This document shows positions 1 to 64,000 of a stretch of DNA of 64,000 nt, piece by piece. Where the stretch lies: assembly GCA_029547205.1 (NCBI GenBank), contig JAKPPT010000068.1:288014-352013 (forward strand), read 5' to 3'. The position numbers and the translations under genes were made by a program. Below the pieces are notes generated by a model. That model ran no database searches. It worked only from the letters and a program-made list of their open reading frames with translations, and was not told where the DNA came from. How positions within the stretch are numbered: the stretch's first letter is position 1; every line of letters starts with the position of its first letter. This DNA comes from Spirochaetota bacterium. GTDB taxonomy: Bacteria; Spirochaetota; Spirochaetia; Treponematales; UBA12059.

Positions 1-49
1 CAGGATCAACCTTTTTTGCTGCTTCTCTATATTTTTTCCCATGCTTCAT
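1..49 (-). CDS. rplA: 50S ribosomal protein L1, N-terminal fragment (continues off the window)
   Basis: Reverse complement reads MKHGKKYREAAKKVDP, a typical L1 N-terminus, directly after rplK. Confidence 0.85.
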   Translation of the reverse strand, partial: MKHGKKYREAAKKVDP

Positions 50-50
50 A

Positions 51-482
51 TTACCACTCCACTTCCACGCCCATGCTTCGTGCTGTACCGGCGATGATTT
101 TTTCCGCTGCAGGCAGGCTGCGGGCGGAGAGATCATTCATTTTCAGCTTTGCAATTTCGGTAATCTTTGCATGGCTGATTTTTCCTACCTTCTGTTTATG
201 AGGAACAGGTGATCCTTTATCAAGACCAATTGCCTTTTTGATTAACACAGAAGCGGGAGGACTCTTGAGGATAAATGAAAACGATTTGTCCTTATAAACC
301 GTAATGATAACCGGAATAATAAGGCCAGGCTCCATGTTTTTGGTTTTGTCATTGAACTGTTGACAAAACTGAGGAGCACTTACGCCGTGAGGACCAAGAG
401 CCGGTCCAACGGGAGGAGCAGGATTTGCCTTTCCTGCCGGGCACTGCAGCTTGATAACTGCAGAGACAACTTTCTTTGCCAT
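51..482 (-). CDS. rplK: 50S ribosomal protein L11
   Basis: [34 protein letters not shown] is the L11 signature; ORF trimmed to the internal ATG. Confidence 0.97.
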
Positions 483-640
483 AACGGACTCCTTTTGTGG
501 TATAACCCGCACGCGTTACTGCTACGGGCCCCGCATGCTACCATACGGGCTAGCGCCTGACATACACATCAGGCTCCCATCTTTGGAGCGGACTAACATC
601 CATCTCTATATGTATGAGAAGTGCTTGCGCACTGCTTTTA

Positions 641-1198
641 CTAAACTTTCTCTACTTGTGTAACATCAACCTCAATAGGTGTTGAACGACCAAAAATACC
701 TACGGTAACCTTAAGCTTATTCTTATCAGGGAGCACCTCTTCAACAACACCAGTAAACGTTTCAAATGGACCAGAGATGATCTTCACAGTATCGCCTTGA
801 GCATAAGCATGCTTAACCCTAAGGATTTTTTCACCTTTAAGATCACCGCTTTTCTGTAAAAGTTGACGAGCTTCCTCGGTACTTATCGGTACAGGCTTCT
901 TATGTGCAGTAGAGCCCACAAAACCAGTTACACCATTAATTTTTCTAATTGCATTACATGTCTCCTTCCAGGTAACATCAGGAAGATCCATCTCAACAAG
1001 TATATATCCTGGAAGAATTTTTTTATTGATTGTGCTCTTTTTCCCGTTCTTAAGTTCTGAAACCTCTTCACTGGGAACTTTCACATCAAAAACAACAGCA
1101 GGGTTCAACTCTCCCTGCTCCAGCATACTGCGAATAGCTTTTTCTATTTTATTTTCATACCCCGAATACACATGGAGTACATACCAGGCTCGTGCCAT
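641..1198 (-). CDS. nusG: Transcription termination/antitermination protein NusG
   Basis: MARAWYVLHVYSGYENKIEKAI... and KOW-like C-terminus; located between secE and rplK. Confidence 0.97.
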   Translation of the reverse strand: MARAWYVLHVYSGYENKIEKAIRSMLEQGELNPAVVFDVKVPSEEVSELKNGKKSTINKKILPGYILVEMDLPDVTWKETCNAIRKINGVTGFVGSTAHKKPVPISTEEARQLLQKSGDLKGEKILRVKHAYAQGDTVKIISGPFETFTGVVEEVLPDKNKLKVTVGIFGRSTPIEVDVTQVEKV

Positions 1199-1212
1199 TG
1201 CTGCCTGCCGCC

Positions 1213-1392
1213 TTACAAAATAAGATCAATTCCTCGAACACATAGAAAATCTACGAGTCCAAGAAACAGTGCAACTAGGATAGTGGAAACAATTACCACT
1301 TTTACAGAAGAAATTGCATTTTCTTTAGTTGGCCAAACAACCTTTCGAAGCTCTGCAATACTGTCTTTAATAAACTGAACCAGCTTCTTCAT
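1213..1392 (-). CDS. secE: Preprotein translocase subunit SecE
   Basis: Reverse-strand reading MKKLVQFIKDSIAELRKVVWPTKENAISSVKVVIVSTILVALFLGLVDFLCVRGIDLIL, with a single TM and the KVVWPT motif; too short for the ORF track. Confidence 0.93.
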   Translation of the reverse strand: MKKLVQFIKDSIAELRKVVWPTKENAISSVKVVIVSTILVALFLGLVDFLCVRGIDLIL

Positions 1393-1422
1393 TTTCTACC
1401 TCGCTTACGCACTTTAAGCTAC

Positions 1423-1495
1423 CAGGCCAGGAAGGGCTCGAACCCTCGACCCTCGGTTTTGGAGACCGATGCTCTACCAACTGAGCTACTGACCT
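1423..1495 (-). tRNA. tRNA-Trp (anticodon CCA)
   Basis: Reverse complement AGGTCAGTAGCTCAGTTGGTAGAGCATCGGTCTCCAAAACCGAGGGTCGAGGGTTCGAGCCCTTCCTGGCCTG folds as a cloverleaf. Confidence 0.93.
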
Positions 1496-1515
1496 ATAAT
1501 AAAGCCATTACGGCC

Positions 1516-1689
1516 TTATTTTACTTTTGTTTCCTTATGAAGCGTATGCTTTTTATCCCATTTGCAATACTTCATAAGCTCAATTTTTTCCTGAAGCTTG
1601 CGGTTTTTAGTAGTCGTATAATTTCTCCGCTTGCATTCAGTACAAGCCAAAGCTATGATTTCCTTATTTTGCTTCTTTTTACCAGCCAT
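1516..1689 (-). CDS. rpmG: 50S ribosomal protein L33
   Basis: [55 protein letters not shown]. Confidence 0.96.
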
Positions 1690-1728
1690 ACTTACTCCAA
1701 CCACTTTGCAAAGTGTTCAAAAATAAAA

Positions 1729-1801
1729 AGCCCTCGAGCGGAATCGAACCGCTGACCACATCCTTACCATGGATGTGCTCTGCCAACTGAGCTACAAGGG
1801 C
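1729..1801 (-). tRNA. tRNA-Thr (anticodon GGT)
   Basis: Reverse complement GCCCTTGTAGCTCAGTTGGCAGAGCACATCCATGGTAAGGATGTGGTCAGCGGTTCGATTCCGCTCGAGGGCT; anticodon loop ATGGTAA. Confidence 0.93.
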
Positions 1802-1860
1802 ATTTTGTGGTGCTACAATAGCAATGTAGGGTAATTTTGTCAATATACACTCGTAGCTGA

Positions 1861-3126
1861 ATGAATTCCTCTATTGCATATACAGCGCTGAGTAATTATA
1901 GTGACACTATGAAATCTAAACAAGTTATCGAATTGCCATTCCTCCACGACAATCATAGTCATGCTTCTCTGTATGCGGTACTTGCCAGTATACCTGATAT
2001 ATCACACCTCACACGCAAGCAGAGCATGGATTTTATCATGAGTCTCCCAGCTGACGAACTCACCGTAATTCGTGGGTGGCGTACAGCAGAACTATCATTT
2101 ACCAATCAGGAACGCTCGATTCTTCCACCTGTTTTGCTTATTAATTACAGCCTTCATGGCTTTTTTCTTTCAGACAAAGCCATACCAATTATAGAAGCGC
2201 AGCTTCCAGATGTTGCAGAACATGCCGATGACGCACGGTGGCAGGAAATTCATGTTCCTGAAATTTTCGCCACATATTGCGCTTTTGGCACTGCTAGCGC
2301 TAATGATTTCAAAACTCTTTTAGCCACACTGGAAGAACAAGGCATAGGTTCTACCGTTGATATGGCTATTTGCACACCAGGCCTTGCCGATATTGTTGCA
2401 TTTTCCGGACTTTCTGACAGAATCGAATTCTGGGCAAGTCCAGATGTTTATAAAGCAATGCAACTACAAACAAAAAACCTTTGCATGGGGATTAAACTGT
2501 TTCTTGATGGTTCCATTGGTGCAATGAGCGCAGCTATTTCTGACACCTGGCCTAATGGCACAAACGGTATACTTACCTATACCGATAATGAACTCGAAGC
2601 ACTGCTCTGGGAACTGAGCACATTCAACACCGGAATCGCAGTACATGCAATTGGAGAACGCGCGATCGAACAATTTTTGACCTGTGTAAAAAAAATGATC
2701 CTACAGGGACACTCTTTCCCATACATTCAGATGGAACATGTGCAATTCATTACAGAAGAACAAATGGAACAATGCCGTGATTTAGGAATAACGCTTTCTA
2801 TGCAGCCCAATTTCAATGAGGATTCGGTTATTTATGCTGATCGATTATCAGAATACCATCGAAGGCATAACAATCCATTCCGCACACTCATTGACACATT
2901 TGGATTCAAACCCGGGAAAGATCTACTGTTTGGTTCAGACGGCATACCACACAGCATCGCATTTGCGTTACAGTGCAGCCTTTTTCCTCCATACCCCGAA
3001 CAAGAACTCTCGCTGGAAGAATTTGTTGCCGGTTACGGAAAAGCGAAATTTGCGCACACCACTCTCTGTAAATATGAAATTGACAGAAACGCTAACCGTG
3101 TGACCATGCTACCTATACACCACTAA
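1861..3126 (+). CDS. Amidohydrolase family protein (YtcJ-like)
   Basis: DNHSHASLYAVL, FLDGSIGAMSAAISDTW, AVHAIGERAIEQF and MEHVQ motifs of metal-dependent amidohydrolases. Confidence 0.75.
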   Translation: MNSSIAYTALSNYSDTMKSKQVIELPFLHDNHSHASLYAVLASIPDISHLTRKQSMDFIMSLPADELTVIRGWRTAELSFTNQERSILPPVLLINYSLHGFFLSDKAIPIIEAQLPDVAEHADDARWQEIHVPEIFATYCAFGTASANDFKTLLATLEEQGIGSTVDMAICTPGLADIVAFSGLSDRIEFWASPDVYKAMQLQTKNLCMGIKLFLDGSIGAMSAAISDTWPNGTNGILTYTDNELEALLWELSTFNTGIAVHAIGERAIEQFLTCVKKMILQGHSFPYIQMEHVQFITEEQMEQCRDLGITLSMQPNFNEDSVIYADRLSEYHRRHNNPFRTLIDTFGFKPGKDLLFGSDGIPHSIAFALQCSLFPPYPEQELSLEEFVAGYGKAKFAHTTLCKYEIDRNANRVTMLPIHH

Positions 3127-3199
3127 AATCCAGTAAAATCACTCTGCACTTTTTACATACTTATTAAAGATCCATCACGTTGTATCATTAGTAATTACG

Positions 3200-4240
3200 C
3201 TACGTAATGCTTTGTATTTGATTATCACAAGCTAATACAAAATCACCTACCGGGGATTTATGCTCGTTTAACAATTTACGTTTCACAATAGCTATCAGTT
3301 CATGAGGCATGGTTTTACTCAGTAAACCAAGTTTTTCTAAAATTGCGCATACAGCAAATTTACTCGCATCATAGTTTCCATCTGCAATTTTTAAAGCTAA
3401 CCCATATGCTCGACCATTAACAATAAATCCTGAACAATAAACACCATCTGCTCCAACTTTAGCCAATCCTTCTGGCGCAAGATACTTTGTCAAAATACTA
3501 CAAAGACCACCTGTGCCTGCCAGCATATCGGGATAAGCCATCATGGCATCACGTATTACACAGAGCGCATCATCAATCTGCTGATTCCAGGTTCCTGACC
3601 CCGTTACCAAATGGCAATATGCCTGTGCCATATTTTTTACCGAAGAAGAGAAAACCGGCACACCACAACCGTCAACACCAACACATAATTTGTTTACGGG
3701 AGTTTCATACATTACACTTAATAGTTCTGCTGTACGTTTTTGTAAAGGATGATTCCTATCTAAATACTCTGAATAGTCCCATCCATTAGCGATACAGGAA
3801 GCTATCATTCCTGCATGTTTACCAGAACAATCTGAATATGCTTTGCGCGGTGGCAAACCTTTTTTTAATTGCTCTGTACGAACCGCGGTATTTCGTGAAT
3901 ACGTTTGCGGACACTGCAACGCTTGCTCTGTTATACCAATTTTACAGAGTATTGATTCAAGCACCATAACATGTTGCTCCTCACCAAAATGTGATGAACA
4001 CATGAGCGCTAGTTCTTCTTGAGTAAAATTAAAACGATCAAGAGAGCCCGAAAGTATAACCTCAAGCGCTTGAAACGGCTTCGAAGTTGACCGCGAATAT
4101 GTTATATAATTATAATCGCCAACCGACTGTATTACAGCACCTTCACTATCGACGAGACAGGCACTGCCCAGATGAATTCTTTCCGGCAGATCCCCTCTGA
4201 ATACGTGTACCATTTCCTGTAATGAATTACTATATGCCAT
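3200..4240 (-). CDS. L-asparaginase II family protein
   Basis: HVFRGDLPERIHLGSACLVDSEG...YSRSTSKPFQALE...CSSHFGEE; asparaginase II motifs. Confidence 0.85.
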   Translation of the reverse strand: MAYSNSLQEMVHVFRGDLPERIHLGSACLVDSEGAVIQSVGDYNYITYSRSTSKPFQALEVILSGSLDRFNFTQEELALMCSSHFGEEQHVMVLESILCKIGITEQALQCPQTYSRNTAVRTEQLKKGLPPRKAYSDCSGKHAGMIASCIANGWDYSEYLDRNHPLQKRTAELLSVMYETPVNKLCVGVDGCGVPVFSSSVKNMAQAYCHLVTGSGTWNQQIDDALCVIRDAMMAYPDMLAGTGGLCSILTKYLAPEGLAKVGADGVYCSGFIVNGRAYGLALKIADGNYDASKFAVCAILEKLGLLSKTMPHELIAIVKRKLLNEHKSPVGDFVLACDNQIQSIT

Positions 4241-4290
4241 ACTTACACTATAAAATGAAAAGTGAGTTCTTGCAATGAATTATAAAATCA

Positions 4291-6003
4291 TCAGGGAACT
4301 TTGAATCCCACCTGCCCTATCTTTTCTCTTCGAACTGTTACTTCAGTAGAATCCGGGGACAGCGAGTAAGCCTGCAACAGATAAAATCGTGCTCGCTGAT
4401 AATCTTTTTGTGCAAAATAAATGTCATACAGAGCAAGTAACGCATTAATATTTGTGTTATTTTCCACGAGAGCTAACCGAAGTGCATTTATTTTATCATC
4501 AATAGTATTTAAAAATTGTGACTGCAGAACATATAAATTGCTTCTGTACATTGATGTTTTGTTTTTTTGTTGAAGCAGTCTGTTTATTTGTTCCAGAATT
4601 ACCTGTTTGTCTATTTTTTTATCAATCATTATGTACAATTTAAACAAGGATGCTGTTTCGGAATTTGGATCAGCGGCTAACCAGGTATCTGTCAGGCGTT
4701 CCGCTGCATCAATTTTTCCAGCCAGACGATATGCTCTTATGATAAGCTCATAATCGACAAAACCTGATGTTACTGCAAGCAGCTTATCAGCATACAAAAG
4801 CGCTTCAGCATAATTTCCACGATTGAGCAATAAAGTCAGCATAATTTTAACAACTTGCTTGCTATCTGAGTTTTTTACAATCAATTTCTGCACATACACT
4901 AATGCTTCATTTTGCTCTTCAAGCGTACCTGTTGATAGCAAATCAGCAAAATAAACTAACAATTCAAAATTATCAGGATACTGCACAAGCGCAGAGCGTA
5001 GAATAACTTTTGCTTCACTTATATTTCTTATAAATTCAGCAGTTATTCTTGCCTGTAAAAGATAATATTCTGCATTAGGCTGATTAACTTTGCTATATGC
5101 AGTAAGCAAGGTGACTGCTTCGCGATAATTACCTGCCTCGATCTGGATTCGAGCTTTCATTAATATGAATTTACTATCAAATGTATTTACTTTAAGAACT
5201 TCAGCTATAAGAGGATCTGCTTCTTTGTATCTACCCAGTGCGAATAAAGCAAGCGCCCGGTATCGTTTTCCTTCAAGGGAACTTTTGAATTCATATTGAG
5301 CTTTATCTAAAAGTTGCAGGACAATCTCAGGCTGATTTGTTTCCAACAGCATACGCATGCTTCCATACAATGCAGGATAACACTGTTCATCCATTTCATA
5401 TGCTTTTGTATATTGTTTGAGACTATCCGGATAATTTTTTCTCTGTTCTTGAATAATTCCTTCTATTAAAGAAACAATGACCGATTCTAAACCAAATTTT
5501 CTAAATTGTTTTATGAGCTGTTCAACATGGTTTATAAGAGCAGTTGAAAGCTGCCTAAAAATGCCAGTCATAGAAACAATATAATCGAGTGGGGTTGCTG
5601 TTTCCTGCAATTCAATAAGAATTCCATTTCGTGCATCAATAAAATGTCTTGCTATGGTGTCATCGGAAGCAATAGGATAGACAGCGGTATCAGTACCAGA
5701 AATATCGGGATAGATGAGTCGAGCTAACTCAAGAATTAACCACCGATAAAACTGCTTTTTATTATCAGATAAACCAGTATCCCTGTCACATAAATCTTTA
5801 GCTTTTAGCAAATCCTGTGGTCCACCACGAATCAATAATAGCTCTAGCGGAGAGGGCACAGTAAAAGATTTCTGAACAACAGGAAGTGCAGTCTCTGTTG
5901 CCGTTTTGGTTTTAACTGGTTGGGTCGATACACATGCAGTTAATATGAAAACGATGAGCAATACTGTGAGAAAATTAACTGATACTCTGCAATGGAATTT
6001 CAT
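4291..6003 (-). CDS. TPR-repeat lipoprotein
   Basis: N-terminal signal with lipobox-like LTAC; repeated TPR-like helices. Confidence 0.7.
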   Translation of the reverse strand: MKFHCRVSVNFLTVLLIVFILTACVSTQPVKTKTATETALPVVQKSFTVPSPLELLLIRGGPQDLLKAKDLCDRDTGLSDNKKQFYRWLILELARLIYPDISGTDTAVYPIASDDTIARHFIDARNGILIELQETATPLDYIVSMTGIFRQLSTALINHVEQLIKQFRKFGLESVIVSLIEGIIQEQRKNYPDSLKQYTKAYEMDEQCYPALYGSMRMLLETNQPEIVLQLLDKAQYEFKSSLEGKRYRALALFALGRYKEADPLIAEVLKVNTFDSKFILMKARIQIEAGNYREAVTLLTAYSKVNQPNAEYYLLQARITAEFIRNISEAKVILRSALVQYPDNFELLVYFADLLSTGTLEEQNEALVYVQKLIVKNSDSKQVVKIMLTLLLNRGNYAEALLYADKLLAVTSGFVDYELIIRAYRLAGKIDAAERLTDTWLAADPNSETASLFKLYIMIDKKIDKQVILEQINRLLQQKNKTSMYRSNLYVLQSQFLNTIDDKINALRLALVENNTNINALLALYDIYFAQKDYQRARFYLLQAYSLSPDSTEVTVRREKIGQVGFKVP

Positions 6004-6536
6004 TGCTTTTTTATACCTTCCTGTGATCTACCTACCAAATATAACGCAAGAAGCAGTAACCCACCAATAAAAAACATTGCTGGCCACCAGTAAAAAAGGA
6101 AAGTGCGCAGCCTCATAGAGCTATACCCAAATGAAAAAATACAAAAAAAACCACCTAAGCTAATGAATAGCACCGAAATAACCATAAAATTGCTGAAAGC
6201 TTTCCGTGTTTTATAACAGCCTGCAACAAAGAGTGATATACCAAATATAATCATAAATATCGGCCAAAATCTTTGTATTTTCAGTCCAACGGTAGCTGTT
6301 ATGGTTAGAAGAAGCCCACAAAGCATCAGTAGTACCGCTATAAACAGGTACTTTGATTTCATCTCTTTGAGATATACTCCAAAAAGCAGCAGCAAACCTA
6401 CTAGAGAAACCAGAGAAGCATACCAAAATTTTACAGGATAAATTCCTCGAGCAATAAGGAGAAAATGCAACCCGATAAAAAATAGCAAAACTGCTAAAAA
6501 GAGCCTCCATACTGTTTTCAGTTTCATATTTTTCAT
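6000..6536 (-). CDS. Multi-TM membrane protein
   Basis: Several hydrophobic helices; ATGA overlap with the downstream TPR gene. Confidence 0.6.
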   Translation of the reverse strand: MKNMKLKTVWRLFLAVLLFFIGLHFLLIARGIYPVKFWYASLVSLVGLLLLFGVYLKEMKSKYLFIAVLLMLCGLLLTITATVGLKIQRFWPIFMIIFGISLFVAGCYKTRKAFSNFMVISVLFISLGGFFCIFSFGYSSMRLRTFLFYWWPAMFFIGGLLLLALYLVGRSQEGIKKQ

Positions 6537-6710
6537 AATGTACTATTATAGCATATCTAATAATCATATTACTACCGGGATACCTCAGTTACTTAACATA
6601 AATGATTGCTTCAATCATTAGTTTATGGTATTTACAATATTGAAAGAGCACTATATCCTTGTGCTCAATATGTTTTTACATACCGATAATTGAGGTAGAC
6701 AATTCCAGCA

Positions 6711-7781
6711 ATGCAGCAGCGAACACGATATGGTATCGTTTTAATTTTTAGTATCTCAATCGTTATTCTCGTTATTCTCCTGGCATGTTCTACGGGATAC
6801 AGATATTATAAGTCCTCAGCTCGTAATGAAAATTATTTGAATGAACTACTTACTATGTATAATTCCGGGAAACACGATGAAATTGAACGCTTTTCGATCA
6901 TTCAGGCAATATCGAGCGAACTCGCTTCACGAGGTGAATCTGAGAAGCTGATTTGTTTTCTTGAAGAAGTTCTGGCAAAAAATCCAGAAGATTCCTACAA
7001 TGCATATCATGCATTTACCATTGCATCGTTATACATGCAAATGGGTTATCCAAAACTTGCTGCTATTTACTTTCACAGAATTATAAGAAATTTCCCTGAC
7101 ATCGTTGAAAATGGCGAGTCAATTCATTATAGGAGTCTCATGCATTTACTTGCTATTGAAACCAACCCCAGCCTGACTGCTGAATATCGACACGATCTCA
7201 TTACACACTTTCCAGAAAAAATAAGTAGTTCTTCACAGTACTTTCTGCTTGGAATGGACTACGAAAAACTGGGATTATGGGATAAGGCAATTGATGCATA
7301 TCGCCAGTTTACCGCTGTATACGATGGCGCTATCATCCCTGGCTATCCTGATGCACTCGTACATGCTCGCAACTATATTAATTTAAGCGAGGCAACGATT
7401 GATTGGGGCTATACTTCTCTCGATGATTTACTTGAAGATATCAAAGCAGCGTTACGATCTGGAAGTGCACGTGCACTGGCGAGGCTAAAGGCTAAAGTAG
7501 GATTTTTTGTCATGGACTGGTATCAGGAAAACTTTGAGGGAAATAGCCAAGTCCTTTTCGACTTCTCACCATTTATGACAAATGGAAGAATTTTCTACAA
7601 TGACACTATTGAACCGTATTCCACCAGTAACGAAGTTTATTTAAAAACCAGAGGTTGGTCACTTCAGAGTCCAACCTGGATTCTCTATTTTCGCAAAATA
7701 CATTGTCCCTTTAATCCGGAGGCACATAACAAATGGGAATGGGCAGGCATTTTTTTTGGAGACAAAATACAAACAAATTAG
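6711..7781 (+). CDS. TPR-containing lipoprotein/secreted protein
   Basis: N-terminal TM with LLACS; TPR-like repeats. Confidence 0.6.
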   Translation: MQQRTRYGIVLIFSISIVILVILLACSTGYRYYKSSARNENYLNELLTMYNSGKHDEIERFSIIQAISSELASRGESEKLICFLEEVLAKNPEDSYNAYHAFTIASLYMQMGYPKLAAIYFHRIIRNFPDIVENGESIHYRSLMHLLAIETNPSLTAEYRHDLITHFPEKISSSSQYFLLGMDYEKLGLWDKAIDAYRQFTAVYDGAIIPGYPDALVHARNYINLSEATIDWGYTSLDDLLEDIKAALRSGSARALARLKAKVGFFVMDWYQENFEGNSQVLFDFSPFMTNGRIFYNDTIEPYSTSNEVYLKTRGWSLQSPTWILYFRKIHCPFNPEAHNKWEWAGIFFGDKIQTN

Positions 7782-9148
7782 TATCTTGTACTTTTCTACT
7801 ATACATATTGACTGTATCAGTTTTACTAAATGCTCAAACACAATCACAAGTCATTGCGGGCGTCTATAACGATACTCAGGTATCGCAACCTCAATCTGCA
7901 CCACAAAATGCACCCATGACTGTTGAGCCGCTTCGCTCATTCAAAGAAGAAGTAGGAACTGAAGTATCTCACCCTATAGTTTACCAGTCACTTTTTTCAA
8001 AGGATTTTCCTGTTGATGATCCGCTCTACCAAAGCTATCTTACTGCATATTCCAGCAAAGGCGGCATGGAATGGATTAACGCAATTTATAAGCGTGCGCT
8101 CCCATACGCGCAGTATATTCGTGAACGCATTTTCTACTATCAGCTCCCCGAAGAGTTATTTTTCCTTCCCTTTATTGAATCAGAATTCAATCCCATGGCT
8201 GTATCACGTTCTGGAGCGATGGGTTTATGGCAATTTATGAAGAACAGCATTGGAGGCTACAATATCCACATAAATGAGTGGGTTGATGAACGGAGGGATT
8301 TTATTAAAGCTACTGATGCTGCCTTAAAAAAACTACAGTGGAACTATTCCTACTTTGGTGACTGGCTTCTTGCACTGGGTGCCTACAATTGCGGTACAGG
8401 CGCTATGGATCGAGCTATAAAAAAAGCAGGCACAAAAGATTTCTGGGAATTAAAAAAACTAGGTGTATTACCCAAAGAAACCGCTCATTATATTCCTAAA
8501 CTGCTGGCGCTCATCACTGTTGCGACAAATTCCCGCCGGTTTGAGTTTGATCCCCCATGGAATCCCCTACAGCAATGGGTAAGCATACCGCTCCCATTTT
8601 CTATTGATATTACCATGCTTGCAGAAGCTTGCGGTATCAATGTTACCGTATTAAGACAGGGAAACCCTGAGTTAAAGTACAATGTGACACCCCCAGACAG
8701 CCACTATTCCTTAAAAGTTCCCGTAGAGTATGCAGAACAAGTAAAAAAAACCCTTGAACAGGCTCAGGGAAAGCTTATCAAGGTATACATGCATAAAGTG
8801 AACACGGGGGACACTCTATCAGCTATAGCACGGCACTATGAAGTTAGCATTAACATGATTGTACGACTAAATCCAGGCTTAAAACCGGACAGAATCCAGA
8901 TTGGTCAAGTTCTGGTAATACCAGCACTCAAAGACAAAAAACCTTTTGTTAATGAAAAACAAGCAGAATCGCCTGCTGATTTTTCCGGCACCTATGTTGT
9001 TAAGAAAGGGGACACTCTTTGGCAAATAGCCTTAGCCTTCAACGTGTCTCCAGAAACACTTGCAGAGAAAAATGGGCTTACCTTGAACTCAATTTTACGT
9101 GAAGGAATGGTCCTCAAAGTACCGATACTTAATACTGTACAGCCATGA
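7733..9148 (+). CDS. Membrane-bound lytic transglycosylase (MltD-like) with two LysM domains
   Basis: FFLPFIESEFNPMAVSRSGAMGLWQFM (SLT catalytic motif); LysM motifs NTGDTLSAIARHYEVS and KKGDTLWQIALAFNVS. Confidence 0.9.
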   Translation: MGMGRHFFWRQNTNKLVSCTFLLYILTVSVLLNAQTQSQVIAGVYNDTQVSQPQSAPQNAPMTVEPLRSFKEEVGTEVSHPIVYQSLFSKDFPVDDPLYQSYLTAYSSKGGMEWINAIYKRALPYAQYIRERIFYYQLPEELFFLPFIESEFNPMAVSRSGAMGLWQFMKNSIGGYNIHINEWVDERRDFIKATDAALKKLQWNYSYFGDWLLALGAYNCGTGAMDRAIKKAGTKDFWELKKLGVLPKETAHYIPKLLALITVATNSRRFEFDPPWNPLQQWVSIPLPFSIDITMLAEACGINVTVLRQGNPELKYNVTPPDSHYSLKVPVEYAEQVKKTLEQAQGKLIKVYMHKVNTGDTLSAIARHYEVSINMIVRLNPGLKPDRIQIGQVLVIPALKDKKPFVNEKQAESPADFSGTYVVKKGDTLWQIALAFNVSPETLAEKNGLTLNSILREGMVLKVPILNTVQP

Positions 9149-9999
9149 AGTATTATATGAAACGTCTTGCTGCAACATGTATACTCCTTTTCCTAGTATC
9201 CAATGCTGGAATTACAGCACCAGATATACCCATTACTATCAAAACTTCTATTGACTGGAACACGCAAAAGATTATTGTACAAGCTCGTCTCAATATGCAG
9301 CGTGCTGGATTTAAAATACCTGCAGGAAGAACCGATGCCGAGCTCTATATGAAAACGCAGCTTCCTCTACTATGTCGAGATACAGTGCTCAGTGTCGCCT
9401 TCGATTCATACCGTACTATTCTTGACACACTGAACGATCAGACTATTCGTGCTGCAGATATTGAAGCATACATGAGTTCGTGGACTCAAGTTGCATCATC
9501 ACTCAGTACTGACCTGACTTATTTAAACATGGAAATAACATATGATCTTATCAAACTGGCGAGTCTCTATATCAAACATACAAAAGCGCTGGATCTTCCT
9601 GTTACATTAGACTATGAGCCAACTCGTAATTACAGTGGAATTCTTATCTATGCTAAAGGTTACTATCCAGTTCAAGGAGAATTTGAAACTGGAAAACTTG
9701 AACCTTCACTATTCCCCAGAATATATGATGAATCGATGCAATTAATCCTGGAACGGAATTATGTAAACCCAGAAATACTGAGAAATTCCGGTATTTGCGG
9801 CTGGGCACAGGACATTAATAGCCCTGATATAGTCTTGAGAACAGGTCAGGACCCGTTGAGGATCCTTGCATATAAAGTTTTTGGAACAAAACGAAGCGAT
9901 ATTATCATTACAAAACAGGATGCACTCAAAATCCTTCTCAATGAAAACAACCGTAAACTTATTGAAAACGGGAAAGTTGTAATTGTTTACGGGAAATAG
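9145..9999 (+). CDS. Hypothetical secreted protein
   Basis: Complete ORF with signal peptide; ATGA overlap with the MltD-like gene. Confidence 0.6.
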   Translation: MKYYMKRLAATCILLFLVSNAGITAPDIPITIKTSIDWNTQKIIVQARLNMQRAGFKIPAGRTDAELYMKTQLPLLCRDTVLSVAFDSYRTILDTLNDQTIRAADIEAYMSSWTQVASSLSTDLTYLNMEITYDLIKLASLYIKHTKALDLPVTLDYEPTRNYSGILIYAKGYYPVQGEFETGKLEPSLFPRIYDESMQLILERNYVNPEILRNSGICGWAQDINSPDIVLRTGQDPLRILAYKVFGTKRSDIIITKQDALKILLNENNRKLIENGKVVIVYGK

Positions 10000-10010
10000 C
10001 CCTCAACCAA

Positions 10011-11243
10011 TTAGCGTGGCGTTACCATTAAATCAGCAAAAACTTTAGCATCTCCTTTTATGTTGCTGATTTTTGCATACTCATTTGGTGCATGCATTGT
10101 TTCATCCTGTGTACTCCATACAACACACTGATACCCCTTTTCACGAAGGTACGCACCAACAGTTCCGCCTCCAATGCCGATTGCTCGAGCATCAATATTG
10201 TAAATTTTCTTAATTGATTTTTTTAATAGCTGAACTACTTCGGCGTTTTCTGAAGTAGGCGGACTTTCATTGCTCATAACTGCTTCTACCGTAATAGTAA
10301 CACCGTATTTTTTTTCAACCTGTTCCTTATGATCACGTATTGCTGCTAGCGTTGATTCAATAGAATACGAAGGCAGCATGCGAAGATCGGCATAAAAAAC
10401 ATCTTCACCCGGAACAGTATTGATGTTTGGAACATTGGGATCTTTCTTTGTTGGGACAAGTGTAGAACGCGGTGGGTCAAATAATGGATTTCGCTCAGTA
10501 AAAACTGTGTTCTCCATAGCATTGAGCAGGAGAGCAAACTCACAGTTAGCTAAAAAGGCATTTTTCCCATCATCTGGTTTAGAAGCATGACACTGCTTGC
10601 CTTTGGTTGTTACTTTAATCCAGCATATATTTTTTTCAGCAACTTCGATTTCAGAACTATCACCTTTACCACCATCGGGTATTATAAACATATCATCAAG
10701 CTTAAAAAGCTCAGTATTCTTTAAAAGCCAATCAATTCCATAAACCGAACCAACTTCCTCATCTGCAACGAAGAGCAACTTAACATCATGTTCCGGTGTA
10801 ATACCATACTCCCGGAGAGCTAATGCGGCAATAACGGAGGAAACGAGCCCCTGCTGATTATCTTCGACTCCTCGCCCTATGATTTTATCCCCCTCAACAA
10901 GCACCTTAAATGGATCCTGTTTCCATTGAGCAAGTTCTCCTGCTGGAACGACATCAGTGTGCGCCATAATCCAGAGACGCTTATTATGTTTCTTTCCAGG
11001 AATTGTTACTACAACATTAGGACGTTTGCCATGAGAGACTCTCGCATCAGGTGCATCAAAGTGTTCAATGGTCGTAATTCCATGATCCTTTAGCCACTTT
11101 TCAAGTGCAGCTACTTTGAGCCATTCACCATCACCACCTGATTCTGGTGCTATTGCAGGGTAAGATGTTAAGAGCGTTTCAAGTTCGATGATAGTGTTAT
11201 CACTTTTATCGATAAACTGTAACATTTTTTCAACAGATTCCAT
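10011..11243 (-). CDS. M20 family metallopeptidase (ArgE/DapE-like)
   Basis: LWIMAHTDVVPAGELAQWKQDPF, GRGVEDNQQGLVSS, FVADEEVGS motifs. Confidence 0.9.
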   Translation of the reverse strand: MESVEKMLQFIDKSDNTIIELETLLTSYPAIAPESGGDGEWLKVAALEKWLKDHGITTIEHFDAPDARVSHGKRPNVVVTIPGKKHNKRLWIMAHTDVVPAGELAQWKQDPFKVLVEGDKIIGRGVEDNQQGLVSSVIAALALREYGITPEHDVKLLFVADEEVGSVYGIDWLLKNTELFKLDDMFIIPDGGKGDSSEIEVAEKNICWIKVTTKGKQCHASKPDDGKNAFLANCEFALLLNAMENTVFTERNPLFDPPRSTLVPTKKDPNVPNINTVPGEDVFYADLRMLPSYSIESTLAAIRDHKEQVEKKYGVTITVEAVMSNESPPTSENAEVVQLLKKSIKKIYNIDARAIGIGGGTVGAYLREKGYQCVVWSTQDETMHAPNEYAKISNIKGDAKVFADLMVTPR

Positions 11244-11282
11244 GAGAGTTTCCTTTATTGATCCGAATAGTCCTATCTCACT

Positions 11283-12257
11283 CTACTTACAGTGAGGTAA
11301 ATATACATTCCAGCTCGTTTTTACCAATGTCTCTACATCAGAATAGCGAGCTTTCCATCCGAGGAGTTTCTGTGCTAACTGAGATCCTGCAACCAGTTTT
11401 GCCGGATCACCAGGTCTTCTTGCAGTAATAATTGCGGGTATTGGTTTACCGGTTATGCGCCGTGCCTGTTCAAGAATTTCTAAAACCGATAAGCCTTCTT
11501 CTGAGCCCAGATTGACGATGAGGCTCGCATCATTTTTTTTCATATAATTTAATGCCGCAACATGTCCTATAGCTAAATCGGAAACATGGACATAATCACG
11601 GATACCGGTTCCATCTTTTGTCGGATAATCATTGCCAAACACCTGCAGTTCTTTTCGCTTGCCTGCTGCTACTTCCATGATAACAGGAAGAAGATTTGCC
11701 GGATTTTTTTCCAGCCCACGAACTCGCCCCTGAGGATCATAGCCCGCAGCATTAAAATAGCGCAATGCTGCATACCGTATGCCTTTTAATTTATCATACC
11801 AGGCAAGAATCCGTTCAATTTCTAATTTTGTAAACCCATAAAAGTTTTCAGGATTGGTAGGATGTTTTTCATCTATTGGCAGATATGATGGTTCTCCATA
11901 GACAGCAGCTGAACTTGAAAACACAAAGTATTTTACTCCATGCTCGACCATCGCATTGAGCACATTGATAGTTCCTGCAATATTATTTCTAGCATACTTT
12001 TCGGGTACCAGCATCGATTCACCAGCAGCTTTAAATGCTGCAAGATGTACGACTACATCGTACCCCTTGCGCATTTCTTGAGAAAGCGCGTCATAATCCA
12101 TGATATCGCCCTCTACAAACTGCTCTTCAGGGAAAATATTCTCTTTTGTCCCAGACGAAAGGTTATCAAAAACAGTAACATGATGTCCTGCAGCTAAAAA
12201 CTCTAAACAGACATGGCTTCCAATATAACCAGCACCACCAAGTATCAATGCTTTCAT
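11283..12257 (-). CDS. galE: UDP-glucose 4-epimerase
   Basis: MKALILGGAGYIGSHVCLEFL, SSSAAVYGEP, RYFNAAGYDP, DGTGIRDYVHVSDLA. Confidence 0.93.
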   Translation of the reverse strand: MKALILGGAGYIGSHVCLEFLAAGHHVTVFDNLSSGTKENIFPEEQFVEGDIMDYDALSQEMRKGYDVVVHLAAFKAAGESMLVPEKYARNNIAGTINVLNAMVEHGVKYFVFSSSAAVYGEPSYLPIDEKHPTNPENFYGFTKLEIERILAWYDKLKGIRYAALRYFNAAGYDPQGRVRGLEKNPANLLPVIMEVAAGKRKELQVFGNDYPTKDGTGIRDYVHVSDLAIGHVAALNYMKKNDASLIVNLGSEEGLSVLEILEQARRITGKPIPAIITARRPGDPAKLVAGSQLAQKLLGWKARYSDVETLVKTSWNVYLPHCK

Positions 12258-12281
12258 AGAATCCTCACTCTCTAAGGTTAT

Positions 12282-13835
12282 TTAATTAGGGAATGCTGCT
12301 CGAATTGTTAGAAACTGATCAATGTTTTCTAAAAATTTTTGTGCCAATTCGGGATCAAATTGTTTCCCTATGTTATCTTGTATATACTGCAATGCATCCT
12401 TTACTTCCCATGCGGAACGGTAAACTCTGTTCGAAGTCAGAGCATCGAACACATCTGCAATTGCGACAATTCGCGCTGATATATCTATTTCTTCTCCTTT
12501 AAGACCTTTTGGATAACCCGAACCATCCCAGTGCTCATGGTGCTGTTCAGCTATCGTTAATGCAAGCTTAAAAAGCTTTCGCCGAGAAAATTTCATCATC
12601 TCCGCACCATAACTTGTATGCCGTTTCATCTCTTCGAATTCTGCATTATCAAGTCTGCCAGCTTTGTTAAGCACCATATCAGGTATCGCAATTTTTCCAA
12701 TGTCATGAACAGCGCTCGCGACAAAAATCATTTCGCTCTCTACTTCATCCAGGCCAGCTAATTCTGATAAAAGTCTAGCATACTCTGCAACGCGTTTTAC
12801 ATGATTACCTGTTTCTTGAGACCGCCGCTCTATTATATCACCGAGGGTAAAAATCAACTCTTGATGGTTCCTTTCTATTTCTTGATTGAGATAGATATTT
12901 TCAAATGCAATTGCAACGTTCACACAGTAAATACGAATGAGCTCCAGATCGAGTTCATTTAAATTGAAGCACCCATCAAGGTACAAAATATTTTGACTGC
13001 CGGATTTTGTTTCAATATACCCAGCATACATGTTAGATTGATAGATTGATTCATGGCTTTTATAAGCACTATAGATAAGCTTTTGGGCTGGTTCGGACAG
13101 CACTTCTTCTATCCGTTTTCCAATTCCGTGCTGATAGATACCAGTTGCAGCCAAAATAGTAAATCCATCATCTTCCCGTGCTGCCGTAATACCACTCATG
13201 GTTGAGTATATTGCATCATTGTCCATATTGAGAAGACTGCATAGTTGCTCTAACACACCAGATGCAAACTTTTTCAGTGACTGTACCTCAAAAATTCTAC
13301 TCGATGCATGGATTATTTTTTCGAGTCCTTTTCGGCTTCTATCGATTGTTACAATATCACGATAGGACCGAATAGTTGCTACCATTGTGGTAAAAAGTTT
13401 TTGAGCGGTAAGCTCGGTTTTTTCTTTATAATCATTGATGTCATACTCAAGAATGACATTTGATTCTGGTGCTCTTCCCGGTTGTCCTGTACGAAGAATA
13501 ATTCGTACAAGATGATTTTTAAGCTCTTCTCGAATATACCTAACGAGCTTGAGACCAGAATCATCTCGCTCCATAACAACATCAAGGAGCACAACCGCAA
13601 CATCATTATGCCGGTTTAGTAAATTTCTCGCTTCTGCTTCAGAATAAGCTGATAAAAATTCCAGTTTTCGATTATTAAAAATAAAATCACTTAACACAAG
13701 TTTTGTAACATGATGAACTTCTTCTTCATCATCGACAATTAATACTTTCCAGAGACCTTGTGTTACAGGCAGATCTTTACATGATTCATCTGCAAACATC
13801 ATGGAATCATTCTGAGTGTTCATTACCATCTCCAT
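12282..13835 (-). CDS. Response regulator with REC, DUF3369-like region and HD-GYP domain
   Basis: VLIVDDEEEVH REC start; IERRSQETGNHVKRVAEYARLL...HDIGKIAIPD...HHEHWDGSGYPKGLKG. Confidence 0.88.
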   Translation of the reverse strand: MEMVMNTQNDSMMFADESCKDLPVTQGLWKVLIVDDEEEVHHVTKLVLSDFIFNNRKLEFLSAYSEAEARNLLNRHNDVAVVLLDVVMERDDSGLKLVRYIREELKNHLVRIILRTGQPGRAPESNVILEYDINDYKEKTELTAQKLFTTMVATIRSYRDIVTIDRSRKGLEKIIHASSRIFEVQSLKKFASGVLEQLCSLLNMDNDAIYSTMSGITAAREDDGFTILAATGIYQHGIGKRIEEVLSEPAQKLIYSAYKSHESIYQSNMYAGYIETKSGSQNILYLDGCFNLNELDLELIRIYCVNVAIAFENIYLNQEIERNHQELIFTLGDIIERRSQETGNHVKRVAEYARLLSELAGLDEVESEMIFVASAVHDIGKIAIPDMVLNKAGRLDNAEFEEMKRHTSYGAEMMKFSRRKLFKLALTIAEQHHEHWDGSGYPKGLKGEEIDISARIVAIADVFDALTSNRVYRSAWEVKDALQYIQDNIGKQFDPELAQKFLENIDQFLTIRAAFPN

Positions 13836-15342
13836 CTAATTCTGTAACGACAAGCGGCAATTCTATTGTAAATGTTGTACCTGACTTAATTTTACTTGAA
13901 ACAGAAATACTTCCGCCGAGCCGCGAAACAATATTACTTATAATAAATAAACCTAAACCACTTCCACCACTATCTCGTTTAGTAGTATAAAATGGTTCAA
14001 ATATCTTATTTACATCTTCTTCTGGTATACCGCAGCCATCATCTGCGAATTGTAATATAAGTTTGTCATTTTGTATATATGCACGTATAGAAATTTCACC
14101 AGCTTGACCATCTGGATACGCATGCATGAGAGCATTTATTAGAAGATTGGTAATAATTTGCGAAAGCATACCGGGGTAGCCTGTCCAAAACAAATCCGCA
14201 GGCACTTCAAGATTAACTGTATGCGGAGTTTTCTTTAATTTTGGTCTCAGACTAAATATAATTTCCCCAATATACTCTCTGAGATTGATAGTTCTAAAAT
14301 CATCTTTATTTTGATCAACTGCTATCTGTTTAAATGACTGCACAAAATCAGATGCTCGATGCAGGTTGGTTATCAAGATACCAATTGTTTCGCCAGCATC
14401 ATTAAGAAACCGTTCAAAATCGGATCGAGTCAACTTTGATTCAGCTGAAAGTTTCTGTACTGTTTCAAGTCGTTCCATCAAATGAGTAGCAGCAGTTAAG
14501 CTAACACCAACAGGAGTATTAACTTCATGTGCAACACCAGCTGTAAGACTGCCTAAGACTGCAAGCTTCTCTGCCTCAATGAGCCTTGCAGTACGTTCTT
14601 TTACTAAAGATTCAAGTTCGCTTGAATACTGTTCGATGAGCTCAGCCATTTCGTTAAATGTTCTAGAAAGAACACCTATTTCATCAGCACGATTTTCAAT
14701 AAGCGTGATACGGGCATCAAAATGCTTCTCCCTAAAGCTATGTACCACACTGCTAATATAGAGTATTGGCTTAATTACAATTCGTCGCAAATAATACAAT
14801 AATACTAATAGTTCAATAAGTGTAATTCCAACGATACCCAAAAAGATAAAAAACATATCATCTTTGAGCTTTGCAAAAACAGTTGCATAACTGAACCCTA
14901 TTTCAAGAATGCCAAGCCTATAACCTTCTTTTTTGAGCTCAGCAAATAACGTTTTGTCACCTTTACTGAGAGGTCTTTCCTGTGACTTTACATTGAATTG
15001 CTTAATAGTTCCATCAGCGAGCCTTTCCAATCCCCAGAAAACGTTTCCCTGTTCATCCCATAAAATAATATACTGAATACGGCGATCAATTATTTCTGTT
15101 CGCATTATAGAATCGACAAGGCTATATGAAAAAAACCACACGGGTTCAAGTATAGCATTTGCAATACGGTCTTTTATCTGTACCGTTTCATTCTGAAGAC
15201 TCTTCAAAGTAATCTGATATTGCACGTAATATGTCGCAAGTGACACAATGAAAACCAATACAACCATGAGGAATACAGCAATAATAAACACCCGTGTAGA
15301 AATAGAGCTAATCTTTAATGGAAAATCAATATTCTTTAACAC
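13807..15342 (-). CDS. Sensor histidine kinase (HAMP, HisKA-like, HATPase_c)
   Basis: GSLTAGVAHEVNTPVGV H-box; NLLINALMHAYPDG N-box; DDGCGIPEEDVNKIFEPFYTTKRDSGGSGLGL. Confidence 0.9.
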   Translation of the reverse strand: MLKNIDFPLKISSISTRVFIIAVFLMVVLVFIVSLATYYVQYQITLKSLQNETVQIKDRIANAILEPVWFFSYSLVDSIMRTEIIDRRIQYIILWDEQGNVFWGLERLADGTIKQFNVKSQERPLSKGDKTLFAELKKEGYRLGILEIGFSYATVFAKLKDDMFFIFLGIVGITLIELLVLLYYLRRIVIKPILYISSVVHSFREKHFDARITLIENRADEIGVLSRTFNEMAELIEQYSSELESLVKERTARLIEAEKLAVLGSLTAGVAHEVNTPVGVSLTAATHLMERLETVQKLSAESKLTRSDFERFLNDAGETIGILITNLHRASDFVQSFKQIAVDQNKDDFRTINLREYIGEIIFSLRPKLKKTPHTVNLEVPADLFWTGYPGMLSQIITNLLINALMHAYPDGQAGEISIRAYIQNDKLILQFADDGCGIPEEDVNKIFEPFYTTKRDSGGSGLGLFIISNIVSRLGGSISVSSKIKSGTTFTIELPLVVTELDGDGNEHSE

Positions 15343-15593
15343 AAAACAGCCTCAAAGTGTACTGATCTCTACATTCAACTTTGATTGTAGTATATCCTAC
15401 TATCAAAAAATAGTCTAATCCAAAGCTATTGAGAATAATATGGCATTTTAATAGTCACCTTACAAATGGTTTGATAGTATTGGCCGGGCAACCAATAAGA
15501 GAGAATTGTTTTATAAATAAAAGCACGAATAACTACTGCAAGGCTGCAGGTATATAAGGTGTCATTTTCTAGTAATTTGCTTTACATTGATAG

Positions 15594-15782
15594 CTATTTT
15601 AATGCAAAAAAATGCTCACAGCTGCTGTCACCTTTTGTCTTCTTATGGAGCATAAGACAATTACCCTCTCGTTTTACATCAACTTTAATCTGTTTTTTAT
15701 CTGGGTAATATGTCCGCTGACCTTCCCACTGAATACAAGCATAGCAACGTTTTACTCCAGCTTCTTTCAAATCTTGTGACAT
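15594..15782 (-). CDS. Small Cys-containing hypothetical protein
   Basis: ORF with CYACIQW, NCLMLHK and CEHFF; start taken at the internal MSQDLK. Confidence 0.45.
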   Translation of the reverse strand: MSQDLKEAGVKRCYACIQWEGQRTYYPDKKQIKVDVKREGNCLMLHKKTKGDSSCEHFFALK

Positions 15783-15833
15783 TTTTTCCTCCAAAACATT
15801 TTTCCAGGAAAATATTCCTACTTTAATTTTCGG

Positions 15834-16649
15834 TTATATTGAATCTAAAATAAAATGCTTTAATAATTCTGCTACAGCTCCTTCATAATGATTGTTTTTT
15901 GCTATATAATCAGCTTGAGCCAACACCTCAGGATTTGCATCATTCGGAGCACATCCTATACCTGCCCAGGCGATCATTCCAAGATCATTCCAGGAATCAC
16001 CGATAGCCATAGTTTCTTCCTGTCTGATGCCATACTTTTCAGCAATCCACGCTAGTGCAGAACCTTTATCTGCTCCCAGAGGCAACAGTTCTAAGAAATA
16101 TGGTTTAGATAAAATTAAATGAGCAATACCATCCAGCTGTTTTTTGAGTTCAACCATTACCTTTTTTAATACTTCAGGCTCACCACTTGTAAGGATTTTA
16201 CTGCGATTTTCAGCCCATAATTCACCATTGTAATTTTGTAATCGGTTTGGTAATCCCGTAAGTGCCGTATCTCTATTTGTCCAATCATTTTTTTCAGTAA
16301 CAATAATACAATCATCTTCATACACCTGCGCTGGCAATCCAGCAGACATAACTGCATTGACGCATATTTTAACTTGTTCAGGTGTAAACGCATGTTGCTG
16401 TATGATTGCTTTACTGTCGATATCCCGAATTTCTGCTCCATTCATGCAAATAATGGGGAATTTTTTACCAATCATTCCCAATTCTTCAGCATAAGGACGC
16501 ATGGATTGAATAGTTCTGCCCGAAGCAAGAACAACCATTACTCCAGCATTAATTGTTCTAATAATTGTGAGTCTATTTACCGGGGATATCGATCTATCCG
16601 GATTAAGTAGTGTATCATCGAGATCAATCGCAACTAAACGTATAGCCAT
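15834..16649 (-). CDS. Cof-type HAD-superfamily hydrolase
   Basis: MAIRLVAIDLDDTLLNPDRSIS... and AIGDSWNDLGMI motifs. Confidence 0.88.
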   Translation of the reverse strand: MAIRLVAIDLDDTLLNPDRSISPVNRLTIIRTINAGVMVVLASGRTIQSMRPYAEELGMIGKKFPIICMNGAEIRDIDSKAIIQQHAFTPEQVKICVNAVMSAGLPAQVYEDDCIIVTEKNDWTNRDTALTGLPNRLQNYNGELWAENRSKILTSGEPEVLKKVMVELKKQLDGIAHLILSKPYFLELLPLGADKGSALAWIAEKYGIRQEETMAIGDSWNDLGMIAWAGIGCAPNDANPEVLAQADYIAKNNHYEGAVAELLKHFILDSI

Positions 16650-16980
16650 TGGAAGTATAATATACTTGAAAAGTATACTTTAATTCAATGGTATGTAGCG
16701 ATTCAAGGAGATACACTATTTACAGACCGACATACGATACTGCCTGCTAAGGTAGGTTGATAACCTGCTCATTCCGATATAGTCAAAAACCCTTAGCCTC
16801 GTTATTCACACATGTGGTCAGCCCGTTCCTCTGCACAAGGGGATTAATCGATATATCTCTCGTCTCGTACCATCCTTTAGCCCTACCTTATTACACACAT
16901 CACATGACATTGAAGAGTGTCCCTATAATTTCTACCTAAATAATTCTTACAATTAACTTTCAAGTACTTTCAAGAGTGTC

Positions 16981-17004
16981 CCTTTAGTAACCCCTTTAGT
17001 AACC
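16981..17004. repeat. Two tandem copies of the 12-mer CCTTTAGTAACC
   Basis: Direct reading: cctttagtaacc cctttagtaacc, adjoining a GAGTGTCCC motif. Confidence 0.8.
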
Positions 17005-17074
17005 GAAGTACTGTAACATGGGAGATACCCTAAGCTGCTACTAATTTCTGATCATATGAAGCTAACCTGATGTG

Positions 17075-18886
17075 CTATGCACGTTTCTTGACTGCTATAT
17101 ACTCATCGACAACTTTTTCCAGGATACCGAGCGGCATTGCTCCGTTTTTGAGCACACAGTCATGGAAGTCGCGGATATTGAAACTGCTGCCTAACTCAGC
17201 CTTGGCGTTTTCCCTCAGCTGGAGTATGGTGAGCATACCCATCTTGTACGAGCAGGCTTGACCAGGCATAACGATGTAGCGTTCGATCTCGCTCACAATG
17301 CTCGCATGGTCCTGAGCAGAATGAGCTTCCATATACGCAATAGCCTCATCGCGGGTCCAGCGCATTTGATGTATGCCTGTATCGACCACAAGGCGGACAG
17401 CGCGGAAAAGCTCGGAGTCATAGGATCCAAGAAGCCCAAAGGGATCATCTTTATATATGCCCATCTCTCGCGCAAGATGCTCCGCATACATAGCCCACCC
17501 TTCAGCAAAGGCAGTAAACGGTATCATACGGCGGAAAAGCGGAAGCTTTCTGGTTTCTTGCGCGAGAGCTATCTGGAAATGGTGCCCGGGAATTCCTTCG
17601 TGGTAGGCAAGCGTTTTCATGCTGAACTTTGCTATCTCCTTCATGTTGCGCATGTTTGCATAAAACACTCCGGGTCTTCCTCCTCCAATATCTGCAGGCT
17701 GATAGTATGCCCCGGGCGCTGTTTTCTCCTTGAACTCAGGGATGCGCTCCACTTTAAGCTCGGCCCTGGGCTGGACGTTAAACCAGGCTGGTAACACAGA
17801 CTTTACTTCAGCGAGAATACGCTCGTACTCAGCGATGCAAGCTTTTCTGCCTTCATCAGTGTCCGGGAACTGGAAACGCTCTTCCTTTGCAAGCTCAGCG
17901 AGTTTTTTCGCTGGCTGTTCTACTGTACCAAAACCCTGTTCACTTAATATCTTGCGCATGGCTGTTTCGATGCGCTCTACTTCCGCAAGTCCTGTGTTGT
18001 GTATAGCTTCCGCGTCCTCACTAATCGTGGTATGCGAGTGGAGCAAGTAGGCATAGTACTTATCACCTTGTGGGAGCTTCCAGACACCATCATCATTCGT
18101 GGCCTTTTGCCGAAGTGTAGTAAAATATTCAATAAACATCGAGTAAGCAGGATACACCGACTGTTCTATCGCACTTTTTACCATCATCAAGACTTTGTCA
18201 TGTTCTGGCTGCTTGATATGTGTGAGTTTTTCAAGCTTTCCCTTGAATACCGTATAGAGCGGGTTTTCAACTGCTGGCTTAGCAATAAATTCTTTCATTT
18301 CATCGAGCACCCGTTCAATTACAAAACGTGGAGGAAGAATGCCTTTTTGCTCTCTAATCTTGAGTCCTTCCATAACCTGTGAAAATTTTAAGGGAAACTT
18401 GTTCAGACGTTTTATATAATTGTAAACTTCGACTCTGCAATTCACAGGATGTATTGTCATCATAAAATTTGGAAGTTCTGATTGTAATCCAAACATCTGG
18501 TTTAAGGGATAGTCGTGGTGGCGGAATTCCTCGCCCTGCACCTGGTCAGACAGAAACCATGCGAACACTTCAGCGGAAAGCCTATCTGATGGTTGCAGCT
18601 TGGCTAAATTGTAGCTTGCAAACAATTTGTTTTCTCTTTTAATAAAAGCATACATCCTGTCCTGGAAAGCTTCCGAGGCGTCCGAAAATTTAGCATTATG
18701 ACCATGAATTCCTATTTTCTCAAGGATCCCAATATAGGTAAGGAGTTCCGGACCTTTAAAGGCAAACTTGAGAAAGGTTCTGTTCATGAGACCACGAACC
18801 GACCATGGTCGTCCCCAGAAAAATGAGACAAACCAAACTGCTAATACAAGCGCCAGCATTAAAAACCCAATTGCTAAATACATCAA
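17075..18886 (-). CDS. DUF885 family protein (predicted metallopeptidase-like)
   Basis: AYHEGIPGHHFQIALAQE and FAEGWAMYAEHLAREMG motifs. Confidence 0.85.
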   Translation of the reverse strand: MMYLAIGFLMLALVLAVWFVSFFWGRPWSVRGLMNRTFLKFAFKGPELLTYIGILEKIGIHGHNAKFSDASEAFQDRMYAFIKRENKLFASYNLAKLQPSDRLSAEVFAWFLSDQVQGEEFRHHDYPLNQMFGLQSELPNFMMTIHPVNCRVEVYNYIKRLNKFPLKFSQVMEGLKIREQKGILPPRFVIERVLDEMKEFIAKPAVENPLYTVFKGKLEKLTHIKQPEHDKVLMMVKSAIEQSVYPAYSMFIEYFTTLRQKATNDDGVWKLPQGDKYYAYLLHSHTTISEDAEAIHNTGLAEVERIETAMRKILSEQGFGTVEQPAKKLAELAKEERFQFPDTDEGRKACIAEYERILAEVKSVLPAWFNVQPRAELKVERIPEFKEKTAPGAYYQPADIGGGRPGVFYANMRNMKEIAKFSMKTLAYHEGIPGHHFQIALAQETRKLPLFRRMIPFTAFAEGWAMYAEHLAREMGIYKDDPFGLLGSYDSELFRAVRLVVDTGIHQMRWTRDEAIAYMEAHSAQDHASIVSEIERYIVMPGQACSYKMGMLTILQLRENAKAELGSSFNIRDFHDCVLKNGAMPLGILEKVVDEYIAVKKRA

Positions 18887-19450
18887 TATCCTCCGAAGCT
18901 AACAGGATATGCCGGAAGTTCATATGAATCACTTACCGAATCTCATACAGTGTAGCACGAGCAATCGCTTTTAACCATTACTTACAGAAATATTGACCAG
19001 TTCTCCAAAAAAAATCCTTCATGTTTAGGGACAAAGGAAGAGTGTCCCTCCTATATTCCCAATGTATTATACCAAAAGAAGAACCTTATTTTTCCTGCAA
19101 TAGCATTGAATCGTAAGATTTTATGGCACAGAACAACCTTAGTTAAAATCAAATCAGCTTGTTAATTTCGGTCATGCACAGTTCAGATGAAACTGCTTTA
19201 CCTCAATCCTTTCGAACTGATCATAGAACCGAACCAACATCTTGCATAATTGCTCAATCAGCTAGAATTGCATTTTAATTCTTTAGCACAATAAAAAGAT
19301 AAAGCCTAGAAAACTTAAGAATAAAATAACCACTTTAGGCACTATTACTACCTTAAGGACAGGCACTGCTGTGGGGCAATTTACGTAACTATTCTAGTAG
19401 TATAACTAGCGCTGAATCCTTATATAAATTCCTAATTATAACTGTAAATA

Positions 19451-20560
19451 TCAATGCATTTCACTATCGGTACCTAATAGAAACAGTGTTATATCATCCT
19501 CAAAAACCGGATTTTCCATAAACTGAATAAGTTCAGTTAATATTGTATCAGCTATGGTATCGAGGGACAGACTTGAATTTTCAAGCAAGACATGCTTTAT
19601 GCCCTCGATACCGAACATTTTTTCATGTGCACCACGAGATTCGATTATTCCATCGGTAAAAAAACAAAATATATCTCCAGGATGGAATTCTTCAAGAGTG
19701 TCCCTATAGTTAAAATCATCCATTAGCCCGATGATAGGATTGCCTAAAGTTTTCATTTCTGTAAATGAGCCATCAACGTGCGCTATAAGCTGCCCAGGAT
19801 GACCGGCATTGCAATATTCAATCGAATATTTTTTAAAATCAAGTATACCATAAAAAGCTGTGACATAATGATTTGTAGTTATTACCTTTGAAAATTCCTC
19901 ATTAAGACTTCGGATTACTTTTGAAGGATGTGTATATTTGGTTTTCAAATAATCAAAGGTACTCTTTATCATCGCTGTTATAAAGGCTGGAGCAATTCCA
20001 TGACCTGAGACATCGCTAATCATAATGCCAAATCGATACTCATCGATTTGAAAAATATCAAAATAATCGCCTCCTACCATTGCCATCGGTATATAACGAT
20101 GCGTACATGAAAAATAGGATGTACCGGGATATGAACGTGGCAACATGCTTTTTTGCATTTCTACTGCAAGATTCATCTCGCGAATTGATTGTTTATTACG
20201 ACGTTCTAACCCATACAATGCTTCTTGAAACTTTATACGCTCATTTTTAATTATTTTTTTTGCCCGCCTATATGCTTTTTTAAAAGATTTAAGCTTTTCC
20301 TCTATAGGGCTATATAAAACTAATCTATCAGCTTCTGGAAATAATTGTTTTAAAAGAGTTTGCTCATGAAGATCTTTTTCATGGAGTGTCCCTATAGTAG
20401 TCTCATTGAAAATTTCATGCAAGGTCTTGTTTTTAAATTTTTCATAACAACTATTTGGTAAAACTGCTATTATTTGCTGCTCTTTATTTAAAGCAAAAAT
20501 ATATCCATGCAAAGATTGTAGCAATTTTTCAAGAGTGTCCCTTTCGATAAGTTTATCCAT
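19451..20560 (-). CDS. PP2C/SpoIIE-family serine phosphatase (RsbU-like)
   Basis: AMVGGDYFDIFQID...ISDVSGHGIAPAFITAMIK...DIFCFFTDGIIES. Confidence 0.87.
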   Translation of the reverse strand: MDKLIERDTLEKLLQSLHGYIFALNKEQQIIAVLPNSCYEKFKNKTLHEIFNETTIGTLHEKDLHEQTLLKQLFPEADRLVLYSPIEEKLKSFKKAYRRAKKIIKNERIKFQEALYGLERRNKQSIREMNLAVEMQKSMLPRSYPGTSYFSCTHRYIPMAMVGGDYFDIFQIDEYRFGIMISDVSGHGIAPAFITAMIKSTFDYLKTKYTHPSKVIRSLNEEFSKVITTNHYVTAFYGILDFKKYSIEYCNAGHPGQLIAHVDGSFTEMKTLGNPIIGLMDDFNYRDTLEEFHPGDIFCFFTDGIIESRGAHEKMFGIEGIKHVLLENSSLSLDTIADTILTELIQFMENPVFEDDITLFLLGTDSEMH

Positions 20561-20655
20561 ATTTTAAATTTTAATATAAAAAACACTAAAAAGAAACACC
20601 CTGTAAAAATATGTTGTTAGTTTGTTTATTATGGGTAAGTATTTTTTTTACTTTA

Positions 20656-20670
20656 ATGAGTGTCCCTCAT
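20656..20670. repeat. GAGTGTCCC motif in a perfect hairpin ATGAG-TGTCC-CTCAT
   Basis: Direct reading of atgagtgtccctcat. Confidence 0.75.
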
Positions 20671-20954
20671 GTTGCCCCTCCCCCTCGTGTTGCCCCTCTT
20701 TTTGCAATTTATTGCTCTATGTTGCGCTAAATTGCATATAGTACTTTTCCTTTATTTTTAATACAAAAGGATTCTAAGTGATTTTGAGTGAAAACAAAAA
20801 CTCTATTTCAATTTTCTGATTTTTTAAAATAACAATATCAAAAATGTAATTTTTTATACAATTCAAATAAGCAGATTAGAAAAATGAATATGATATAAAA
20901 TACTCAAAAAGCAATGTGAACACTTCATATTTAGTGTGTTTTACTTGCAAAATA

Positions 20955-21479
20955 CTATGTTATATATTTTTTATATTTTTCTATATTACGCTTATAAAAA
21001 TCATGAACCCAATCACTTATCCAAATGTTCATTACATCAAAAAGATTTATATAAAATGATAATCCTGACCATTTCCAATCTAATGGATTTTCTACTAACT
21101 CTGCTGAAACAGCGTTTTCGCTTATATAATTAAAACATCTTTCAAAATCAATTTCTTCATTGAGGATTTCGGAAAAATATCTATCACCCCATATATGTCC
21201 AGTTCGGCCAAAATGTTTGTTATACCGGATCGTAAAAGTCATAAGAAGTCGTTTCATAATGGTTGGCAATTCCATATCCAATGTTTTGATAATTAGATGA
21301 AAATGATTATCCATTATTGAAAAGTGTTCAATTTTAAAACCCATTTCTGCTTGTAGATCCATTAATATCCCCAGAAAAAGGTTTTTGCAGAAAGAACAGC
21401 TAAGACGAAACTCCTGATTGTTTATTCTAGCGGTAACATGATATGTTCCTCCTGGAATAAGTTTTCTAGGACTTCTCAT
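20955..21479 (-). CDS. Y1 (HUH) transposase, IS200-like / REP-associated tyrosine transposase (RAYT)-like
   Basis: PRKLIPGGTYHVTARINNQEF...IEHFSIMDNHFHLIIKT (HUH) ...TGHIWGDRYFSEIL; 174 aa, no IS ends seen. Confidence 0.88.
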   Translation of the reverse strand: MRSPRKLIPGGTYHVTARINNQEFRLSCSFCKNLFLGILMDLQAEMGFKIEHFSIMDNHFHLIIKTLDMELPTIMKRLLMTFTIRYNKHFGRTGHIWGDRYFSEILNEEIDFERCFNYISENAVSAELVENPLDWKWSGLSFYINLFDVMNIWISDWVHDFYKRNIEKYKKYIT

Positions 21480-21649
21480 TTTTTCCTCCTGAAATAATTT
21501 AAATGTTTATTTATTAATCACAATCACATTTCTTCTTGCATGCAATGAAAGTTTAAATTGTACATAAGATTTTACGATTGTATTAACAAGCTTTAGTTCA
21601 AACGAATAAAAGCATGGTATGAGACAAAAAATAATAATAAATAGGCATG

Positions 21650-21658
21650 GGGACACTC
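21650..21658 (-). repeat. Dispersed motif copy (GGGACACTC on +)
   Basis: catggggacactcctt, upstream of the Y1 transposase gene. Confidence 0.75.
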
Positions 21659-21792
21659 CTTAAATCTGCTAGAGATTATAAATATCTCGTATATAACCAA
21701 TACAATAATTTAGATTTTTTATTAATTTGCCTATAGATGTTATAGAATAAATTATATATTTTTTGTAAAATAGATTTAGTTCTATTAGAGTG

Positions 21793-21802
21793 GGGACACT
21801 CT
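21793..21802 (-). repeat. Dispersed motif copy (GGGACACTCT on +)
   Basis: agtggggacactcttctt. Confidence 0.75.
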
Positions 21803-21913
21803 TCTTGAATGGTATTATTCCATGACTTTTCTATCTGACAAAAGAGAGGTTCAATGCTAATAGAGAATTCTAGTTTCCAAAAACAATTGAAGCATATTAA
21901 TGTATTAATTTTA

Positions 21914-21930
21914 CAAGAGGGACACTCTTG
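21914..21930. repeat. Motif in a perfect hairpin CAAGAG-GGACA-CTCTTG
   Basis: Direct reading of caagagggacactcttg. Confidence 0.75.
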
Positions 21931-21996
21931 CAATTTCCTTGCAATTTCTTGTAATTTTGCAAAAGCCCCTCAATAGTTTTCCAAACAGGAGTAGTT

Positions 21997-24900
21997 ATGT
22001 TTGAATCCGTAGATCCAAAAATAAATTTCCCAAAAATGGAAGAGGAAATCCTTAAATTTTGGGAAGAGCATAAAATTTTTCAACGTTCCATAAACGAGCG
22101 CGAAGGTTCTCCCGAATTTGTATTCTATGATGGACCACCCTTTGCTACGGGGCTGCCTCATTTTGGCCACTTTGTACCAGGCACGATAAAAGATAGCATC
22201 CCTCGTTATAAAACAATGAAAGGATTTAAAGTAGAACGCCGTTTTGGTTGGGATTGTCATGGTCTTCCGGTAGAGTATGAAATGGAAAAAGAACTCGGTA
22301 TCTCTGGGAAAAAACAAATTGAAGACTATGGCATTGCAAAATTTAACGAAGCTTGCCGTTCAATAGTATTGCGATATACGAAAGAGTGGCGTACAATTAT
22401 GACCCGAGCCGGGCGCTGGGTTGATTTTGATCATGATTATAAAACCATGGATCCAGATTACATGGAATCTATCTGGTGGGTCTTGAAGCAATTATGGGAT
22501 AAAAACCTGATTTATGAAGGCCACTACATACTTCCATATTGCCCCCGCTGCTCAACAGTACTCTCAAATCATGAACTTCAACTTGGTGGTTACAAAGATG
22601 TTCATGATCCTGCTATAACCGTCAGATTTAAGATTACTGCAGTTTCGCATGATAGTAAATCATCAAATACAAATACTTCGGGGACACTCTTGCTTGATAG
22701 TTCACTTGCTGATGGATCAACATACTTACTGGCATGGACTACAACACCATGGACGCTTCCATCAAACCTTGCACTTGCAGTAGGTCCCGAGATTGATTAT
22801 GTGCTTGTACAGGATGGGACTGAACGGTATATCCTGGCTGAATCACGTCTAACTGCTTACTACAAAGACGATGCTCTGCCTACGATTCTATCGAAGTTTA
22901 AAGGAAGTTCTCTTGAAGGTATTCAATATGAACCACTCTTCCCTTATTTTGCTGAATATACAAAAAATGGCGCATTCAAGGTACGAATAGCTGACTTCGT
23001 TACCACTGAAGATGGTACCGGTATAGTCCACATAGCTCCCGGCTTTGGCGAAGATGATTACAATGTACTTAAAGGTTCTGGTATTCCTATAGTGTGTCCC
23101 GTAGATGCTGAATGCCAATTTACAGCTGAAGTTCCTGATTACCAGGGAACATTTGTCAAAGACACTGACAAGTTAATAATAGAACGCCTTAAAAATGAAA
23201 AAAAATTAGTTAAGCGAGAACAATATTTGCATGCTTATCCACACTGCTGGCGCTGTTCCAGTCCTCTCATTTATCGTGCTGTATCCAGCTGGTTTGTGAA
23301 AATTGATCCTATTAAAGAAAAAATGCTAAAAGCAAATCAGAAAATCTATTGGATGCCAGCACATATTAAAAACGGACGTTTCGGTAAATGGTTAGAAAAT
23401 GCTCGTGATTGGGCGATAAGTCGCAATCGATACTGGGGCAACCCGCTCCCAATCTGGAAATGTGATGCCTGTGGTAAAACCGAATGCTTAGGCTCACGAG
23501 AAGAACTTACAAAAAAAACAGGCAAGAGTGTCCCCGATCTCCATAAGCACTTTGTCGATGAATATACCTGGGAATGTTCCTGTGGAGGGACAATGAAACG
23601 GATTCCAGAGGTACTCGATTGCTGGTTTGAATCAGGTTCAATGCCATATGCTCAGGTTCATTACCCATTTGAAAACAAAAAACATTTTGAAGAACATTTC
23701 CCAGCAGATTTCATTGCCGAAGGTCTCGACCAGACCCGTGGATGGTTTTATACATTAACAATAATCGCTGCAGCTCTATTTGATAAACCTGCTTTTAAAG
23801 CCTGCGTAGTCAATGGTCTTGTTTTAGCAAGCGATGGTAAAAAAATGAGCAAAAGCCTCAGAAATTATACTGATCCCATGAAAGTAATGCAGGAATTTGG
23901 TGCGGATGCACTGCGTCTTTTCCTCATGAACTCTGCAGTAACTCGTGCCGATGACCTTTGCTACTCTGATGACGGCGTTCGTGAGGTATTAAAAAATCTC
24001 ATTCTCCCACTGTGGAGTGCTTATAGCTTTTTTGTGACCTATATTAATCTCGATAGAGTGTCCCCGCCTCAAGCAAAACCGGAAGCTACTAATCCACTCG
24101 ACCGCTGGATACTTTCATTATGTGAAACAATGGTTAGTAATGTCACTGAAGCTTTAGAAGCATACGATATGCAAAAAGCAATAACTCCAATTATCAATTT
24201 TATTGATGCACTCAATAATTGGTTCATTCGTAGATCTCGCCGACGATTCTGGAGAAGCGAAAATGATTCGGATAAACTCGATGCATACGCAGCACTCTAC
24301 AGAGTGTTACTAAGGCTTATACACTGTCTTGCACCATTTGCTCCTTTTGTAACAGAAAAAATCTGGCAAAATATCCGCCCTGAAAATTCTGCAAAAAGCA
24401 TACATCTCTCTTCATGGCCTCAGGTTGAAGCATCTTTTATCGATGCAGAACTTGAAGCTAAAATGGCTTATGTGCGACAAGCAGTGGCTATGGGTAGATC
24501 GCTCCGCTACCAGCACAACATCAAGATTCGACAGCCGCTCAAAGAAGTTCAACTGGTAACAAAAAACGCTCAAGAAAAAGCCAGCCTCATAGAAATGATG
24601 GAAATCATTAAGGAAGAACTTAATGTTAAGGAGGCTATATTTAGAGAAGATGAAGAACAACTGGTTGAGTACAGTGCAAAAGCTAATTTTAGAGTTCTTG
24701 GGAAAGAATTAGGTAAAGATATGAATACTGCAGCAGCAATAATCGAAAAATTGGGCAGCAAAGAAATTATGAGCTTATTAGAAGGGAATACTCTTGTCAT
24801 TGATGTTGCAGGGAAGAGTGTCCCTCTTACCACAGAAAAGGTTATTATTAACCGCATTGAAAAAGCCAATCTCAAAGTTATTAATGAAGGAAGTCTTACT

Positions 24901-25185
24901 GTTGCGCTCAACACAGATATTTCAGAAGAGCTTTTTGATGAAGGCAATGTGAGAGATTTAATTCGAGGCATCCAAAATCTTCGTAAAGAATCAGGTTTGG
25001 CAGTAAGCGATCGTATAAAACTAAATGTATATGGTTCAGAAATATTAAAGCGAAGTTTTGAAAAATTTAAAGATCTTATTGCGTCAGAGACTCTAGCCAT
25101 AACAGTAAACTGGGCGAAAGAATCCGCTATGACTTCGGTAGAGGCAGGTGATGAATCTTGGGAAATATCTCTATGTAAAGCTTAA
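21997..25185 (+). CDS. ileS: Isoleucyl-tRNA synthetase (IleS2/eukaryote-like type)
   Basis: YDGPPFATGLPHFGHFVPGTIKD (HIGH-type), DGKKMSKSLRNY (KMSKS), AWTTTPWTLPSN editing domain. Confidence 0.95.
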   Translation: MFESVDPKINFPKMEEEILKFWEEHKIFQRSINEREGSPEFVFYDGPPFATGLPHFGHFVPGTIKDSIPRYKTMKGFKVERRFGWDCHGLPVEYEMEKELGISGKKQIEDYGIAKFNEACRSIVLRYTKEWRTIMTRAGRWVDFDHDYKTMDPDYMESIWWVLKQLWDKNLIYEGHYILPYCPRCSTVLSNHELQLGGYKDVHDPAITVRFKITAVSHDSKSSNTNTSGTLLLDSSLADGSTYLLAWTTTPWTLPSNLALAVGPEIDYVLVQDGTERYILAESRLTAYYKDDALPTILSKFKGSSLEGIQYEPLFPYFAEYTKNGAFKVRIADFVTTEDGTGIVHIAPGFGEDDYNVLKGSGIPIVCPVDAECQFTAEVPDYQGTFVKDTDKLIIERLKNEKKLVKREQYLHAYPHCWRCSSPLIYRAVSSWFVKIDPIKEKMLKANQKIYWMPAHIKNGRFGKWLENARDWAISRNRYWGNPLPIWKCDACGKTECLGSREELTKKTGKSVPDLHKHFVDEYTWECSCGGTMKRIPEVLDCWFESGSMPYAQVHYPFENKKHFEEHFPADFIAEGLDQTRGWFYTLTIIAAALFDKPAFKACVVNGLVLASDGKKMSKSLRNYTDPMKVMQEFGADALRLFLMNSAVTRADDLCYSDDGVREVLKNLILPLWSAYSFFVTYINLDRVSPPQAKPEATNPLDRWILSLCETMVSNVTEALEAYDMQKAITPIINFIDALNNWFIRRSRRRFWRSENDSDKLDAYAALYRVLLRLIHCLAPFAPFVTEKIWQNIRPENSAKSIHLSSWPQVEASFIDAELEAKMAYVRQAVAMGRSLRYQHNIKIRQPLKEVQLVTKNAQEKASLIEMMEIIKEELNVKEAIFREDEEQLVEYSAKANFRVLGKELGKDMNTAAAIIEKLGSKEIMSLLEGNTLVIDVAGKSVPLTTEKVIINRIEKANLKVINEGSLTVALNTDISEELFDEGNVRDLIRGIQNLRKESGLAVSDRIKLNVYGSEILKRSFEKFKDLIASETLAITVNWAKESAMTSVEAGDESWEISLCKA
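24814..24828. repeat. Motif in a hairpin AAGAG-TGTCC-CTCTT inside ileS
   Basis: gggaagagtgtccctcttacc. Confidence 0.7.
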
Positions 25186-25243
25186 GTACTGATTTCCAAT
25201 AGGGACACTCTAGGTTTTTCTGGGTTTTTTAATCTTTTACACA

Positions 25244-25278
25244 GCTGGCATTTTTCAATGCAAAATGCCAGCTTTTTT
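25244..25278 (+). terminator. Rho-independent terminator after ileS
   Basis: GCTGGCATTTT...AAAATGCCAGC stem followed by TTTTTT. Confidence 0.9.
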
Positions 25279-25314
25279 ATCGTTCAGCTGCTATTACTTC
25301 TTTTTTTCACTACA

Positions 25315-26292
25315 CTATGTTTTTTCAGCATACCAATCGTGCATATAAGGAAATGGAAGTACACTCCGAATATCAGCTAGACCATTCATGGCCATAATAA
25401 AACGCTCAAAACCCATTGCAACCCCAGAACAGAGGGGAAAATCATCAAAAAGCTCAGCATATTCAAAATTTACTGCATGTGGTACTTGCTGATTTTGTTT
25501 TTTTTCAGCTTCTTTTTTCATGCTCGCAAGTACAGCTTCTTTTGTAGCAGCTTCTGTATAGCAGTTTAGTAACTCGATTCCATTGATATACAATTCCCAT
25601 CGATCCTTCCATGGTGTTCCAGGTATATTACGAGCCAAACATTCTATTTGTGCTGGATATTCAATAAGCACTAGAGGACGATCCTTGGGCAATTCAGGCT
25701 CTATCCACTGAACAAATGCTTGATTAAATAGATCCTCCCACGATGCTTCTTTATTTACAATGAGTCCTTTCCCTAATAATGCCTCTCGTAGAGTGTCCCT
25801 GTCCTGTAACTTGATTAAATCTAACTGTGCGAATTCCAACCATGCTTCCTGCATTGTCATAATTCTAAATGGAGGTTTTGCGTAGTGAGGAGTGTCCCCC
25901 GTGCTGCATGTATCAAATAATGCCTCAGTAATTTCAATAGAATCTCTGGCTGTCGCATTTACTGTGTAATATTCAAGCATGGTAAACTCTGGGCTATGAA
26001 TTGTCCCTATTGATTCTGCATTTCGAAATGCTTTGCACAGCTCAAAAACATTACGCTTTTCTTCTGCAATAAATTTTTTTATCCATACCTCTGGAGAAGG
26101 TAAAAGCCAGAGCTTTCGATTGCCATAAAATGGATTTACATATTCTGTTTCAAAAACTTCAAGACACGATTCGGGCAAAGGTGCTGGAGACAAAAGCGGA
26201 GTATCTAATTCCACATAGTTCCGCTCAAGAAAAAATTGTCTAACCTTTGTTACAAGCCTGGAACGTTCTAAGAGCACTGTCGTACTAATCAC
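25315..26292 (-). CDS. epmA: EF-P lysine ligase-like / LysRS-related protein (EpmA/GenX/PoxA family)
   Basis: 325 aa class II synthetase core without an anticodon-binding domain; SPEFTMLEYYTVNA, PLCSGVAMGFERFIMAMNG. Confidence 0.82.
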   Translation of the reverse strand: MISTTVLLERSRLVTKVRQFFLERNYVELDTPLLSPAPLPESCLEVFETEYVNPFYGNRKLWLLPSPEVWIKKFIAEEKRNVFELCKAFRNAESIGTIHSPEFTMLEYYTVNATARDSIEITEALFDTCSTGDTPHYAKPPFRIMTMQEAWLEFAQLDLIKLQDRDTLREALLGKGLIVNKEASWEDLFNQAFVQWIEPELPKDRPLVLIEYPAQIECLARNIPGTPWKDRWELYINGIELLNCYTEAATKEAVLASMKKEAEKKQNQQVPHAVNFEYAELFDDFPLCSGVAMGFERFIMAMNGLADIRSVLPFPYMHDWYAEKT

Positions 26293-27302
26293 GTTGTCAT
26301 CCTTTCACTTTCACAGAGAAAGCGCATATATTCTTTAAAATCATTAAGCGGTATCCACCGAAACCCGAGTGCAGTCCCTTTAAAATAGTTTTTAAGTTCC
26401 AGAATAGACATTCCAGCAAGCAATTCTAGTGGCAAATAGCTTCCTGGACGTTTTTCTGATTCTTTTAGCTGAGATTCGAGATATGTAAAAACCTTACTAG
26501 AGTGTCCCCGATGTTCCCGATGTTTCCCTTGTTCCCCTTCCCATTGTCCGCTATCTCCCAACTGTCCCTTTTGATGCTCCAATCTCTCATTATCCTGGAA
26601 TTGCTGAGTATAGGGACACTCTTTGATGCAAACATCACAGCCATAGAGATGATTCCCTCGATGCAATTTGAAATGTTCTGGCATGCCACCTGTACTCATC
26701 CAGTACTGCAGACATAAGTGTTTAGAAAAACCATTGTCAAGCGCATGAGTCGGACAAGCATCAATACATGCTGAACATGATCCACATTGTGAATTGTTTA
26801 TATAATTTTTTGAATCTGTTTCGTTTACGAGTGTCTGAAACAAAGCATCTATTTTCGGGAAAAGCATTAATCCTATCAGTACAGCAGAACCGTAGAGCGG
26901 ATTTACCAGCAAACCCGATTTTCCAATCCAGCCAAGATTTGCGAGTACGGCACTTTCTTTTTCCGGTAATTTTGAATTTACCGATATTCGAATATCACTA
27001 CGGTGTAAACCATATTCTGCACGTATTTTCGCTGCCAATTCTTGCAATATCCTGGTTAAGAAATGGTAATAATTATATGCAGCAAATGATCCAACTGTTA
27101 CTATTTTTGTATGCGTAGAGCTTTCAGTTCCTGAGATAAGCCTATAAGGCAAGAGCACAGCTATACCTGTCACCTCTTTCTGTACATGCTCAGCTATTGG
27201 TATTTCTTTTGTACTGGTAAAGATATGATCTATTGCTCTATCAGACAGGATATTCCATACGTGTATCCCTTTGCAGTCAAAAAACTCCGTGAATGATATC
27301 AT
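26289..27302 (-). CDS. queG: Epoxyqueuosine reductase-like 4Fe-4S protein (QueG family)
   Basis: LANLGWIGKSGLLVNPLYGSAVLIG, CGSCSACIDACPTHAL, GCDVCIKECPYTQ. Confidence 0.8.
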   Translation of the reverse strand: MISFTEFFDCKGIHVWNILSDRAIDHIFTSTKEIPIAEHVQKEVTGIAVLLPYRLISGTESSTHTKIVTVGSFAAYNYYHFLTRILQELAAKIRAEYGLHRSDIRISVNSKLPEKESAVLANLGWIGKSGLLVNPLYGSAVLIGLMLFPKIDALFQTLVNETDSKNYINNSQCGSCSACIDACPTHALDNGFSKHLCLQYWMSTGGMPEHFKLHRGNHLYGCDVCIKECPYTQQFQDNERLEHQKGQLGDSGQWEGEQGKHREHRGHSSKVFTYLESQLKESEKRPGSYLPLELLAGMSILELKNYFKGTALGFRWIPLNDFKEYMRFLCESERMTT

Positions 27303-27353
27303 AGTAATTCATATTCTCATTAAAGATTATTGATCAAAACATTCATGCACAAA

Positions 27354-28571
27354 TTATTTTCCACGTGCTCGTTCCAGTTTCTGCATCTTTTTATAATATT
27401 CAGCTTGTTTAATTATTTCCATCATATCGCTAACCATAATCTTATTATCAACAATTCGAAACTGTTTATTCTGTAATAACTGCTGTACTACAGCACTGCC
27501 TGTACTCATTGGAAACCCAACGAGATTTATAAGCTCCTTAGGACCAAAATCAAATGTGTATGAAGCACCTTCTTTAATTGGGACTTTATTTTTTTCTAGT
27601 TGCATCTGTAAAGCATCATACATTCTTCCGAGAGGATCAGTAATCAACGTATTGGCAAGCTGTTTGTAAATAAACCATATGCGTTCAGCAAGCAATTGTG
27701 TAAGTTTTGTAACAATTTGAGGCTGTGTCTGTACCATTCGCTCAAAATTGTCTTTGTTGACGGTTAGCAGATAGGTATCCTCATAAGCAATTGCAGTAGC
27801 TGAACGAGGCTTGTTTTCTAGCAAAGCCATTTCTCCAAAGATATCTCCCGGTTTCAAAACAGCGAGGAGCACTTCGGTATTTTCTACGATTTTTGTGATT
27901 TTTACAGAACCTTTTTGAATGATATACAGTTCTGTCCCTGGCATTCCTTCACAAAATACAACTGTATCCTTAGGGTAAAAACGATTGAATTCCTCAGCTG
28001 ATCCATCAAGATAGACTGCCTTTGCAAACTGCTTAATCTTAACCATTCGCTCTTTTGCCATTTGCGCATGTGTGCCAGATGGACATAATTTCAAATACTG
28101 ATAGTAGGCATAAAATGCTTGATTAAACTGACTTTGCTTTACGTAATATTCGCCGATATCAAAAAGATGCGAAGGGTCGGCTTCTGCAACATTTTTGAGT
28201 GTTATTTTTGTGAGCGCTTCATCGAGGTAACGCATCCGTTTTGAGAAGCTCATGATTATCTTCATGGCAACGGGGGTATTACGTTCAATGAGCTGGCCAT
28301 ACTGATCGCGATGTACTCCAATGAGTGTGACATCGGTAAGCGCTCGCGCAGTCTCTATATGACTATGGTTTGACATTGTAGAAATAACGCCAAAAAAGTC
28401 CCCCGGGCCATATACATTGCCGCCTTCTTCTTCTACTACTTCAACCTCTTTTGTAACGAGTACTTTTCCGGATTTTATTATATAAAAAAGGTCTGCATTC
28501 TGTTTACCCTCTACAATAATATATGAGTCTTTCTTAAAATTTACGAAACTTAATTGAAGAGGGCTGTTCAT
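27354..28571 (-). CDS. Crp-like protein with two cNMP-binding domains and a central TPR-like segment
   Basis: YIIVEGKQNADLFYIIKSGKVLVTKE and VVFCEGMPGTELYIIQKGSVKITKI...GDIFGEMALLENKPRSATA. Confidence 0.85.
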   Translation of the reverse strand: MNSPLQLSFVNFKKDSYIIVEGKQNADLFYIIKSGKVLVTKEVEVVEEEGGNVYGPGDFFGVISTMSNHSHIETARALTDVTLIGVHRDQYGQLIERNTPVAMKIIMSFSKRMRYLDEALTKITLKNVAEADPSHLFDIGEYYVKQSQFNQAFYAYYQYLKLCPSGTHAQMAKERMVKIKQFAKAVYLDGSAEEFNRFYPKDTVVFCEGMPGTELYIIQKGSVKITKIVENTEVLLAVLKPGDIFGEMALLENKPRSATAIAYEDTYLLTVNKDNFERMVQTQPQIVTKLTQLLAERIWFIYKQLANTLITDPLGRMYDALQMQLEKNKVPIKEGASYTFDFGPKELINLVGFPMSTGSAVVQQLLQNKQFRIVDNKIMVSDMMEIIKQAEYYKKMQKLERARGK

Positions 28572-28613
28572 GCAATCCTCATTAGCTTTAGATTTTCCTC
28601 GTTAAAGTATAAA

Positions 28614-28648
28614 GGTACCATCCTCCATTGTCAATGAAAGATGGTACC
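28614..28648 (-). terminator. Probable terminator downstream of glyA
   Basis: Inverted repeat GGTACCATC...GATGGTACC; on the - strand followed by TTTATACTTT. Confidence 0.6.
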
Positions 28649-28657
28649 CATTGAATA

Positions 28658-29950
28658 TTATTTATCAGCAGGCAAACCGAATCGTTTAGTAAGCTGTAAC
28701 ACCTCTGCCTTTACCTTATTGATTACAGCAGCATCACCTTTAGCCTTCAATACATCCATTATAAAACCTGCAATTTGCTTCATTTCGGCTTCCTTCATGC
28801 CACGAGTTGTAACCGCAGGAGTTCCTACACGGATTCCGGAGGTAATAAATGGACTCTTTGTATCAAAGGGTATGCCATTTTTATTTACTGTTATGTGAGC
28901 TTCATCCAGCCATTTTTCAGCTTCTTTGCCTGTAATTCCCAGTGGAGTAAGATCGACAAGCATGAGATGATTATCGGTACTACCAGAAACGATGCGTGCG
29001 CCACCATCTGCAAGTGCTTGAGCAAGCACTTTTGCATTGGTAACTACCTGCTTCATGTAAGCCTTATAGTCATCAGAAAGTGCTTCTTTGAATGCAACTG
29101 CTTTTCCCGCAATCACATGACAGAGCGGTCCCCCCTGAATTCCGGGGAATATAGTACCATCCAGTATTTCTGACCAGAGCTTAGGTCTGTCCCCTTTGGG
29201 AGTCATGATTCCCTGATTGTTTTCTTTATCAACACCGATAAATACAGCACCACCGCGAGGGCCACGCAAAGTTTTATGCGTTGTTGTTGTTGTAAAATCA
29301 GCGATGCGAATAGGACTGGGATGTAAGCCTGCAGCTACAAGCCCTGCGATATGTGCCATATCGACCATCAGGTATGCTCCAACTTCATCAGCAATTTTTC
29401 TAAATTTTTCAAAATCAATTATGCGTGCATAAGCAGAAGCTCCTGCAACGATCATTTTTGGTTTGCATTCACGGGCGAGTCGTGCAACCTCTTCGTAATC
29501 AATACACTCCGTTTCTCTATTCACTCCATATCGCACTACATTGTAGAGCTTGCCAGAGAAGGAAACTGGCGCACCATGTGTTAAGTGTCCACCATGTGCA
29601 AGGTCCATACCCATTATGGTATCACCGGGTTTTAATGCAGCAAAATATACTCCCATATTTGCTTGAGAACCAGAATGAGGTTGGACATTTGCATAATCAG
29701 CATTAAAAAGCTGTTTTGCCCGATCCCGTGCTAGATTTTCTGAAATATCAACAAATTCACAACCGCCATAATACCGTTTTCCTGGATAACCTTCAGCGTA
29801 CTTATTTGTTAACACAGAACCAACAGCTTCCATGACTGCTCGGCTTGTATAGTTTTCACTTGCAATAAGTTCCAGATTGTTTCGCTGCCTATCTGCTTCC
29901 TGATTCATTGCTGAAAACAATTCAGGATCAGATTTTTCCAATATTGACAT
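28658..29950 (-). CDS. glyA: Serine hydroxymethyltransferase
   Basis: [53 protein letters not shown]. Confidence 0.97.
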
Positions 29951-30056
29951 GCATTCCTCCTTTTATCCTTTTGCTGGTAGTATAACAAAAACCCTCGTTT
30001 TTGTAAAAGCTCTGAACTATTTCAAAATTTGCTCATGGAGAGGCTATACTGGACGG

Positions 30057-31700
30057 TCAGTAAATTCCTGTCACTTCAATATCGCTCCAGAAGCTCGTAT
30101 AGGATTGAATTTCATGACTATACTCTTCATTAATATCGATGAAAGACCATTCTTTTTCAGAACGCGATGTCTTACCATCAGGAAGCAATCGAGATACTTT
30201 ATAACTATCGAGCGAAAAAGCAATATGGCGATCATCCAACGACCCAAAATATTTGTCTGTACTCGAAAATGGATTAGTCAGTTCAAATGTCAGAGCATTC
30301 ATGTATAAAGCTGGGTCAACCGGCACCCATCCTACTCCATATATAAAAAATTCACACCAATAGTGCTCATGTGCTTTTTTATTGTCATCAATTATAATTC
30401 CCGCAACAGGTCGTGCAGGTATCCCTAAGCTTCGCAATGCTGCCGTATACAGCAAGGCGAGGGCTCGTACACTGCCACTCTTTGCGCGAAGTGCCGCAAC
30501 AGGAGTGTCCCCTTTTTTGGACTGCACTGTATATGTTTTTCTGAGTGCATTTAAAACAAGCAATGCACGACGATATGGATTTTTTTCATTCTGAACACTG
30601 TTTCTTGCAAAGTCTTGAATACTTGCATCATCAGCAGGAACAAGATCGCTACTTGCAGTATACTTAGTATACAGTGATGGCAACCCAGTTTTAGGAATTT
30701 GTATTTCATCTGGGTTTACTTCTACTGTATAACTGATACTTTGAACGAGATATCTTTGAACAATGGTATACTCAACAACTGTTTCTGGATTCTGAATTAA
30801 AAAACATGTTACCTGATTATCAGCATAGAGTGGCTGAGTGCTTGATTCCAATAATTTAATATTTCGCTGAGTATCTGTAGAAACAGGCATTTTGCGCCAA
30901 ATATACAGCAATCCACCAGGTTTTGCCTTTATTTTTGAAATACTGGTAAAGGATTCTAAGGCATATGTGCGTTTTGTAATAAATCGTTTTTTAGCAATAT
31001 TTTGTAATTGTAAAAATTGTGGTTTGCTCTGTCCCTGTAATGTTTTTACCCAAATAGGTCCTGAAACTGCACCATCAGGAATACGCATCTGTATTTCTTT
31101 ATCTGACCAGGAGGTATAGTCTTCATCACTATCTGCGACAATAGATTCACTGAGTCCTGTTCCATCAATTGCACTTGCTACAGTCTGGGCAGTAAAAATT
31201 ACCTCTGACGTCCCCCGATTGATGCCGAAGTTATATCCTTTAATAATCAGTAAGCCCCCTGTAACTGCATCCTTTACATCAATACTCACAATAACAGGTC
31301 CAACAGCCTGTTCGGAATTCTCATTGGGAAACCCCGGAAGTTTATCTTTACATGCTATTATTTTACCGTTTGAATAGTACCCTGAACTCGTGCGAACCTT
31401 GATTATTGGCGTTTTATCAAGCAAGGGTACCGTTAAACGGATACTATTGTCTTTCCATTCTAGATATGCAGTTCTCTGTACTGGAATACCATTGAACTCG
31501 ACTCGAGCATCACCAGAAAGCTGACCAAAATTGCTGCCATAAATTGTTATTGTATCCCCTGTGCCTGCGCTGATCGGAAGTATTGTTTCTATTACAGGCT
31601 TTCGAATAAAAAAGGAACGAACGCCAATACCAATGAATATCAAGACGAGAATACTAATGCCGATTAAGAATAGGTTTCGCTTTACCGATGCTTGTTGCAT
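30057..31700 (-). CDS. IPT/TIG-domain protein with transglutaminase-like domain
   Basis: ILPISAGTGDTITIYGSNFG TIG motifs; SGSVRALALLYTAALRSLGIPARPVAG...HEHYWCEFFIYGVGWVPVDP. Confidence 0.82.
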   Translation of the reverse strand: MQQASVKRNLFLIGISILVLIFIGIGVRSFFIRKPVIETILPISAGTGDTITIYGSNFGQLSGDARVEFNGIPVQRTAYLEWKDNSIRLTVPLLDKTPIIKVRTSSGYYSNGKIIACKDKLPGFPNENSEQAVGPVIVSIDVKDAVTGGLLIIKGYNFGINRGTSEVIFTAQTVASAIDGTGLSESIVADSDEDYTSWSDKEIQMRIPDGAVSGPIWVKTLQGQSKPQFLQLQNIAKKRFITKRTYALESFTSISKIKAKPGGLLYIWRKMPVSTDTQRNIKLLESSTQPLYADNQVTCFLIQNPETVVEYTIVQRYLVQSISYTVEVNPDEIQIPKTGLPSLYTKYTASSDLVPADDASIQDFARNSVQNEKNPYRRALLVLNALRKTYTVQSKKGDTPVAALRAKSGSVRALALLYTAALRSLGIPARPVAGIIIDDNKKAHEHYWCEFFIYGVGWVPVDPALYMNALTFELTNPFSSTDKYFGSLDDRHIAFSLDSYKVSRLLPDGKTSRSEKEWSFIDINEEYSHEIQSYTSFWSDIEVTGIY

Positions 31701-31755
31701 GCTATAGTGTGTATCATATTATATGAGAACTTACAATTACCGCAGATATAGAGAT

Positions 31756-32289
31756 TTAAAACAGCTTCCTGACTTTAATTCCACCCTGTTCATGCGCATG
31801 TTCATAGGTATCGACAAGAATCTCAATAACAATAGGCTGATGGCCTTTTTGAGAACCAAAAGGATAGAAAATGATTCTTTCACCGGGTTTGATAGTGAAA
31901 AAATTTGCTGAATTCATGTATTTTACAGAATTATTTTGTGTGCTAAACCACAGTTGCCAGCTCACCAGAATCAATAGCGAATCTTTTGTCCGCTTTTGTG
32001 GCGTAACACTTATCTGAATAGCCATAGCATCATTATTAATAAAGTTTAAGGAAAGCTGAGTGTTGTTAAGCGTATAATGTATATCATGCCGCTGCCATGG
32101 ATCTTCTCCATTTGGATGCTGCAGGGTAGTTCTTATAAATACTACAAACAGTTCGCTATAGAGGTTTTCAGAAATTTGAGCATCAACAGGCGGTAAATCG
32201 AATACTTGCTCATCAGCATTTTGAGTAAAAGCCAAAGTGGAAAAACTTATACATAATACAAAACAGACTTTTCTTAGAATGCTCTGCAT
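31756..32289 (-). CDS. Hypothetical secreted protein in the ECF sigma operon
   Basis: Signal peptide; ORF abuts the anti-sigma gene. Confidence 0.55.
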   Translation of the reverse strand: MQSILRKVCFVLCISFSTLAFTQNADEQVFDLPPVDAQISENLYSELFVVFIRTTLQHPNGEDPWQRHDIHYTLNNTQLSLNFINNDAMAIQISVTPQKRTKDSLLILVSWQLWFSTQNNSVKYMNSANFFTIKPGERIIFYPFGSQKGHQPIVIEILVDTYEHAHEQGGIKVRKLF

Positions 32290-32816
32290 TATTTACCACT
32301 CCGATTGAAATCAGCTTCTCGAACTATTGTTGGCTGTATACTAGTTTCTATTGGAAGCTGTCCAGGAATTTCTATAGTTCGGCTGTTTTGCTGTTTGGAA
32401 AGATAGTCCACAACTTCAGACAGTGAATACTCAGAAACTGTTGTAGCGGGCTTGACTTCCACCATAATCTCGTTTGTTCGATTGGTAAATAACAAAACAC
32501 TGAGTCCAATACCTATAAAAAGCATAAAGGCTGCTGCAGCTGCAAGCACTGGCCATGTAATGTGAAAATGAGGTGTAGCGGGCATTGTTTTTAATTTTTT
32601 CTCACAAAATTCCAGTACTCCTTTATTCACTTCAGGAACAATTTCATTTCTTTGTAAGTCAAGCAACTGCTCATGCATTTTTGCATATTTGTGTATAACA
32701 GAACTGCAATGGTCACATGTTCGTATGTGATCTTCCAGTACTTCTCTGTATGGAGAAGGCACTTCGTTATCAAAAAAAGCAGATAGTAGTTCTTTATCAG
32801 GACACTTCATAGCCAA
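32289..32816 (-). CDS. Anti-sigma factor with zinc-finger (ZAS-like) N-terminus
   Basis: CPDKELLSAFFDNEVPSPYREVLEDHIRTCDHC; single TM. Confidence 0.8.
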   Translation of the reverse strand: MAMKCPDKELLSAFFDNEVPSPYREVLEDHIRTCDHCSSVIHKYAKMHEQLLDLQRNEIVPEVNKGVLEFCEKKLKTMPATPHFHITWPVLAAAAAFMLFIGIGLSVLLFTNRTNEIMVEVKPATTVSEYSLSEVVDYLSKQQNSRTIEIPGQLPIETSIQPTIVREADFNRSGK

Positions 32817-33327
32817 GCTCCTCTAAAGCTTTTGCCAGTGCTTCACGGGCTCTAAATACCCTCACTTTAACATTTCCTTCAGTAATGCCAAGCACTTTGC
32901 CTATTTCTTTATAGTCGAGTTCACCATATTCTTTTAAAATCAGAACCCGCTTGAACTTTTCAGGAAGCATCTGAAGTGCATTTTGAACAAGCTGTTCTGT
33001 TTCCGTTTTCAGATGTGTTTGTTCAGGACCATCCATTCCAACGTGTTGTTCTGAATACACGCGCTGATAGAGCTTGTGCTCCTTAGAGGAGCGTTTTGCC
33101 CAGTTTATAGCTGCATTTTGCGCAACTCTAATGAGCCAGTATCGAGCATCATCAGTTGTTTCAAACTTAGACCAGTAATCCAGAACCTTGATAAAGGTAT
33201 CCTGCACAATCTCCTCTGCAGCATCCTCATTTCCCGTTATTCGTTTTACAATACGAAATAACGGAACATACATTGCGGAATAGAGATCATTAAACTGTGA
33301 ACTATCCACACTCATTATAATAAACAC
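32797..33327 (-). CDS. ECF RNA polymerase sigma factor
   Basis: GNEDAAEEIVQDTFIKVLDYWSKF and YKEIGKVLGITEGNVKVRVFRAREAL. Confidence 0.93.
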   Translation of the reverse strand: MFIIMSVDSSQFNDLYSAMYVPLFRIVKRITGNEDAAEEIVQDTFIKVLDYWSKFETTDDARYWLIRVAQNAAINWAKRSSKEHKLYQRVYSEQHVGMDGPEQTHLKTETEQLVQNALQMLPEKFKRVLILKEYGELDYKEIGKVLGITEGNVKVRVFRAREALAKALEELGYEVS

Positions 33328-33376
33328 TCTTTTCCCAAGAATGTTACGAACTTTATAAGTATCAGAGTACTCTTAA

Positions 33377-34795
33377 TTACTGTAGCTTCCATTTAGTCCC
33401 GTCTTTTGTATCTTCAAGTATGATATTCATGGCTAAAAGCTCTGCTCGTATTGCATCAGCGCGAGCCCAATCTTTGTTCTTTTTAGCATCGGTGCGTTCC
33501 TGGATGAGTTTTTCCACTTTCGCAACAATATCAGCTGGTAGTACATCCGCTTTTTTCTGTTCTTCGAGCAAACGGAGACCCAGTACGGTATCAAATTCTG
33601 CAATTAAACTGAGCATTTCTTCTGGAGAAAGCGAGGTATCCTTTAACACCATATACACTTCAGCTAATGCACGAGGCGTGTTAAGATCATCTTCCATAGC
33701 GGATCGGAAAGCGTTAAGGTGACCCGCGACTCCAGGACTGGATACTGCAAGTGCTTTTGGCTCAGCTTTTTCCCGTAAGTTCCAAATTTTTTCCATGAGG
33801 CTCTTTCTTGATGCCTTGCTGGTATTGAGCGCATCATAATTAAACTGAAGTTGAGAACGATAATGACCGCTTAAAAGAAAATAACGGTAATCTAAAGGAT
33901 CGTACCCTGCATCAATAAGCGTCTGCAGAGTCAGGAATTTGCCTGAAGACTTACTCATTTTTTCTTTATCCAGAATCAAAAACTCATTGTGCATCCAGTA
34001 TTTAACCCACTGTTTTCCTGTAGCAGACTCGCTCTGTGCAATTTCATTGGTGTGATGTATAGGGATATGATCAATCCCCCCCGTGTGAATCTCAAACTGC
34101 TCCCCAAGATACTTCATGCTCATTGCCGAACATTCAATATGCCAGCCCGGATATCCTGTACCCCAGGGGCTATCCCATACTAAAGCCTGGTTTTCAAATT
34201 TGCTTTTGGTAAACCAGAGCACAAAGTCATGCGGGTTACGTTTATTTTCGTCAATATCAACCCGAGCGCCAGCCTGTAGGTCTTCAAGCTTTATGCGAGC
34301 TAATTTGCCATAAGCAGGAAATTTGGTTACATCAAAATATAAATTGCCGCCAGCAAAATAGGTATAACCGTTTTTCTCAATGCGCTCAATGAGCTGAATC
34401 ATATCAGCAATATGCTCTGTTGCTTTACAGATGACAGTCGGCCTATTGATATTGAGGCGTTCCGTATCAGTAAAAAAAGCCTTTGTGTAAAACTCTGCAA
34501 TTTCGAGTACTGATTTTCCTCGCTCCTGTGCAGATTTTACCATTTTGTCTTCACCGGTATCATCATCACCGGAAAGATGACCGACATCGGTAATGTTCAT
34601 AACATGGGTAACATCATAACCAAGCCAACGCAGCGTTCTCACCAGGGTATCTTGAAAAACATATGCTCGCAGGTTTCCAATATGTGCATATGTATATACT
34701 GTTGGTCCGCATCCATACATGCCGACTTTTTTCCCTTGCAGTGGTTCAAAGTCCTGTAATTCCCTGCCCATCGTATTAAAAATGCGAAGCCCCAT
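33377..34795 (-). CDS. cysS: Cysteinyl-tRNA synthetase
   Basis: VGMYGCGPTVYTYAHIGNLRAYV; GWHIECSAMSMKYLGEQFEIHTGGIDHIPIHHTNEIAQSE; KMSKSSGKF. Confidence 0.96.
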   Translation of the reverse strand: MGLRIFNTMGRELQDFEPLQGKKVGMYGCGPTVYTYAHIGNLRAYVFQDTLVRTLRWLGYDVTHVMNITDVGHLSGDDDTGEDKMVKSAQERGKSVLEIAEFYTKAFFTDTERLNINRPTVICKATEHIADMIQLIERIEKNGYTYFAGGNLYFDVTKFPAYGKLARIKLEDLQAGARVDIDENKRNPHDFVLWFTKSKFENQALVWDSPWGTGYPGWHIECSAMSMKYLGEQFEIHTGGIDHIPIHHTNEIAQSESATGKQWVKYWMHNEFLILDKEKMSKSSGKFLTLQTLIDAGYDPLDYRYFLLSGHYRSQLQFNYDALNTSKASRKSLMEKIWNLREKAEPKALAVSSPGVAGHLNAFRSAMEDDLNTPRALAEVYMVLKDTSLSPEEMLSLIAEFDTVLGLRLLEEQKKADVLPADIVAKVEKLIQERTDAKKNKDWARADAIRAELLAMNIILEDTKDGTKWKLQ

Positions 34796-34885
34796 ACAAT
34801 CTCCTTAGATCCTATACTTAGTATTACACTAATCAAAAACTACTAAAAGGTCAATGAAAGTGACAGCGCATAGTTGGATAGATAC

Positions 34886-34904
34886 AGAAGAGGGACACTC
34901 TTCT
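34886..34904. repeat. Intergenic motif in a 7-bp-stem hairpin AGAAGAG-GGACA-CTCTTCT
   Basis: Direct reading of agaagagggacactcttct. Confidence 0.75.
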
Positions 34905-34979
34905 TTACTTCTCGTACAGTTTTGTATAGCTAATTGACTAAATTAACCGCTCAGGTTAGTGTAAAAATCATCTTTTTGC

Positions 34980-36062
34980 ATGGCACAAAGTAACAGTTAT
35001 CGAACAGGAGCATACCAGATGAACGGTTACACAGTTAATAAAATCAAAGACACTATCTGGAAAACATTAGTACTAGTTTTTGGCATTGCATTTATTGCAT
35101 TCATTGTGTACTACCGCCTCGATCGAACATCGAGTAAGTTCAACGTTTACCAAGATAACGGTACAGTTATATTTATTGATAAATATGTATCTAAAAAAGA
35201 CGACCTCAGATTTCGGACATCATGGAAAACTGTTATCAATGATTTTTTAGAAAAAACAAAACTATCAGCCGCTGTTAATGAAAAAAATAAATCCTATTAT
35301 CCCGAAGTTATTTTTTTTGTTGACAATTTTTATTCTACGATAGCACTTGATGATCCCCACATTGAAAAATACCTTAAGGACAAACCAGGTGGAGACTTTC
35401 AGCTTTTGCAAAAAGCTCGCATGAGCATCTTTTTTGATAGTCTCATCAGTCATAGTTATACCAGTGCAGATGGGCGTTATATTTTCTTTTCTAATGCTGA
35501 AAATCTTGAATCTGATTTAGTCTATGCATATACATTTGGAATTATAAGCTATAATATGCCAGAATCTGCCAGAAAGCAACTGCGTATTGACAGTAACTGG
35601 GATTTTTACTCATATACTGCATGGATTATGCTCGAAGAAATGGCAGCAATATCGACACAACAGATACAAAAGGCATTTAGTACCGGTAAAACACTCGAAG
35701 AGGCTCTCGAAACAATTACAAACCTTCCATCTGATTACTACACGAATGAAAACTCTTCTGTTATCAAAAAAGAAGAGGAATACATAGCGCTCTCATTCCG
35801 TGAACCAGATAAGCCTGCCCGTATCTATCAAACATGTCTCGATATGGCAAAACACCTCATTGCTGTAAAAGGTAAAAACGATTTTATGGTTTATCTTGCA
35901 GATCTCTTTACTGGAAACTACACGACGATTGGAGAACTCATACAACAGGATCTAAAAAAATACATTGATCCTGTTGTTGAATACTACAGCACAAGCTCTA
36001 GAAAGGCTCAAATCGTTGAAGATCAAACCAGAATCGTTCGGTCTGCTCCTGCATCGCAATAA
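34980..36062 (+). CDS. Hypothetical membrane-anchored protein
   Basis: Complete ORF with one N-terminal TM. Confidence 0.6.
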   Translation: MAQSNSYRTGAYQMNGYTVNKIKDTIWKTLVLVFGIAFIAFIVYYRLDRTSSKFNVYQDNGTVIFIDKYVSKKDDLRFRTSWKTVINDFLEKTKLSAAVNEKNKSYYPEVIFFVDNFYSTIALDDPHIEKYLKDKPGGDFQLLQKARMSIFFDSLISHSYTSADGRYIFFSNAENLESDLVYAYTFGIISYNMPESARKQLRIDSNWDFYSYTAWIMLEEMAAISTQQIQKAFSTGKTLEEALETITNLPSDYYTNENSSVIKKEEEYIALSFREPDKPARIYQTCLDMAKHLIAVKGKNDFMVYLADLFTGNYTTIGELIQQDLKKYIDPVVEYYSTSSRKAQIVEDQTRIVRSAPASQ

Positions 36063-36492
36063 GATTATTGTAGTGCTTTCTCTCCCACTCTGAGAGCATC
36101 GAGAAAAAAGACTGTAGCTCTGGATATATCGTTTTTTCTGCGCTATCAGCATAAAAACGCAGAGCTGTTGCCTCAAGCAGCACAGCTGATGCGAGAGCCG
36201 TCGTAACGTATTGGCTCTCTGCAATGCGTTTAACTATCTCATCTGTAATAATTGGCGCGCGTTCTTTCATTTGAGCAATATTTTTTAAACTGGCAGGTGA
36301 TAACCCGTCATGCAGTTTTTTGTAATATGAAACAAGCCAATTATAGTGGTTCTTTTCTTCTTCTGCCATTTCAAGAAAAAACTCTTTCACATCAGCATGT
36401 TGAGACCTGTTTGCAGCTTCTTGATACAAGGTAATGCTGTCCATTTCTCCTTTTATGCCTTTTTTCAATGCTTCGATAAGTACTTCACTCAT
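35998..36492 (-). CDS. Ferritin-like/rubrerythrin-type diiron protein
   Basis: EMDSITLYQEAANRS...FFLEMAEEEKNHYNWLVSYY...ALRFYADSAEKT...EWERKHYNNL (ExxH pattern). Confidence 0.75.
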   Translation of the reverse strand: MSEVLIEALKKGIKGEMDSITLYQEAANRSQHADVKEFFLEMAEEEKNHYNWLVSYYKKLHDGLSPASLKNIAQMKERAPIITDEIVKRIAESQYVTTALASAVLLEATALRFYADSAEKTIYPELQSFFSMLSEWERKHYNNLIAMQEQTERFWFDLQRFEPF

Positions 36493-36656
36493 AAAACCTC
36501 CTTATCTATTCTTTATTCAATATAATGCAATTGACACATAAGAACAAAGAAATACCAGTACATACCTGGAGGTACGATATATTTGTTCTACAGAAAATCA
36601 CTGTATCTAACTTGCAGCACTTTACTTGCTATATGTTTCTGCAGTAATATCCCTGC

Positions 36657-37565
36657 ATGATTCGCACTCGAGCTACTGCTACAGTTTTGCTTACCTTTAC
36701 ATGCATTGTATGGGGACTCACATTCATAAGCATAAAAACTGTAATTGGTGTTATACCCCCCATATGGCTTGGTTTTATCCGATTCTGCATTGCAAGCATA
36801 ATGATTTTCTTTATGCTGATTTTTTCAGGGAAAAAACCTCGTTTGGACAGAACCGATATACTGCCCATGGCAGGCATAGGAATTGTAGGTGTTACTCTTT
36901 ATTTTCTTTTTGAAAATAACGGGATTAAACACCTGAGCGCATCTGAAGCTTCAATTGTTGTGGGTACCATTCCAGTTATTACCGTAACCATTGATAGCAT
37001 CATCCAGAAAGCAAGAATTTCATTTATGCTCGTTTCTGGAGCAATCCTCTCTACCATCGGTGTTACGATTATGGTAATAGAATCACTTAGATTTAGCGGA
37101 AGTGTTGCTGGATATCTTTTTATGGGAGGAGCAGCATTAGCCTGGGTAGTCTACAGCTTTACCGCACCCAAGCTTGAAAAAAAATATTCGGCGTTGGAAA
37201 CTACTTTTTGGCACAGCTTATTTGGTGCAATTGGTTTTATTCCATTCTTATCATCGGAGCATCCACTGTGGCCCAATGTGTCTACTTCGATTTGTCTCAA
37301 TGTATTATTTCTTGCTGTGTTTGGATCAGCCTTAGGGTATTATTTCTATATTGAAAGTCTTTCTCTGCTTGGCGCATCCATTACAAATATTTTCATAAAT
37401 CTCATACCGGTAATATCCGTACTTGGAGCTTTTGTTTTCCTTAAAGAAAAAATAACCCTTATCCAATACATCGGTGGTACACTTGCAATATTTGGTGTCT
37501 TTATCGTTAACCGTTTTTCAGCTGTAAAAACCAGTGATTCTGCTATTCAAGCTGAAAATTTTTAA
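36657..37565 (+). CDS. EamA/DMT-family transporter
   Basis: ~10 TM helices; CIVWGLTFISIKTVIGVIPPIWLGFIRF; duplicated EamA fold. Confidence 0.85.
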   Translation: MIRTRATATVLLTFTCIVWGLTFISIKTVIGVIPPIWLGFIRFCIASIMIFFMLIFSGKKPRLDRTDILPMAGIGIVGVTLYFLFENNGIKHLSASEASIVVGTIPVITVTIDSIIQKARISFMLVSGAILSTIGVTIMVIESLRFSGSVAGYLFMGGAALAWVVYSFTAPKLEKKYSALETTFWHSLFGAIGFIPFLSSEHPLWPNVSTSICLNVLFLAVFGSALGYYFYIESLSLLGASITNIFINLIPVISVLGAFVFLKEKITLIQYIGGTLAIFGVFIVNRFSAVKTSDSAIQAENF

Positions 37566-39238
37566 TAGCCATCTGATAGCGATCGATTTATATCGCGTTG
37601 ATAGAGTTCCTTATATGTCAAACTTCTATCTCTCAAGTTTTCTTTAATTCGCTGTGTGAAGGGTATATATCTCCAGAAAATACCACGGAGCTCTTTATCC
37701 AGCTTCTGCATACCATCGCTTTCCTTCATTACCCAATTAATATAGTCCTGAATAAAATATAATTTAACGTCACCTTTCATTTTTTGTGAAGTAAACCACT
37801 GATAGTAATTACCTGTTAAACCTTCTTCCATCCAGTAATGGGAAGCTCGCTCTTTTGCACTCTGCCAGCGCATATCTCCAGCAGCATAAACAACTGCTAA
37901 TTTTAGATTGCGCGTATACATTGGGATGGCTAATCGTGCTCGGCTTGTATGGCGATTGTATTTATCAAAAGGCTCCCAGCAGAAGCCAAAGTCCCCATAG
38001 TTTGGAAGCAAAATGACATACGGTTCTATTCTATTCATGGTGTTCTTGTAGGGGCGGTAAAACACTTCGGCATCGATACTCTCAAGCCAGCGCAATGCTT
38101 CGATCACATTCTCTCTGGTACCTATCTCATTAAACCGCAAATGGAAATAGTCCTTATAGAGTATAGGGAAATGATTTCCTTGGCGACCAACGCACATTTT
38201 ATGCATCTGCCTTATAGTATTAAATTCCTGCATTAAATTCTCAAGATTTGCTTTATTATTTTCAGCTCCAAGAGAAGTTATTTTTTCATTTATTTTTTCA
38301 ACATCAGCATCTGCTTCATTAAAATTTTCTGCTGAACGTATAAGTTCTTTATCTGTAGCCTGCAGTTTTCGGAGTAATTCCATAATTTCGCTCATTGTTT
38401 TGCGCTGGCTTTCTGTATACGGAGCAGGAATATGCAAGAAACCCTCATAATTCTCATGTTCACATAATATTTCTACTCTGTCTTTTAACTGCTGTTCGAG
38501 CGTCTTTCGTTCATCAGATCGAGCTTTAAGAACAGCTTCGGCTGTATCTCGTTTACCTTGCGCCTTCTGCAAAAGAGAGAGCAGCCTTGTTCGTTCATCA
38601 CTCTGGCGAACCTGGACTTCATCGGTACTACTACAAGAAATATGCCCAATAGCCACATTTCTTAACCACTCATCAAGATAGTACACTGGATCCGGCCGTT
38701 CTTTTTTATAAATAATTTTAGCAAACATTTGTCGTTGATCTTCAGCCAACATGGTTGGCAAAGCCATTCCAAAGCGAAAAAATAATTGTTTTGCAAGCGG
38801 GACCGATGTGGCTGCTAACTTTGGCACCATTCTCTGTGCAAGATTCCAGAACGTAATTATCACCTGCTGTCTAAATACTGTTTTATCTTTTGGATCTGTA
38901 GTCTGAAGAAATTTTCTAAGCGCATCGTGAAATCTTTGTGCTTCTTCTCCTTCATTGGTTAGTACTTTTTGATAATATTGCGGATCATCAAAATACGTAT
39001 TTATTTTAGCTTCTTCAAACTTTGTTACAGGGTCAAAGGACTTTTTTGATAAATCAACCTCAAATTCACCCTTTGTCCCTTTATCAATTGTTACACTCGC
39101 ATTACCAAATAATGTATCAAATGTTGGCTTAGGAGGAGTAGTACCTGGTTGTTTTGAGCCAGGCTTTCCTTTGGGAGCATATTCTTCTATTGCACCGCCT
39201 ATGAGCGCTGCAATTTCTGGATCAATATCATCAGACAT
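37562..39238 (-). CDS. Hypothetical protein with central coiled coil
   Basis: Long complete ORF; no family recognised. Confidence 0.55.
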   Translation of the reverse strand: MSDDIDPEIAALIGGAIEEYAPKGKPGSKQPGTTPPKPTFDTLFGNASVTIDKGTKGEFEVDLSKKSFDPVTKFEEAKINTYFDDPQYYQKVLTNEGEEAQRFHDALRKFLQTTDPKDKTVFRQQVIITFWNLAQRMVPKLAATSVPLAKQLFFRFGMALPTMLAEDQRQMFAKIIYKKERPDPVYYLDEWLRNVAIGHISCSSTDEVQVRQSDERTRLLSLLQKAQGKRDTAEAVLKARSDERKTLEQQLKDRVEILCEHENYEGFLHIPAPYTESQRKTMSEIMELLRKLQATDKELIRSAENFNEADADVEKINEKITSLGAENNKANLENLMQEFNTIRQMHKMCVGRQGNHFPILYKDYFHLRFNEIGTRENVIEALRWLESIDAEVFYRPYKNTMNRIEPYVILLPNYGDFGFCWEPFDKYNRHTSRARLAIPMYTRNLKLAVVYAAGDMRWQSAKERASHYWMEEGLTGNYYQWFTSQKMKGDVKLYFIQDYINWVMKESDGMQKLDKELRGIFWRYIPFTQRIKENLRDRSLTYKELYQRDINRSLSDGY

Positions 39239-39440
39239 ATAACACTCCGTTTTTAATTAGAATTGATTAGAACAACCGCTGGATACAATACTTCCGACAA
39301 GTCATTCCAGCTATAGTAAAATTATACATGTGTTAAAACAAAAACACAACAACGAACAAATATTGATTTTTATTGAATGTTTACTATGATTACTATAAAC
39401 TATAACTAATACACAAATAGTATCATGTAAGGAAAAAGCA

Positions 39441-40718
39441 TTGAGTAATGCGGAAATACTATATAAAAAGCTTTTACTGAAATATCAACATACTCTTGCC
39501 TATGCAAAAAAGTCTAAACGACTTAACCGCAGGCTCTACAACAACTATCTAAAATTAAAACAATACCACAATAAGACGCTCAAAAAAGCAGAAAATCAAG
39601 CTCGTAATTTATTACAGCAAACCATTAAAGAAAAGTATCCCCTTATTCTCGATCACAGACATAGAATTATTCATGTTGATAAAAACCTGCTCGATACAAT
39701 CGAAATGACTCAAATAGAATTTGCATCATCATTCTATATAGATTTACTTTTTGAAAAATATCTTCCTAATGATTTTACTAATCTAGGCGAAATACTCATT
39801 CCAGAATTTCATTTCCCCATTTTACTAGATATAGAACAGCCTACAGATGATAGGGAGAACAATGAAGATGGAATTTCAGTGCATCCCTTTCTTCATTTTG
39901 GTATATCAGGCAAGCGAGTTTACAATAAGCAGAAAAAGCTCTTTATTTATTTCCTCTCTATGAGGGATATCAGCCCGGAAATAGAACTTTCGTACTACCA
40001 AAAGACCGATAAGCTTATCGTGTCATTATCGCAAACCAATCTGCAATTGCAACAGGCACAAAAGACCATAGAAGCACAAAAAATCATGCTTATTTCGCTT
40101 GTATGTTCTTTAGTAGAAGAACACAACAGAGAGACTTCAATTCATCTCCAGCACATACGACTGATTACATCCTACATAACTGAAGAATGTCTCAGGCTTA
40201 ACATTGTAAAAAAGGCTCCATACCAGATAGAACAATATCTCAAGGATATTGCGTATACTTCAATTCTGCATGATATCGGCAAAGTACGCATTCCTAAAGA
40301 TCTCATTGAAAAGACCCAAGGTTTGACTTTTGCAGAGTATGCTAAAATTCAGGGACACACAACTGCCGGAGCTGCCTATATCAAACGAATCATGAATCTT
40401 TTTCAAAATGACCCTTCTTTTTCCCAGTATATTGATTTTTTAATGATCCCCTATACTATCTGTTTATATCACCATGAACGGTGGGATGGAAAAGGTTACC
40501 CCAAAGGACTTAAAGGTTCAGAAATTCCGCTCCCAGCCCGCATTGTTAGTATTGCCGATACCTATGATGCAATGCGAGCAACACGATCTTACAACATACC
40601 GATGAGTCATGCAGAAGCTGTACGCGAAATAAAAAAATGCAGTGGCACTCAGTTTGATCCAATTTTAGTAAAAGTTTTTCTCAATATCGAAAAAAAACTT
40701 GAAGAAATTGAATACTAG
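39441..40718 (+). CDS. HD-GYP domain protein
   Basis: LHDIGKVRIPKDLIEK...HHERWDGKGYPKGLKGSEIPLPARIVSIADTYDAM; TTG start. Confidence 0.87.
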   Translation: MSNAEILYKKLLLKYQHTLAYAKKSKRLNRRLYNNYLKLKQYHNKTLKKAENQARNLLQQTIKEKYPLILDHRHRIIHVDKNLLDTIEMTQIEFASSFYIDLLFEKYLPNDFTNLGEILIPEFHFPILLDIEQPTDDRENNEDGISVHPFLHFGISGKRVYNKQKKLFIYFLSMRDISPEIELSYYQKTDKLIVSLSQTNLQLQQAQKTIEAQKIMLISLVCSLVEEHNRETSIHLQHIRLITSYITEECLRLNIVKKAPYQIEQYLKDIAYTSILHDIGKVRIPKDLIEKTQGLTFAEYAKIQGHTTAGAAYIKRIMNLFQNDPSFSQYIDFLMIPYTICLYHHERWDGKGYPKGLKGSEIPLPARIVSIADTYDAMRATRSYNIPMSHAEAVREIKKCSGTQFDPILVKVFLNIEKKLEEIEY

Positions 40719-40823
40719 CTCTACGCTCCGCCTACTATGGTAAAAAAAGCAATAAAACAGTAATGTCTGCAACACAGTTCTTACACTTGTATAACCCCAT
40801 AAACCCTGATACTATTTCATATC

Positions 40824-42650
40824 ATGAAATCAACACAGTATATGGAACTACTTGAACAGTTTAAACTTTTGCACTTTGCTGCCAATCCACAGCTCATAGC
40901 AAATTTAGAAGGATTGTTGCTTGCTAATGAACATTTCCTGGATATTCAGTGGGGAAGCCTCCGCTCGCGTGAAGTTGCCACTAATGGACTCCTCATGCTC
41001 AGTGAGCACTATCTCATTTTTGTATCAGGTCTGTCCCCACTTGTCAAAGTATGGACTCTGGGCAGTCTCACCCCTATATCAGGAATGCCTTTCCCTACAC
41101 AACCACTCACATTCGGTACTGCATGGAATGTACTCGGTGAAACATGGATCTTTGAAAGCCCACTCCCCATTTCGATACCTGCCAGTAAACCCATCAATCT
41201 AGCAGCAGATGAGCAAAAACCAACTGTAGGAATGGAAGATCCAATACTTTCGGGAGCTCACCATTTTCTTGAATCAATTACCCCATTCGTTCCAGCTATT
41301 CTTCCCGATGTATGGGGGATTGCAGCAACCTGTTACGATTTTTGCGGAATGGCAACCAGTAATAAAAAAGTGTTTGCCAGTTTAACCCTCCTACCATTTG
41401 CTTCAAAAAAGACTATTTCTATTGATGATCTTAAAACTTATTTCCGATCTCCGGTGCTTTCAGGAGAAGCTCGTAAAGAGCTTGAGTTTTTAGCACAAGA
41501 TATTGAACAGGAACTAAGAAAATTCAGGCTCAAACAATGGGGAAAACAGCTTGCAAAGCTCCAGGAAAGCGATAGATTACGGGGCGAATCACTTTTTACG
41601 CGAGCTGCTCAAGCATGTATCCGATGGGCTGATATCTTTGTAACCGCCGATGTAATGCCGCCAGGCAGTGCAGAGTTTTTACAGAAAATTAATAAAACAA
41701 TAATGAATCCTCGTTCCATCACGCCAGAATCGGCACACACAGCTCAGAAAAGCAGTACAAAACATCCTGATTATTCACAAGTTGATGAACAACATACGGC
41801 AAAATCGACGCCACCAATCCATGAAACAGCACCAGAAAAACCAAACCTGGAAGAAGCACTTGCAAAGCTTGAGCGTTTAACCGGGATGAAACCGATTAAA
41901 GAACAAATCCGCACACTTTCCAACCTCATGCTCATCCATCAAAAACGCAAAGCAATGAATATGCCAATTCCATCGATATCATTGCATTCTGTTTTTACCG
42001 GTAACCCAGGTACTGGTAAGACTACCGTCGCAAGACTCCTTGGAGAAATTTTTGCAGCACAAGGATTCTTAAAAAGCGGCCATTTAGTGGAAACGGATCG
42101 CGCAGGGCTCGTAGCAGGTTTTGTTGGTCAGACAGCCATAAAAGTTGATGAAGTAGTTAGCCAGGCACTGGATGGAATTCTCTTTATCGATGAAGCATAT
42201 ACCTTAGCAGGTCAGCAAAATGCTAATGATTTTGGTCAAGAAGCTATTGAAACGTTGCTCAAGCGAATGGAAGACTATAGGGACAGACTTATTGTTATTG
42301 TTGCAGGTTATCCGGAAGAAATGGACACATTTCTCAAGGCAAATCCAGGTTTAGCTAGCCGTTTTTCTCGAAGTTTCCATTTTGAGGATTTTACGCCAGA
42401 AGAACTTGAAGAAATATTTATGCGATTTGTTACAGACACCGATATGAAAATTACACCTTCGGCTCTTGAGAAACTTCGTGCTCATCTCAAACAGGAATAT
42501 GAAAACCGTAATAAATTTTTTGGAAACGGCAGATTGGTCAGAAATATCTTTGAAAAAACATTGGAAAATCAGGCAAATCGTCTTGCACCGCTTCCAGACA
42601 TCAGTCCAGAACTGATTGCAACTATTGAGGCAAGCGACCTTCCATTTTGA
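40824..42650 (+). CDS. CbbX/SpoVK-like AAA+ ATPase
   Basis: VFTGNPGTGKTTVARLLGEIF; GILFIDEAYTLAG; DYRDRLIVIVAGYPEEM. Confidence 0.88.
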   Translation: MKSTQYMELLEQFKLLHFAANPQLIANLEGLLLANEHFLDIQWGSLRSREVATNGLLMLSEHYLIFVSGLSPLVKVWTLGSLTPISGMPFPTQPLTFGTAWNVLGETWIFESPLPISIPASKPINLAADEQKPTVGMEDPILSGAHHFLESITPFVPAILPDVWGIAATCYDFCGMATSNKKVFASLTLLPFASKKTISIDDLKTYFRSPVLSGEARKELEFLAQDIEQELRKFRLKQWGKQLAKLQESDRLRGESLFTRAAQACIRWADIFVTADVMPPGSAEFLQKINKTIMNPRSITPESAHTAQKSSTKHPDYSQVDEQHTAKSTPPIHETAPEKPNLEEALAKLERLTGMKPIKEQIRTLSNLMLIHQKRKAMNMPIPSISLHSVFTGNPGTGKTTVARLLGEIFAAQGFLKSGHLVETDRAGLVAGFVGQTAIKVDEVVSQALDGILFIDEAYTLAGQQNANDFGQEAIETLLKRMEDYRDRLIVIVAGYPEEMDTFLKANPGLASRFSRSFHFEDFTPEELEEIFMRFVTDTDMKITPSALEKLRAHLKQEYENRNKFFGNGRLVRNIFEKTLENQANRLAPLPDISPELIATIEASDLPF

Positions 42651-42670
42651 TTGTTCTAGTAAATGCAAAA

Positions 42671-42701
42671 AACAAAGAGACCGAGCTTAAACCCGGTCTC
42701 T
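42671..42701 (-). terminator. Terminator downstream of tRNA-Ala
   Basis: AGAGACCG...CGGTCTCT stem; on the - strand followed by TTTGTTTTTT. Confidence 0.75.
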
Positions 42702-42705
42702 TTAT

Positions 42706-42779
<74 letters not shown>

Positions 42780-42904
42780 ATTACAGGTGAGTCATAACAC
42801 CAGTACCACAAAGCACGCTGCTGTGTCAAGATAAGTCATCGATTCATTTTTCCCCCACAGTTTGCACTAGCGTAAAACAATAAAAAAATGGTATAGTCAT
42901 TATT

Positions 42905-43786
42905 GTGAAAAAAATACAATCTGACCCCAAAAACAATCCCGACATACTAACGAATACCGAATATACTCCACAAAATAACAGACAGCGCATACCAGAGACT
43001 CCTGTTTGCAGCCGAGAAGCAGTTAAAGCACTTGCTGCCAGGCGGCCGCATTGTATTCGCAGACTGTTTATGGATGAACAGAGTGTGAAAGAATTTGGCG
43101 AACTCTGTTCGTACCTGGCTCGTGAACACAAGCTCTACCGCATAGCCCGAGAAGACGAGCTTCAAAAACTTTCAGGGACAGTCCACCATCAAGGTGTGGT
43201 GGCTATGATTGAAGACACAAAACTGCAACCACTTTCAGTAGAAGACGCACAAATGCTCAACAAATCGAGCAATATTATCCTGCTCGATGACATCGGAGAT
43301 GATCACAATATAGGAGCCATCGCGCGAACAGCTGCATTTTTTGGTTTTGACAGCATTATTTTAACTGGCAATAAAACTAAACTCACTCCAGGCATGTATC
43401 GCGTAGCACGAGGGGGTATTGAATACCTTTCGATGTACTATGCAGAATCTGCAGCATCAATTATTTCCGCTTGTCCACACCAGCTCAAAATAGCTGCAGC
43501 TGCCCATGGTGGTCGTGCCATCAATGAAGCGCTTAAACAGTTTGCATATCCTGTAAACCATACAAAGCAGAAGCCAGGATGCATTCTAGTGCTTGGCAAT
43601 GAAGAACACGGATTGAGTCAGGAAGCTCTCGCTGCATGTCCAATCCATGTCACAATTCAAGGAAAAGGTACTTTAGAAAGCCTCAATGTCACACAGGCGG
43701 CAGCAATCCTCATGAACGAGCTAATTTCATGGCTAACACGCAGCGCTTATACGACATATCACAAAACACAGAGAACAAAACGGTAG
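42905..43786 (+). CDS. TrmH/SpoU-family RNA 2'-O-methyltransferase
   Basis: LLDDIGDDHNIGAIARTAAFFGFDSIILTGN; ILVLGNEEHGLSQ; ESLNVTQAAAILMNE; GTG start. Confidence 0.9.
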   Translation: MKKIQSDPKNNPDILTNTEYTPQNNRQRIPETPVCSREAVKALAARRPHCIRRLFMDEQSVKEFGELCSYLAREHKLYRIAREDELQKLSGTVHHQGVVAMIEDTKLQPLSVEDAQMLNKSSNIILLDDIGDDHNIGAIARTAAFFGFDSIILTGNKTKLTPGMYRVARGGIEYLSMYYAESAASIISACPHQLKIAAAAHGGRAINEALKQFAYPVNHTKQKPGCILVLGNEEHGLSQEALAACPIHVTIQGKGTLESLNVTQAAAILMNELISWLTRSAYTTYHKTQRTKR

Positions 43787-43837
43787 CAGAGACGAGCTCA
43801 ATGACACGCTAAGCTGCTTTTTGATATACTAGCGCGC

Positions 43838-44770
43838 ATGCAAATCTCAACTCAACTTCTTGAAACGATATATAATCGGGCTCGAACAGAGACGAAAGCT
43901 GGCAGTGTAGCCACCTACATACCAGAACTTGCTAAGGCCAATCCCGATGATTTTGGTCTTGCAGTATTCGATGCAACGGGGACACTCTATACTTGCGGAT
44001 TTTCATCAAAATTTTTTACAATTCAAAGCATTTCAAAAGCCTTTGCACTGCTCTATACACTGGAAACCTTTGGGCACGAAGCTGTTTTTTCACGTGTTGG
44101 CAAAGAACCAACAGGTGATCCTTTTAATTCTATAATACGACTCGAAACTAGTTCGCAACGAAAACCATTCAATCCATTCATTAATGCTGGAGCAATTGTT
44201 ATTTCGAGCATGTTACCTGGTACATCTCCACATGAAAAAATAGAAAATTTGTGTGACTTTTTAGCACACATGATCGATACCAATACAGGTACTTTACAAT
44301 ACAATACTGATGTGTTCCTTTCAGAAAAGGCTACCGGTGCTAGAAATAGAGCAATAGCGTGGTTTCTTAAAGAGCTCAAACTCATTGATGGTGATGTTGA
44401 AGAAGTACTTGATACCTATTTTATGCAGTGTTCAATTATGCTTTCTGCTGAAGCACTGGCAAAAATTGGTCTCATACTTGCATTTGATGGCATTGATCCG
44501 GTAAGCAGGCAACGATTCTTTTCAGAAAACTCTGCACACATATGTAAAAGCCTCATGATAACCTGTGGTTTATATGATGGCTCTGGAGAGTTTGCTGTAG
44601 AAACCGGTATCCCTGCAAAAAGCGGCGTTGGCGGAGGCATTATCGCTGCCGTGCGGGATAGAATGGGCATTGGTGTTTATGGTCCTGCATTAGATTCTCG
44701 AGGAAACTCAGCAGCTGGACTTACAGCCTTAAAGCTCCTTTCGGAAGCGCTTGATTTACGCGTACTGTAG
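43838..44770 (+). CDS. glsA: Glutaminase
   Basis: TIQSISKAFALLYTLE; RKPFNPFINAGAIVISSML; PAKSGVGGGIIAAVRDRMGIGVYGPALDSRGNSAAG. Confidence 0.95.
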   Translation: MQISTQLLETIYNRARTETKAGSVATYIPELAKANPDDFGLAVFDATGTLYTCGFSSKFFTIQSISKAFALLYTLETFGHEAVFSRVGKEPTGDPFNSIIRLETSSQRKPFNPFINAGAIVISSMLPGTSPHEKIENLCDFLAHMIDTNTGTLQYNTDVFLSEKATGARNRAIAWFLKELKLIDGDVEEVLDTYFMQCSIMLSAEALAKIGLILAFDGIDPVSRQRFFSENSAHICKSLMITCGLYDGSGEFAVETGIPAKSGVGGGIIAAVRDRMGIGVYGPALDSRGNSAAGLTALKLLSEALDLRVL

Positions 44771-44787
44771 CGGTGAAAAATTAGGAC

Positions 44788-46986
44788 CTATAGTTTCTTT
44801 AGTAATATTGCTGTAACATCATCAGCCATTTTTGCACCACTCGTAAAGAACCGCCACTCCTGAATGATGTAATCGAGCATTCCCTGCGCACTCCCTTGAG
44901 GAGCAGATGACAGGGCCGATAGTATTCCTTCCTGACCAAACTCCTGACGGTCCACGTTTCTTGCTTCAGAAATTCCATCGGTATATACAAGAATTACATC
45001 GCCTGGCTGAACCTTAAAACGGATTGATTTATAAAGTGATTCTATACCCTTCCGACCCATTGGTAACCCGCGATATTCGTCATTTCCTGGTGGTCTGAGT
45101 TCCAGTGCATATGGTTTTTTAGAACTCTTATACACTATTTCGGTATGAGCAGCATTAGAATACTCTATGCTGCCATCGTCAGATAATCGGAGCAGTGCAG
45201 CTGTGAGGTAATGTTCCACACTCTGCAGCTCATCACAGAGTTCTTTATTAACAATCGACATTACTTTTCCTAATGGCAAGTTCCTGTATTTGAGAAAGTT
45301 TCTATAAAAAATTGAACGAGCAAGAACTGTGATCAAGCCCGAGGCTATTCCATGTCCGGAAACATCTGCTACAACAATGCCAGCTAATGCATTACTAATT
45401 GTATAAAAATCATAAAAGTCTCCCGATACACCGCTTGCTGGAATAAAAACAAAGGCAGCTTCCCATGCTGATGTTCGAGGAGCTTCCGACGGGAAAAATC
45501 CTATTTGCACTTGCGTTGCAATACGTAAATCCATTTGAGCTTCTTGATGGGCTCTTTCAAGCTTTTGTGCTGTTTCTGTTAAATTCTTATTAAAAACATC
45601 CTGTTCTTTTAATTTTTGACTTAATTCTTCTGTTCGCTTGTTCACCTTTTTCTCAAGAACCATATTGGTCAATTCGACGTGTCGATAAACAAAGAAAAAT
45701 TGAGCAGCAAGCAATGTAGCTGAACCAAAAACCAAAATCAAAAAACCAATTTGAGCCATCATCTCAAATTGATTTCCTCCAAATGCAATGATGTTCAAAA
45801 AGCTCGTTGCAATAACAACAGCCATACCCTGTAAAAATCTCACCATATCAACACGTTGAAAACTTCTCACTAGCAGAAACAGCACACTTTGTTTTTTTTC
45901 TGTTGTAATGCGTTTATAATGTCGGAGTGCATGGCGATATGGAACATACAAATCACGGTACAATACATAAATAGCAGGAATAAACCCAACTATACTCCAT
46001 ATAAAATTGATTAATTCAGTGAATACAAATAATTGAACTACAAAGAAAATTCCAGCAATACCTGCTAAAACTAATGCAAACTTTGAAAGTCTTTTATGAA
46101 TAGCAACATCAATAAACGCTACAAACATGGGTAACAATATATAGAGTGTCCCCGTTCGTATTGCATCAGTTATACGTGTATCTAAAATGACATCATGGAT
46201 TACATATGTTCTTGAAAGGAGATGAATACCTAAAATAAACGATGCAAGTGCAAAATACAGATAGGCTCTGTTTTGACGGCGGAGAAAATAAAAAATTAAA
46301 TGATAAATTCCAAAAAAGAGATACACACCTATAAAGGCAAGCTGTATATATTGTGTACGTTTGCGGAGTAACGACAAGTAATCACCAATAACGTATCCCT
46401 TTCGCGCTGTAAGTCCTGTTTTTTCACTGAGCGGATCGCCTTCAATCATAAATGCAAGCAGATTTGTTCCTGATTTAATCAATCGCCGATCAATATTGAT
46501 AAGAGCACCTCGTACATTACGTTCTACCCCCCGAGGTAGAGCATCATAACCACGTGATGATTCGTTATGAATTAGTGTTCCATTAAAATAAACTTGCCAA
46601 TTAACCCCAATTTGTTCAAGAAAGAGTGTTACACCACCTTTTTCTGTATAGTCTTCTTCATAAATCGTAAAAGGAATAACAATAGTAAAACGCTGAGACT
46701 TCATTTTTGCATTAGAGAATAGTGGTGGCTTTTTAATTCCAGGCAAACCAACATCACGAATGATCACAGATCGTGAACCCTTGTTCCCCAGCACAGAAAT
46801 CCATGAACTGTCATTAAGTTTAGGTGGGAATAATATCCAGGAAGGTTCAAAACCTGGTCTTATAAACAAAGCGTATTCAGTTAAATCGATTTCTTGTGCA
46901 CAGACTGAAACGACACTGCTTACAATAAAGAAAAGTAATAAAAACAAATGTATTTTTTTACTATTAAGAATCTTCACTGCGTGCAC
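44788..46986 (-). CDS. 7TM-DISM-like receptor with C-terminal SpoIIE phosphatase
   Basis: Extracellular sensor region, multiple TMs, ASGVSGDFYDFYTI...VVADVSGHGIASGLITVLA...VILVYTDGISEA. Confidence 0.85.
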   Translation of the reverse strand: MHAVKILNSKKIHLFLLLFFIVSSVVSVCAQEIDLTEYALFIRPGFEPSWILFPPKLNDSSWISVLGNKGSRSVIIRDVGLPGIKKPPLFSNAKMKSQRFTIVIPFTIYEEDYTEKGGVTLFLEQIGVNWQVYFNGTLIHNESSRGYDALPRGVERNVRGALINIDRRLIKSGTNLLAFMIEGDPLSEKTGLTARKGYVIGDYLSLLRKRTQYIQLAFIGVYLFFGIYHLIFYFLRRQNRAYLYFALASFILGIHLLSRTYVIHDVILDTRITDAIRTGTLYILLPMFVAFIDVAIHKRLSKFALVLAGIAGIFFVVQLFVFTELINFIWSIVGFIPAIYVLYRDLYVPYRHALRHYKRITTEKKQSVLFLLVRSFQRVDMVRFLQGMAVVIATSFLNIIAFGGNQFEMMAQIGFLILVFGSATLLAAQFFFVYRHVELTNMVLEKKVNKRTEELSQKLKEQDVFNKNLTETAQKLERAHQEAQMDLRIATQVQIGFFPSEAPRTSAWEAAFVFIPASGVSGDFYDFYTISNALAGIVVADVSGHGIASGLITVLARSIFYRNFLKYRNLPLGKVMSIVNKELCDELQSVEHYLTAALLRLSDDGSIEYSNAAHTEIVYKSSKKPYALELRPPGNDEYRGLPMGRKGIESLYKSIRFKVQPGDVILVYTDGISEARNVDRQEFGQEGILSALSSAPQGSAQGMLDYIIQEWRFFTSGAKMADDVTAILLKKL

Positions 46987-47587
46987 GTTTTTTGAGCTCC
47001 TTTATTTTATCCCGTATAATTGCAGCTGTTTCATAATCTTCTTTTTCTATTGCAGATTTTAATTCTATTTCAAGAGCTTCAAGCTCACTAATTAAAGGAT
47101 CCGCTGCAGCTATACCTTTTGTATCAAAATCAGTCATTGATCCTCTCTCATCTTTATCGGAAGGATTTACAAGATCAATTAGAATTCCAGCTTCATTGAC
47201 AACATGTTCAGCGATATATATCGGGCACATAACACGAACAGCCAAAGCCAGAGCATCCGAAGGACGAGCATCAACAATAACAAGATGATCAGAACCATTT
47301 ACATTCAGTTTTAATCTGCCATAATATGTTCCATCAACTAAATCACAAATTTCAATACGTTCCAATGTAACATGAAGTGATTTAAAAATTTGTATAATTA
47401 GATCATGGGTAAAAGGTCGTGAAGTGTTCAATTTACCAAGTCCAATTAAAATTGCCTGCGTTTCCATCTGTCCTATGAAAATAGGTACAACAATATCAGC
47501 ATCTGTAGGACGCACAAATACAACATTGCCTTGCTCAGTTTGAGCAACAGTCCATATTTCTGCTGGGATCAACATATCTGAGCTCAT
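46964..47587 (-). CDS. Bifunctional nuclease domain (DUF151) protein with C-terminal UVR motif
   Basis: VVPIFIGQMETQAILIGLGKLNTSRPFTHDLI; VDARPSDALALAVR; ELKSAIEKEDYETAAIIRDKIKELK. Confidence 0.88.
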   Translation of the reverse strand: MSSDMLIPAEIWTVAQTEQGNVVFVRPTDADIVVPIFIGQMETQAILIGLGKLNTSRPFTHDLIIQIFKSLHVTLERIEICDLVDGTYYGRLKLNVNGSDHLVIVDARPSDALALAVRVMCPIYIAEHVVNEAGILIDLVNPSDKDERGSMTDFDTKGIAAADPLISELEALEIELKSAIEKEDYETAAIIRDKIKELKKRARSEDS

Positions 47588-47795
47588 AGTACTTTCCTTT
47601 ATAAAGTTATTGTTTTCAAAACCTATTGTATATAATGATTATATATTTTCAAAAGAAACGCAAGTAATTAACGGATTTTAACTTAATTATAGTTATAAAA
47701 CTATGCCGTTCAAAAAGCAGCCTATAGTATCTCAATAAACTGCATTGAACAGCATAGATCTGTGTATTATATTCTGTAATAGTCGAACGTACTAG

Positions 47796-50700
47796 TTACT
47801 TCCCGCAACCCTCACAGCCAACATTGCAATCTGCACAGGTCAGCGGTATTCCATCATGTTGATTATCATCAGAATTATCATCGATGAGGCTTTCAACATT
47901 GCCACCTCGATAGCGAAGCACATTAACCATAAAGATATTGAGTTTGTTCACAATGCTTGGTGGCAATTGATTTCCATCAACTTCTACTGATATCACAGGA
48001 TAATTCCTGTCTCGAGCCCACGGTGTAAAAAGTCCTTCAATTACACGTCCAATTAAACATGCAAATGGAGAAATGTTTACAATTCCAGAGTAGCCTTCTT
48101 CCATTGCTGTTGCTGCAACACCCGTTGATACAGCAATTTCCGAATTGAGTTCATGGTTGACAAAGTTCTTTGCCGTATTTGCCATAATGTGGTGCATATT
48201 CTCCGGTGCATGCGGTATAAGCCCTGTTTCTCCTAAAATCTTCTTAACATCCTTTTCTACCTGATGTTTCCACCATTCTTCAAGTTTAAGCCTTATATAC
48301 TTGCGCATTGGAACACTAAATAACCGCTTCCACCATGAAGTCAATTTTATCTCTTTTTTAAGTGCGTATTCTCGAACAAAATCGAGATAATGAATCCATT
48401 CACCGATACCTGACACCTTGACGACAATTCCTTTTGCGCTCATTAAATCAGTGAGCTCTCCAATTGCAAAATCATCGCGTCGAACATAGATTTCTCCAAC
48501 AACGAGCACACGGGGACACTCTTCCAATGTACGTTTAAGCGGTATCTTTTTTACTTCCTGTGCTATTCGTTTTAATTCAGATTTGAGCACTTTTGGATCT
48601 TTCTCTATTTTTGCCATCATTTCATACCAGGACTTGTTATATGCCTCGAGTGCTTCTTCCGGTTTTTCTGCAGTGGCTTTGAGCACTGTTTGAATATCTT
48701 TCATGTAGTCGGATACCACGAGACCACGCCACATATCTTTAGCAAAGTTTGGTCCAAGTTCGGTGTATGAGTTATCAGCTGATAGCGTAAATACAACGAC
48801 ATTTTCCAATTTGAGATCCCGGAAGAGATTTTCGTAATACACAAAATACTGACCGGTACGGCAAGGACCAGTAGTTATAGGGACAAAGAGCAGGTAAAGC
48901 TCATCTTTCCTGTACTGTGGAGATGAAAAAAACTGCAATGCACTACCTAACACGAGGTGACTTGGAACACATTCTTTACCGGATGCATGAGCACGGGCAA
49001 CCTGAATCGTTTTATTGGTTGCTACTGGTAATGCTACCGCATTTAAACCGATACCTCGCAAAGTTGCTGCCATAAATTCTGTGGAAACATTTCCCATATT
49101 TGACAGGAGGATTTTTACCCTTGGATTGTTCTTTACCGGAACGCTTTCACCGGTAATCCTGTTAATAACTCTAAGGCCTTCCGGTCCTGTCTGCATAAAC
49201 TTCCAGCCATTGTCATACCGTTCCATGCCAAGATCATTCTTTTTGGAACGATAACCATCGATAATGTCCAGGAAGGCCTCAACACGGGTATCAATACCGG
49301 CATCTGCTGAGTGTGAATCGAGTTCCAGCACGAGGAATGGCTTCTGTCCCATTATCCACTTTAAGTAATGGAGCATAAAGGAGTCCGGCGCACAGGAAAA
49401 GTTTGTAATAAATGTTACATAAATATTATCATAATCTTTTAGAAACTCTGCCGCTTTCATGTCCTGCTGACCATAGAACCAGTACATATTCGGGAAAATT
49501 TCTTCTGATTCAAATGGCAAAATATCAAACGGTATGACAGAGTAACCGCGCGTAGTAAATTTTCTTGGAATACCCATGTTTGCTTCTGGTGTAAATGCAT
49601 TATACGGGCGGCCTAGAATTGCAATGACAGGGCGCTCTGCTTTTTTTGCTTCTTCAATTGCTTCAATACCGAGCTTGCGGGCAGCAGAAAAGTATTCCCG
49701 CTGTTTTTGCAATGCTTTAGTAAAAGCACGCTCAATTTCATCAGATGGTATATTGAGTTTCTCTCCGCATTTCAGGAAATGCTCTAACGCTTTTTTATCA
49801 CCGTACTTAAAGCTGACAATCACCGGCAAAAATTTTTCATCAGGAATATCAGGGAATGCTTTTTGTATATAGTATGGGAAACTTTGTGTAATCGGGCAGA
49901 AATTTGCATGTACATCATCTTCGTAGCTCTGCATGTCTCTAAAATGAGGTACAAAAATATAATCTGCGCCTTTATCGATACAGTCCTGTACTGCACCATG
50001 GGCAATTTCTGCTGGGAAACAGTAGGTACTTTCTGCTCGAGCAACCCCCTCGTGGACAACATCGGAAGAAAGGAACGTCTTAATGCCAAGTTCATGGAAG
50101 AACCATGCATAGAGTGGATACAGAGTATGCACCGAAAACGCTCTTGGAATCCCTACAATATAATCACGCTTTTGTCTAAAGGTTGATGGCTGGGGTGCAT
50201 ATTCATTAAAGAGTAACTGCTGACGCTTTTCCACATAATCGAGAACTGGCACATCTTTAATTGCTTTGCGCATGTTCGTATACTTGGAGCAGCGGCCGCC
50301 AAACATATACGAGTGACCATTAACTTTCAAGATTTGAATAGGACAGTAATTATCACAGGATTTACAGGTAAATACTCGCTCATATTCGATTTCTCGGTTA
50401 ATAATTTCTTCGAGATCGAATTGTCCAGCTTTGAGAAGCCCTTCCTGATGCTTTCGTTTAGCGAGCAATGCCACACCAAAACAACCCATAAGTTCAGGAG
50501 ATGGCGGCACAAGAATATCTTTTTCAAGCATCATCGCGAAAGCAAGGGGAACAGCAATATTCTTTGCCACACCTCCCTGCAGGAACACTTTGCCTCCGAT
50601 AGTCCTATTTCCCACAACACGGTTAAGATAGTTTGCGACAATCGAAACAACAATACCAGCTGTTATATTTTCCTTACTTGCCCCCTGCTGCACAGCTTTG

Positions 50701-52133
50701 CGTATATCAGAATTGATAAAAGCTGAACAATGTTCTCCAAATTTAAGCGGAGCATCTGCCTTAAGCGCTATTGGACCGATATCTTTTGCACTATGAATTG
50801 AAAGATCCCCTGCTGCTGATTCTTCCAGGAACGATCCTGTACCAGCAGAACATGCTTCATTCATTGCATAATCTATCGGAACACCATTTTTTAAAAGCAC
50901 GTATTTTGCATCCTGACCGCCAATTTCAAAAATAGTTTCAACCTCTTTATCAAAATAGGTAGTTCCAACCGAGTGAGCGATGATCTCATTATAGACACCA
51001 GATGTCTCGAGAAATACACCTAAAATCTCGCGAGAAGAACCAGTCGTCGCTGCTAATTTTATATTTACTTTTGTATCACCAGTATCCTGCTTTACTTTTT
51101 CAAGAATTACTTTGAAACATTCCTTTGTTGCTTTTACAGGATCACCGTGTGTACGTCCATAATGACTTGCTACAATCTCATCAGTTTCTGCATCAATGAG
51201 ACATGCTTTTGTTGTTGTCGATCCACCATCGAGTCCCAAAATATACTCTCGATTTTTCTGAACCTTACCTTCGGGTTTATCAAAATACTTTACCCGATTC
51301 TGCCACTTTTTAAGGTCCTGCAATTTATCAAATTTTATCTGAATTGGTTTGAGAATCTTATCAAAGGCTGGTGCCGGAGTTCCCGATTCACGGGCTAATA
51401 CTGCAGCTCCAAATGCCTCAAAGACCGCTGCTATATCTGGAACAATAAAATTTATTGCTGGAGCTTTTTCTTTAATAAATCGGAGAATATGTTTATTTAA
51501 TGTTACACCACCCGTAAGCACAACCGTACCTTCATTGATTTTGGCTCGCTTGAGAAAATCAATAACCTTGGTTGCCATTACATCAGAAAGTGATAAAACA
51601 ATATCTTCTTTAGTTGCTTCACGCTTATTGAGCCTATGTGTACAATCGCTCTTCATAAACACCGAGCATCTGCTCGAAAGCGAAAGCAAGCGAGCTGTTT
51701 CCGGAACCTTTTCTATATCCGCCAGAGTCATATCCATGCGACCGAGCTGCTGCTTAAGAAATTCACCAGTACCGGAAGCACATTTATTGCCAGAAAAGTT
51801 ATTAATGATTTTTCCATTGCTGTCCAGGCGGTATACAACCATATCTTCACCGCCCATACTGACAATTGCATTGGCTTTAAGCCCTAATGTTTTCATTGCA
51901 GCTTCTATACAGAGCGGTTCAACTGTACCAGCTGCATTAAATAAGAATCGCCCTTCATTACCCGTCACTAAAAGCGGTATCCCTTCGGGAATTTTTGTCT
52001 GTTTTAACAAATTATTTAAGGCGAAAGAAAAATCCCCTTCATGCGGGGTCATACCCTTCCAGATGATAGTATCACCATCCAACAAAACCATTTTTAAGCT
52101 AGAAGAACCTATATTAATTCCCAATGTCTTCAT
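47796..52133 (-). CDS. Giant acyl-CoA dehydratase activase (BadF/BadG/BcrA/BcrD ATPase family, DUF2229-like C-terminus)
   Basis: Two activase modules (GINIGSSSLKMVLLDG; LGLDGGSTTTKACLID), SAGTGSFLEESA, C-terminal CADCNVGCEGCGK. Confidence 0.9.
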   Translation of the reverse strand: MKTLGINIGSSSLKMVLLDGDTIIWKGMTPHEGDFSFALNNLLKQTKIPEGIPLLVTGNEGRFLFNAAGTVEPLCIEAAMKTLGLKANAIVSMGGEDMVVYRLDSNGKIINNFSGNKCASGTGEFLKQQLGRMDMTLADIEKVPETARLLSLSSRCSVFMKSDCTHRLNKREATKEDIVLSLSDVMATKVIDFLKRAKINEGTVVLTGGVTLNKHILRFIKEKAPAINFIVPDIAAVFEAFGAAVLARESGTPAPAFDKILKPIQIKFDKLQDLKKWQNRVKYFDKPEGKVQKNREYILGLDGGSTTTKACLIDAETDEIVASHYGRTHGDPVKATKECFKVILEKVKQDTGDTKVNIKLAATTGSSREILGVFLETSGVYNEIIAHSVGTTYFDKEVETIFEIGGQDAKYVLLKNGVPIDYAMNEACSAGTGSFLEESAAGDLSIHSAKDIGPIALKADAPLKFGEHCSAFINSDIRKAVQQGASKENITAGIVVSIVANYLNRVVGNRTIGGKVFLQGGVAKNIAVPLAFAMMLEKDILVPPSPELMGCFGVALLAKRKHQEGLLKAGQFDLEEIINREIEYERVFTCKSCDNYCPIQILKVNGHSYMFGGRCSKYTNMRKAIKDVPVLDYVEKRQQLLFNEYAPQPSTFRQKRDYIVGIPRAFSVHTLYPLYAWFFHELGIKTFLSSDVVHEGVARAESTYCFPAEIAHGAVQDCIDKGADYIFVPHFRDMQSYEDDVHANFCPITQSFPYYIQKAFPDIPDEKFLPVIVSFKYGDKKALEHFLKCGEKLNIPSDEIERAFTKALQKQREYFSAARKLGIEAIEEAKKAERPVIAILGRPYNAFTPEANMGIPRKFTTRGYSVIPFDILPFESEEIFPNMYWFYGQQDMKAAEFLKDYDNIYVTFITNFSCAPDSFMLHYLKWIMGQKPFLVLELDSHSADAGIDTRVEAFLDIIDGYRSKKNDLGMERYDNGWKFMQTGPEGLRVINRITGESVPVKNNPRVKILLSNMGNVSTEFMAATLRGIGLNAVALPVATNKTIQVARAHASGKECVPSHLVLGSALQFFSSPQYRKDELYLLFVPITTGPCRTGQYFVYYENLFRDLKLENVVVFTLSADNSYTELGPNFAKDMWRGLVVSDYMKDIQTVLKATAEKPEEALEAYNKSWYEMMAKIEKDPKVLKSELKRIAQEVKKIPLKRTLEECPRVLVVGEIYVRRDDFAIGELTDLMSAKGIVVKVSGIGEWIHYLDFVREYALKKEIKLTSWWKRLFSVPMRKYIRLKLEEWWKHQVEKDVKKILGETGLIPHAPENMHHIMANTAKNFVNHELNSEIAVSTGVAATAMEEGYSGIVNISPFACLIGRVIEGLFTPWARDRNYPVISVEVDGNQLPPSIVNKLNIFMVNVLRYRGGNVESLIDDNSDDNQHDGIPLTCADCNVGCEGCGK

Positions 52134-52354
52134 TATGCTATCTCCACTCTTCCAGGACGAATATGTCCCTTAAATACTACTGTACAATCTATACAGCACT
52201 GACCTGAACCAGGTTAAAATTTATACTGCATATGTTGGGCACCCACAAATGCACGAACCCAACTGTATATACTTACAAACATGCTGATAATATTTCATGT
52301 AGAAAATAATTTCAATTGCTGCAACACAACACAATTTTGCTGTGTCAAAATTAC

Positions 52355-52993
52355 TCAATTACCTACAGTCAATCTGTAAACATCGCATCCCGCTTCGGTC
52401 TTATCATACAAAAAACCGAGCTTTTTAAGGTATTTTGCATGCGGTTTTGTATATGCACGTGCAACAAAAACATGCGTCCCCTCACTCGCAATTCTTTTTC
52501 TGATAGCATTAAAGTAGTATTGAGCGTTCTTAAAATCTCGATAATTAGGCACAGCATAATCCAGCACAATTTCTGTTTCATGCTCTTTGATTGTTTTATA
52601 CAATATTAAGGAGACAGGATTCATATCGCGCAGTATCAGGTCAGCATGTAATCCATCAACATCATCTAACTTAAACTGCGGGAAAAATAACTCAATATCG
52701 TTTTTATAAAACTTTAGAAATAAATCAATATATGGCGACTCGTGAATTGGTCTTTCAATAATATCAAAACGATCGCGAGTGAGTCGCATTTTAACAAGAT
52801 AGTAAATATTGATAATTACTATAAATGCATTTAACAGCCAAACTGGGAGCGCTCCAATAAAAATTCCGTATATAACAAAAGCAGCAGAACCAATTCCATT
52901 TAATATTCTGAGCCACTTTATATTACGCATCATTAAGGATATTGCAACTATAACAGATGCCATAGTTCCAAATATTTCAATATAATACTGCAT
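52355..52993 (-). CDS. YgjV-like inner-membrane protein with soluble C-terminal domain
   Basis: MQYYIEIFGTMASVIVAISLMMRNIKWLRILNGIGSAAFVIYGIFIGALPVWLLNAFIVIINIYYL; internal ATG chosen. Confidence 0.65.
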   Translation of the reverse strand: MQYYIEIFGTMASVIVAISLMMRNIKWLRILNGIGSAAFVIYGIFIGALPVWLLNAFIVIINIYYLVKMRLTRDRFDIIERPIHESPYIDLFLKFYKNDIELFFPQFKLDDVDGLHADLILRDMNPVSLILYKTIKEHETEIVLDYAVPNYRDFKNAQYYFNAIRKRIASEGTHVFVARAYTKPHAKYLKKLGFLYDKTEAGCDVYRLTVGN

Positions 52994-53224
52994 CTCAACC
53001 TCCAAAAACACATAATAACATGCAATATACGACAAAATCAATCAAGACAGAGCATAAAATAGATATAAATGCAAAACATTCATATAAATTGCACTATCCA
53101 AATTCTTAATTATTTATCGTTTTGCTACGTACTCCCCCATGAAATCATTGGTATTTTTTCTACCTTAACTGTATAATTGTATTAAAAAGTATAATAGACT
53201 CAAAAGCATTATAGGGGACAGGTT

Positions 53225-54037
53225 ATGAACAAGAAGTGGCTTAAGTCTTTGTTAATCTACTTAGTACTAGCAGTAACGCTACCGCAGCTGTCTGCTCAGC
53301 AGCCATGGAGAATATATTCCCTTTTTTCATACGATGCTTATGAAAGTGAAGGTATACTGACCATTGACGAAAGCATCTCAATACCCCTCATAAACAATTT
53401 TGTTATATCGACTGGTGTTGCATGGAAAGGTACACTTATTGACCCTTTTTTCACCGATCCAGCAAAAGCTGAGGCACGACTCGGAATTATCTATATTCAG
53501 CCTTCATGGAGCATGTATTTTGAGCTCTATGGAGGTTCAATATGGGTGCCTCAAACCATGGGAACACCACTGTGGGAAGCTTTTGTACAGACAACACTTA
53601 TTGAAGCTGCAGTCAATTGGGAAACAGATTTGCTCTATTTTGGATTACGTGAGCGTATACTCTTTAATACTATTTCTACAACTTCAATTACCAATTTTCT
53701 ATTCTTCTGGACACCCCAACGATTTTTCAAACTGAGCCTTGGAATGAGTATTGGCATCGAAAATGATGTTCCAACACTTCCTGGCATTCGTGCTGAGTTC
53801 ATAGCACCAATTATTAAGAGTGTCCCTGAACTATTCCGTGCTGGACTTGGTATTACCTATGAACGCTTTTTCGATGACGCAACACTGACAGCGGGAAACA
53901 CAATTACAATTAAAGCAATTCTTGCATCTGCACCACTTGCAGCTCTCGATATAAAAGCTGGTATAGCATGGAATTTTGGTGATAAAGCAGTATATCCGCT
54001 CCAGCTTGAAATGCTATCAGCAATAGTGCTCCAGTAA
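53225..54037 (+). CDS. Hypothetical secreted, possibly beta-barrel protein
   Basis: Signal peptide (…LPQLSAQQP) and alternating amphipathic strands. Confidence 0.5.
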   Translation: MNKKWLKSLLIYLVLAVTLPQLSAQQPWRIYSLFSYDAYESEGILTIDESISIPLINNFVISTGVAWKGTLIDPFFTDPAKAEARLGIIYIQPSWSMYFELYGGSIWVPQTMGTPLWEAFVQTTLIEAAVNWETDLLYFGLRERILFNTISTTSITNFLFFWTPQRFFKLSLGMSIGIENDVPTLPGIRAEFIAPIIKSVPELFRAGLGITYERFFDDATLTAGNTITIKAILASAPLAALDIKAGIAWNFGDKAVYPLQLEMLSAIVLQ

Positions 54038-54076
54038 GCAAAACTGAATGAATGTATTTTCTTGCTAAAAACAACA

Positions 54077-55069
54077 ATGAGTGATTCAAGTGAATACTTA
54101 GAAAAGATTGCTACTCTCGAAAAAGTCAATGAAACGCTTCTCAAATCAATCCAGCTCCTTGAGGATAAAATAATACGGGATCCCCGCACAGGACTCTTTA
54201 ATGAAGATTTTTTTGAAAATTACATTATGGATATCCTCAATGCAAGTTTACCAACACGAGCACCGGGAGCAATTCTTTTTATTTCCATTGATAATTTTGG
54301 CGACATCAACCTCCATTATGGATCAGATAGAGCTGATGAGATTCTTAAAAAATATGCTTCTTATTTAAAAAATATTACTTCACCAGAAACTATACTGTTT
54401 AGGTTAAGCGGAGCCCTCTTTGCATGCTACCTTTCTCAGTGTGAAAAAAGTAAAGCTATAGAAATTGCAGAAACAATACGTATCAGTACAGCGCAAGCTG
54501 AAATTTTTATCTGTTTTATTACAGTATCGATTGGGGTAATTTCTTTTGAAGATCTGTTTAATATGAACGAACCTCAAGAAATAAATATAGTCGACTTTAT
54601 TATTGATGCAGGTAAACAACGACTAAATATTGCTAGAAAACACGGTTCAAACCAGGTATGCGCAGATAGCAATCTAAAAGAAAGAGAGCAAAACAAAAGA
54701 ACTTTACTACTAGCGGATAGCAATGTATTCAGATTGGCAATGCTTGCTGACTTATTTCCACGAAATCAGTTCCAGGTATTAACAGCTAAAAACGGACCAG
54801 AAGTGCTGGAAATAATAACAAAACATGAAATTAACTTGATTATCTGTGACTGTTACCTTCCAGGAAGCAATGCAATCGAAATTAAAAGAACGATAAATAA
54901 ATATTCAAGACTTATGGGAATTCCCTTTATTATTATTACTGATCACAAGCATATTGATTCAATTCAACAGGCGTATTCTGCAGGTGTTCTTATGATTATT
55001 GAGAGGCCTATTTATATTGATGAGATACTTGCAATAGCACAAAACTTTAGCAAAGGAAAGTTTTTATGA
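54077..55069 (+). CDS. Degenerate GGDEF domain plus C-terminal receiver-like domain
   Basis: RDPRTGLFNEDFFENYI...AILFISIDNFGDIN...RLSGALFACYL replaces GGDEF; LLLADSNVFRLAMLADLF...LIICDCYLPG. Confidence 0.75.
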   Translation: MSDSSEYLEKIATLEKVNETLLKSIQLLEDKIIRDPRTGLFNEDFFENYIMDILNASLPTRAPGAILFISIDNFGDINLHYGSDRADEILKKYASYLKNITSPETILFRLSGALFACYLSQCEKSKAIEIAETIRISTAQAEIFICFITVSIGVISFEDLFNMNEPQEINIVDFIIDAGKQRLNIARKHGSNQVCADSNLKEREQNKRTLLLADSNVFRLAMLADLFPRNQFQVLTAKNGPEVLEIITKHEINLIICDCYLPGSNAIEIKRTINKYSRLMGIPFIIITDHKHIDSIQQAYSAGVLMIIERPIYIDEILAIAQNFSKGKFL

Positions 55070-56250
55070 TTACCATAAAAACTATTTTTTTTACTCTTTC
55101 TCTATTATCATTGCTCTCTATACTTATTTTGTTAGGAATAAAAATTCGATATAGACTTGAAAATAAATTTATCCTTATCATAAGAAAAAGAATTATAACA
55201 GCAATTATTGAGAAGAAACCATTATCGTTAAAAGGATTACCTAAACTAATGCTACTATTTGAAACTGTAAAAATTAATGAAGAAATAAACTTACCAGAAC
55301 AAATAGTAACCACAATAAGAGAATATACTAAAAAAAAGTATTTCAATGTATTGAAAAGAAACATGTATTCAAAAAATTCAACAAAGCGAACACAAGCTGC
55401 AATGCTGCTCTCGTTTTTCCCAGGGACAGAAACAGAAGAAGTGCTACTTGAGGCACTGCATAAAGAAAAATCAAATTATTGCTTTCTTCAAATCTGTTAC
55501 AGCCTCGCACAAGTGCACTGTACCAAAAGTATACCTATTATTATTTCACTTATACACAGTAAAGAACCATGGCTCTATTATCGAATAATTGAAATTCTTT
55601 TAAATTTTGGACAAACTTTGGAAAACTTTCTCTGTACGACTTGTATAGACAATGACGAAATTTCCGAAGAAACAATTGCACTCATTTGTGCCTATGTGAG
55701 AAGATTTCCGAACCAGCAGCTATTAGCCGAATTGGAGCAATTATTAGATATTACTCACAGCAAGACAATCGCTCAGGTATTCCTGGACAAATATCCCTTT
55801 CAATTAGCAAAAGAAAAATATTTAAAACATCCGAACACTATAATACGCGGTATGGCTTATGAAGCGCTCGGTTCACAACCAGATGAAAACACATTAAAAG
55901 TACTAATCAATGCAGCATGCGACAGTTCTATTCAATTCTGGATAATAAAAGGTATTACTAGATTAGTACAAAAAGATCGAACACTACTTGAAAATTTATT
56001 TTTAGAATGTGAAAATGTTTTTAACAAAATAAAAATCAAAAGAACTAATAGTGACTATGAACGATACAAAACTATAAGTTATGCATTGCTCCCATATTTT
56101 GAATATTTTGTATACTCAGAAAAAAATGTAACATGCCTTATTCATATCGCGTTAGCAACCGGTAAACTAAGTCATATCACTACATTTTTAGAGACAAATC
56201 ACAATGAATACTATGAAAAAAGATTCTATACATTCTCAGCAAATATCTAG
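55066..56250 (+). CDS. HEAT-repeat-like protein (possibly the 5' part of a frameshifted HEAT-GT2 gene)
   Basis: Repeated alpha-helical pairs; ATGA overlap with the GGDEF-REC gene. Confidence 0.6.
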   Translation: MITIKTIFFTLSLLSLLSILILLGIKIRYRLENKFILIIRKRIITAIIEKKPLSLKGLPKLMLLFETVKINEEINLPEQIVTTIREYTKKKYFNVLKRNMYSKNSTKRTQAAMLLSFFPGTETEEVLLEALHKEKSNYCFLQICYSLAQVHCTKSIPIIISLIHSKEPWLYYRIIEILLNFGQTLENFLCTTCIDNDEISEETIALICAYVRRFPNQQLLAELEQLLDITHSKTIAQVFLDKYPFQLAKEKYLKHPNTIIRGMAYEALGSQPDENTLKVLINAACDSSIQFWIIKGITRLVQKDRTLLENLFLECENVFNKIKIKRTNSDYERYKTISYALLPYFEYFVYSEKNVTCLIHIALATGKLSHITTFLETNHNEYYEKRFYTFSANI

Positions 56251-56423
56251 AAACCAACACGAAGCTTAAAGCAAAGCTAGCATCGTATTTTACCGATGAA
56301 AATATTCTTAACAAACTAGGTATTGTAAAAGTACCAGAACAGGAAAGAAAACCTGCTCTTAAACTAGGTAAAAAAGAAAAAACAATTCTTTGGGTTTTAG
56401 CAGGCATTATACTATCGATTCCT

Positions 56424-57893
56424 TTGTTATCAAGTGTGTACTCATTTTATATTGCGAAATCTGGTTTTGCAGATTTTATCATTCACAGCATACGTGCAGT
56501 TACAAAATATATGTCCTGGTATTACCTTGCCATCAATAGCATATATTGTTTACTCATTATTTTTTCTGCTATTAATATTCAAAACCAGTTAAAGAATTGG
56601 AACTTAATTCGCAATAATTTTGTAGCACTAGAGTCAATGCTACCTTCCGTATCCATACTTGCTCCTGCTTTTCGAGAAGAGCTCTCAATTGTGGATAGCG
56701 TCAAATCACTCCTGTCCCTCAACTATCCCAAATTTGAAGTAATAGTAATCTGTGATGGCTCACCTGACAACACGCTACACAAACTTATAGAAGCATTTAA
56801 GCTTGAACGCGTAGACCGAGAGCCTTACTCTCACATCCCCTGCAGGCAAATACGTGGGTTTTATGCAAATCAAGAATATCCCTATCTTCTTGTTATCGAT
56901 AAACTCAATGGAGGCAAAGCTGACAGTTTGAATGCAGGTATCAATTTTGCAAAAAATGATTATATATGCTGCATTGATGCCGATTCGCTACTGGAACGCG
57001 ACGCGCTCTTGCGCATGATGCACCACATTATTAGTTCCGATAAAGAGATTATTGCCTGCGGTGGTAATATTTTACCGGTAAACGGTTGCGAAGTAGAGAG
57101 TGGAGCATTAAAAAGTATTCACATACCCAAAAATATGCTTGCCAGGTTTCAAACCATAGAATACTTCCGCGCCTTTCTTTCAGGCAGACTGGGATGGTCA
57201 TGGATCAACTCACTTCTTATTATTTCTGGAGCCTTTGGTGTATTCAGGCGTCAACAAGTTCTGGAAATAAATGGTTACCTTACAGGATCTGCTTCCGGTA
57301 AAATGGATACCGTTGGCGAAGACATGGAACTCGTTGTACGCCTTCGCCGCAATGCCCACGAAAAAAAGCGCACAAATCTTGTGAGTTATTGCTACAATGC
57401 AAATTGCTGGACAGAAGTGCCAGAAGACTGGGGCAGTTTCTCAAGGCAACGAGACCGCTGGCACCGCGGACTTTTGGAAATCCTTATGTACCATAGAAAA
57501 TGCATGCTTAAACCTGCATATGGAACCATGGGTACCATCGCCATGCCCTACTTTTGGATATTTGAATGCATAGGTCCGTTCTTTGAGCTGTTTGGCTTGC
57601 TACTGGTCGGAATAGGCCTTACTACTGGATTACTGACACCAGGCTTACTCCTTCTGTATTTCGTAGCAAATATTTTTTTTGGCATAACCATCTCAACATT
57701 CTCGCTTATTTTCATCGAATTCAGGATAGTGTACTTCAACTTCACTGAAACTTTTATACTTCTATTTTTTTCCATCATAGAAAATTTTGGATATCGTCAG
57801 ATTGTAGCGATCAAACGTGTCTTTTCGTATTTCAAACTGCTGACCGGCGAAGGCGGTTGGGGCGCAATTAAACGGAAAGGTTTTAGTAAATAG
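56424..57893 (+). CDS. Processive family 2 glycosyltransferase (PgaC/BcsA-like)
   Basis: VIVICDGSPDNT; CCIDADS; GEDMELVVRLRR; QRDRW (QxxRW); several TM helices. The open frame extends upstream to about 56217. Confidence 0.87.
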   Translation: MLSSVYSFYIAKSGFADFIIHSIRAVTKYMSWYYLAINSIYCLLIIFSAINIQNQLKNWNLIRNNFVALESMLPSVSILAPAFREELSIVDSVKSLLSLNYPKFEVIVICDGSPDNTLHKLIEAFKLERVDREPYSHIPCRQIRGFYANQEYPYLLVIDKLNGGKADSLNAGINFAKNDYICCIDADSLLERDALLRMMHHIISSDKEIIACGGNILPVNGCEVESGALKSIHIPKNMLARFQTIEYFRAFLSGRLGWSWINSLLIISGAFGVFRRQQVLEINGYLTGSASGKMDTVGEDMELVVRLRRNAHEKKRTNLVSYCYNANCWTEVPEDWGSFSRQRDRWHRGLLEILMYHRKCMLKPAYGTMGTIAMPYFWIFECIGPFFELFGLLLVGIGLTTGLLTPGLLLLYFVANIFFGITISTFSLIFIEFRIVYFNFTETFILLFFSIIENFGYRQIVAIKRVFSYFKLLTGEGGWGAIKRKGFSK

Positions 57894-57912
57894 CCATAAT
57901 ACCTTATTATTA

Positions 57913-59802
57913 TCATTTTATATATTTTCTTAAAATTGCATCAACTGTTCCGTCTTTTTTAAGATCTTCATATGCCTGCTTAAGTTTTTGATATATTTCA
58001 TTGGAAACTGATTGCTTACTGAGGCCAATATATATATTCTCAAGTTCAAGTCTAAATTTATGAATTACTAGATTATTGTACTCTGGATTAGAAGCTATCA
58101 AATAACGCAAATAATATAATTCTTCTATAAAGCCAATAATTCTTCCTGAAACAGTTTTTGCTGGATTTAAGTTAGCATCATTAACATATTCAAATACTTT
58201 ATGAAATTCTTCGTTCTTTAACTTTTCATTAAATTCATGAGAGTAAATGACATCCTGCTGAATTCCAAATGCACTATTTCTTGCTTTTGCTATAGAAATA
58301 AAGTCTTCGAGTTTAGTTATTGGCAGACCTGCATCTTTTTTTTGTACTGCTAATGCCATAATCGATATACGAATAGGACCTATCCAATATAAATATTCAG
58401 AACGTTCTGGTGTTATTGACAAATTACTCATAATATCAAGATTTCCTCGTTGCATTTCATACAATGCACGTGACCAAGGAACTTGCTTATAAACAATTTC
58501 AAGTCCTGCTTTCTTTACAATTGCAGTTACCACTTCAACTTCTAGACCAGTCCATGAACCATTTTCATCTTTGTAATAAAGCGGAGGGAAATTATTAACA
58601 TACATTCGTAATGCATTTGGAGTGATTACTATAGGTGTTTGATTTTTTTCAAGCCAGTACTGAATTGCTTCTACCGAACCATCTGCTGCTGCTGCTGCAA
58701 ATAACAATGAAGCTTTTTTCAATGTAGGATAATTACTACTCACTGGATAATTAAAGACAACCTTTGCATCAGCTCCTGCATTGATAAGCATATCACGAAT
58801 TTCATTATTCTTTGCATAAAAAAGTGGTATACCGTTATTTGGATCAGCTTTGTAGTCTAATAATAGTTTTACTAATTCTTTATTATTTAATTTTAACAAA
58901 AAATCAACGATATCCCAATTTTCAGTGAACACTGCATACTTTAGTAGTTCTAATGTATTTATCCTGCCTTTTGAAAGCTCTGCTTTTAATCCCTGCATGT
59001 TAGCCATTGCAAGATAGGCTAATACATTCGATGTGAGCTTTTTATCAACTACAGGCTGTTTATTTTTAGGAAGATTATTAACTGCTTTCCACACCTGAAG
59101 TGCATTTGCAAAATAATAGTACGATATTTGCGATAAATCTATTGTTGCAAAGGTACCAATAATAATATCAAACACGGTATTGACATAGTACACTGTATTT
59201 TTTGATGTTGAAGCCTTTGCATTTTTTACTTTATACGTTATGCCTAATGGATCTGCACCAGCTTTAAGCAACGCTTTAGTTATTTCAATATTGCTCTGTC
59301 TCAGTGCAATAACAAGCGGACGCATTTGATAAAAATCATAAATATCTATATTATCGATTCTATCCGTCCAAACTTGCTTTACAGGATCAAAAAAGTCATA
59401 AAATAAAAACTCATTATCAATATGTATAATCATAGTATTATATTTCCATGAAGCATTTACATCGGCTTTTGCAGCTATAAGACGCTGTACCGCATCAAGA
59501 TTTTCATTTCGAATTGCATAATACAGAGGACCATACCCACTCTGATCAATTTTATCAGGATCGGCCCCTTTTGATAAAAGATAGTCAAATACGGCGCTAT
59601 CATACTGCTCGCCTTGACTGAGATAATCCGCCAGATAAGGAGCATCTTTAAGGTTAGGATTTAAAAGATCTACCTTAGTTTTAAGTGCATCAAGATCATT
59701 ATTCATGATGTCATCGTATATGCTCTGTGCAAACAGCACTGTGTTCGCAAGCAGCACCAGTAACACAGCCAGAACCTTACTCCGGTCTTTCTTATGTATC
59801 AT
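57913..59802 (-). CDS. Ankyrin-repeat protein fused to a periplasmic solute-binding domain (SBP_bac_3)
   Basis: Signal peptide; ankyrin repeats (LLSKGADPDKIDQSGYGPLYYAIRNENLDAVQRLIAAKADVN); FPPLYYKDENGSWTGLEVEVVTAIVKKAGLEIVYKQVPWSRALYEMQRGNLDIMSNLSITPERSEYLYWI. Confidence 0.85.
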   Translation of the reverse strand: MIHKKDRSKVLAVLLVLLANTVLFAQSIYDDIMNNDLDALKTKVDLLNPNLKDAPYLADYLSQGEQYDSAVFDYLLSKGADPDKIDQSGYGPLYYAIRNENLDAVQRLIAAKADVNASWKYNTMIIHIDNEFLFYDFFDPVKQVWTDRIDNIDIYDFYQMRPLVIALRQSNIEITKALLKAGADPLGITYKVKNAKASTSKNTVYYVNTVFDIIIGTFATIDLSQISYYYFANALQVWKAVNNLPKNKQPVVDKKLTSNVLAYLAMANMQGLKAELSKGRINTLELLKYAVFTENWDIVDFLLKLNNKELVKLLLDYKADPNNGIPLFYAKNNEIRDMLINAGADAKVVFNYPVSSNYPTLKKASLLFAAAAADGSVEAIQYWLEKNQTPIVITPNALRMYVNNFPPLYYKDENGSWTGLEVEVVTAIVKKAGLEIVYKQVPWSRALYEMQRGNLDIMSNLSITPERSEYLYWIGPIRISIMALAVQKKDAGLPITKLEDFISIAKARNSAFGIQQDVIYSHEFNEKLKNEEFHKVFEYVNDANLNPAKTVSGRIIGFIEELYYLRYLIASNPEYNNLVIHKFRLELENIYIGLSKQSVSNEIYQKLKQAYEDLKKDGTVDAILRKYIK

Positions 59803-60151
59803 TTTATATCCCCCATAAATAATTATTTACAATGAGTATCAAATTTTAATTTTTCACTGTCAACGTTTCGGGTTTTCAATGATTACCCATTCTGACGCTA
59901 ACTTACAGCACCATTGGATTTTTTCCAGATATAAGTTTTCTGTTTAGGGCATTCTTTTTTTTATTGGAGGTATTGGCACAGGAATTATCTCAATACTTTT
60001 ACGCAAGACGCTCGCCCAAACATCTATTATATGTTCCTGCTTATTGGAACCATCCTGTAATTAGTACTTTCTTATTCTTTGTACAACATTTATAATCTCA
60101 TAAGTTTCAAGTTTATGTTATAATATTGCTCAATAATCATGTGAGGTATAT

Positions 60152-61449
60152 ATGAAGCACACATTGCGTATTCCAATATTCAAGACTATAAAAAAATATG
60201 GTTATAAATTAATTGTAGCAATACTTGCGTTCTATGTGCCAATTCTTTTTGCATCATCCTGTGCTAGCACCAAATCCAAAGAAGCTTATGACCTTGAAAT
60301 AGTCACTTTCTATGACAGTCCCGCTGAGGCCAAGGCCTTTACCGCTCTTGTGCAGCAGTTTGAAAAAGCAACGAAACTGCGGGTTTACGTGGAATCACTC
60401 CCGCGTGAAACGTACTACGCGTCACTTGAGCAATACATGTCCTCCGATTACCCCCCCCAGATATTCTTGCTTTCCACCCTGGCGGGCATTTCCACAGTTA
60501 CGCAGCCAGGGGCTATCTCCAGCCTGTAGAAGCGCTCCTTCCCGGACGCAAATTCGAAAAAAGCTTCCCGGCGCAGCTCAGGCAGGCGGCCTCGCACGAC
60601 TCCTTCGTGATGTTCGTCCCGCTGTCCTGGACATGGTGGGGGATTTTCTATAACAAGAAAGTCCTTGCTGACACCGGCGCGAAACTCCCCGCCTCGCTTG
60701 ACGACCTGTTCGCGCTTGCGCCGCTGCTCAGAAAGGGCGGATTCATTCCGTTCACCGCGAGCGCCAAGGACAACCGCGCGCTATCTGCATGGCTCAGACT
60801 CTTCCTGTCAGTGAATCCTGACACCTCGCTCTACCAGTCCTTTTGCTCGGGCTCTGTTCCATTCAATGATGTAAAGGTCGCGACAGCGCTGCAGCAATTT
60901 GCCATACTCATCAAGAACAAATACATCATCGATTCGGCAATCATGCTCAGCAGGGAACAGGCCCTCGGCCCACTTTTATCAGGTAGGGCTGCTATGTTTC
61001 TCTCCGATGCCGGGATACTGAAAAATATCCCGAAGGATGACCGGGAAAATATCGGGATCGCGGTGTTCCCCGGCCGGAATGGCCAAGGGCTCGTATACGC
61101 CGACATGGAAGGCTTCGTGGTCCATGCGAAAGCCCAGAACAAGGCGAACGCGCGGAAATTCCTCGCTTACATCGTCGCACCTGAAAACCAGGAAGCCATG
61201 AGCCTGCCCTTCTCCCGCCTGCCTGCGAACCTTTCAGGCAAACAGAGCAGCTCCGAACTCGAGGCCACGAAAGCGCTCCTTTCGGGAACACGGACCGTAG
61301 TAGTTTCCATGAACCAAAACATGCCCGCTGCTGCTGTCTCGGCAGCAATCGCTGAGCTTGTTAATATATTTTCACTTCCAAGTAATTTGCCACTTTACCT
61401 TCAAAATTTGGAAGCAAAACGAGTTGAGTTGTTTAAGGTTAAGAATTAA
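60152..61449 (+). pseudogene. Extracellular solute-binding lipoprotein (family 1-like), frame interrupted at a C8 tract
   Basis: 60152..60529 (signal/lipobox SSCAS, DLEIVTFYDSPAEAKAFTALVQQFEKAT) and 60607..61449 (SWTWWGIFYNKKVLADTG) are in different frames; the frames join at ccccccccag 60451-60458. Confidence 0.75.
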
Positions 61450-61502
61450 CCATTGTATAATAATACCACAACGCAGCTGCTATGAAATTACGGTATTGAA
61501 GC

Positions 61503-62318
61503 TTATGTCCCCGTACCAGTAAATTTATGAATTGTGCCACAAAACGCTCCATAACCTACACCAAACAAGGCAAAGCCATATACAAAAGGCAATAGCCATT
61601 TAGAAATATGCATTGATTGGTCCAGTATGGGTAAGGCAGGATAATAGGCAATGAGTCCTATTGGAATTATAAATGTCAGAAAAAGACGCAGACTAGAGGA
61701 ATATATGTTTAGAGGGTACTGTGCAAATTGCAACAGGGAAATAAAAGGAGAGAAGGCTTCTTCTAATTTTGGATACTTACATGCAAGTGCATCAAGCAGC
61801 AAGAATAATCCTGTACATGCCAATACGCCAGAAAACATCAAGAGCAAAATAAGTAAAATATGTAAAATGCCAATTTCTAGAGTAACCACTATATAAATAA
61901 AGATTACACTTCCATTCAATACTGCAAACAACTCGGAAGCGGAAAATTTCTTGGCTGTAAGATATAAAAAGGGATTCACGGGCTTTACCAGTACTGTAAT
62001 TAATCGTCCTTCTATGACATAGCTTTGTGAATACCATAAAGTCCATGCAAAAAGCGCATAGAACAAACCTGTTCCTATGTGATAGAGTCCGTATATCAAG
62101 AGGCATGCATCTCTTCCAAGTCCGCCAATTTCATCAGTTTTAGTAAACAGAAACAGCAAGGCAATCACACCAATTGCTGTTTCAGACAATCGTACAAAAA
62201 ACCACAATACAGTATCTTTTCCAAATACGAAGGACTTCTTCATTGTTTCGAGCAATATAGCAAAATAATTATTTTTCATGAAATCACCTTTGCCATTTTC
62301 CAGCCTACCCACCAGCAC
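61503..62318 (-). CDS. ABC-2 type permease (DUF990/ABC-2_2-like)
   Basis: ~6 TM helices; VIEGRLITVLVKPVNPFLYL motif; next to a second permease and an ATPase. Confidence 0.8.
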   Translation of the reverse strand: MLVGRLENGKGDFMKNNYFAILLETMKKSFVFGKDTVLWFFVRLSETAIGVIALLFLFTKTDEIGGLGRDACLLIYGLYHIGTGLFYALFAWTLWYSQSYVIEGRLITVLVKPVNPFLYLTAKKFSASELFAVLNGSVIFIYIVVTLEIGILHILLILLLMFSGVLACTGLFLLLDALACKYPKLEEAFSPFISLLQFAQYPLNIYSSSLRLFLTFIIPIGLIAYYPALPILDQSMHISKWLLPFVYGFALFGVGYGAFCGTIHKFTGTGT

Positions 62319-63099
62319 ATACGATTCGCTTCATTGCATTGCGGTTAACACCCCAGGCAACAAAAAACATTACTGTTACCCAAAATAACTGCGTCAATAC
62401 AATACCAGGATTGCTTTTTTGAGTTGCCGCTTCATAAGGCAATATGTACAGAACCGCAAACGGAGAAAATCGCAGGATATTGAGAATTGCCTCGGGAAAA
62501 ACAGTATATGGTATAGCTGCCCCCGATAGCAGCATTACTATTAGATTCTTTGCCTGTATCAAGCCCTCATTCGATCCTGAGTATACTACCGCTATGCCGA
62601 TTGTGTAGGCAAGAAGCCAGCTCATGCACGAAGCAAGTAACACCGAAACAGCGAATTGTGCGGGAGAACCGCGAAATTCATACAGCACATCTATATGCCA
62701 TACCATAAGAAGAATCAGTACCGGCAATGCCCTGAGTATAAAAGCGGCTAATACCTGTGCTATATCTGAAACAAGCCTAAGGGACATAAACGGCAATGGC
62801 TTAACGAGCTGTACGCTAATAGTACCGTCCTGATATTCACCTGCTATGTCGCGCTCTGTTGAAAACGAGGTAAAGGAACTTATGAACATGACCAACGCAA
62901 AATAAAATTCATAATTGCTATTTAGTATTTTTCCCCAAAGCGAGGATTGTATAATAAAAACAATAAAAGTATTTATGATTAGCATCAAGGATGCAATAGG
63001 AAAATAAAATTCTTTTTTACAATAGACACTAACAAGGCCAAGGACACGCATCTTAATCCTTCTTGTAATAGGAAAGCAATACACCATCAAAACCTGCAT
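62305..63099 (-). CDS. ABC-2 type permease, second subunit
   Basis: ~6 TM helices; AGEYQDGTISVQLVKPLPFM motif. Confidence 0.8.
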   Translation of the reverse strand: MQVLMVYCFPITRRIKMRVLGLVSVYCKKEFYFPIASLMLIINTFIVFIIQSSLWGKILNSNYEFYFALVMFISSFTSFSTERDIAGEYQDGTISVQLVKPLPFMSLRLVSDIAQVLAAFILRALPVLILLMVWHIDVLYEFRGSPAQFAVSVLLASCMSWLLAYTIGIAVVYSGSNEGLIQAKNLIVMLLSGAAIPYTVFPEAILNILRFSPFAVLYILPYEAATQKSNPGIVLTQLFWVTVMFFVAWGVNRNAMKRIVCAGG

Positions 63100-64000
63100 C
63101 TTCGATTCGTATATCGTGAATAAGTTCCTTATGGGTAATCATTTCAATTATCTCTTTGAGTGTTGATTCTTTTGGCACGGCAAATACAAGTTCAGTATCT
63201 GTTGATTCATTATTGGCAATCGCACGCACAGCTTCGTCATCTGGTATGGTCCTTGAAAATATTGCGTGGACCACTCGGGGTTGCTTTGCATTCTTTAAAA
63301 AGTCAATAGTAGGAATATCCATATCGATTCTTTTTTTATTGATAATGAAAAGTCTGTTTGTCAATGCTTTGATATCATCGACATCATGCGATGCAATAAT
63401 CAGTGTCGTATGCTTAGGCAATGCGTTTAGAGCATTATGAAGTTTCTCTTTGTGCTCAAGATCTAAACCAATAGTGGGCTCATCAAGAAATAGTAGCTTA
63501 GGATCATGAAACAATGCCAGCGCGATTTCACATCTAATTCTCTGCCCTAAAGAAAGTTCTCGTACTGGAACGTTTATGAGCTCTTGCAGGGAAAACAACT
63601 CGCTGATCTCGGCTCTTCGCGTTTCAGCTTGCGACTTGCTCATTCCATAGATATGTCTGTGCAGGCTCAAAGTCTCAGCGAAAGCCAAGGTGAAATCAAG
63701 CTGACTTCGCTGGCCGAACATAACGCCAATATGGCGTTTATACCAGGCATTGCCTCGCTTGATACTTTTACCCCGATACATGATATCGCCAGAAGAAGGT
63801 TCTAGGACACCACACATCATTTTTAGCAATGTTGATTTTCCCGACCCATTTTTCCCAGCAATTCCAAGCCTTTCGCCTTCAGACACTGTAAACGAGAGCT
63901 CATCGAGAACATGTCTTATTGTGTACCGCGGACGTATGAGATCAAGGCCGATGCCGCGCCACCCTTCGCGCCTCTCCTGAATCCTGAAAGAGCGCGATAC
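63053..64000 (-). CDS. ABC transporter ATP-binding protein (partial; continues past the window edge)
   Basis: GIAGKNGSGKSTLLKMM Walker A; ELSLGQRIRCEIALALFHDPKLLFLDEP; frame stays open upstream of 63886 (…LIRPRYTIRHVLDELSFTVSEGERLG). Confidence 0.88.
   Translation of the reverse strand, partial: VSRSFRIQERREGWRGIGLDLIRPRYTIRHVLDELSFTVSEGERLGIAGKNGSGKSTLLKMMCGVLEPSSGDIMYRGKSIKRGNAWYKRHIGVMFGQRSQLDFTLAFAETLSLHRHIYGMSKSQAETRRAEISELFSLQELINVPVRELSLGQRIRCEIALALFHDPKLLFLDEPTIGLDLEHKEKLHNALNALPKHTTLIIASHDVDDIKALTNRLFIINKKRIDMDIPTIDFLKNAKQPRVVHAIFSRTIPDDEAVRAIANNESTDTELVFAVPKESTLKEIIEMITHKELIHDIRIEDAGFDGVLLSYYKKD

Follow-up and report, generated by a model that had tools for sequence, protein, structure and literature searches.

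A low-complexity insertion in a spirochaete queG gene lies within a halo of short words around a solitary Y1 nuclease gene

HUH/Y1 proteins use a catalytic tyrosine to cut and rejoin single-stranded DNA, and a preference for action in cis is frequent among bacterial transposases. The RAYT and TIRYT genes, known as 'domesticated transposases', are widespread; what they do, and to what benefit, is poorly understood. DNA uptake sequences (DUS/USS) are short words spread genome-wide, with one word per species. Short-patch double illegitimate recombination (SPDIR) acts on single-stranded DNA and uses arbitrary donor sequence.

TIRYTs are TIR-associated tyrosine transposases; in the parts of the original description drawn on here (Di Nocera 2013, PMC3733652), the consensus GGGGWSAS is common to some, not all, of their inverted repeats. 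RAYT (or TnpA-REP) proteins, which are associated with REP and REPIN repeats (PMC6006769, PMC3116915), fall into classes, each of which is given its own repeat family in PMC6006769. In the parts of that paper drawn on here, repeats were sought within 1000 nt of the genes, and intragenic REPs are given as in-frame insertions. Neither local halos of words nor same-length recoding of neighbouring genes is described in the portions of PMC3733652 and PMC6006769 covered here. Searches of open-access papers on TIRYT genes and on local word clusters turned up no description of halos. A search of the literature for the 9-mer of this study, GAGTGTCCC, returned unrelated papers only.

The Y1 gene and its word

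The window (the whole 64-kb stretch of a Spirochaetota contig analysed here) contains a 174-aa Y1_Tnp / HUH tyrosine transposase-like gene on the minus strand at 20955..21479 (PF01797, E 2.9e-12). Its product scores 47.2 bits against PF01797, over the cut-off of 23, and 79.1 bits against the NCBIfam model NF047646 (REP_Tyr_transpos; cut-off 80). By profile it matches TnpArep 4er8 with an E-value of 9.6e-11, the best sequence match among solved structures. The HUH motif NHFH occupies residues 58-61; N58, H59, H61 and Y118 are invariant in the family alignment. The catalytic tyrosine motif of the window copy, which contains Y118, is YISENA (window 21106-21128), with A for P relative to the Y---NP motif of class 2 TnpA-REP/RAYT proteins; four paralogues keep NP after the tyrosine, and one relative in the family (L133) has NA like the window copy. 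Judged by these sequence features, the gene belongs to the Y1_Tnp superfamily.

The word GAGTGTCCC occurs 28 times in the window, where dinucleotide-preserving shuffles give an expectation of 0.13; it forms the core of the window's most over-represented words. The same word reversed without complementing has 0 copies in the window. Across the genome there are 58 copies (5 of the reversed word), 26 forward and 32 reverse, with no overall strand bias. The 352-kb contig that holds the window makes up 13% of the genome and carries 36 of the 58. Six copies lie within 1 kb of the window Y1 gene, and the distance bins 1-2.5, 2.5-5 and 5-10 kb contain four, seven and three respectively. In all, 17 of the 58 genomic copies are found within 5 kb of this gene and 20 within 10 kb.

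A signal used throughout the genome, as Chi, KOPS and DNA uptake sequences are, is refuted by this distribution. The word is short, non-palindromic and found in coding DNA, as such a signal would be; against this stand the concentration on one contig, the use of four different words at four Y1 genes of the genome and the lack of strand bias, which together leave this explanation a negligible chance. The resemblance to uptake sequences extends to the way a short non-palindromic word arises inside genes by substitution, often synonymous. The difference is that the word here is local and varies between nuclease genes of one genome.

An inverted pair of words brackets the Y1 gene. The left arm is the plus-strand copy at 20658..20666, downstream of the gene, where it starts a C-rich string; the right arm is the minus-strand copy at 21650..21658, upstream (TTTAAGGAGTGTCCCCATG). 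Bracketing of a Y1/HUH gene by inverted copies of a short sequence is shared with TIRYTs. The consensus GGGGWSAS, as given in the parts of PMC3733652 drawn on here, fits GGGGACAC (the reverse of GTGTCCCC) in the copy at 21650; the corresponding sequence in the copy at 20658 is AGGGACAC. In those parts of PMC3733652, published TIRs flank the gene or form whole-element families. In the window system, in contrast, bare words of 9-13 nt are spread through neighbouring genes for 10-40 kb, and most of them replace sequence of equal length.

The locus shares with RAYT/TnpA-REP systems a repeat family belonging to each nuclease gene, the PF01797 domain and TnpArep 4er8 as the best sequence match among solved structures. 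It differs from them in that GTAG-tagged palindromes are lacking and the words lie mainly in coding DNA, concentrated around the gene. GAGTGTCCC is not self-complementary and has no GT[AG]G tag; with no GT[AG]G palindrome, it is not a REP. Little shared sequence adjoins the words.

Most window copies are single and sit within genes, rather than in C-rich arrays. To the left of the Y1 gene, plus-strand copies are found between genes at 16915 and 16974 (16915..16982), at 19040..19048, and in a SpoIIE-domain gene (19451-20560, by domain search) at 19696..19704, 20384..20392 and 20533..20541. To its right, minus-strand copies lie at 21793..21801, at 21919..21927 and between ileS and the next gene (25202..25210). 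That next gene, 25315-26292, encodes 325 aa, is putatively class II LysRS-like by sequence, and carries plus-strand copies at 25791..25799 and 25890..25898. Beyond it, word counts place one plus-strand copy at 30503..30511 and one minus-strand copy at 34892..34900. The distant copies are those on the minus strand at 2706..2714, at 8808 and 9009 (8808..9017), at 43979..43987 and at 48513..48521, and those on the plus strand at 46144..46152 and 53818..53826. All six copies within 1 kb of the window Y1 gene are oriented toward it; in 13 halos pooled from this and other Y1 genes there is no consistent orientation toward or away from the gene overall.

Halos at other Y1 genes

Many Y1 genes of this bacterial family are surrounded by a specific word of 9-13 nt whose density falls with distance. 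The window's genome has five Y1_Tnp genes, and each of four stands in a halo formed by a word of its own (GAGTGTCCC, GTACCAGGTGTC, GGTGCCAGGTTTC and GGTCTGTCCC); the surroundings of the fifth (C132) contain no clear word. Where the top word was counted per 40 kb around a Y1 gene, there were 24 copies of GAGTGTCCC (0.14 expected), 54 of GTACCAGGT(GTC) (1.07 expected), 63 of GTGCCAGGT(TTC) (0.86 expected) and 15 of GTCTGTCCC (0.09 expected). Control stretches free of Y1 genes gave nothing comparable, a CRISPR-like array excepted. This array has a repeat around GTTAGAAATGATTGACCTGTAAAAAGGGATTACGAC, with about 22 copies at a spacing of 70-79 bp, and lies on C63 of G000 at about 247.7-249.3 kb (L091:60-1260 and L092:19690-20000).

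In related genomes of the family, clear CTCTGTCCC or GTCTGTCCC halos stand at 11 of the 20 Y1 loci sampled, with 8-23 copies per 17-19 kb; among further loci, some give a weaker signal of this type and some give no signal. Loci with no halo or a weak one include C132, L128, L132 and L141. Pooled over 13 halos, the first kilobase from the gene has a density of 13.5 copies per 10 kb; the figure is 6.2 between 5 and 10 kb, 2.8 between 10 and 20 kb and 1.0 between 40 and 70 kb. The fall is not smooth, with a dip at 1-2.5 kb.

Two broader generalisations were considered. Words are similar in close Y1 clades without a one-to-one match, and the rule of one word per clade holds only partly. A halo as a universal property of Y1 genes is not supported; distant Y1 genes of other phyla mostly lack one. 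A few candidates occur among them. One is GCCTGACACC on contig L201 (JAMOQF010000058.1) of an acidobacterium, where six copies of GCCTGACAC in 10.7 kb beside the Y1 gene (0.02 expected) form a possible halo. Two genomes of the same order as the window's, G042 and G056, have 28 and 21 Y1_Tnp matches respectively, far above other relatives; some of these reading frames are broken.

Three species of one genus (G014, G008 and G017) were compared at one orthologous locus. G014 and G008 have a Y1 gene there, with 23 and 19 copies of CTCTGTCCC respectively. G017 has no Y1 gene at this locus; it has 0 copies in 10.5 kb, and the flanks are joined in unbroken sequence. Halo and Y1 gene are thus present or absent together at this locus, with a single unbroken empty site. 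Elsewhere, G017 has 112 matches of GCTCTGTCCC, and there are motif-rich contigs on which no Y1 gene was found. Several of these are orthologues of regions in G014 that hold its other Y1 genes, and they stop near the expected position of the gene, so an assembly gap is the likely explanation of its absence. A second comparison, of G007 with G013 and G016, is less clean: G013 has a truncated Y1 remnant with six copies, and G016 is fragmented.

The best reading of the halos is that the Y1 protein would recognise its putative own word on exposed single strands and cleave and rejoin DNA there. Its action would be mainly close to its own gene, in keeping with a cis preference, and copies would therefore build up nearby. 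The halos give each Y1 gene a readable putative recognition word and show its local influence; through them, the way in which these nucleases spread repeats becomes directly testable.

Word copies in coding DNA

The ileS gene (21997..25185, plus strand) contains four word copies. Alignment with close homologues shows no length difference at three of them, which lie on the plus strand at 23526..23534 (TGKSVPDLHKH), 24056..24064 and 24816..24824 (AGKSVPLT). The fourth, at 22681..22689 on the minus strand, falls in a long loop of IleS that exceeds its counterpart in relatives. A similar result was obtained between G014 and G017, in which 12 of 13 word sites are ungapped replacements. The G017 counterpart differs from the word at a mean of 3.3 of 9 positions, against a background of 1.41 for random 9-mers in the same alignments (0 of 20,000 resamples). 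A word in coding DNA is usually a same-length replacement, and some replacements are fully synonymous. Examples of synonymous gains are TCC GTT CCG to TCT GTC CCC at L142:2298 and GCC CTC TCC to GCT CTG TCC at L142:4623. Essential genes are thus seen to be recoded to carry the word with the reading frame intact.

The idea that all copies are insertions is rejected by IleS and by the G014/G017 alignments. This bears on a rival reading in which the Y1 transposase mobilises miniature REP/REPIN-like or TIR elements that insert in the ordinary way, one of them being the piece in queG. RAYT and TIRYT genes are known to pair with their own repeat families in the parts of PMC6006769 and PMC3733652 drawn on here, and the inverted word pair around the Y1 gene would fit an element of this kind. 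Most coding copies are without added bases, however, and the ungapped alignments largely refute insertion there; little common sequence is found beside the words. In queG, the insertion does lie between inverted copies at 26500 and 26613, but the second of these falls on a conserved Fe-S motif whose length is unchanged. Miniature elements are therefore an improbable source of the halo.

Among all orthologue pairs in two genera there are 63 cases of presence versus absence of a word, and 35 of these show no gap within 20 bases. In the 35 ungapped cases the site without the word has one mismatch in 12, two in 11 and three to five in 12; the pairs are not independent, as one site may count against two genomes. 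Sites one mismatch from the word are not enriched in species with the Y1 gene (6 and 8) relative to the Y1-less species (10), and consequently there is no obvious pool of intermediates. At L142:12689, a species-specific copy differs by four base changes in seven, with conserved flanks.

Two processes may account for such replacements. In the first, short single-stranded DNA carrying the word would be released or exposed, annealed to nearby, partly matching sequence and copied in during replication; the word would then replace its target in place. This is the least certain step of the proposed mechanism. It has in common with SPDIR the clustered same-length substitutions that arise where short single-stranded DNA is copied in, and differs in that one fixed word is tied to a nuclease. 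A tentative proposal, which we hold at rather less than even odds, is that a single small HUH nuclease rewrites the surrounding chromosome in this way: templated patching with single-stranded DNA would impose its word, in place and with nothing inserted, on essential genes close by. If true, templated in-place rewriting would be a form of local genome editing undescribed in the literature searched.

The second process is drive or selection acting on point mutations, which would yield the same end state. Here the word would act as a recognition signal from which the Y1 locus profits, for instance through easier copying or transfer by recombination, much as uptake sequences promote the uptake of DNA. 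Ordinary mutation would turn near-matching sites into new words, which would spread through linkage to the Y1 gene. Gains in place that are often synonymous are expected under this process, and 23 of the 35 ungapped gains need just one or two changes. Both orientations occur, protein sequence is mostly preserved, and the decay with distance fits linkage. On the other hand, species with the Y1 gene have no excess of one-mismatch sites, four changes in 7 bp within conserved flanks are found at L142:12689, and arrays of word-bounded modules are left unexplained. The mismatch spectrum is compatible with both processes. Point-mutation drive or selection is the strongest rival to the nuclease-driven reading, although on balance we think it unlikely.

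Arrays and the queG insertion

Word arrays are found where DNA tolerates changes in length. At L142:12123-12171 there is a word array with degenerate copies, at which three species differ by indels. In the C82 halo, word-bounded modules such as TCGAATCGGGACTRCGAGAAC recur in differing orders. Such an arrangement is better explained by joining at the word than by simple slippage. Under the proposed mechanism, the Y1 protein would join word-bounded segments into arrays, of which the queG array may be an example.

Two halos of G000 were located in more detail. In L085 and L086 joined (C82 58501-98500), the dense C82 array, at joined coordinates 23900-25400, has its shuffled modules between GGTGCCAGGTT words and looks like the product of repeated joining there. 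In L083 and L084 joined (C45), the 54 GTACCAGGT(GTC) copies around another Y1 gene were noted at 1749-4119, 9374-9624 and 35161-37654; the copies of the C45 halo are partly clustered at 20-80 bp spacing, with many degenerate neighbours.

The queG-like gene of the window (26289..27302, minus strand) encodes 337 aa. Its product matches TIGR00276 at E 1.4e-27 with 96.6 bits, below the cut-off of 200, and both 4Fe-4S motifs are present. The sequence-only reading had reported a C-rich string in this gene that encodes an in-frame low-complexity insertion. The string is present on the plus strand at 26500..26568 exactly as quoted there, and it consists of one exact word followed by several degenerate ones (GAGTGTCCC...TGTTCCC...TGTCCC). 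Alignment with 29 relatives upholds the insertion, which covers residues 243-270 (HQKGQ...HSSK; 26493..26576 on the minus strand), follows the second 4Fe-4S motif and amounts to about 25-31 extra residues relative to the nearest relatives. In the window protein, 53 residues separate the second 4Fe-4S cluster and the RPG motif; the spacing is 22-28 in the five nearest relatives that allowed both landmarks to be located. The same gene carries an in-place copy of the word inside the second 4Fe-4S motif (K-E-C-P-Y), at 26613..26621 on the minus strand, with unchanged length; queG thus combines one array and one replacement.

A second C-rich string had been noted beside the Y1 gene and was located at 20658-20698. 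The suggestion that the two strings share an origin stands in part. Both open with the identical 9-mer GAGTGTCCC, which links the queG string to the Y1 gene, about 5 kb away from the insertion. Descent of the whole string is rejected: past the 9-mer, the two are no more alike than shuffled sequence would be (score 8 against a shuffle mean of 6.3; P=0.26). The two strings therefore appear to have a word in common, not demonstrably an array.

Replication slippage of a C-rich tract, unrelated to Y1, is a further explanation of the queG array; the 9-mer at its edge would be coincidental or would have served as the seed. Repeat detection gives a weak 9-bp tandem repeat of low purity at 26503-26536, with 3.8 copies, and the flank similarity to the Y1-side string past the 9-mer is not significant, both of which would suit slippage. 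It does not readily account for an exact word, expected 0.13 times per 64 kb, at the edge of an array 5 kb from the centre of a halo, nor for the comparable arrays of degenerate words in other halos (L142:12123-12171 and C82). Slippage alone is considered very improbable.

The queG insertion looks to be of the array type, with an exact word and degenerate words, the frame kept, and a position in a linker. We put the probability that it is part of a short-word halo produced around the solitary HUH/Y1 nuclease gene at roughly 0.55. One cause may then underlie both the low-complexity insertions and the odd codon choices met near such genes.

The essential gene ileS offers a further candidate of the array type: at window 22650-22720, a lengthened loop of IleS (SHDSKSSNTNTSGTLLLDSSL) contains one word.

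Follow-up and report, generated by a model that had tools for sequence, protein, structure and literature searches.

A linear sequence motif repeated around a Y1 transposase-like gene in a Spirochaetota genome

A linear motif in place of a hairpin

The stretch of DNA analyzed here (64,000 nucleotides from the genome of a Spirochaetota bacterium; hereafter "the window") contains short sequences in which two complementary arms enclose a TGTCC/GGACA loop. The initial annotation regarded the stems as variable with pairing kept and the 5-nt loop as constant, and took this as a sign of structure recognition as in Y1 transposase substrates. The four hairpins given as examples were found as written, at positions 34886–34904 (7-bp arms), 21914–21930 (6-bp arms), 20656–20670 and, inside ileS, 24814–24828 (5-bp arms each). 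The loop is indeed constant, but merely as a portion of an invariant 9-nt motif, GAGTGTCCC.

The stems were evaluated across 54 genomic copies with their flanks, using right flanks shuffled among the copies as the null. Stems of at least 3 bp around the TGTCC loop occurred in 11 of the 54 copies, exactly the shuffled mean (11.0; P = 1.0), and the remaining 43 copies had stems shorter than 3 bp. Taken as a whole, the set does not show varying stems with preserved pairing. Stems of at least 5 bp were found in 5 of the 54 copies versus 2.57 after shuffling (P = 0.046). This excess was confined to the 25 kb on either side of the Y1 gene described below (4 versus 1.8, P = 0.023), and beyond 25 kb there was none (1 versus 0.8 expected). 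The initial annotation had named covariation of the arms across all genomic copies as the check on its reading, and none above background was observed in the 54-copy alignment. The score of the named structure was 0.134 compared with 0.113 ± 0.016 for shuffled alignments (48 of 500 shuffles as high), three of six controls with slid partners outscored it (0.142, 0.193, and 0.164; higher scores came from slides of −1, +1, or +3 columns), and 55.3% versus 53.7% of the cells were paired. RNAalifold found no consensus structure in the same alignment.

One pair is already fixed within GAGTGTCCC, which also provides one side of each of the two pairs that follow, so the motif alone starts a stem. The hairpins are the product of this fixed GAG...C core and a favorable downstream TC in a minority of copies; they are mostly chance, incidental extensions of the motif at a few copies. 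The four perfect examples, the slight excess of longer stems within 25 kb and the requirement of known TnpA_REP enzymes for hairpins (PMC8266576) speak for the copies being structure-dependent substrates like REPs or the ends of IS200/IS605 elements. Weighed against the 43 copies with less than 3 bp, a covariation not above controls and the absence of conserved arms in sister species (see below), we consider this reading highly improbable, and hairpin recognition is unsupported.

The real feature is a linear motif of about ten letters, (A)GAGTGTCCC, repeated copies of which surround a transposase-like gene. The window contains 28 copies of GAGTGTCCC and the 2.65 Mb genome (G000) contains 59, compared with five of the reversed control. 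The 8-mer TGTCCCTC is likewise enriched in the window (8 copies versus 0.92 ± 0.94 in shuffles), and AGAGTGTCCC is present 42 times in this genome versus 0–7 times per genome in 60 relatives. The copies peak at 16–27 kb of the window, around a gene for a 174-aa REP-type tyrosine (Y1, HUH) transposase at 20955–21479 on the minus strand. Within 10 kb of this gene lie 20 of the 59 copies, with 39 elsewhere in the genome, which corresponds to a ~66-fold enrichment (Poisson P ~ 1e-29). The two copies nearest to the gene are inverted relative to each other, with 20658–20666 (+), part of the hairpin at 20656–20670, on its 3′ side and 21650–21658 (−) on its 5′ side. Intergenic copies are found at 16915–16923, 16974–16982, and 19040–19048 (all +) and at 21793–21801, 21919–21927, and 34892–34900 (all −), the last two within the hairpins at 21914 and 34886, and another copy is located directly downstream of ileS (25202–25210, −).

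The other 19 of the 28 window copies are situated in ORFs. A SpoIIE-like gene contains three (19696–19704, 20384–20392, and 20533–20541, all +) and ileS contains four (22681–22689 on the minus strand, in a variable loop of greater length in this genome, and 23526–23534, 24056–24064, and 24816–24824 on the plus strand, the last in the hairpin at 24814). Two copies each occur in a class II tRNA-synthetase-like gene (PF00152; 25791–25799 and 25890–25898, both +) and in a gene for a 4Fe-4S protein, QueG-like by context (26500–26508, +, and 26613–26621, −), and one in a transglutaminase/TIG-domain gene (30503–30511, +). Farther away, copies are found in the ORFs 1861–3126 (2706–2714, −), 7733–9148 (8808–8816 and 9009–9017, both −), 43838–44770 (43979–43987, −), 44788–46986 (46144–46152, +), 47796–52133 (48513–48521, −), and 53225–54037 (53818–53826, +). 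Over this 10-kb range from the Y1 gene, the motif rate is 0.67 per kb in genes versus 3.05 per kb between genes. As the motif is present in genes, albeit at a lower rate, genes resist it without excluding it.

Y1 proteins and their putative cognate motifs

The only domain found in the protein encoded at the center of the cloud was Y1_Tnp (Pfam PF01797, E = 2.9e-12). Its sequence contains a predicted HUH motif (N58-H59-F60-H61) and a putative catalytic tyrosine (Y118), and H59, H61, Y118, and N122 are invariant among 30 relatives. Peptide patterns gave no close relatives of the protein; an alignment query did recover relatives, and those with names are Spirochaetota. The protein scored 79.1 bits with the NCBIfam model REP_Tyr_transpos (NF047646), whose curated cut-off is 80. 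The best PDB match of its AlphaFold model (pLDDT 89.4) was TnpA_REP (4er8; E = 2.1e-10, probability 1.00, TM 0.71/0.75). At the class 2 Y motif (Y---NP, W[EQ]) the window protein has YISENA and WG, and its relatives mostly have Y---NP with WG. The window protein is a relative of RAYT/TnpA_REP. RAYT genes are widespread, single-copy genes of unknown function and, to our knowledge, the spread of REPs has never been reproduced experimentally. The connection to a Y1 transposase made in the initial annotation was thus correct, since a Y1_Tnp gene lies amid the motif cloud and the cloud in relatives depends on such a gene.

The genome contains five Y1 genes, which are divergent paralogues. According to k-mer counts within 10 kb of each gene, four of them are surrounded by distinct clouds, namely of GAGTGTCCC, GGTCTGTCCC, AAACCTGGCACC, and ACACCTGGTACC, and no clear cloud was detected among the k-mers within 10 kb of the fifth (contig C132). 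GAGTGTCCC and GGTCTGTCCC go with sister proteins and have TGTCCC in common, while their 5′ halves differ. The AAACCTGGCACC and ACACCTGGTACC clouds are dense and of a different motif type. The AAACCTGGCACC cloud comprises 56 copies within 10 kb of its Y1 gene (G000:C82, ~78436–78765; L082, L083). The ACACCTGGTACC cloud has 23 copies within 10 kb of its gene (G000:C45, ~40146–40481; L074–L076) and more copies 12–22 kb away. Both of these clouds consist partly of short tandem arrays.

The surroundings of 40 Y1 genes from related Spirochaetota were screened in stretches of at most 20 kb, with a cloud defined as a top 9-mer score above 25. A cloud with a motif of the (T/C)GTCCC type or a related one surrounded the Y1 gene at 24 of these 40 loci (e.g., AGCTCTGTCCC, AGGTCTGTCCC, ACCTCYGTCCC, GTGTCTGTCCC, and GGTTGTCCC). 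The GTCCC end was constant nearly always and the 5′ half was variable. Two further loci scoring above 25 (L165 and L166) were left out of the 24, as GGCGGCGTG there resembles protein-coding repeats, and at 14 of the 40 loci a strong cloud was absent. Control stretches without a Y1 gene scored at most 18.1, except for a CRISPR array and two stretches at a locus with Y1 remnants. This array (G000:C63:247757–249199, locus L071; repeat GTTAGAAATGATTGACCTGTAAAAAGGGATTACGAC, ~17 units) is located ~40 kb before the window. In the relatives, motif density drops with distance from the Y1 gene, and many Y1 genes have a copy a short way upstream, frequently no more than 150 bp away.

Conservation, dependence on the Y1 gene and gain of copies

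Conservation and dependence on the gene were assessed at loci of relatives that carry the sister motifs AGCTCTGTCCC and AGGTCTGTCCC and not GAGTGTCCC itself; from the shared anatomy of the clouds, we infer that the results carry over to GAGTGTCCC. Four Y1 loci were collinear between sister species at 72–83% identity. Motif copies at these loci were intact in the sister species in 15/16, 17/18, 6/8, and 9/9 cases (47 of 51 over the four pairs), compared with 27, 16, 12–14, and 7% of control 9-mers. In a fifth pair (89% identity), two of three copies were intact versus 45% of the controls. Across 122 aligned copies from five sister-species pairs, identity was 0.87–0.98 over the 12-nt AGCTCTGTCCCY and 0.55–0.84 on either side. 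The flanks were thus at background, and the potential stem arms were not conserved.

An empty site was found in genome G017, a sister to G014 and G008, where the L163/L131 locus lies on one contig and is continuous through the position that the Y1 gene would occupy, with the gene absent. Of 14 copies in G014 that were alignable in both other genomes, G008, in which the Y1 gene is present, retained nine and G017 only one (discordant copies 8 to 0, P = 0.008). Overall similarity to G014 was 0.850 for G017 and 0.840 for G008, so divergence was equal. A second empty site occurs in another genus at the L152 locus. There, G013 lacks the Y1 gene and contains no copies in 20 kb, compared with 17 copies in G007 and 4 copies in 14.9 kb in G016, which both possess the gene; eight of the 17 copies in G007 form a local tandem array. 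This array (L152:6509–6754), close to the Y1 gene and absent from G013, consists of eight GGTCTGTCC copies at a spacing of mostly 29 bp (CCGCGGGGTCTGTCCCCCGG units).

At the L161 locus, only Y1 remnants of 46 residues (G008:C73, L326) and 27 residues (G017:C260, L318) are present, yet most copies were kept; therefore, the dependence on the Y1 gene is not immediate. Such retention is expected if decay is slow or if a different Y1 enzyme that shares the motif is active. The cloud in G008 and G017 is still dense and may be in decay since the gene was lost. At the L150 locus, where alignment at the motif positions was poor, G013 had two copies kept and three lost, and G016 three kept and two lost. 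All three alignable copies were kept at the L160 locus in G017, where the region is split between contigs, with a Y1 fragment at the edge of one of them.

One boundary of the Y1-bearing extra segment at L163 coincides precisely with the end of a motif copy, between TGTCCC and CGCATCTC (L163:10329–10340 versus G017:C351:4847). The same boundary was seen in G008, and the second boundary showed no clear coincidence with a motif. Judging from this junction, TGTCCC may be a cleavage end.

The copies that occur at a low level throughout the genome outside the cloud would fit a host chromosomal motif, serving replication, segregation or DNA uptake, that lies near the Y1 gene by coincidence. Such a motif would, however, hardly differ between the Y1 genes of one genome, be scarce in the genomes of relatives or be absent from orthologous loci without Y1, and we regard a coincidence of this kind as barely credible.

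Copies gained relative to G017 were mostly ungapped replacements that started from sequences with 2–6 mismatches. The chance of a gain was 0.15 with two starting mismatches, 0.027 with three, and 0.006 with four, a roughly five-fold drop per mismatch. Many gains in genes were synonymous or altered one residue (e.g., WGDLAL to WGDRAL). An example of a synonymous gain is the change from TACGCCCTCTCC to TATGCTCTGTCC (TAC GCC CTC TCC to TAT GCT CTG TCC), in which YALS was kept. In a polarized case, ACGACTCCATCCCCG became ACAGCTCTGTCCCCG in G014 alone, with five of eight bases changed and near-unchanged flanks. In the window itself, the ileS copies starting at 23526, 24056, and 24816 replace the residues of relatives (at 23526, KSVPD in place of, e.g., TRPDD), with no indel in conserved stretches and, at 24056, none relative to most relatives. 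Over nine loci, 140 perfect copies were counted compared with about 57–59 copies with one mismatch and 13 with two.

Copies might also arise when a mobile, REP-like unit of very small size inserts, and both the transposase gene at the center of the cloud and the multicopy state of Y1 genes in some genomes would agree with this. In alignable cases, however, copies that differed between sister species did so mostly by substitution without a change in length (17 cases versus 5 with a gap), and the ileS copies sit in conserved regions without any insertion. We therefore deem short insertions very unlikely. The motif as a short insertion was rejected on the basis of the ungapped alignments.

Proposed activity of the Y1 enzyme and relation to known systems

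The motif observed here is linear, gene-specific, and linked to a Y1 gene; it is local and conserved, and its copies are gained in place. The in-place appearance of such words, even inside essential genes, is not accounted for by standard transposition. Based on the sequence data, it is likely that the Y1 transposase encoded at 20955–21479 has GAGTGTCCC as its cognate site, recognized in linear and not in hairpin form, and that such words are made or kept in its vicinity. The Y1 protein would bind and cut the motif, reading the variable 5′ half and the mostly constant TGTCCC half as single-stranded DNA. It would act preferentially near its own gene, which could reflect a cis preference of the newly made protein. 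Near-matching sequences within ~10–30 kb would then become the motif and stay the motif, through enzyme-driven local conversion, selection for binding sites, or both.

Selection alone is a serious possibility, although short of probable. The copies would be Y1 binding sites that benefit the cell or the element, for example by anchoring or titrating a nuclease near its gene or by autoregulation, and would arise by point mutation followed by selection. The strong conservation per copy, the many synonymous or mild gains in genes, the location of a copy no more than 150 bp in front of many Y1 genes and the roughly five-fold fall in gain per mismatch, as stepwise mutation would give, are all consistent with this. 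It would also mean, however, that about 20 sites over 20 kb, many of them in unrelated genes, each needed an advantage of their own, and stepwise mutation would have difficulty in producing gains from 4–6 mismatches over a single species divergence.

Somewhat more tentatively, the Y1 enzyme itself may write the motif onto near-matching DNA near its gene without any benefit to the host, either by cleavage and rejoining of single strands or by short-patch conversion from another copy. The decay of the cloud with distance, its presence only where a Y1 gene has been, the excess of perfect copies over those with one or two mismatches, and multi-nucleotide changes in place with near-unchanged flanks, as from ACGACTCCATCCCCG to ACAGCTCTGTCCCCG, point in this direction. 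No Y1 enzyme is known to do so, however, flanking homology for conversion is absent, and selection on point mutations could produce the same pattern. That a single-strand nuclease both writes and keeps its own recognition word in neighboring DNA, essential genes included, as an insertion-free motif drive, is a rather speculative idea that we consider unlikely on balance.

Whichever route applies, the predicted cognate site invites comparison with REPs. These palindromes lie outside genes and carry a GT[AG]G foot (Nunvar 2010, PMC2817692; Bertels and Rainey 2011, PMC3116915; Corneloup 2021, PMC8266576), and their next-neighbor spacing beyond 200 bp in P. fluorescens SBW25 does not depart from random (PMC2817692, PMC3116915, PMC8266576). 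The system described here resembles REP/REPIN-RAYT systems in its HUH/Y1 protein of the TnpA_REP fold, its low copy number, and the own cognate repeat of each enzyme. It differs from canonical REPs by the absence of the GT[AG]G foot (no fixed GTAG or GTGG in the 54 aligned copies) and of a palindromic hairpin. Its copies are also not extragenic and dispersed, with 19 of 28 window copies in ORFs and 20 of the 59 copies in the genome no farther than 10 kb from the gene. Lacking a GTAG foot and a stem, and being often intragenic and local, the motif is not a REP.

The motif resembles the repeats of TIRtrons (TIRYT; Di Nocera 2013, PMC3733652; subclass 2.1 of Quentin 2018, PMC6006769). TIRtrons are described as Y1 genes flanked by inverted repeats with the consensus GGGGWSAS, and the repeats as long, adjacent to the gene and arranged in dimers or clusters, with some families also elsewhere in the genome (PMC3733652, PMC6006769). 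The reverse complements of motifs found here, GGGGACAC and GGGGACAG, fit GGGGWSAS, GGGGACAC only at copies that are followed by C. The unit here is, in contrast, a solo linear 9–12-mer that is spread over 10–30 kb, mostly intragenic in the window, and gained in place, and the 174-aa window protein is devoid of the C-terminal HTH domain of subclass 2.1 proteins (median 238 aa). The available text of both TIRtron papers contains no description of solo coding copies, locality, or an origin in place (PMC3733652, PMC6006769), and the main text of the 2018 survey (PMC6006769) makes no mention of Spirochaetes. More generally, the literature searched, whose coverage ended short of subscription journals and bioRxiv, yielded no account of linear motif clouds surrounding Y1 genes.

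With IS200/IS605 elements such as IS608 and ISDra2, the modeled protein appears to share the catalytic fold (PDB matches 2xm3, 2vjv, and others). Unlike in these elements, no subterminal, hairpin-bounded element was identified here and the motifs themselves are not element ends. Furthermore, in place of multiple near-identical copies, the genome has five paralogous, divergent Y1 genes. DNA uptake sequences are short linear motifs in coding and non-coding DNA that are gained by substitution and thought to be spread by a biased process. They offer an analogy only, as they occur genome-wide, whereas each cloud has a single gene, a few hundred bases long, at its center. A Y1 system with a short linear site of this cloud type would provide a countable readout of the natural activity of the enzyme and make it testable whether Y1 enzymes edit DNA locally. 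It would also mean that codon choices in genes such as ileS are shaped by a neighboring mobile-type gene.

Tens of Y1 genes per genome, in contrast to the single divergent copies described here, occur in some Spirochaetota, as in G044 with 28 and G059 with 20–21 matches, and the genomes named BOBG01 and JAISMB01 are likewise multicopy. The Y1 genes of these four genomes may represent mobile forms of the same family.
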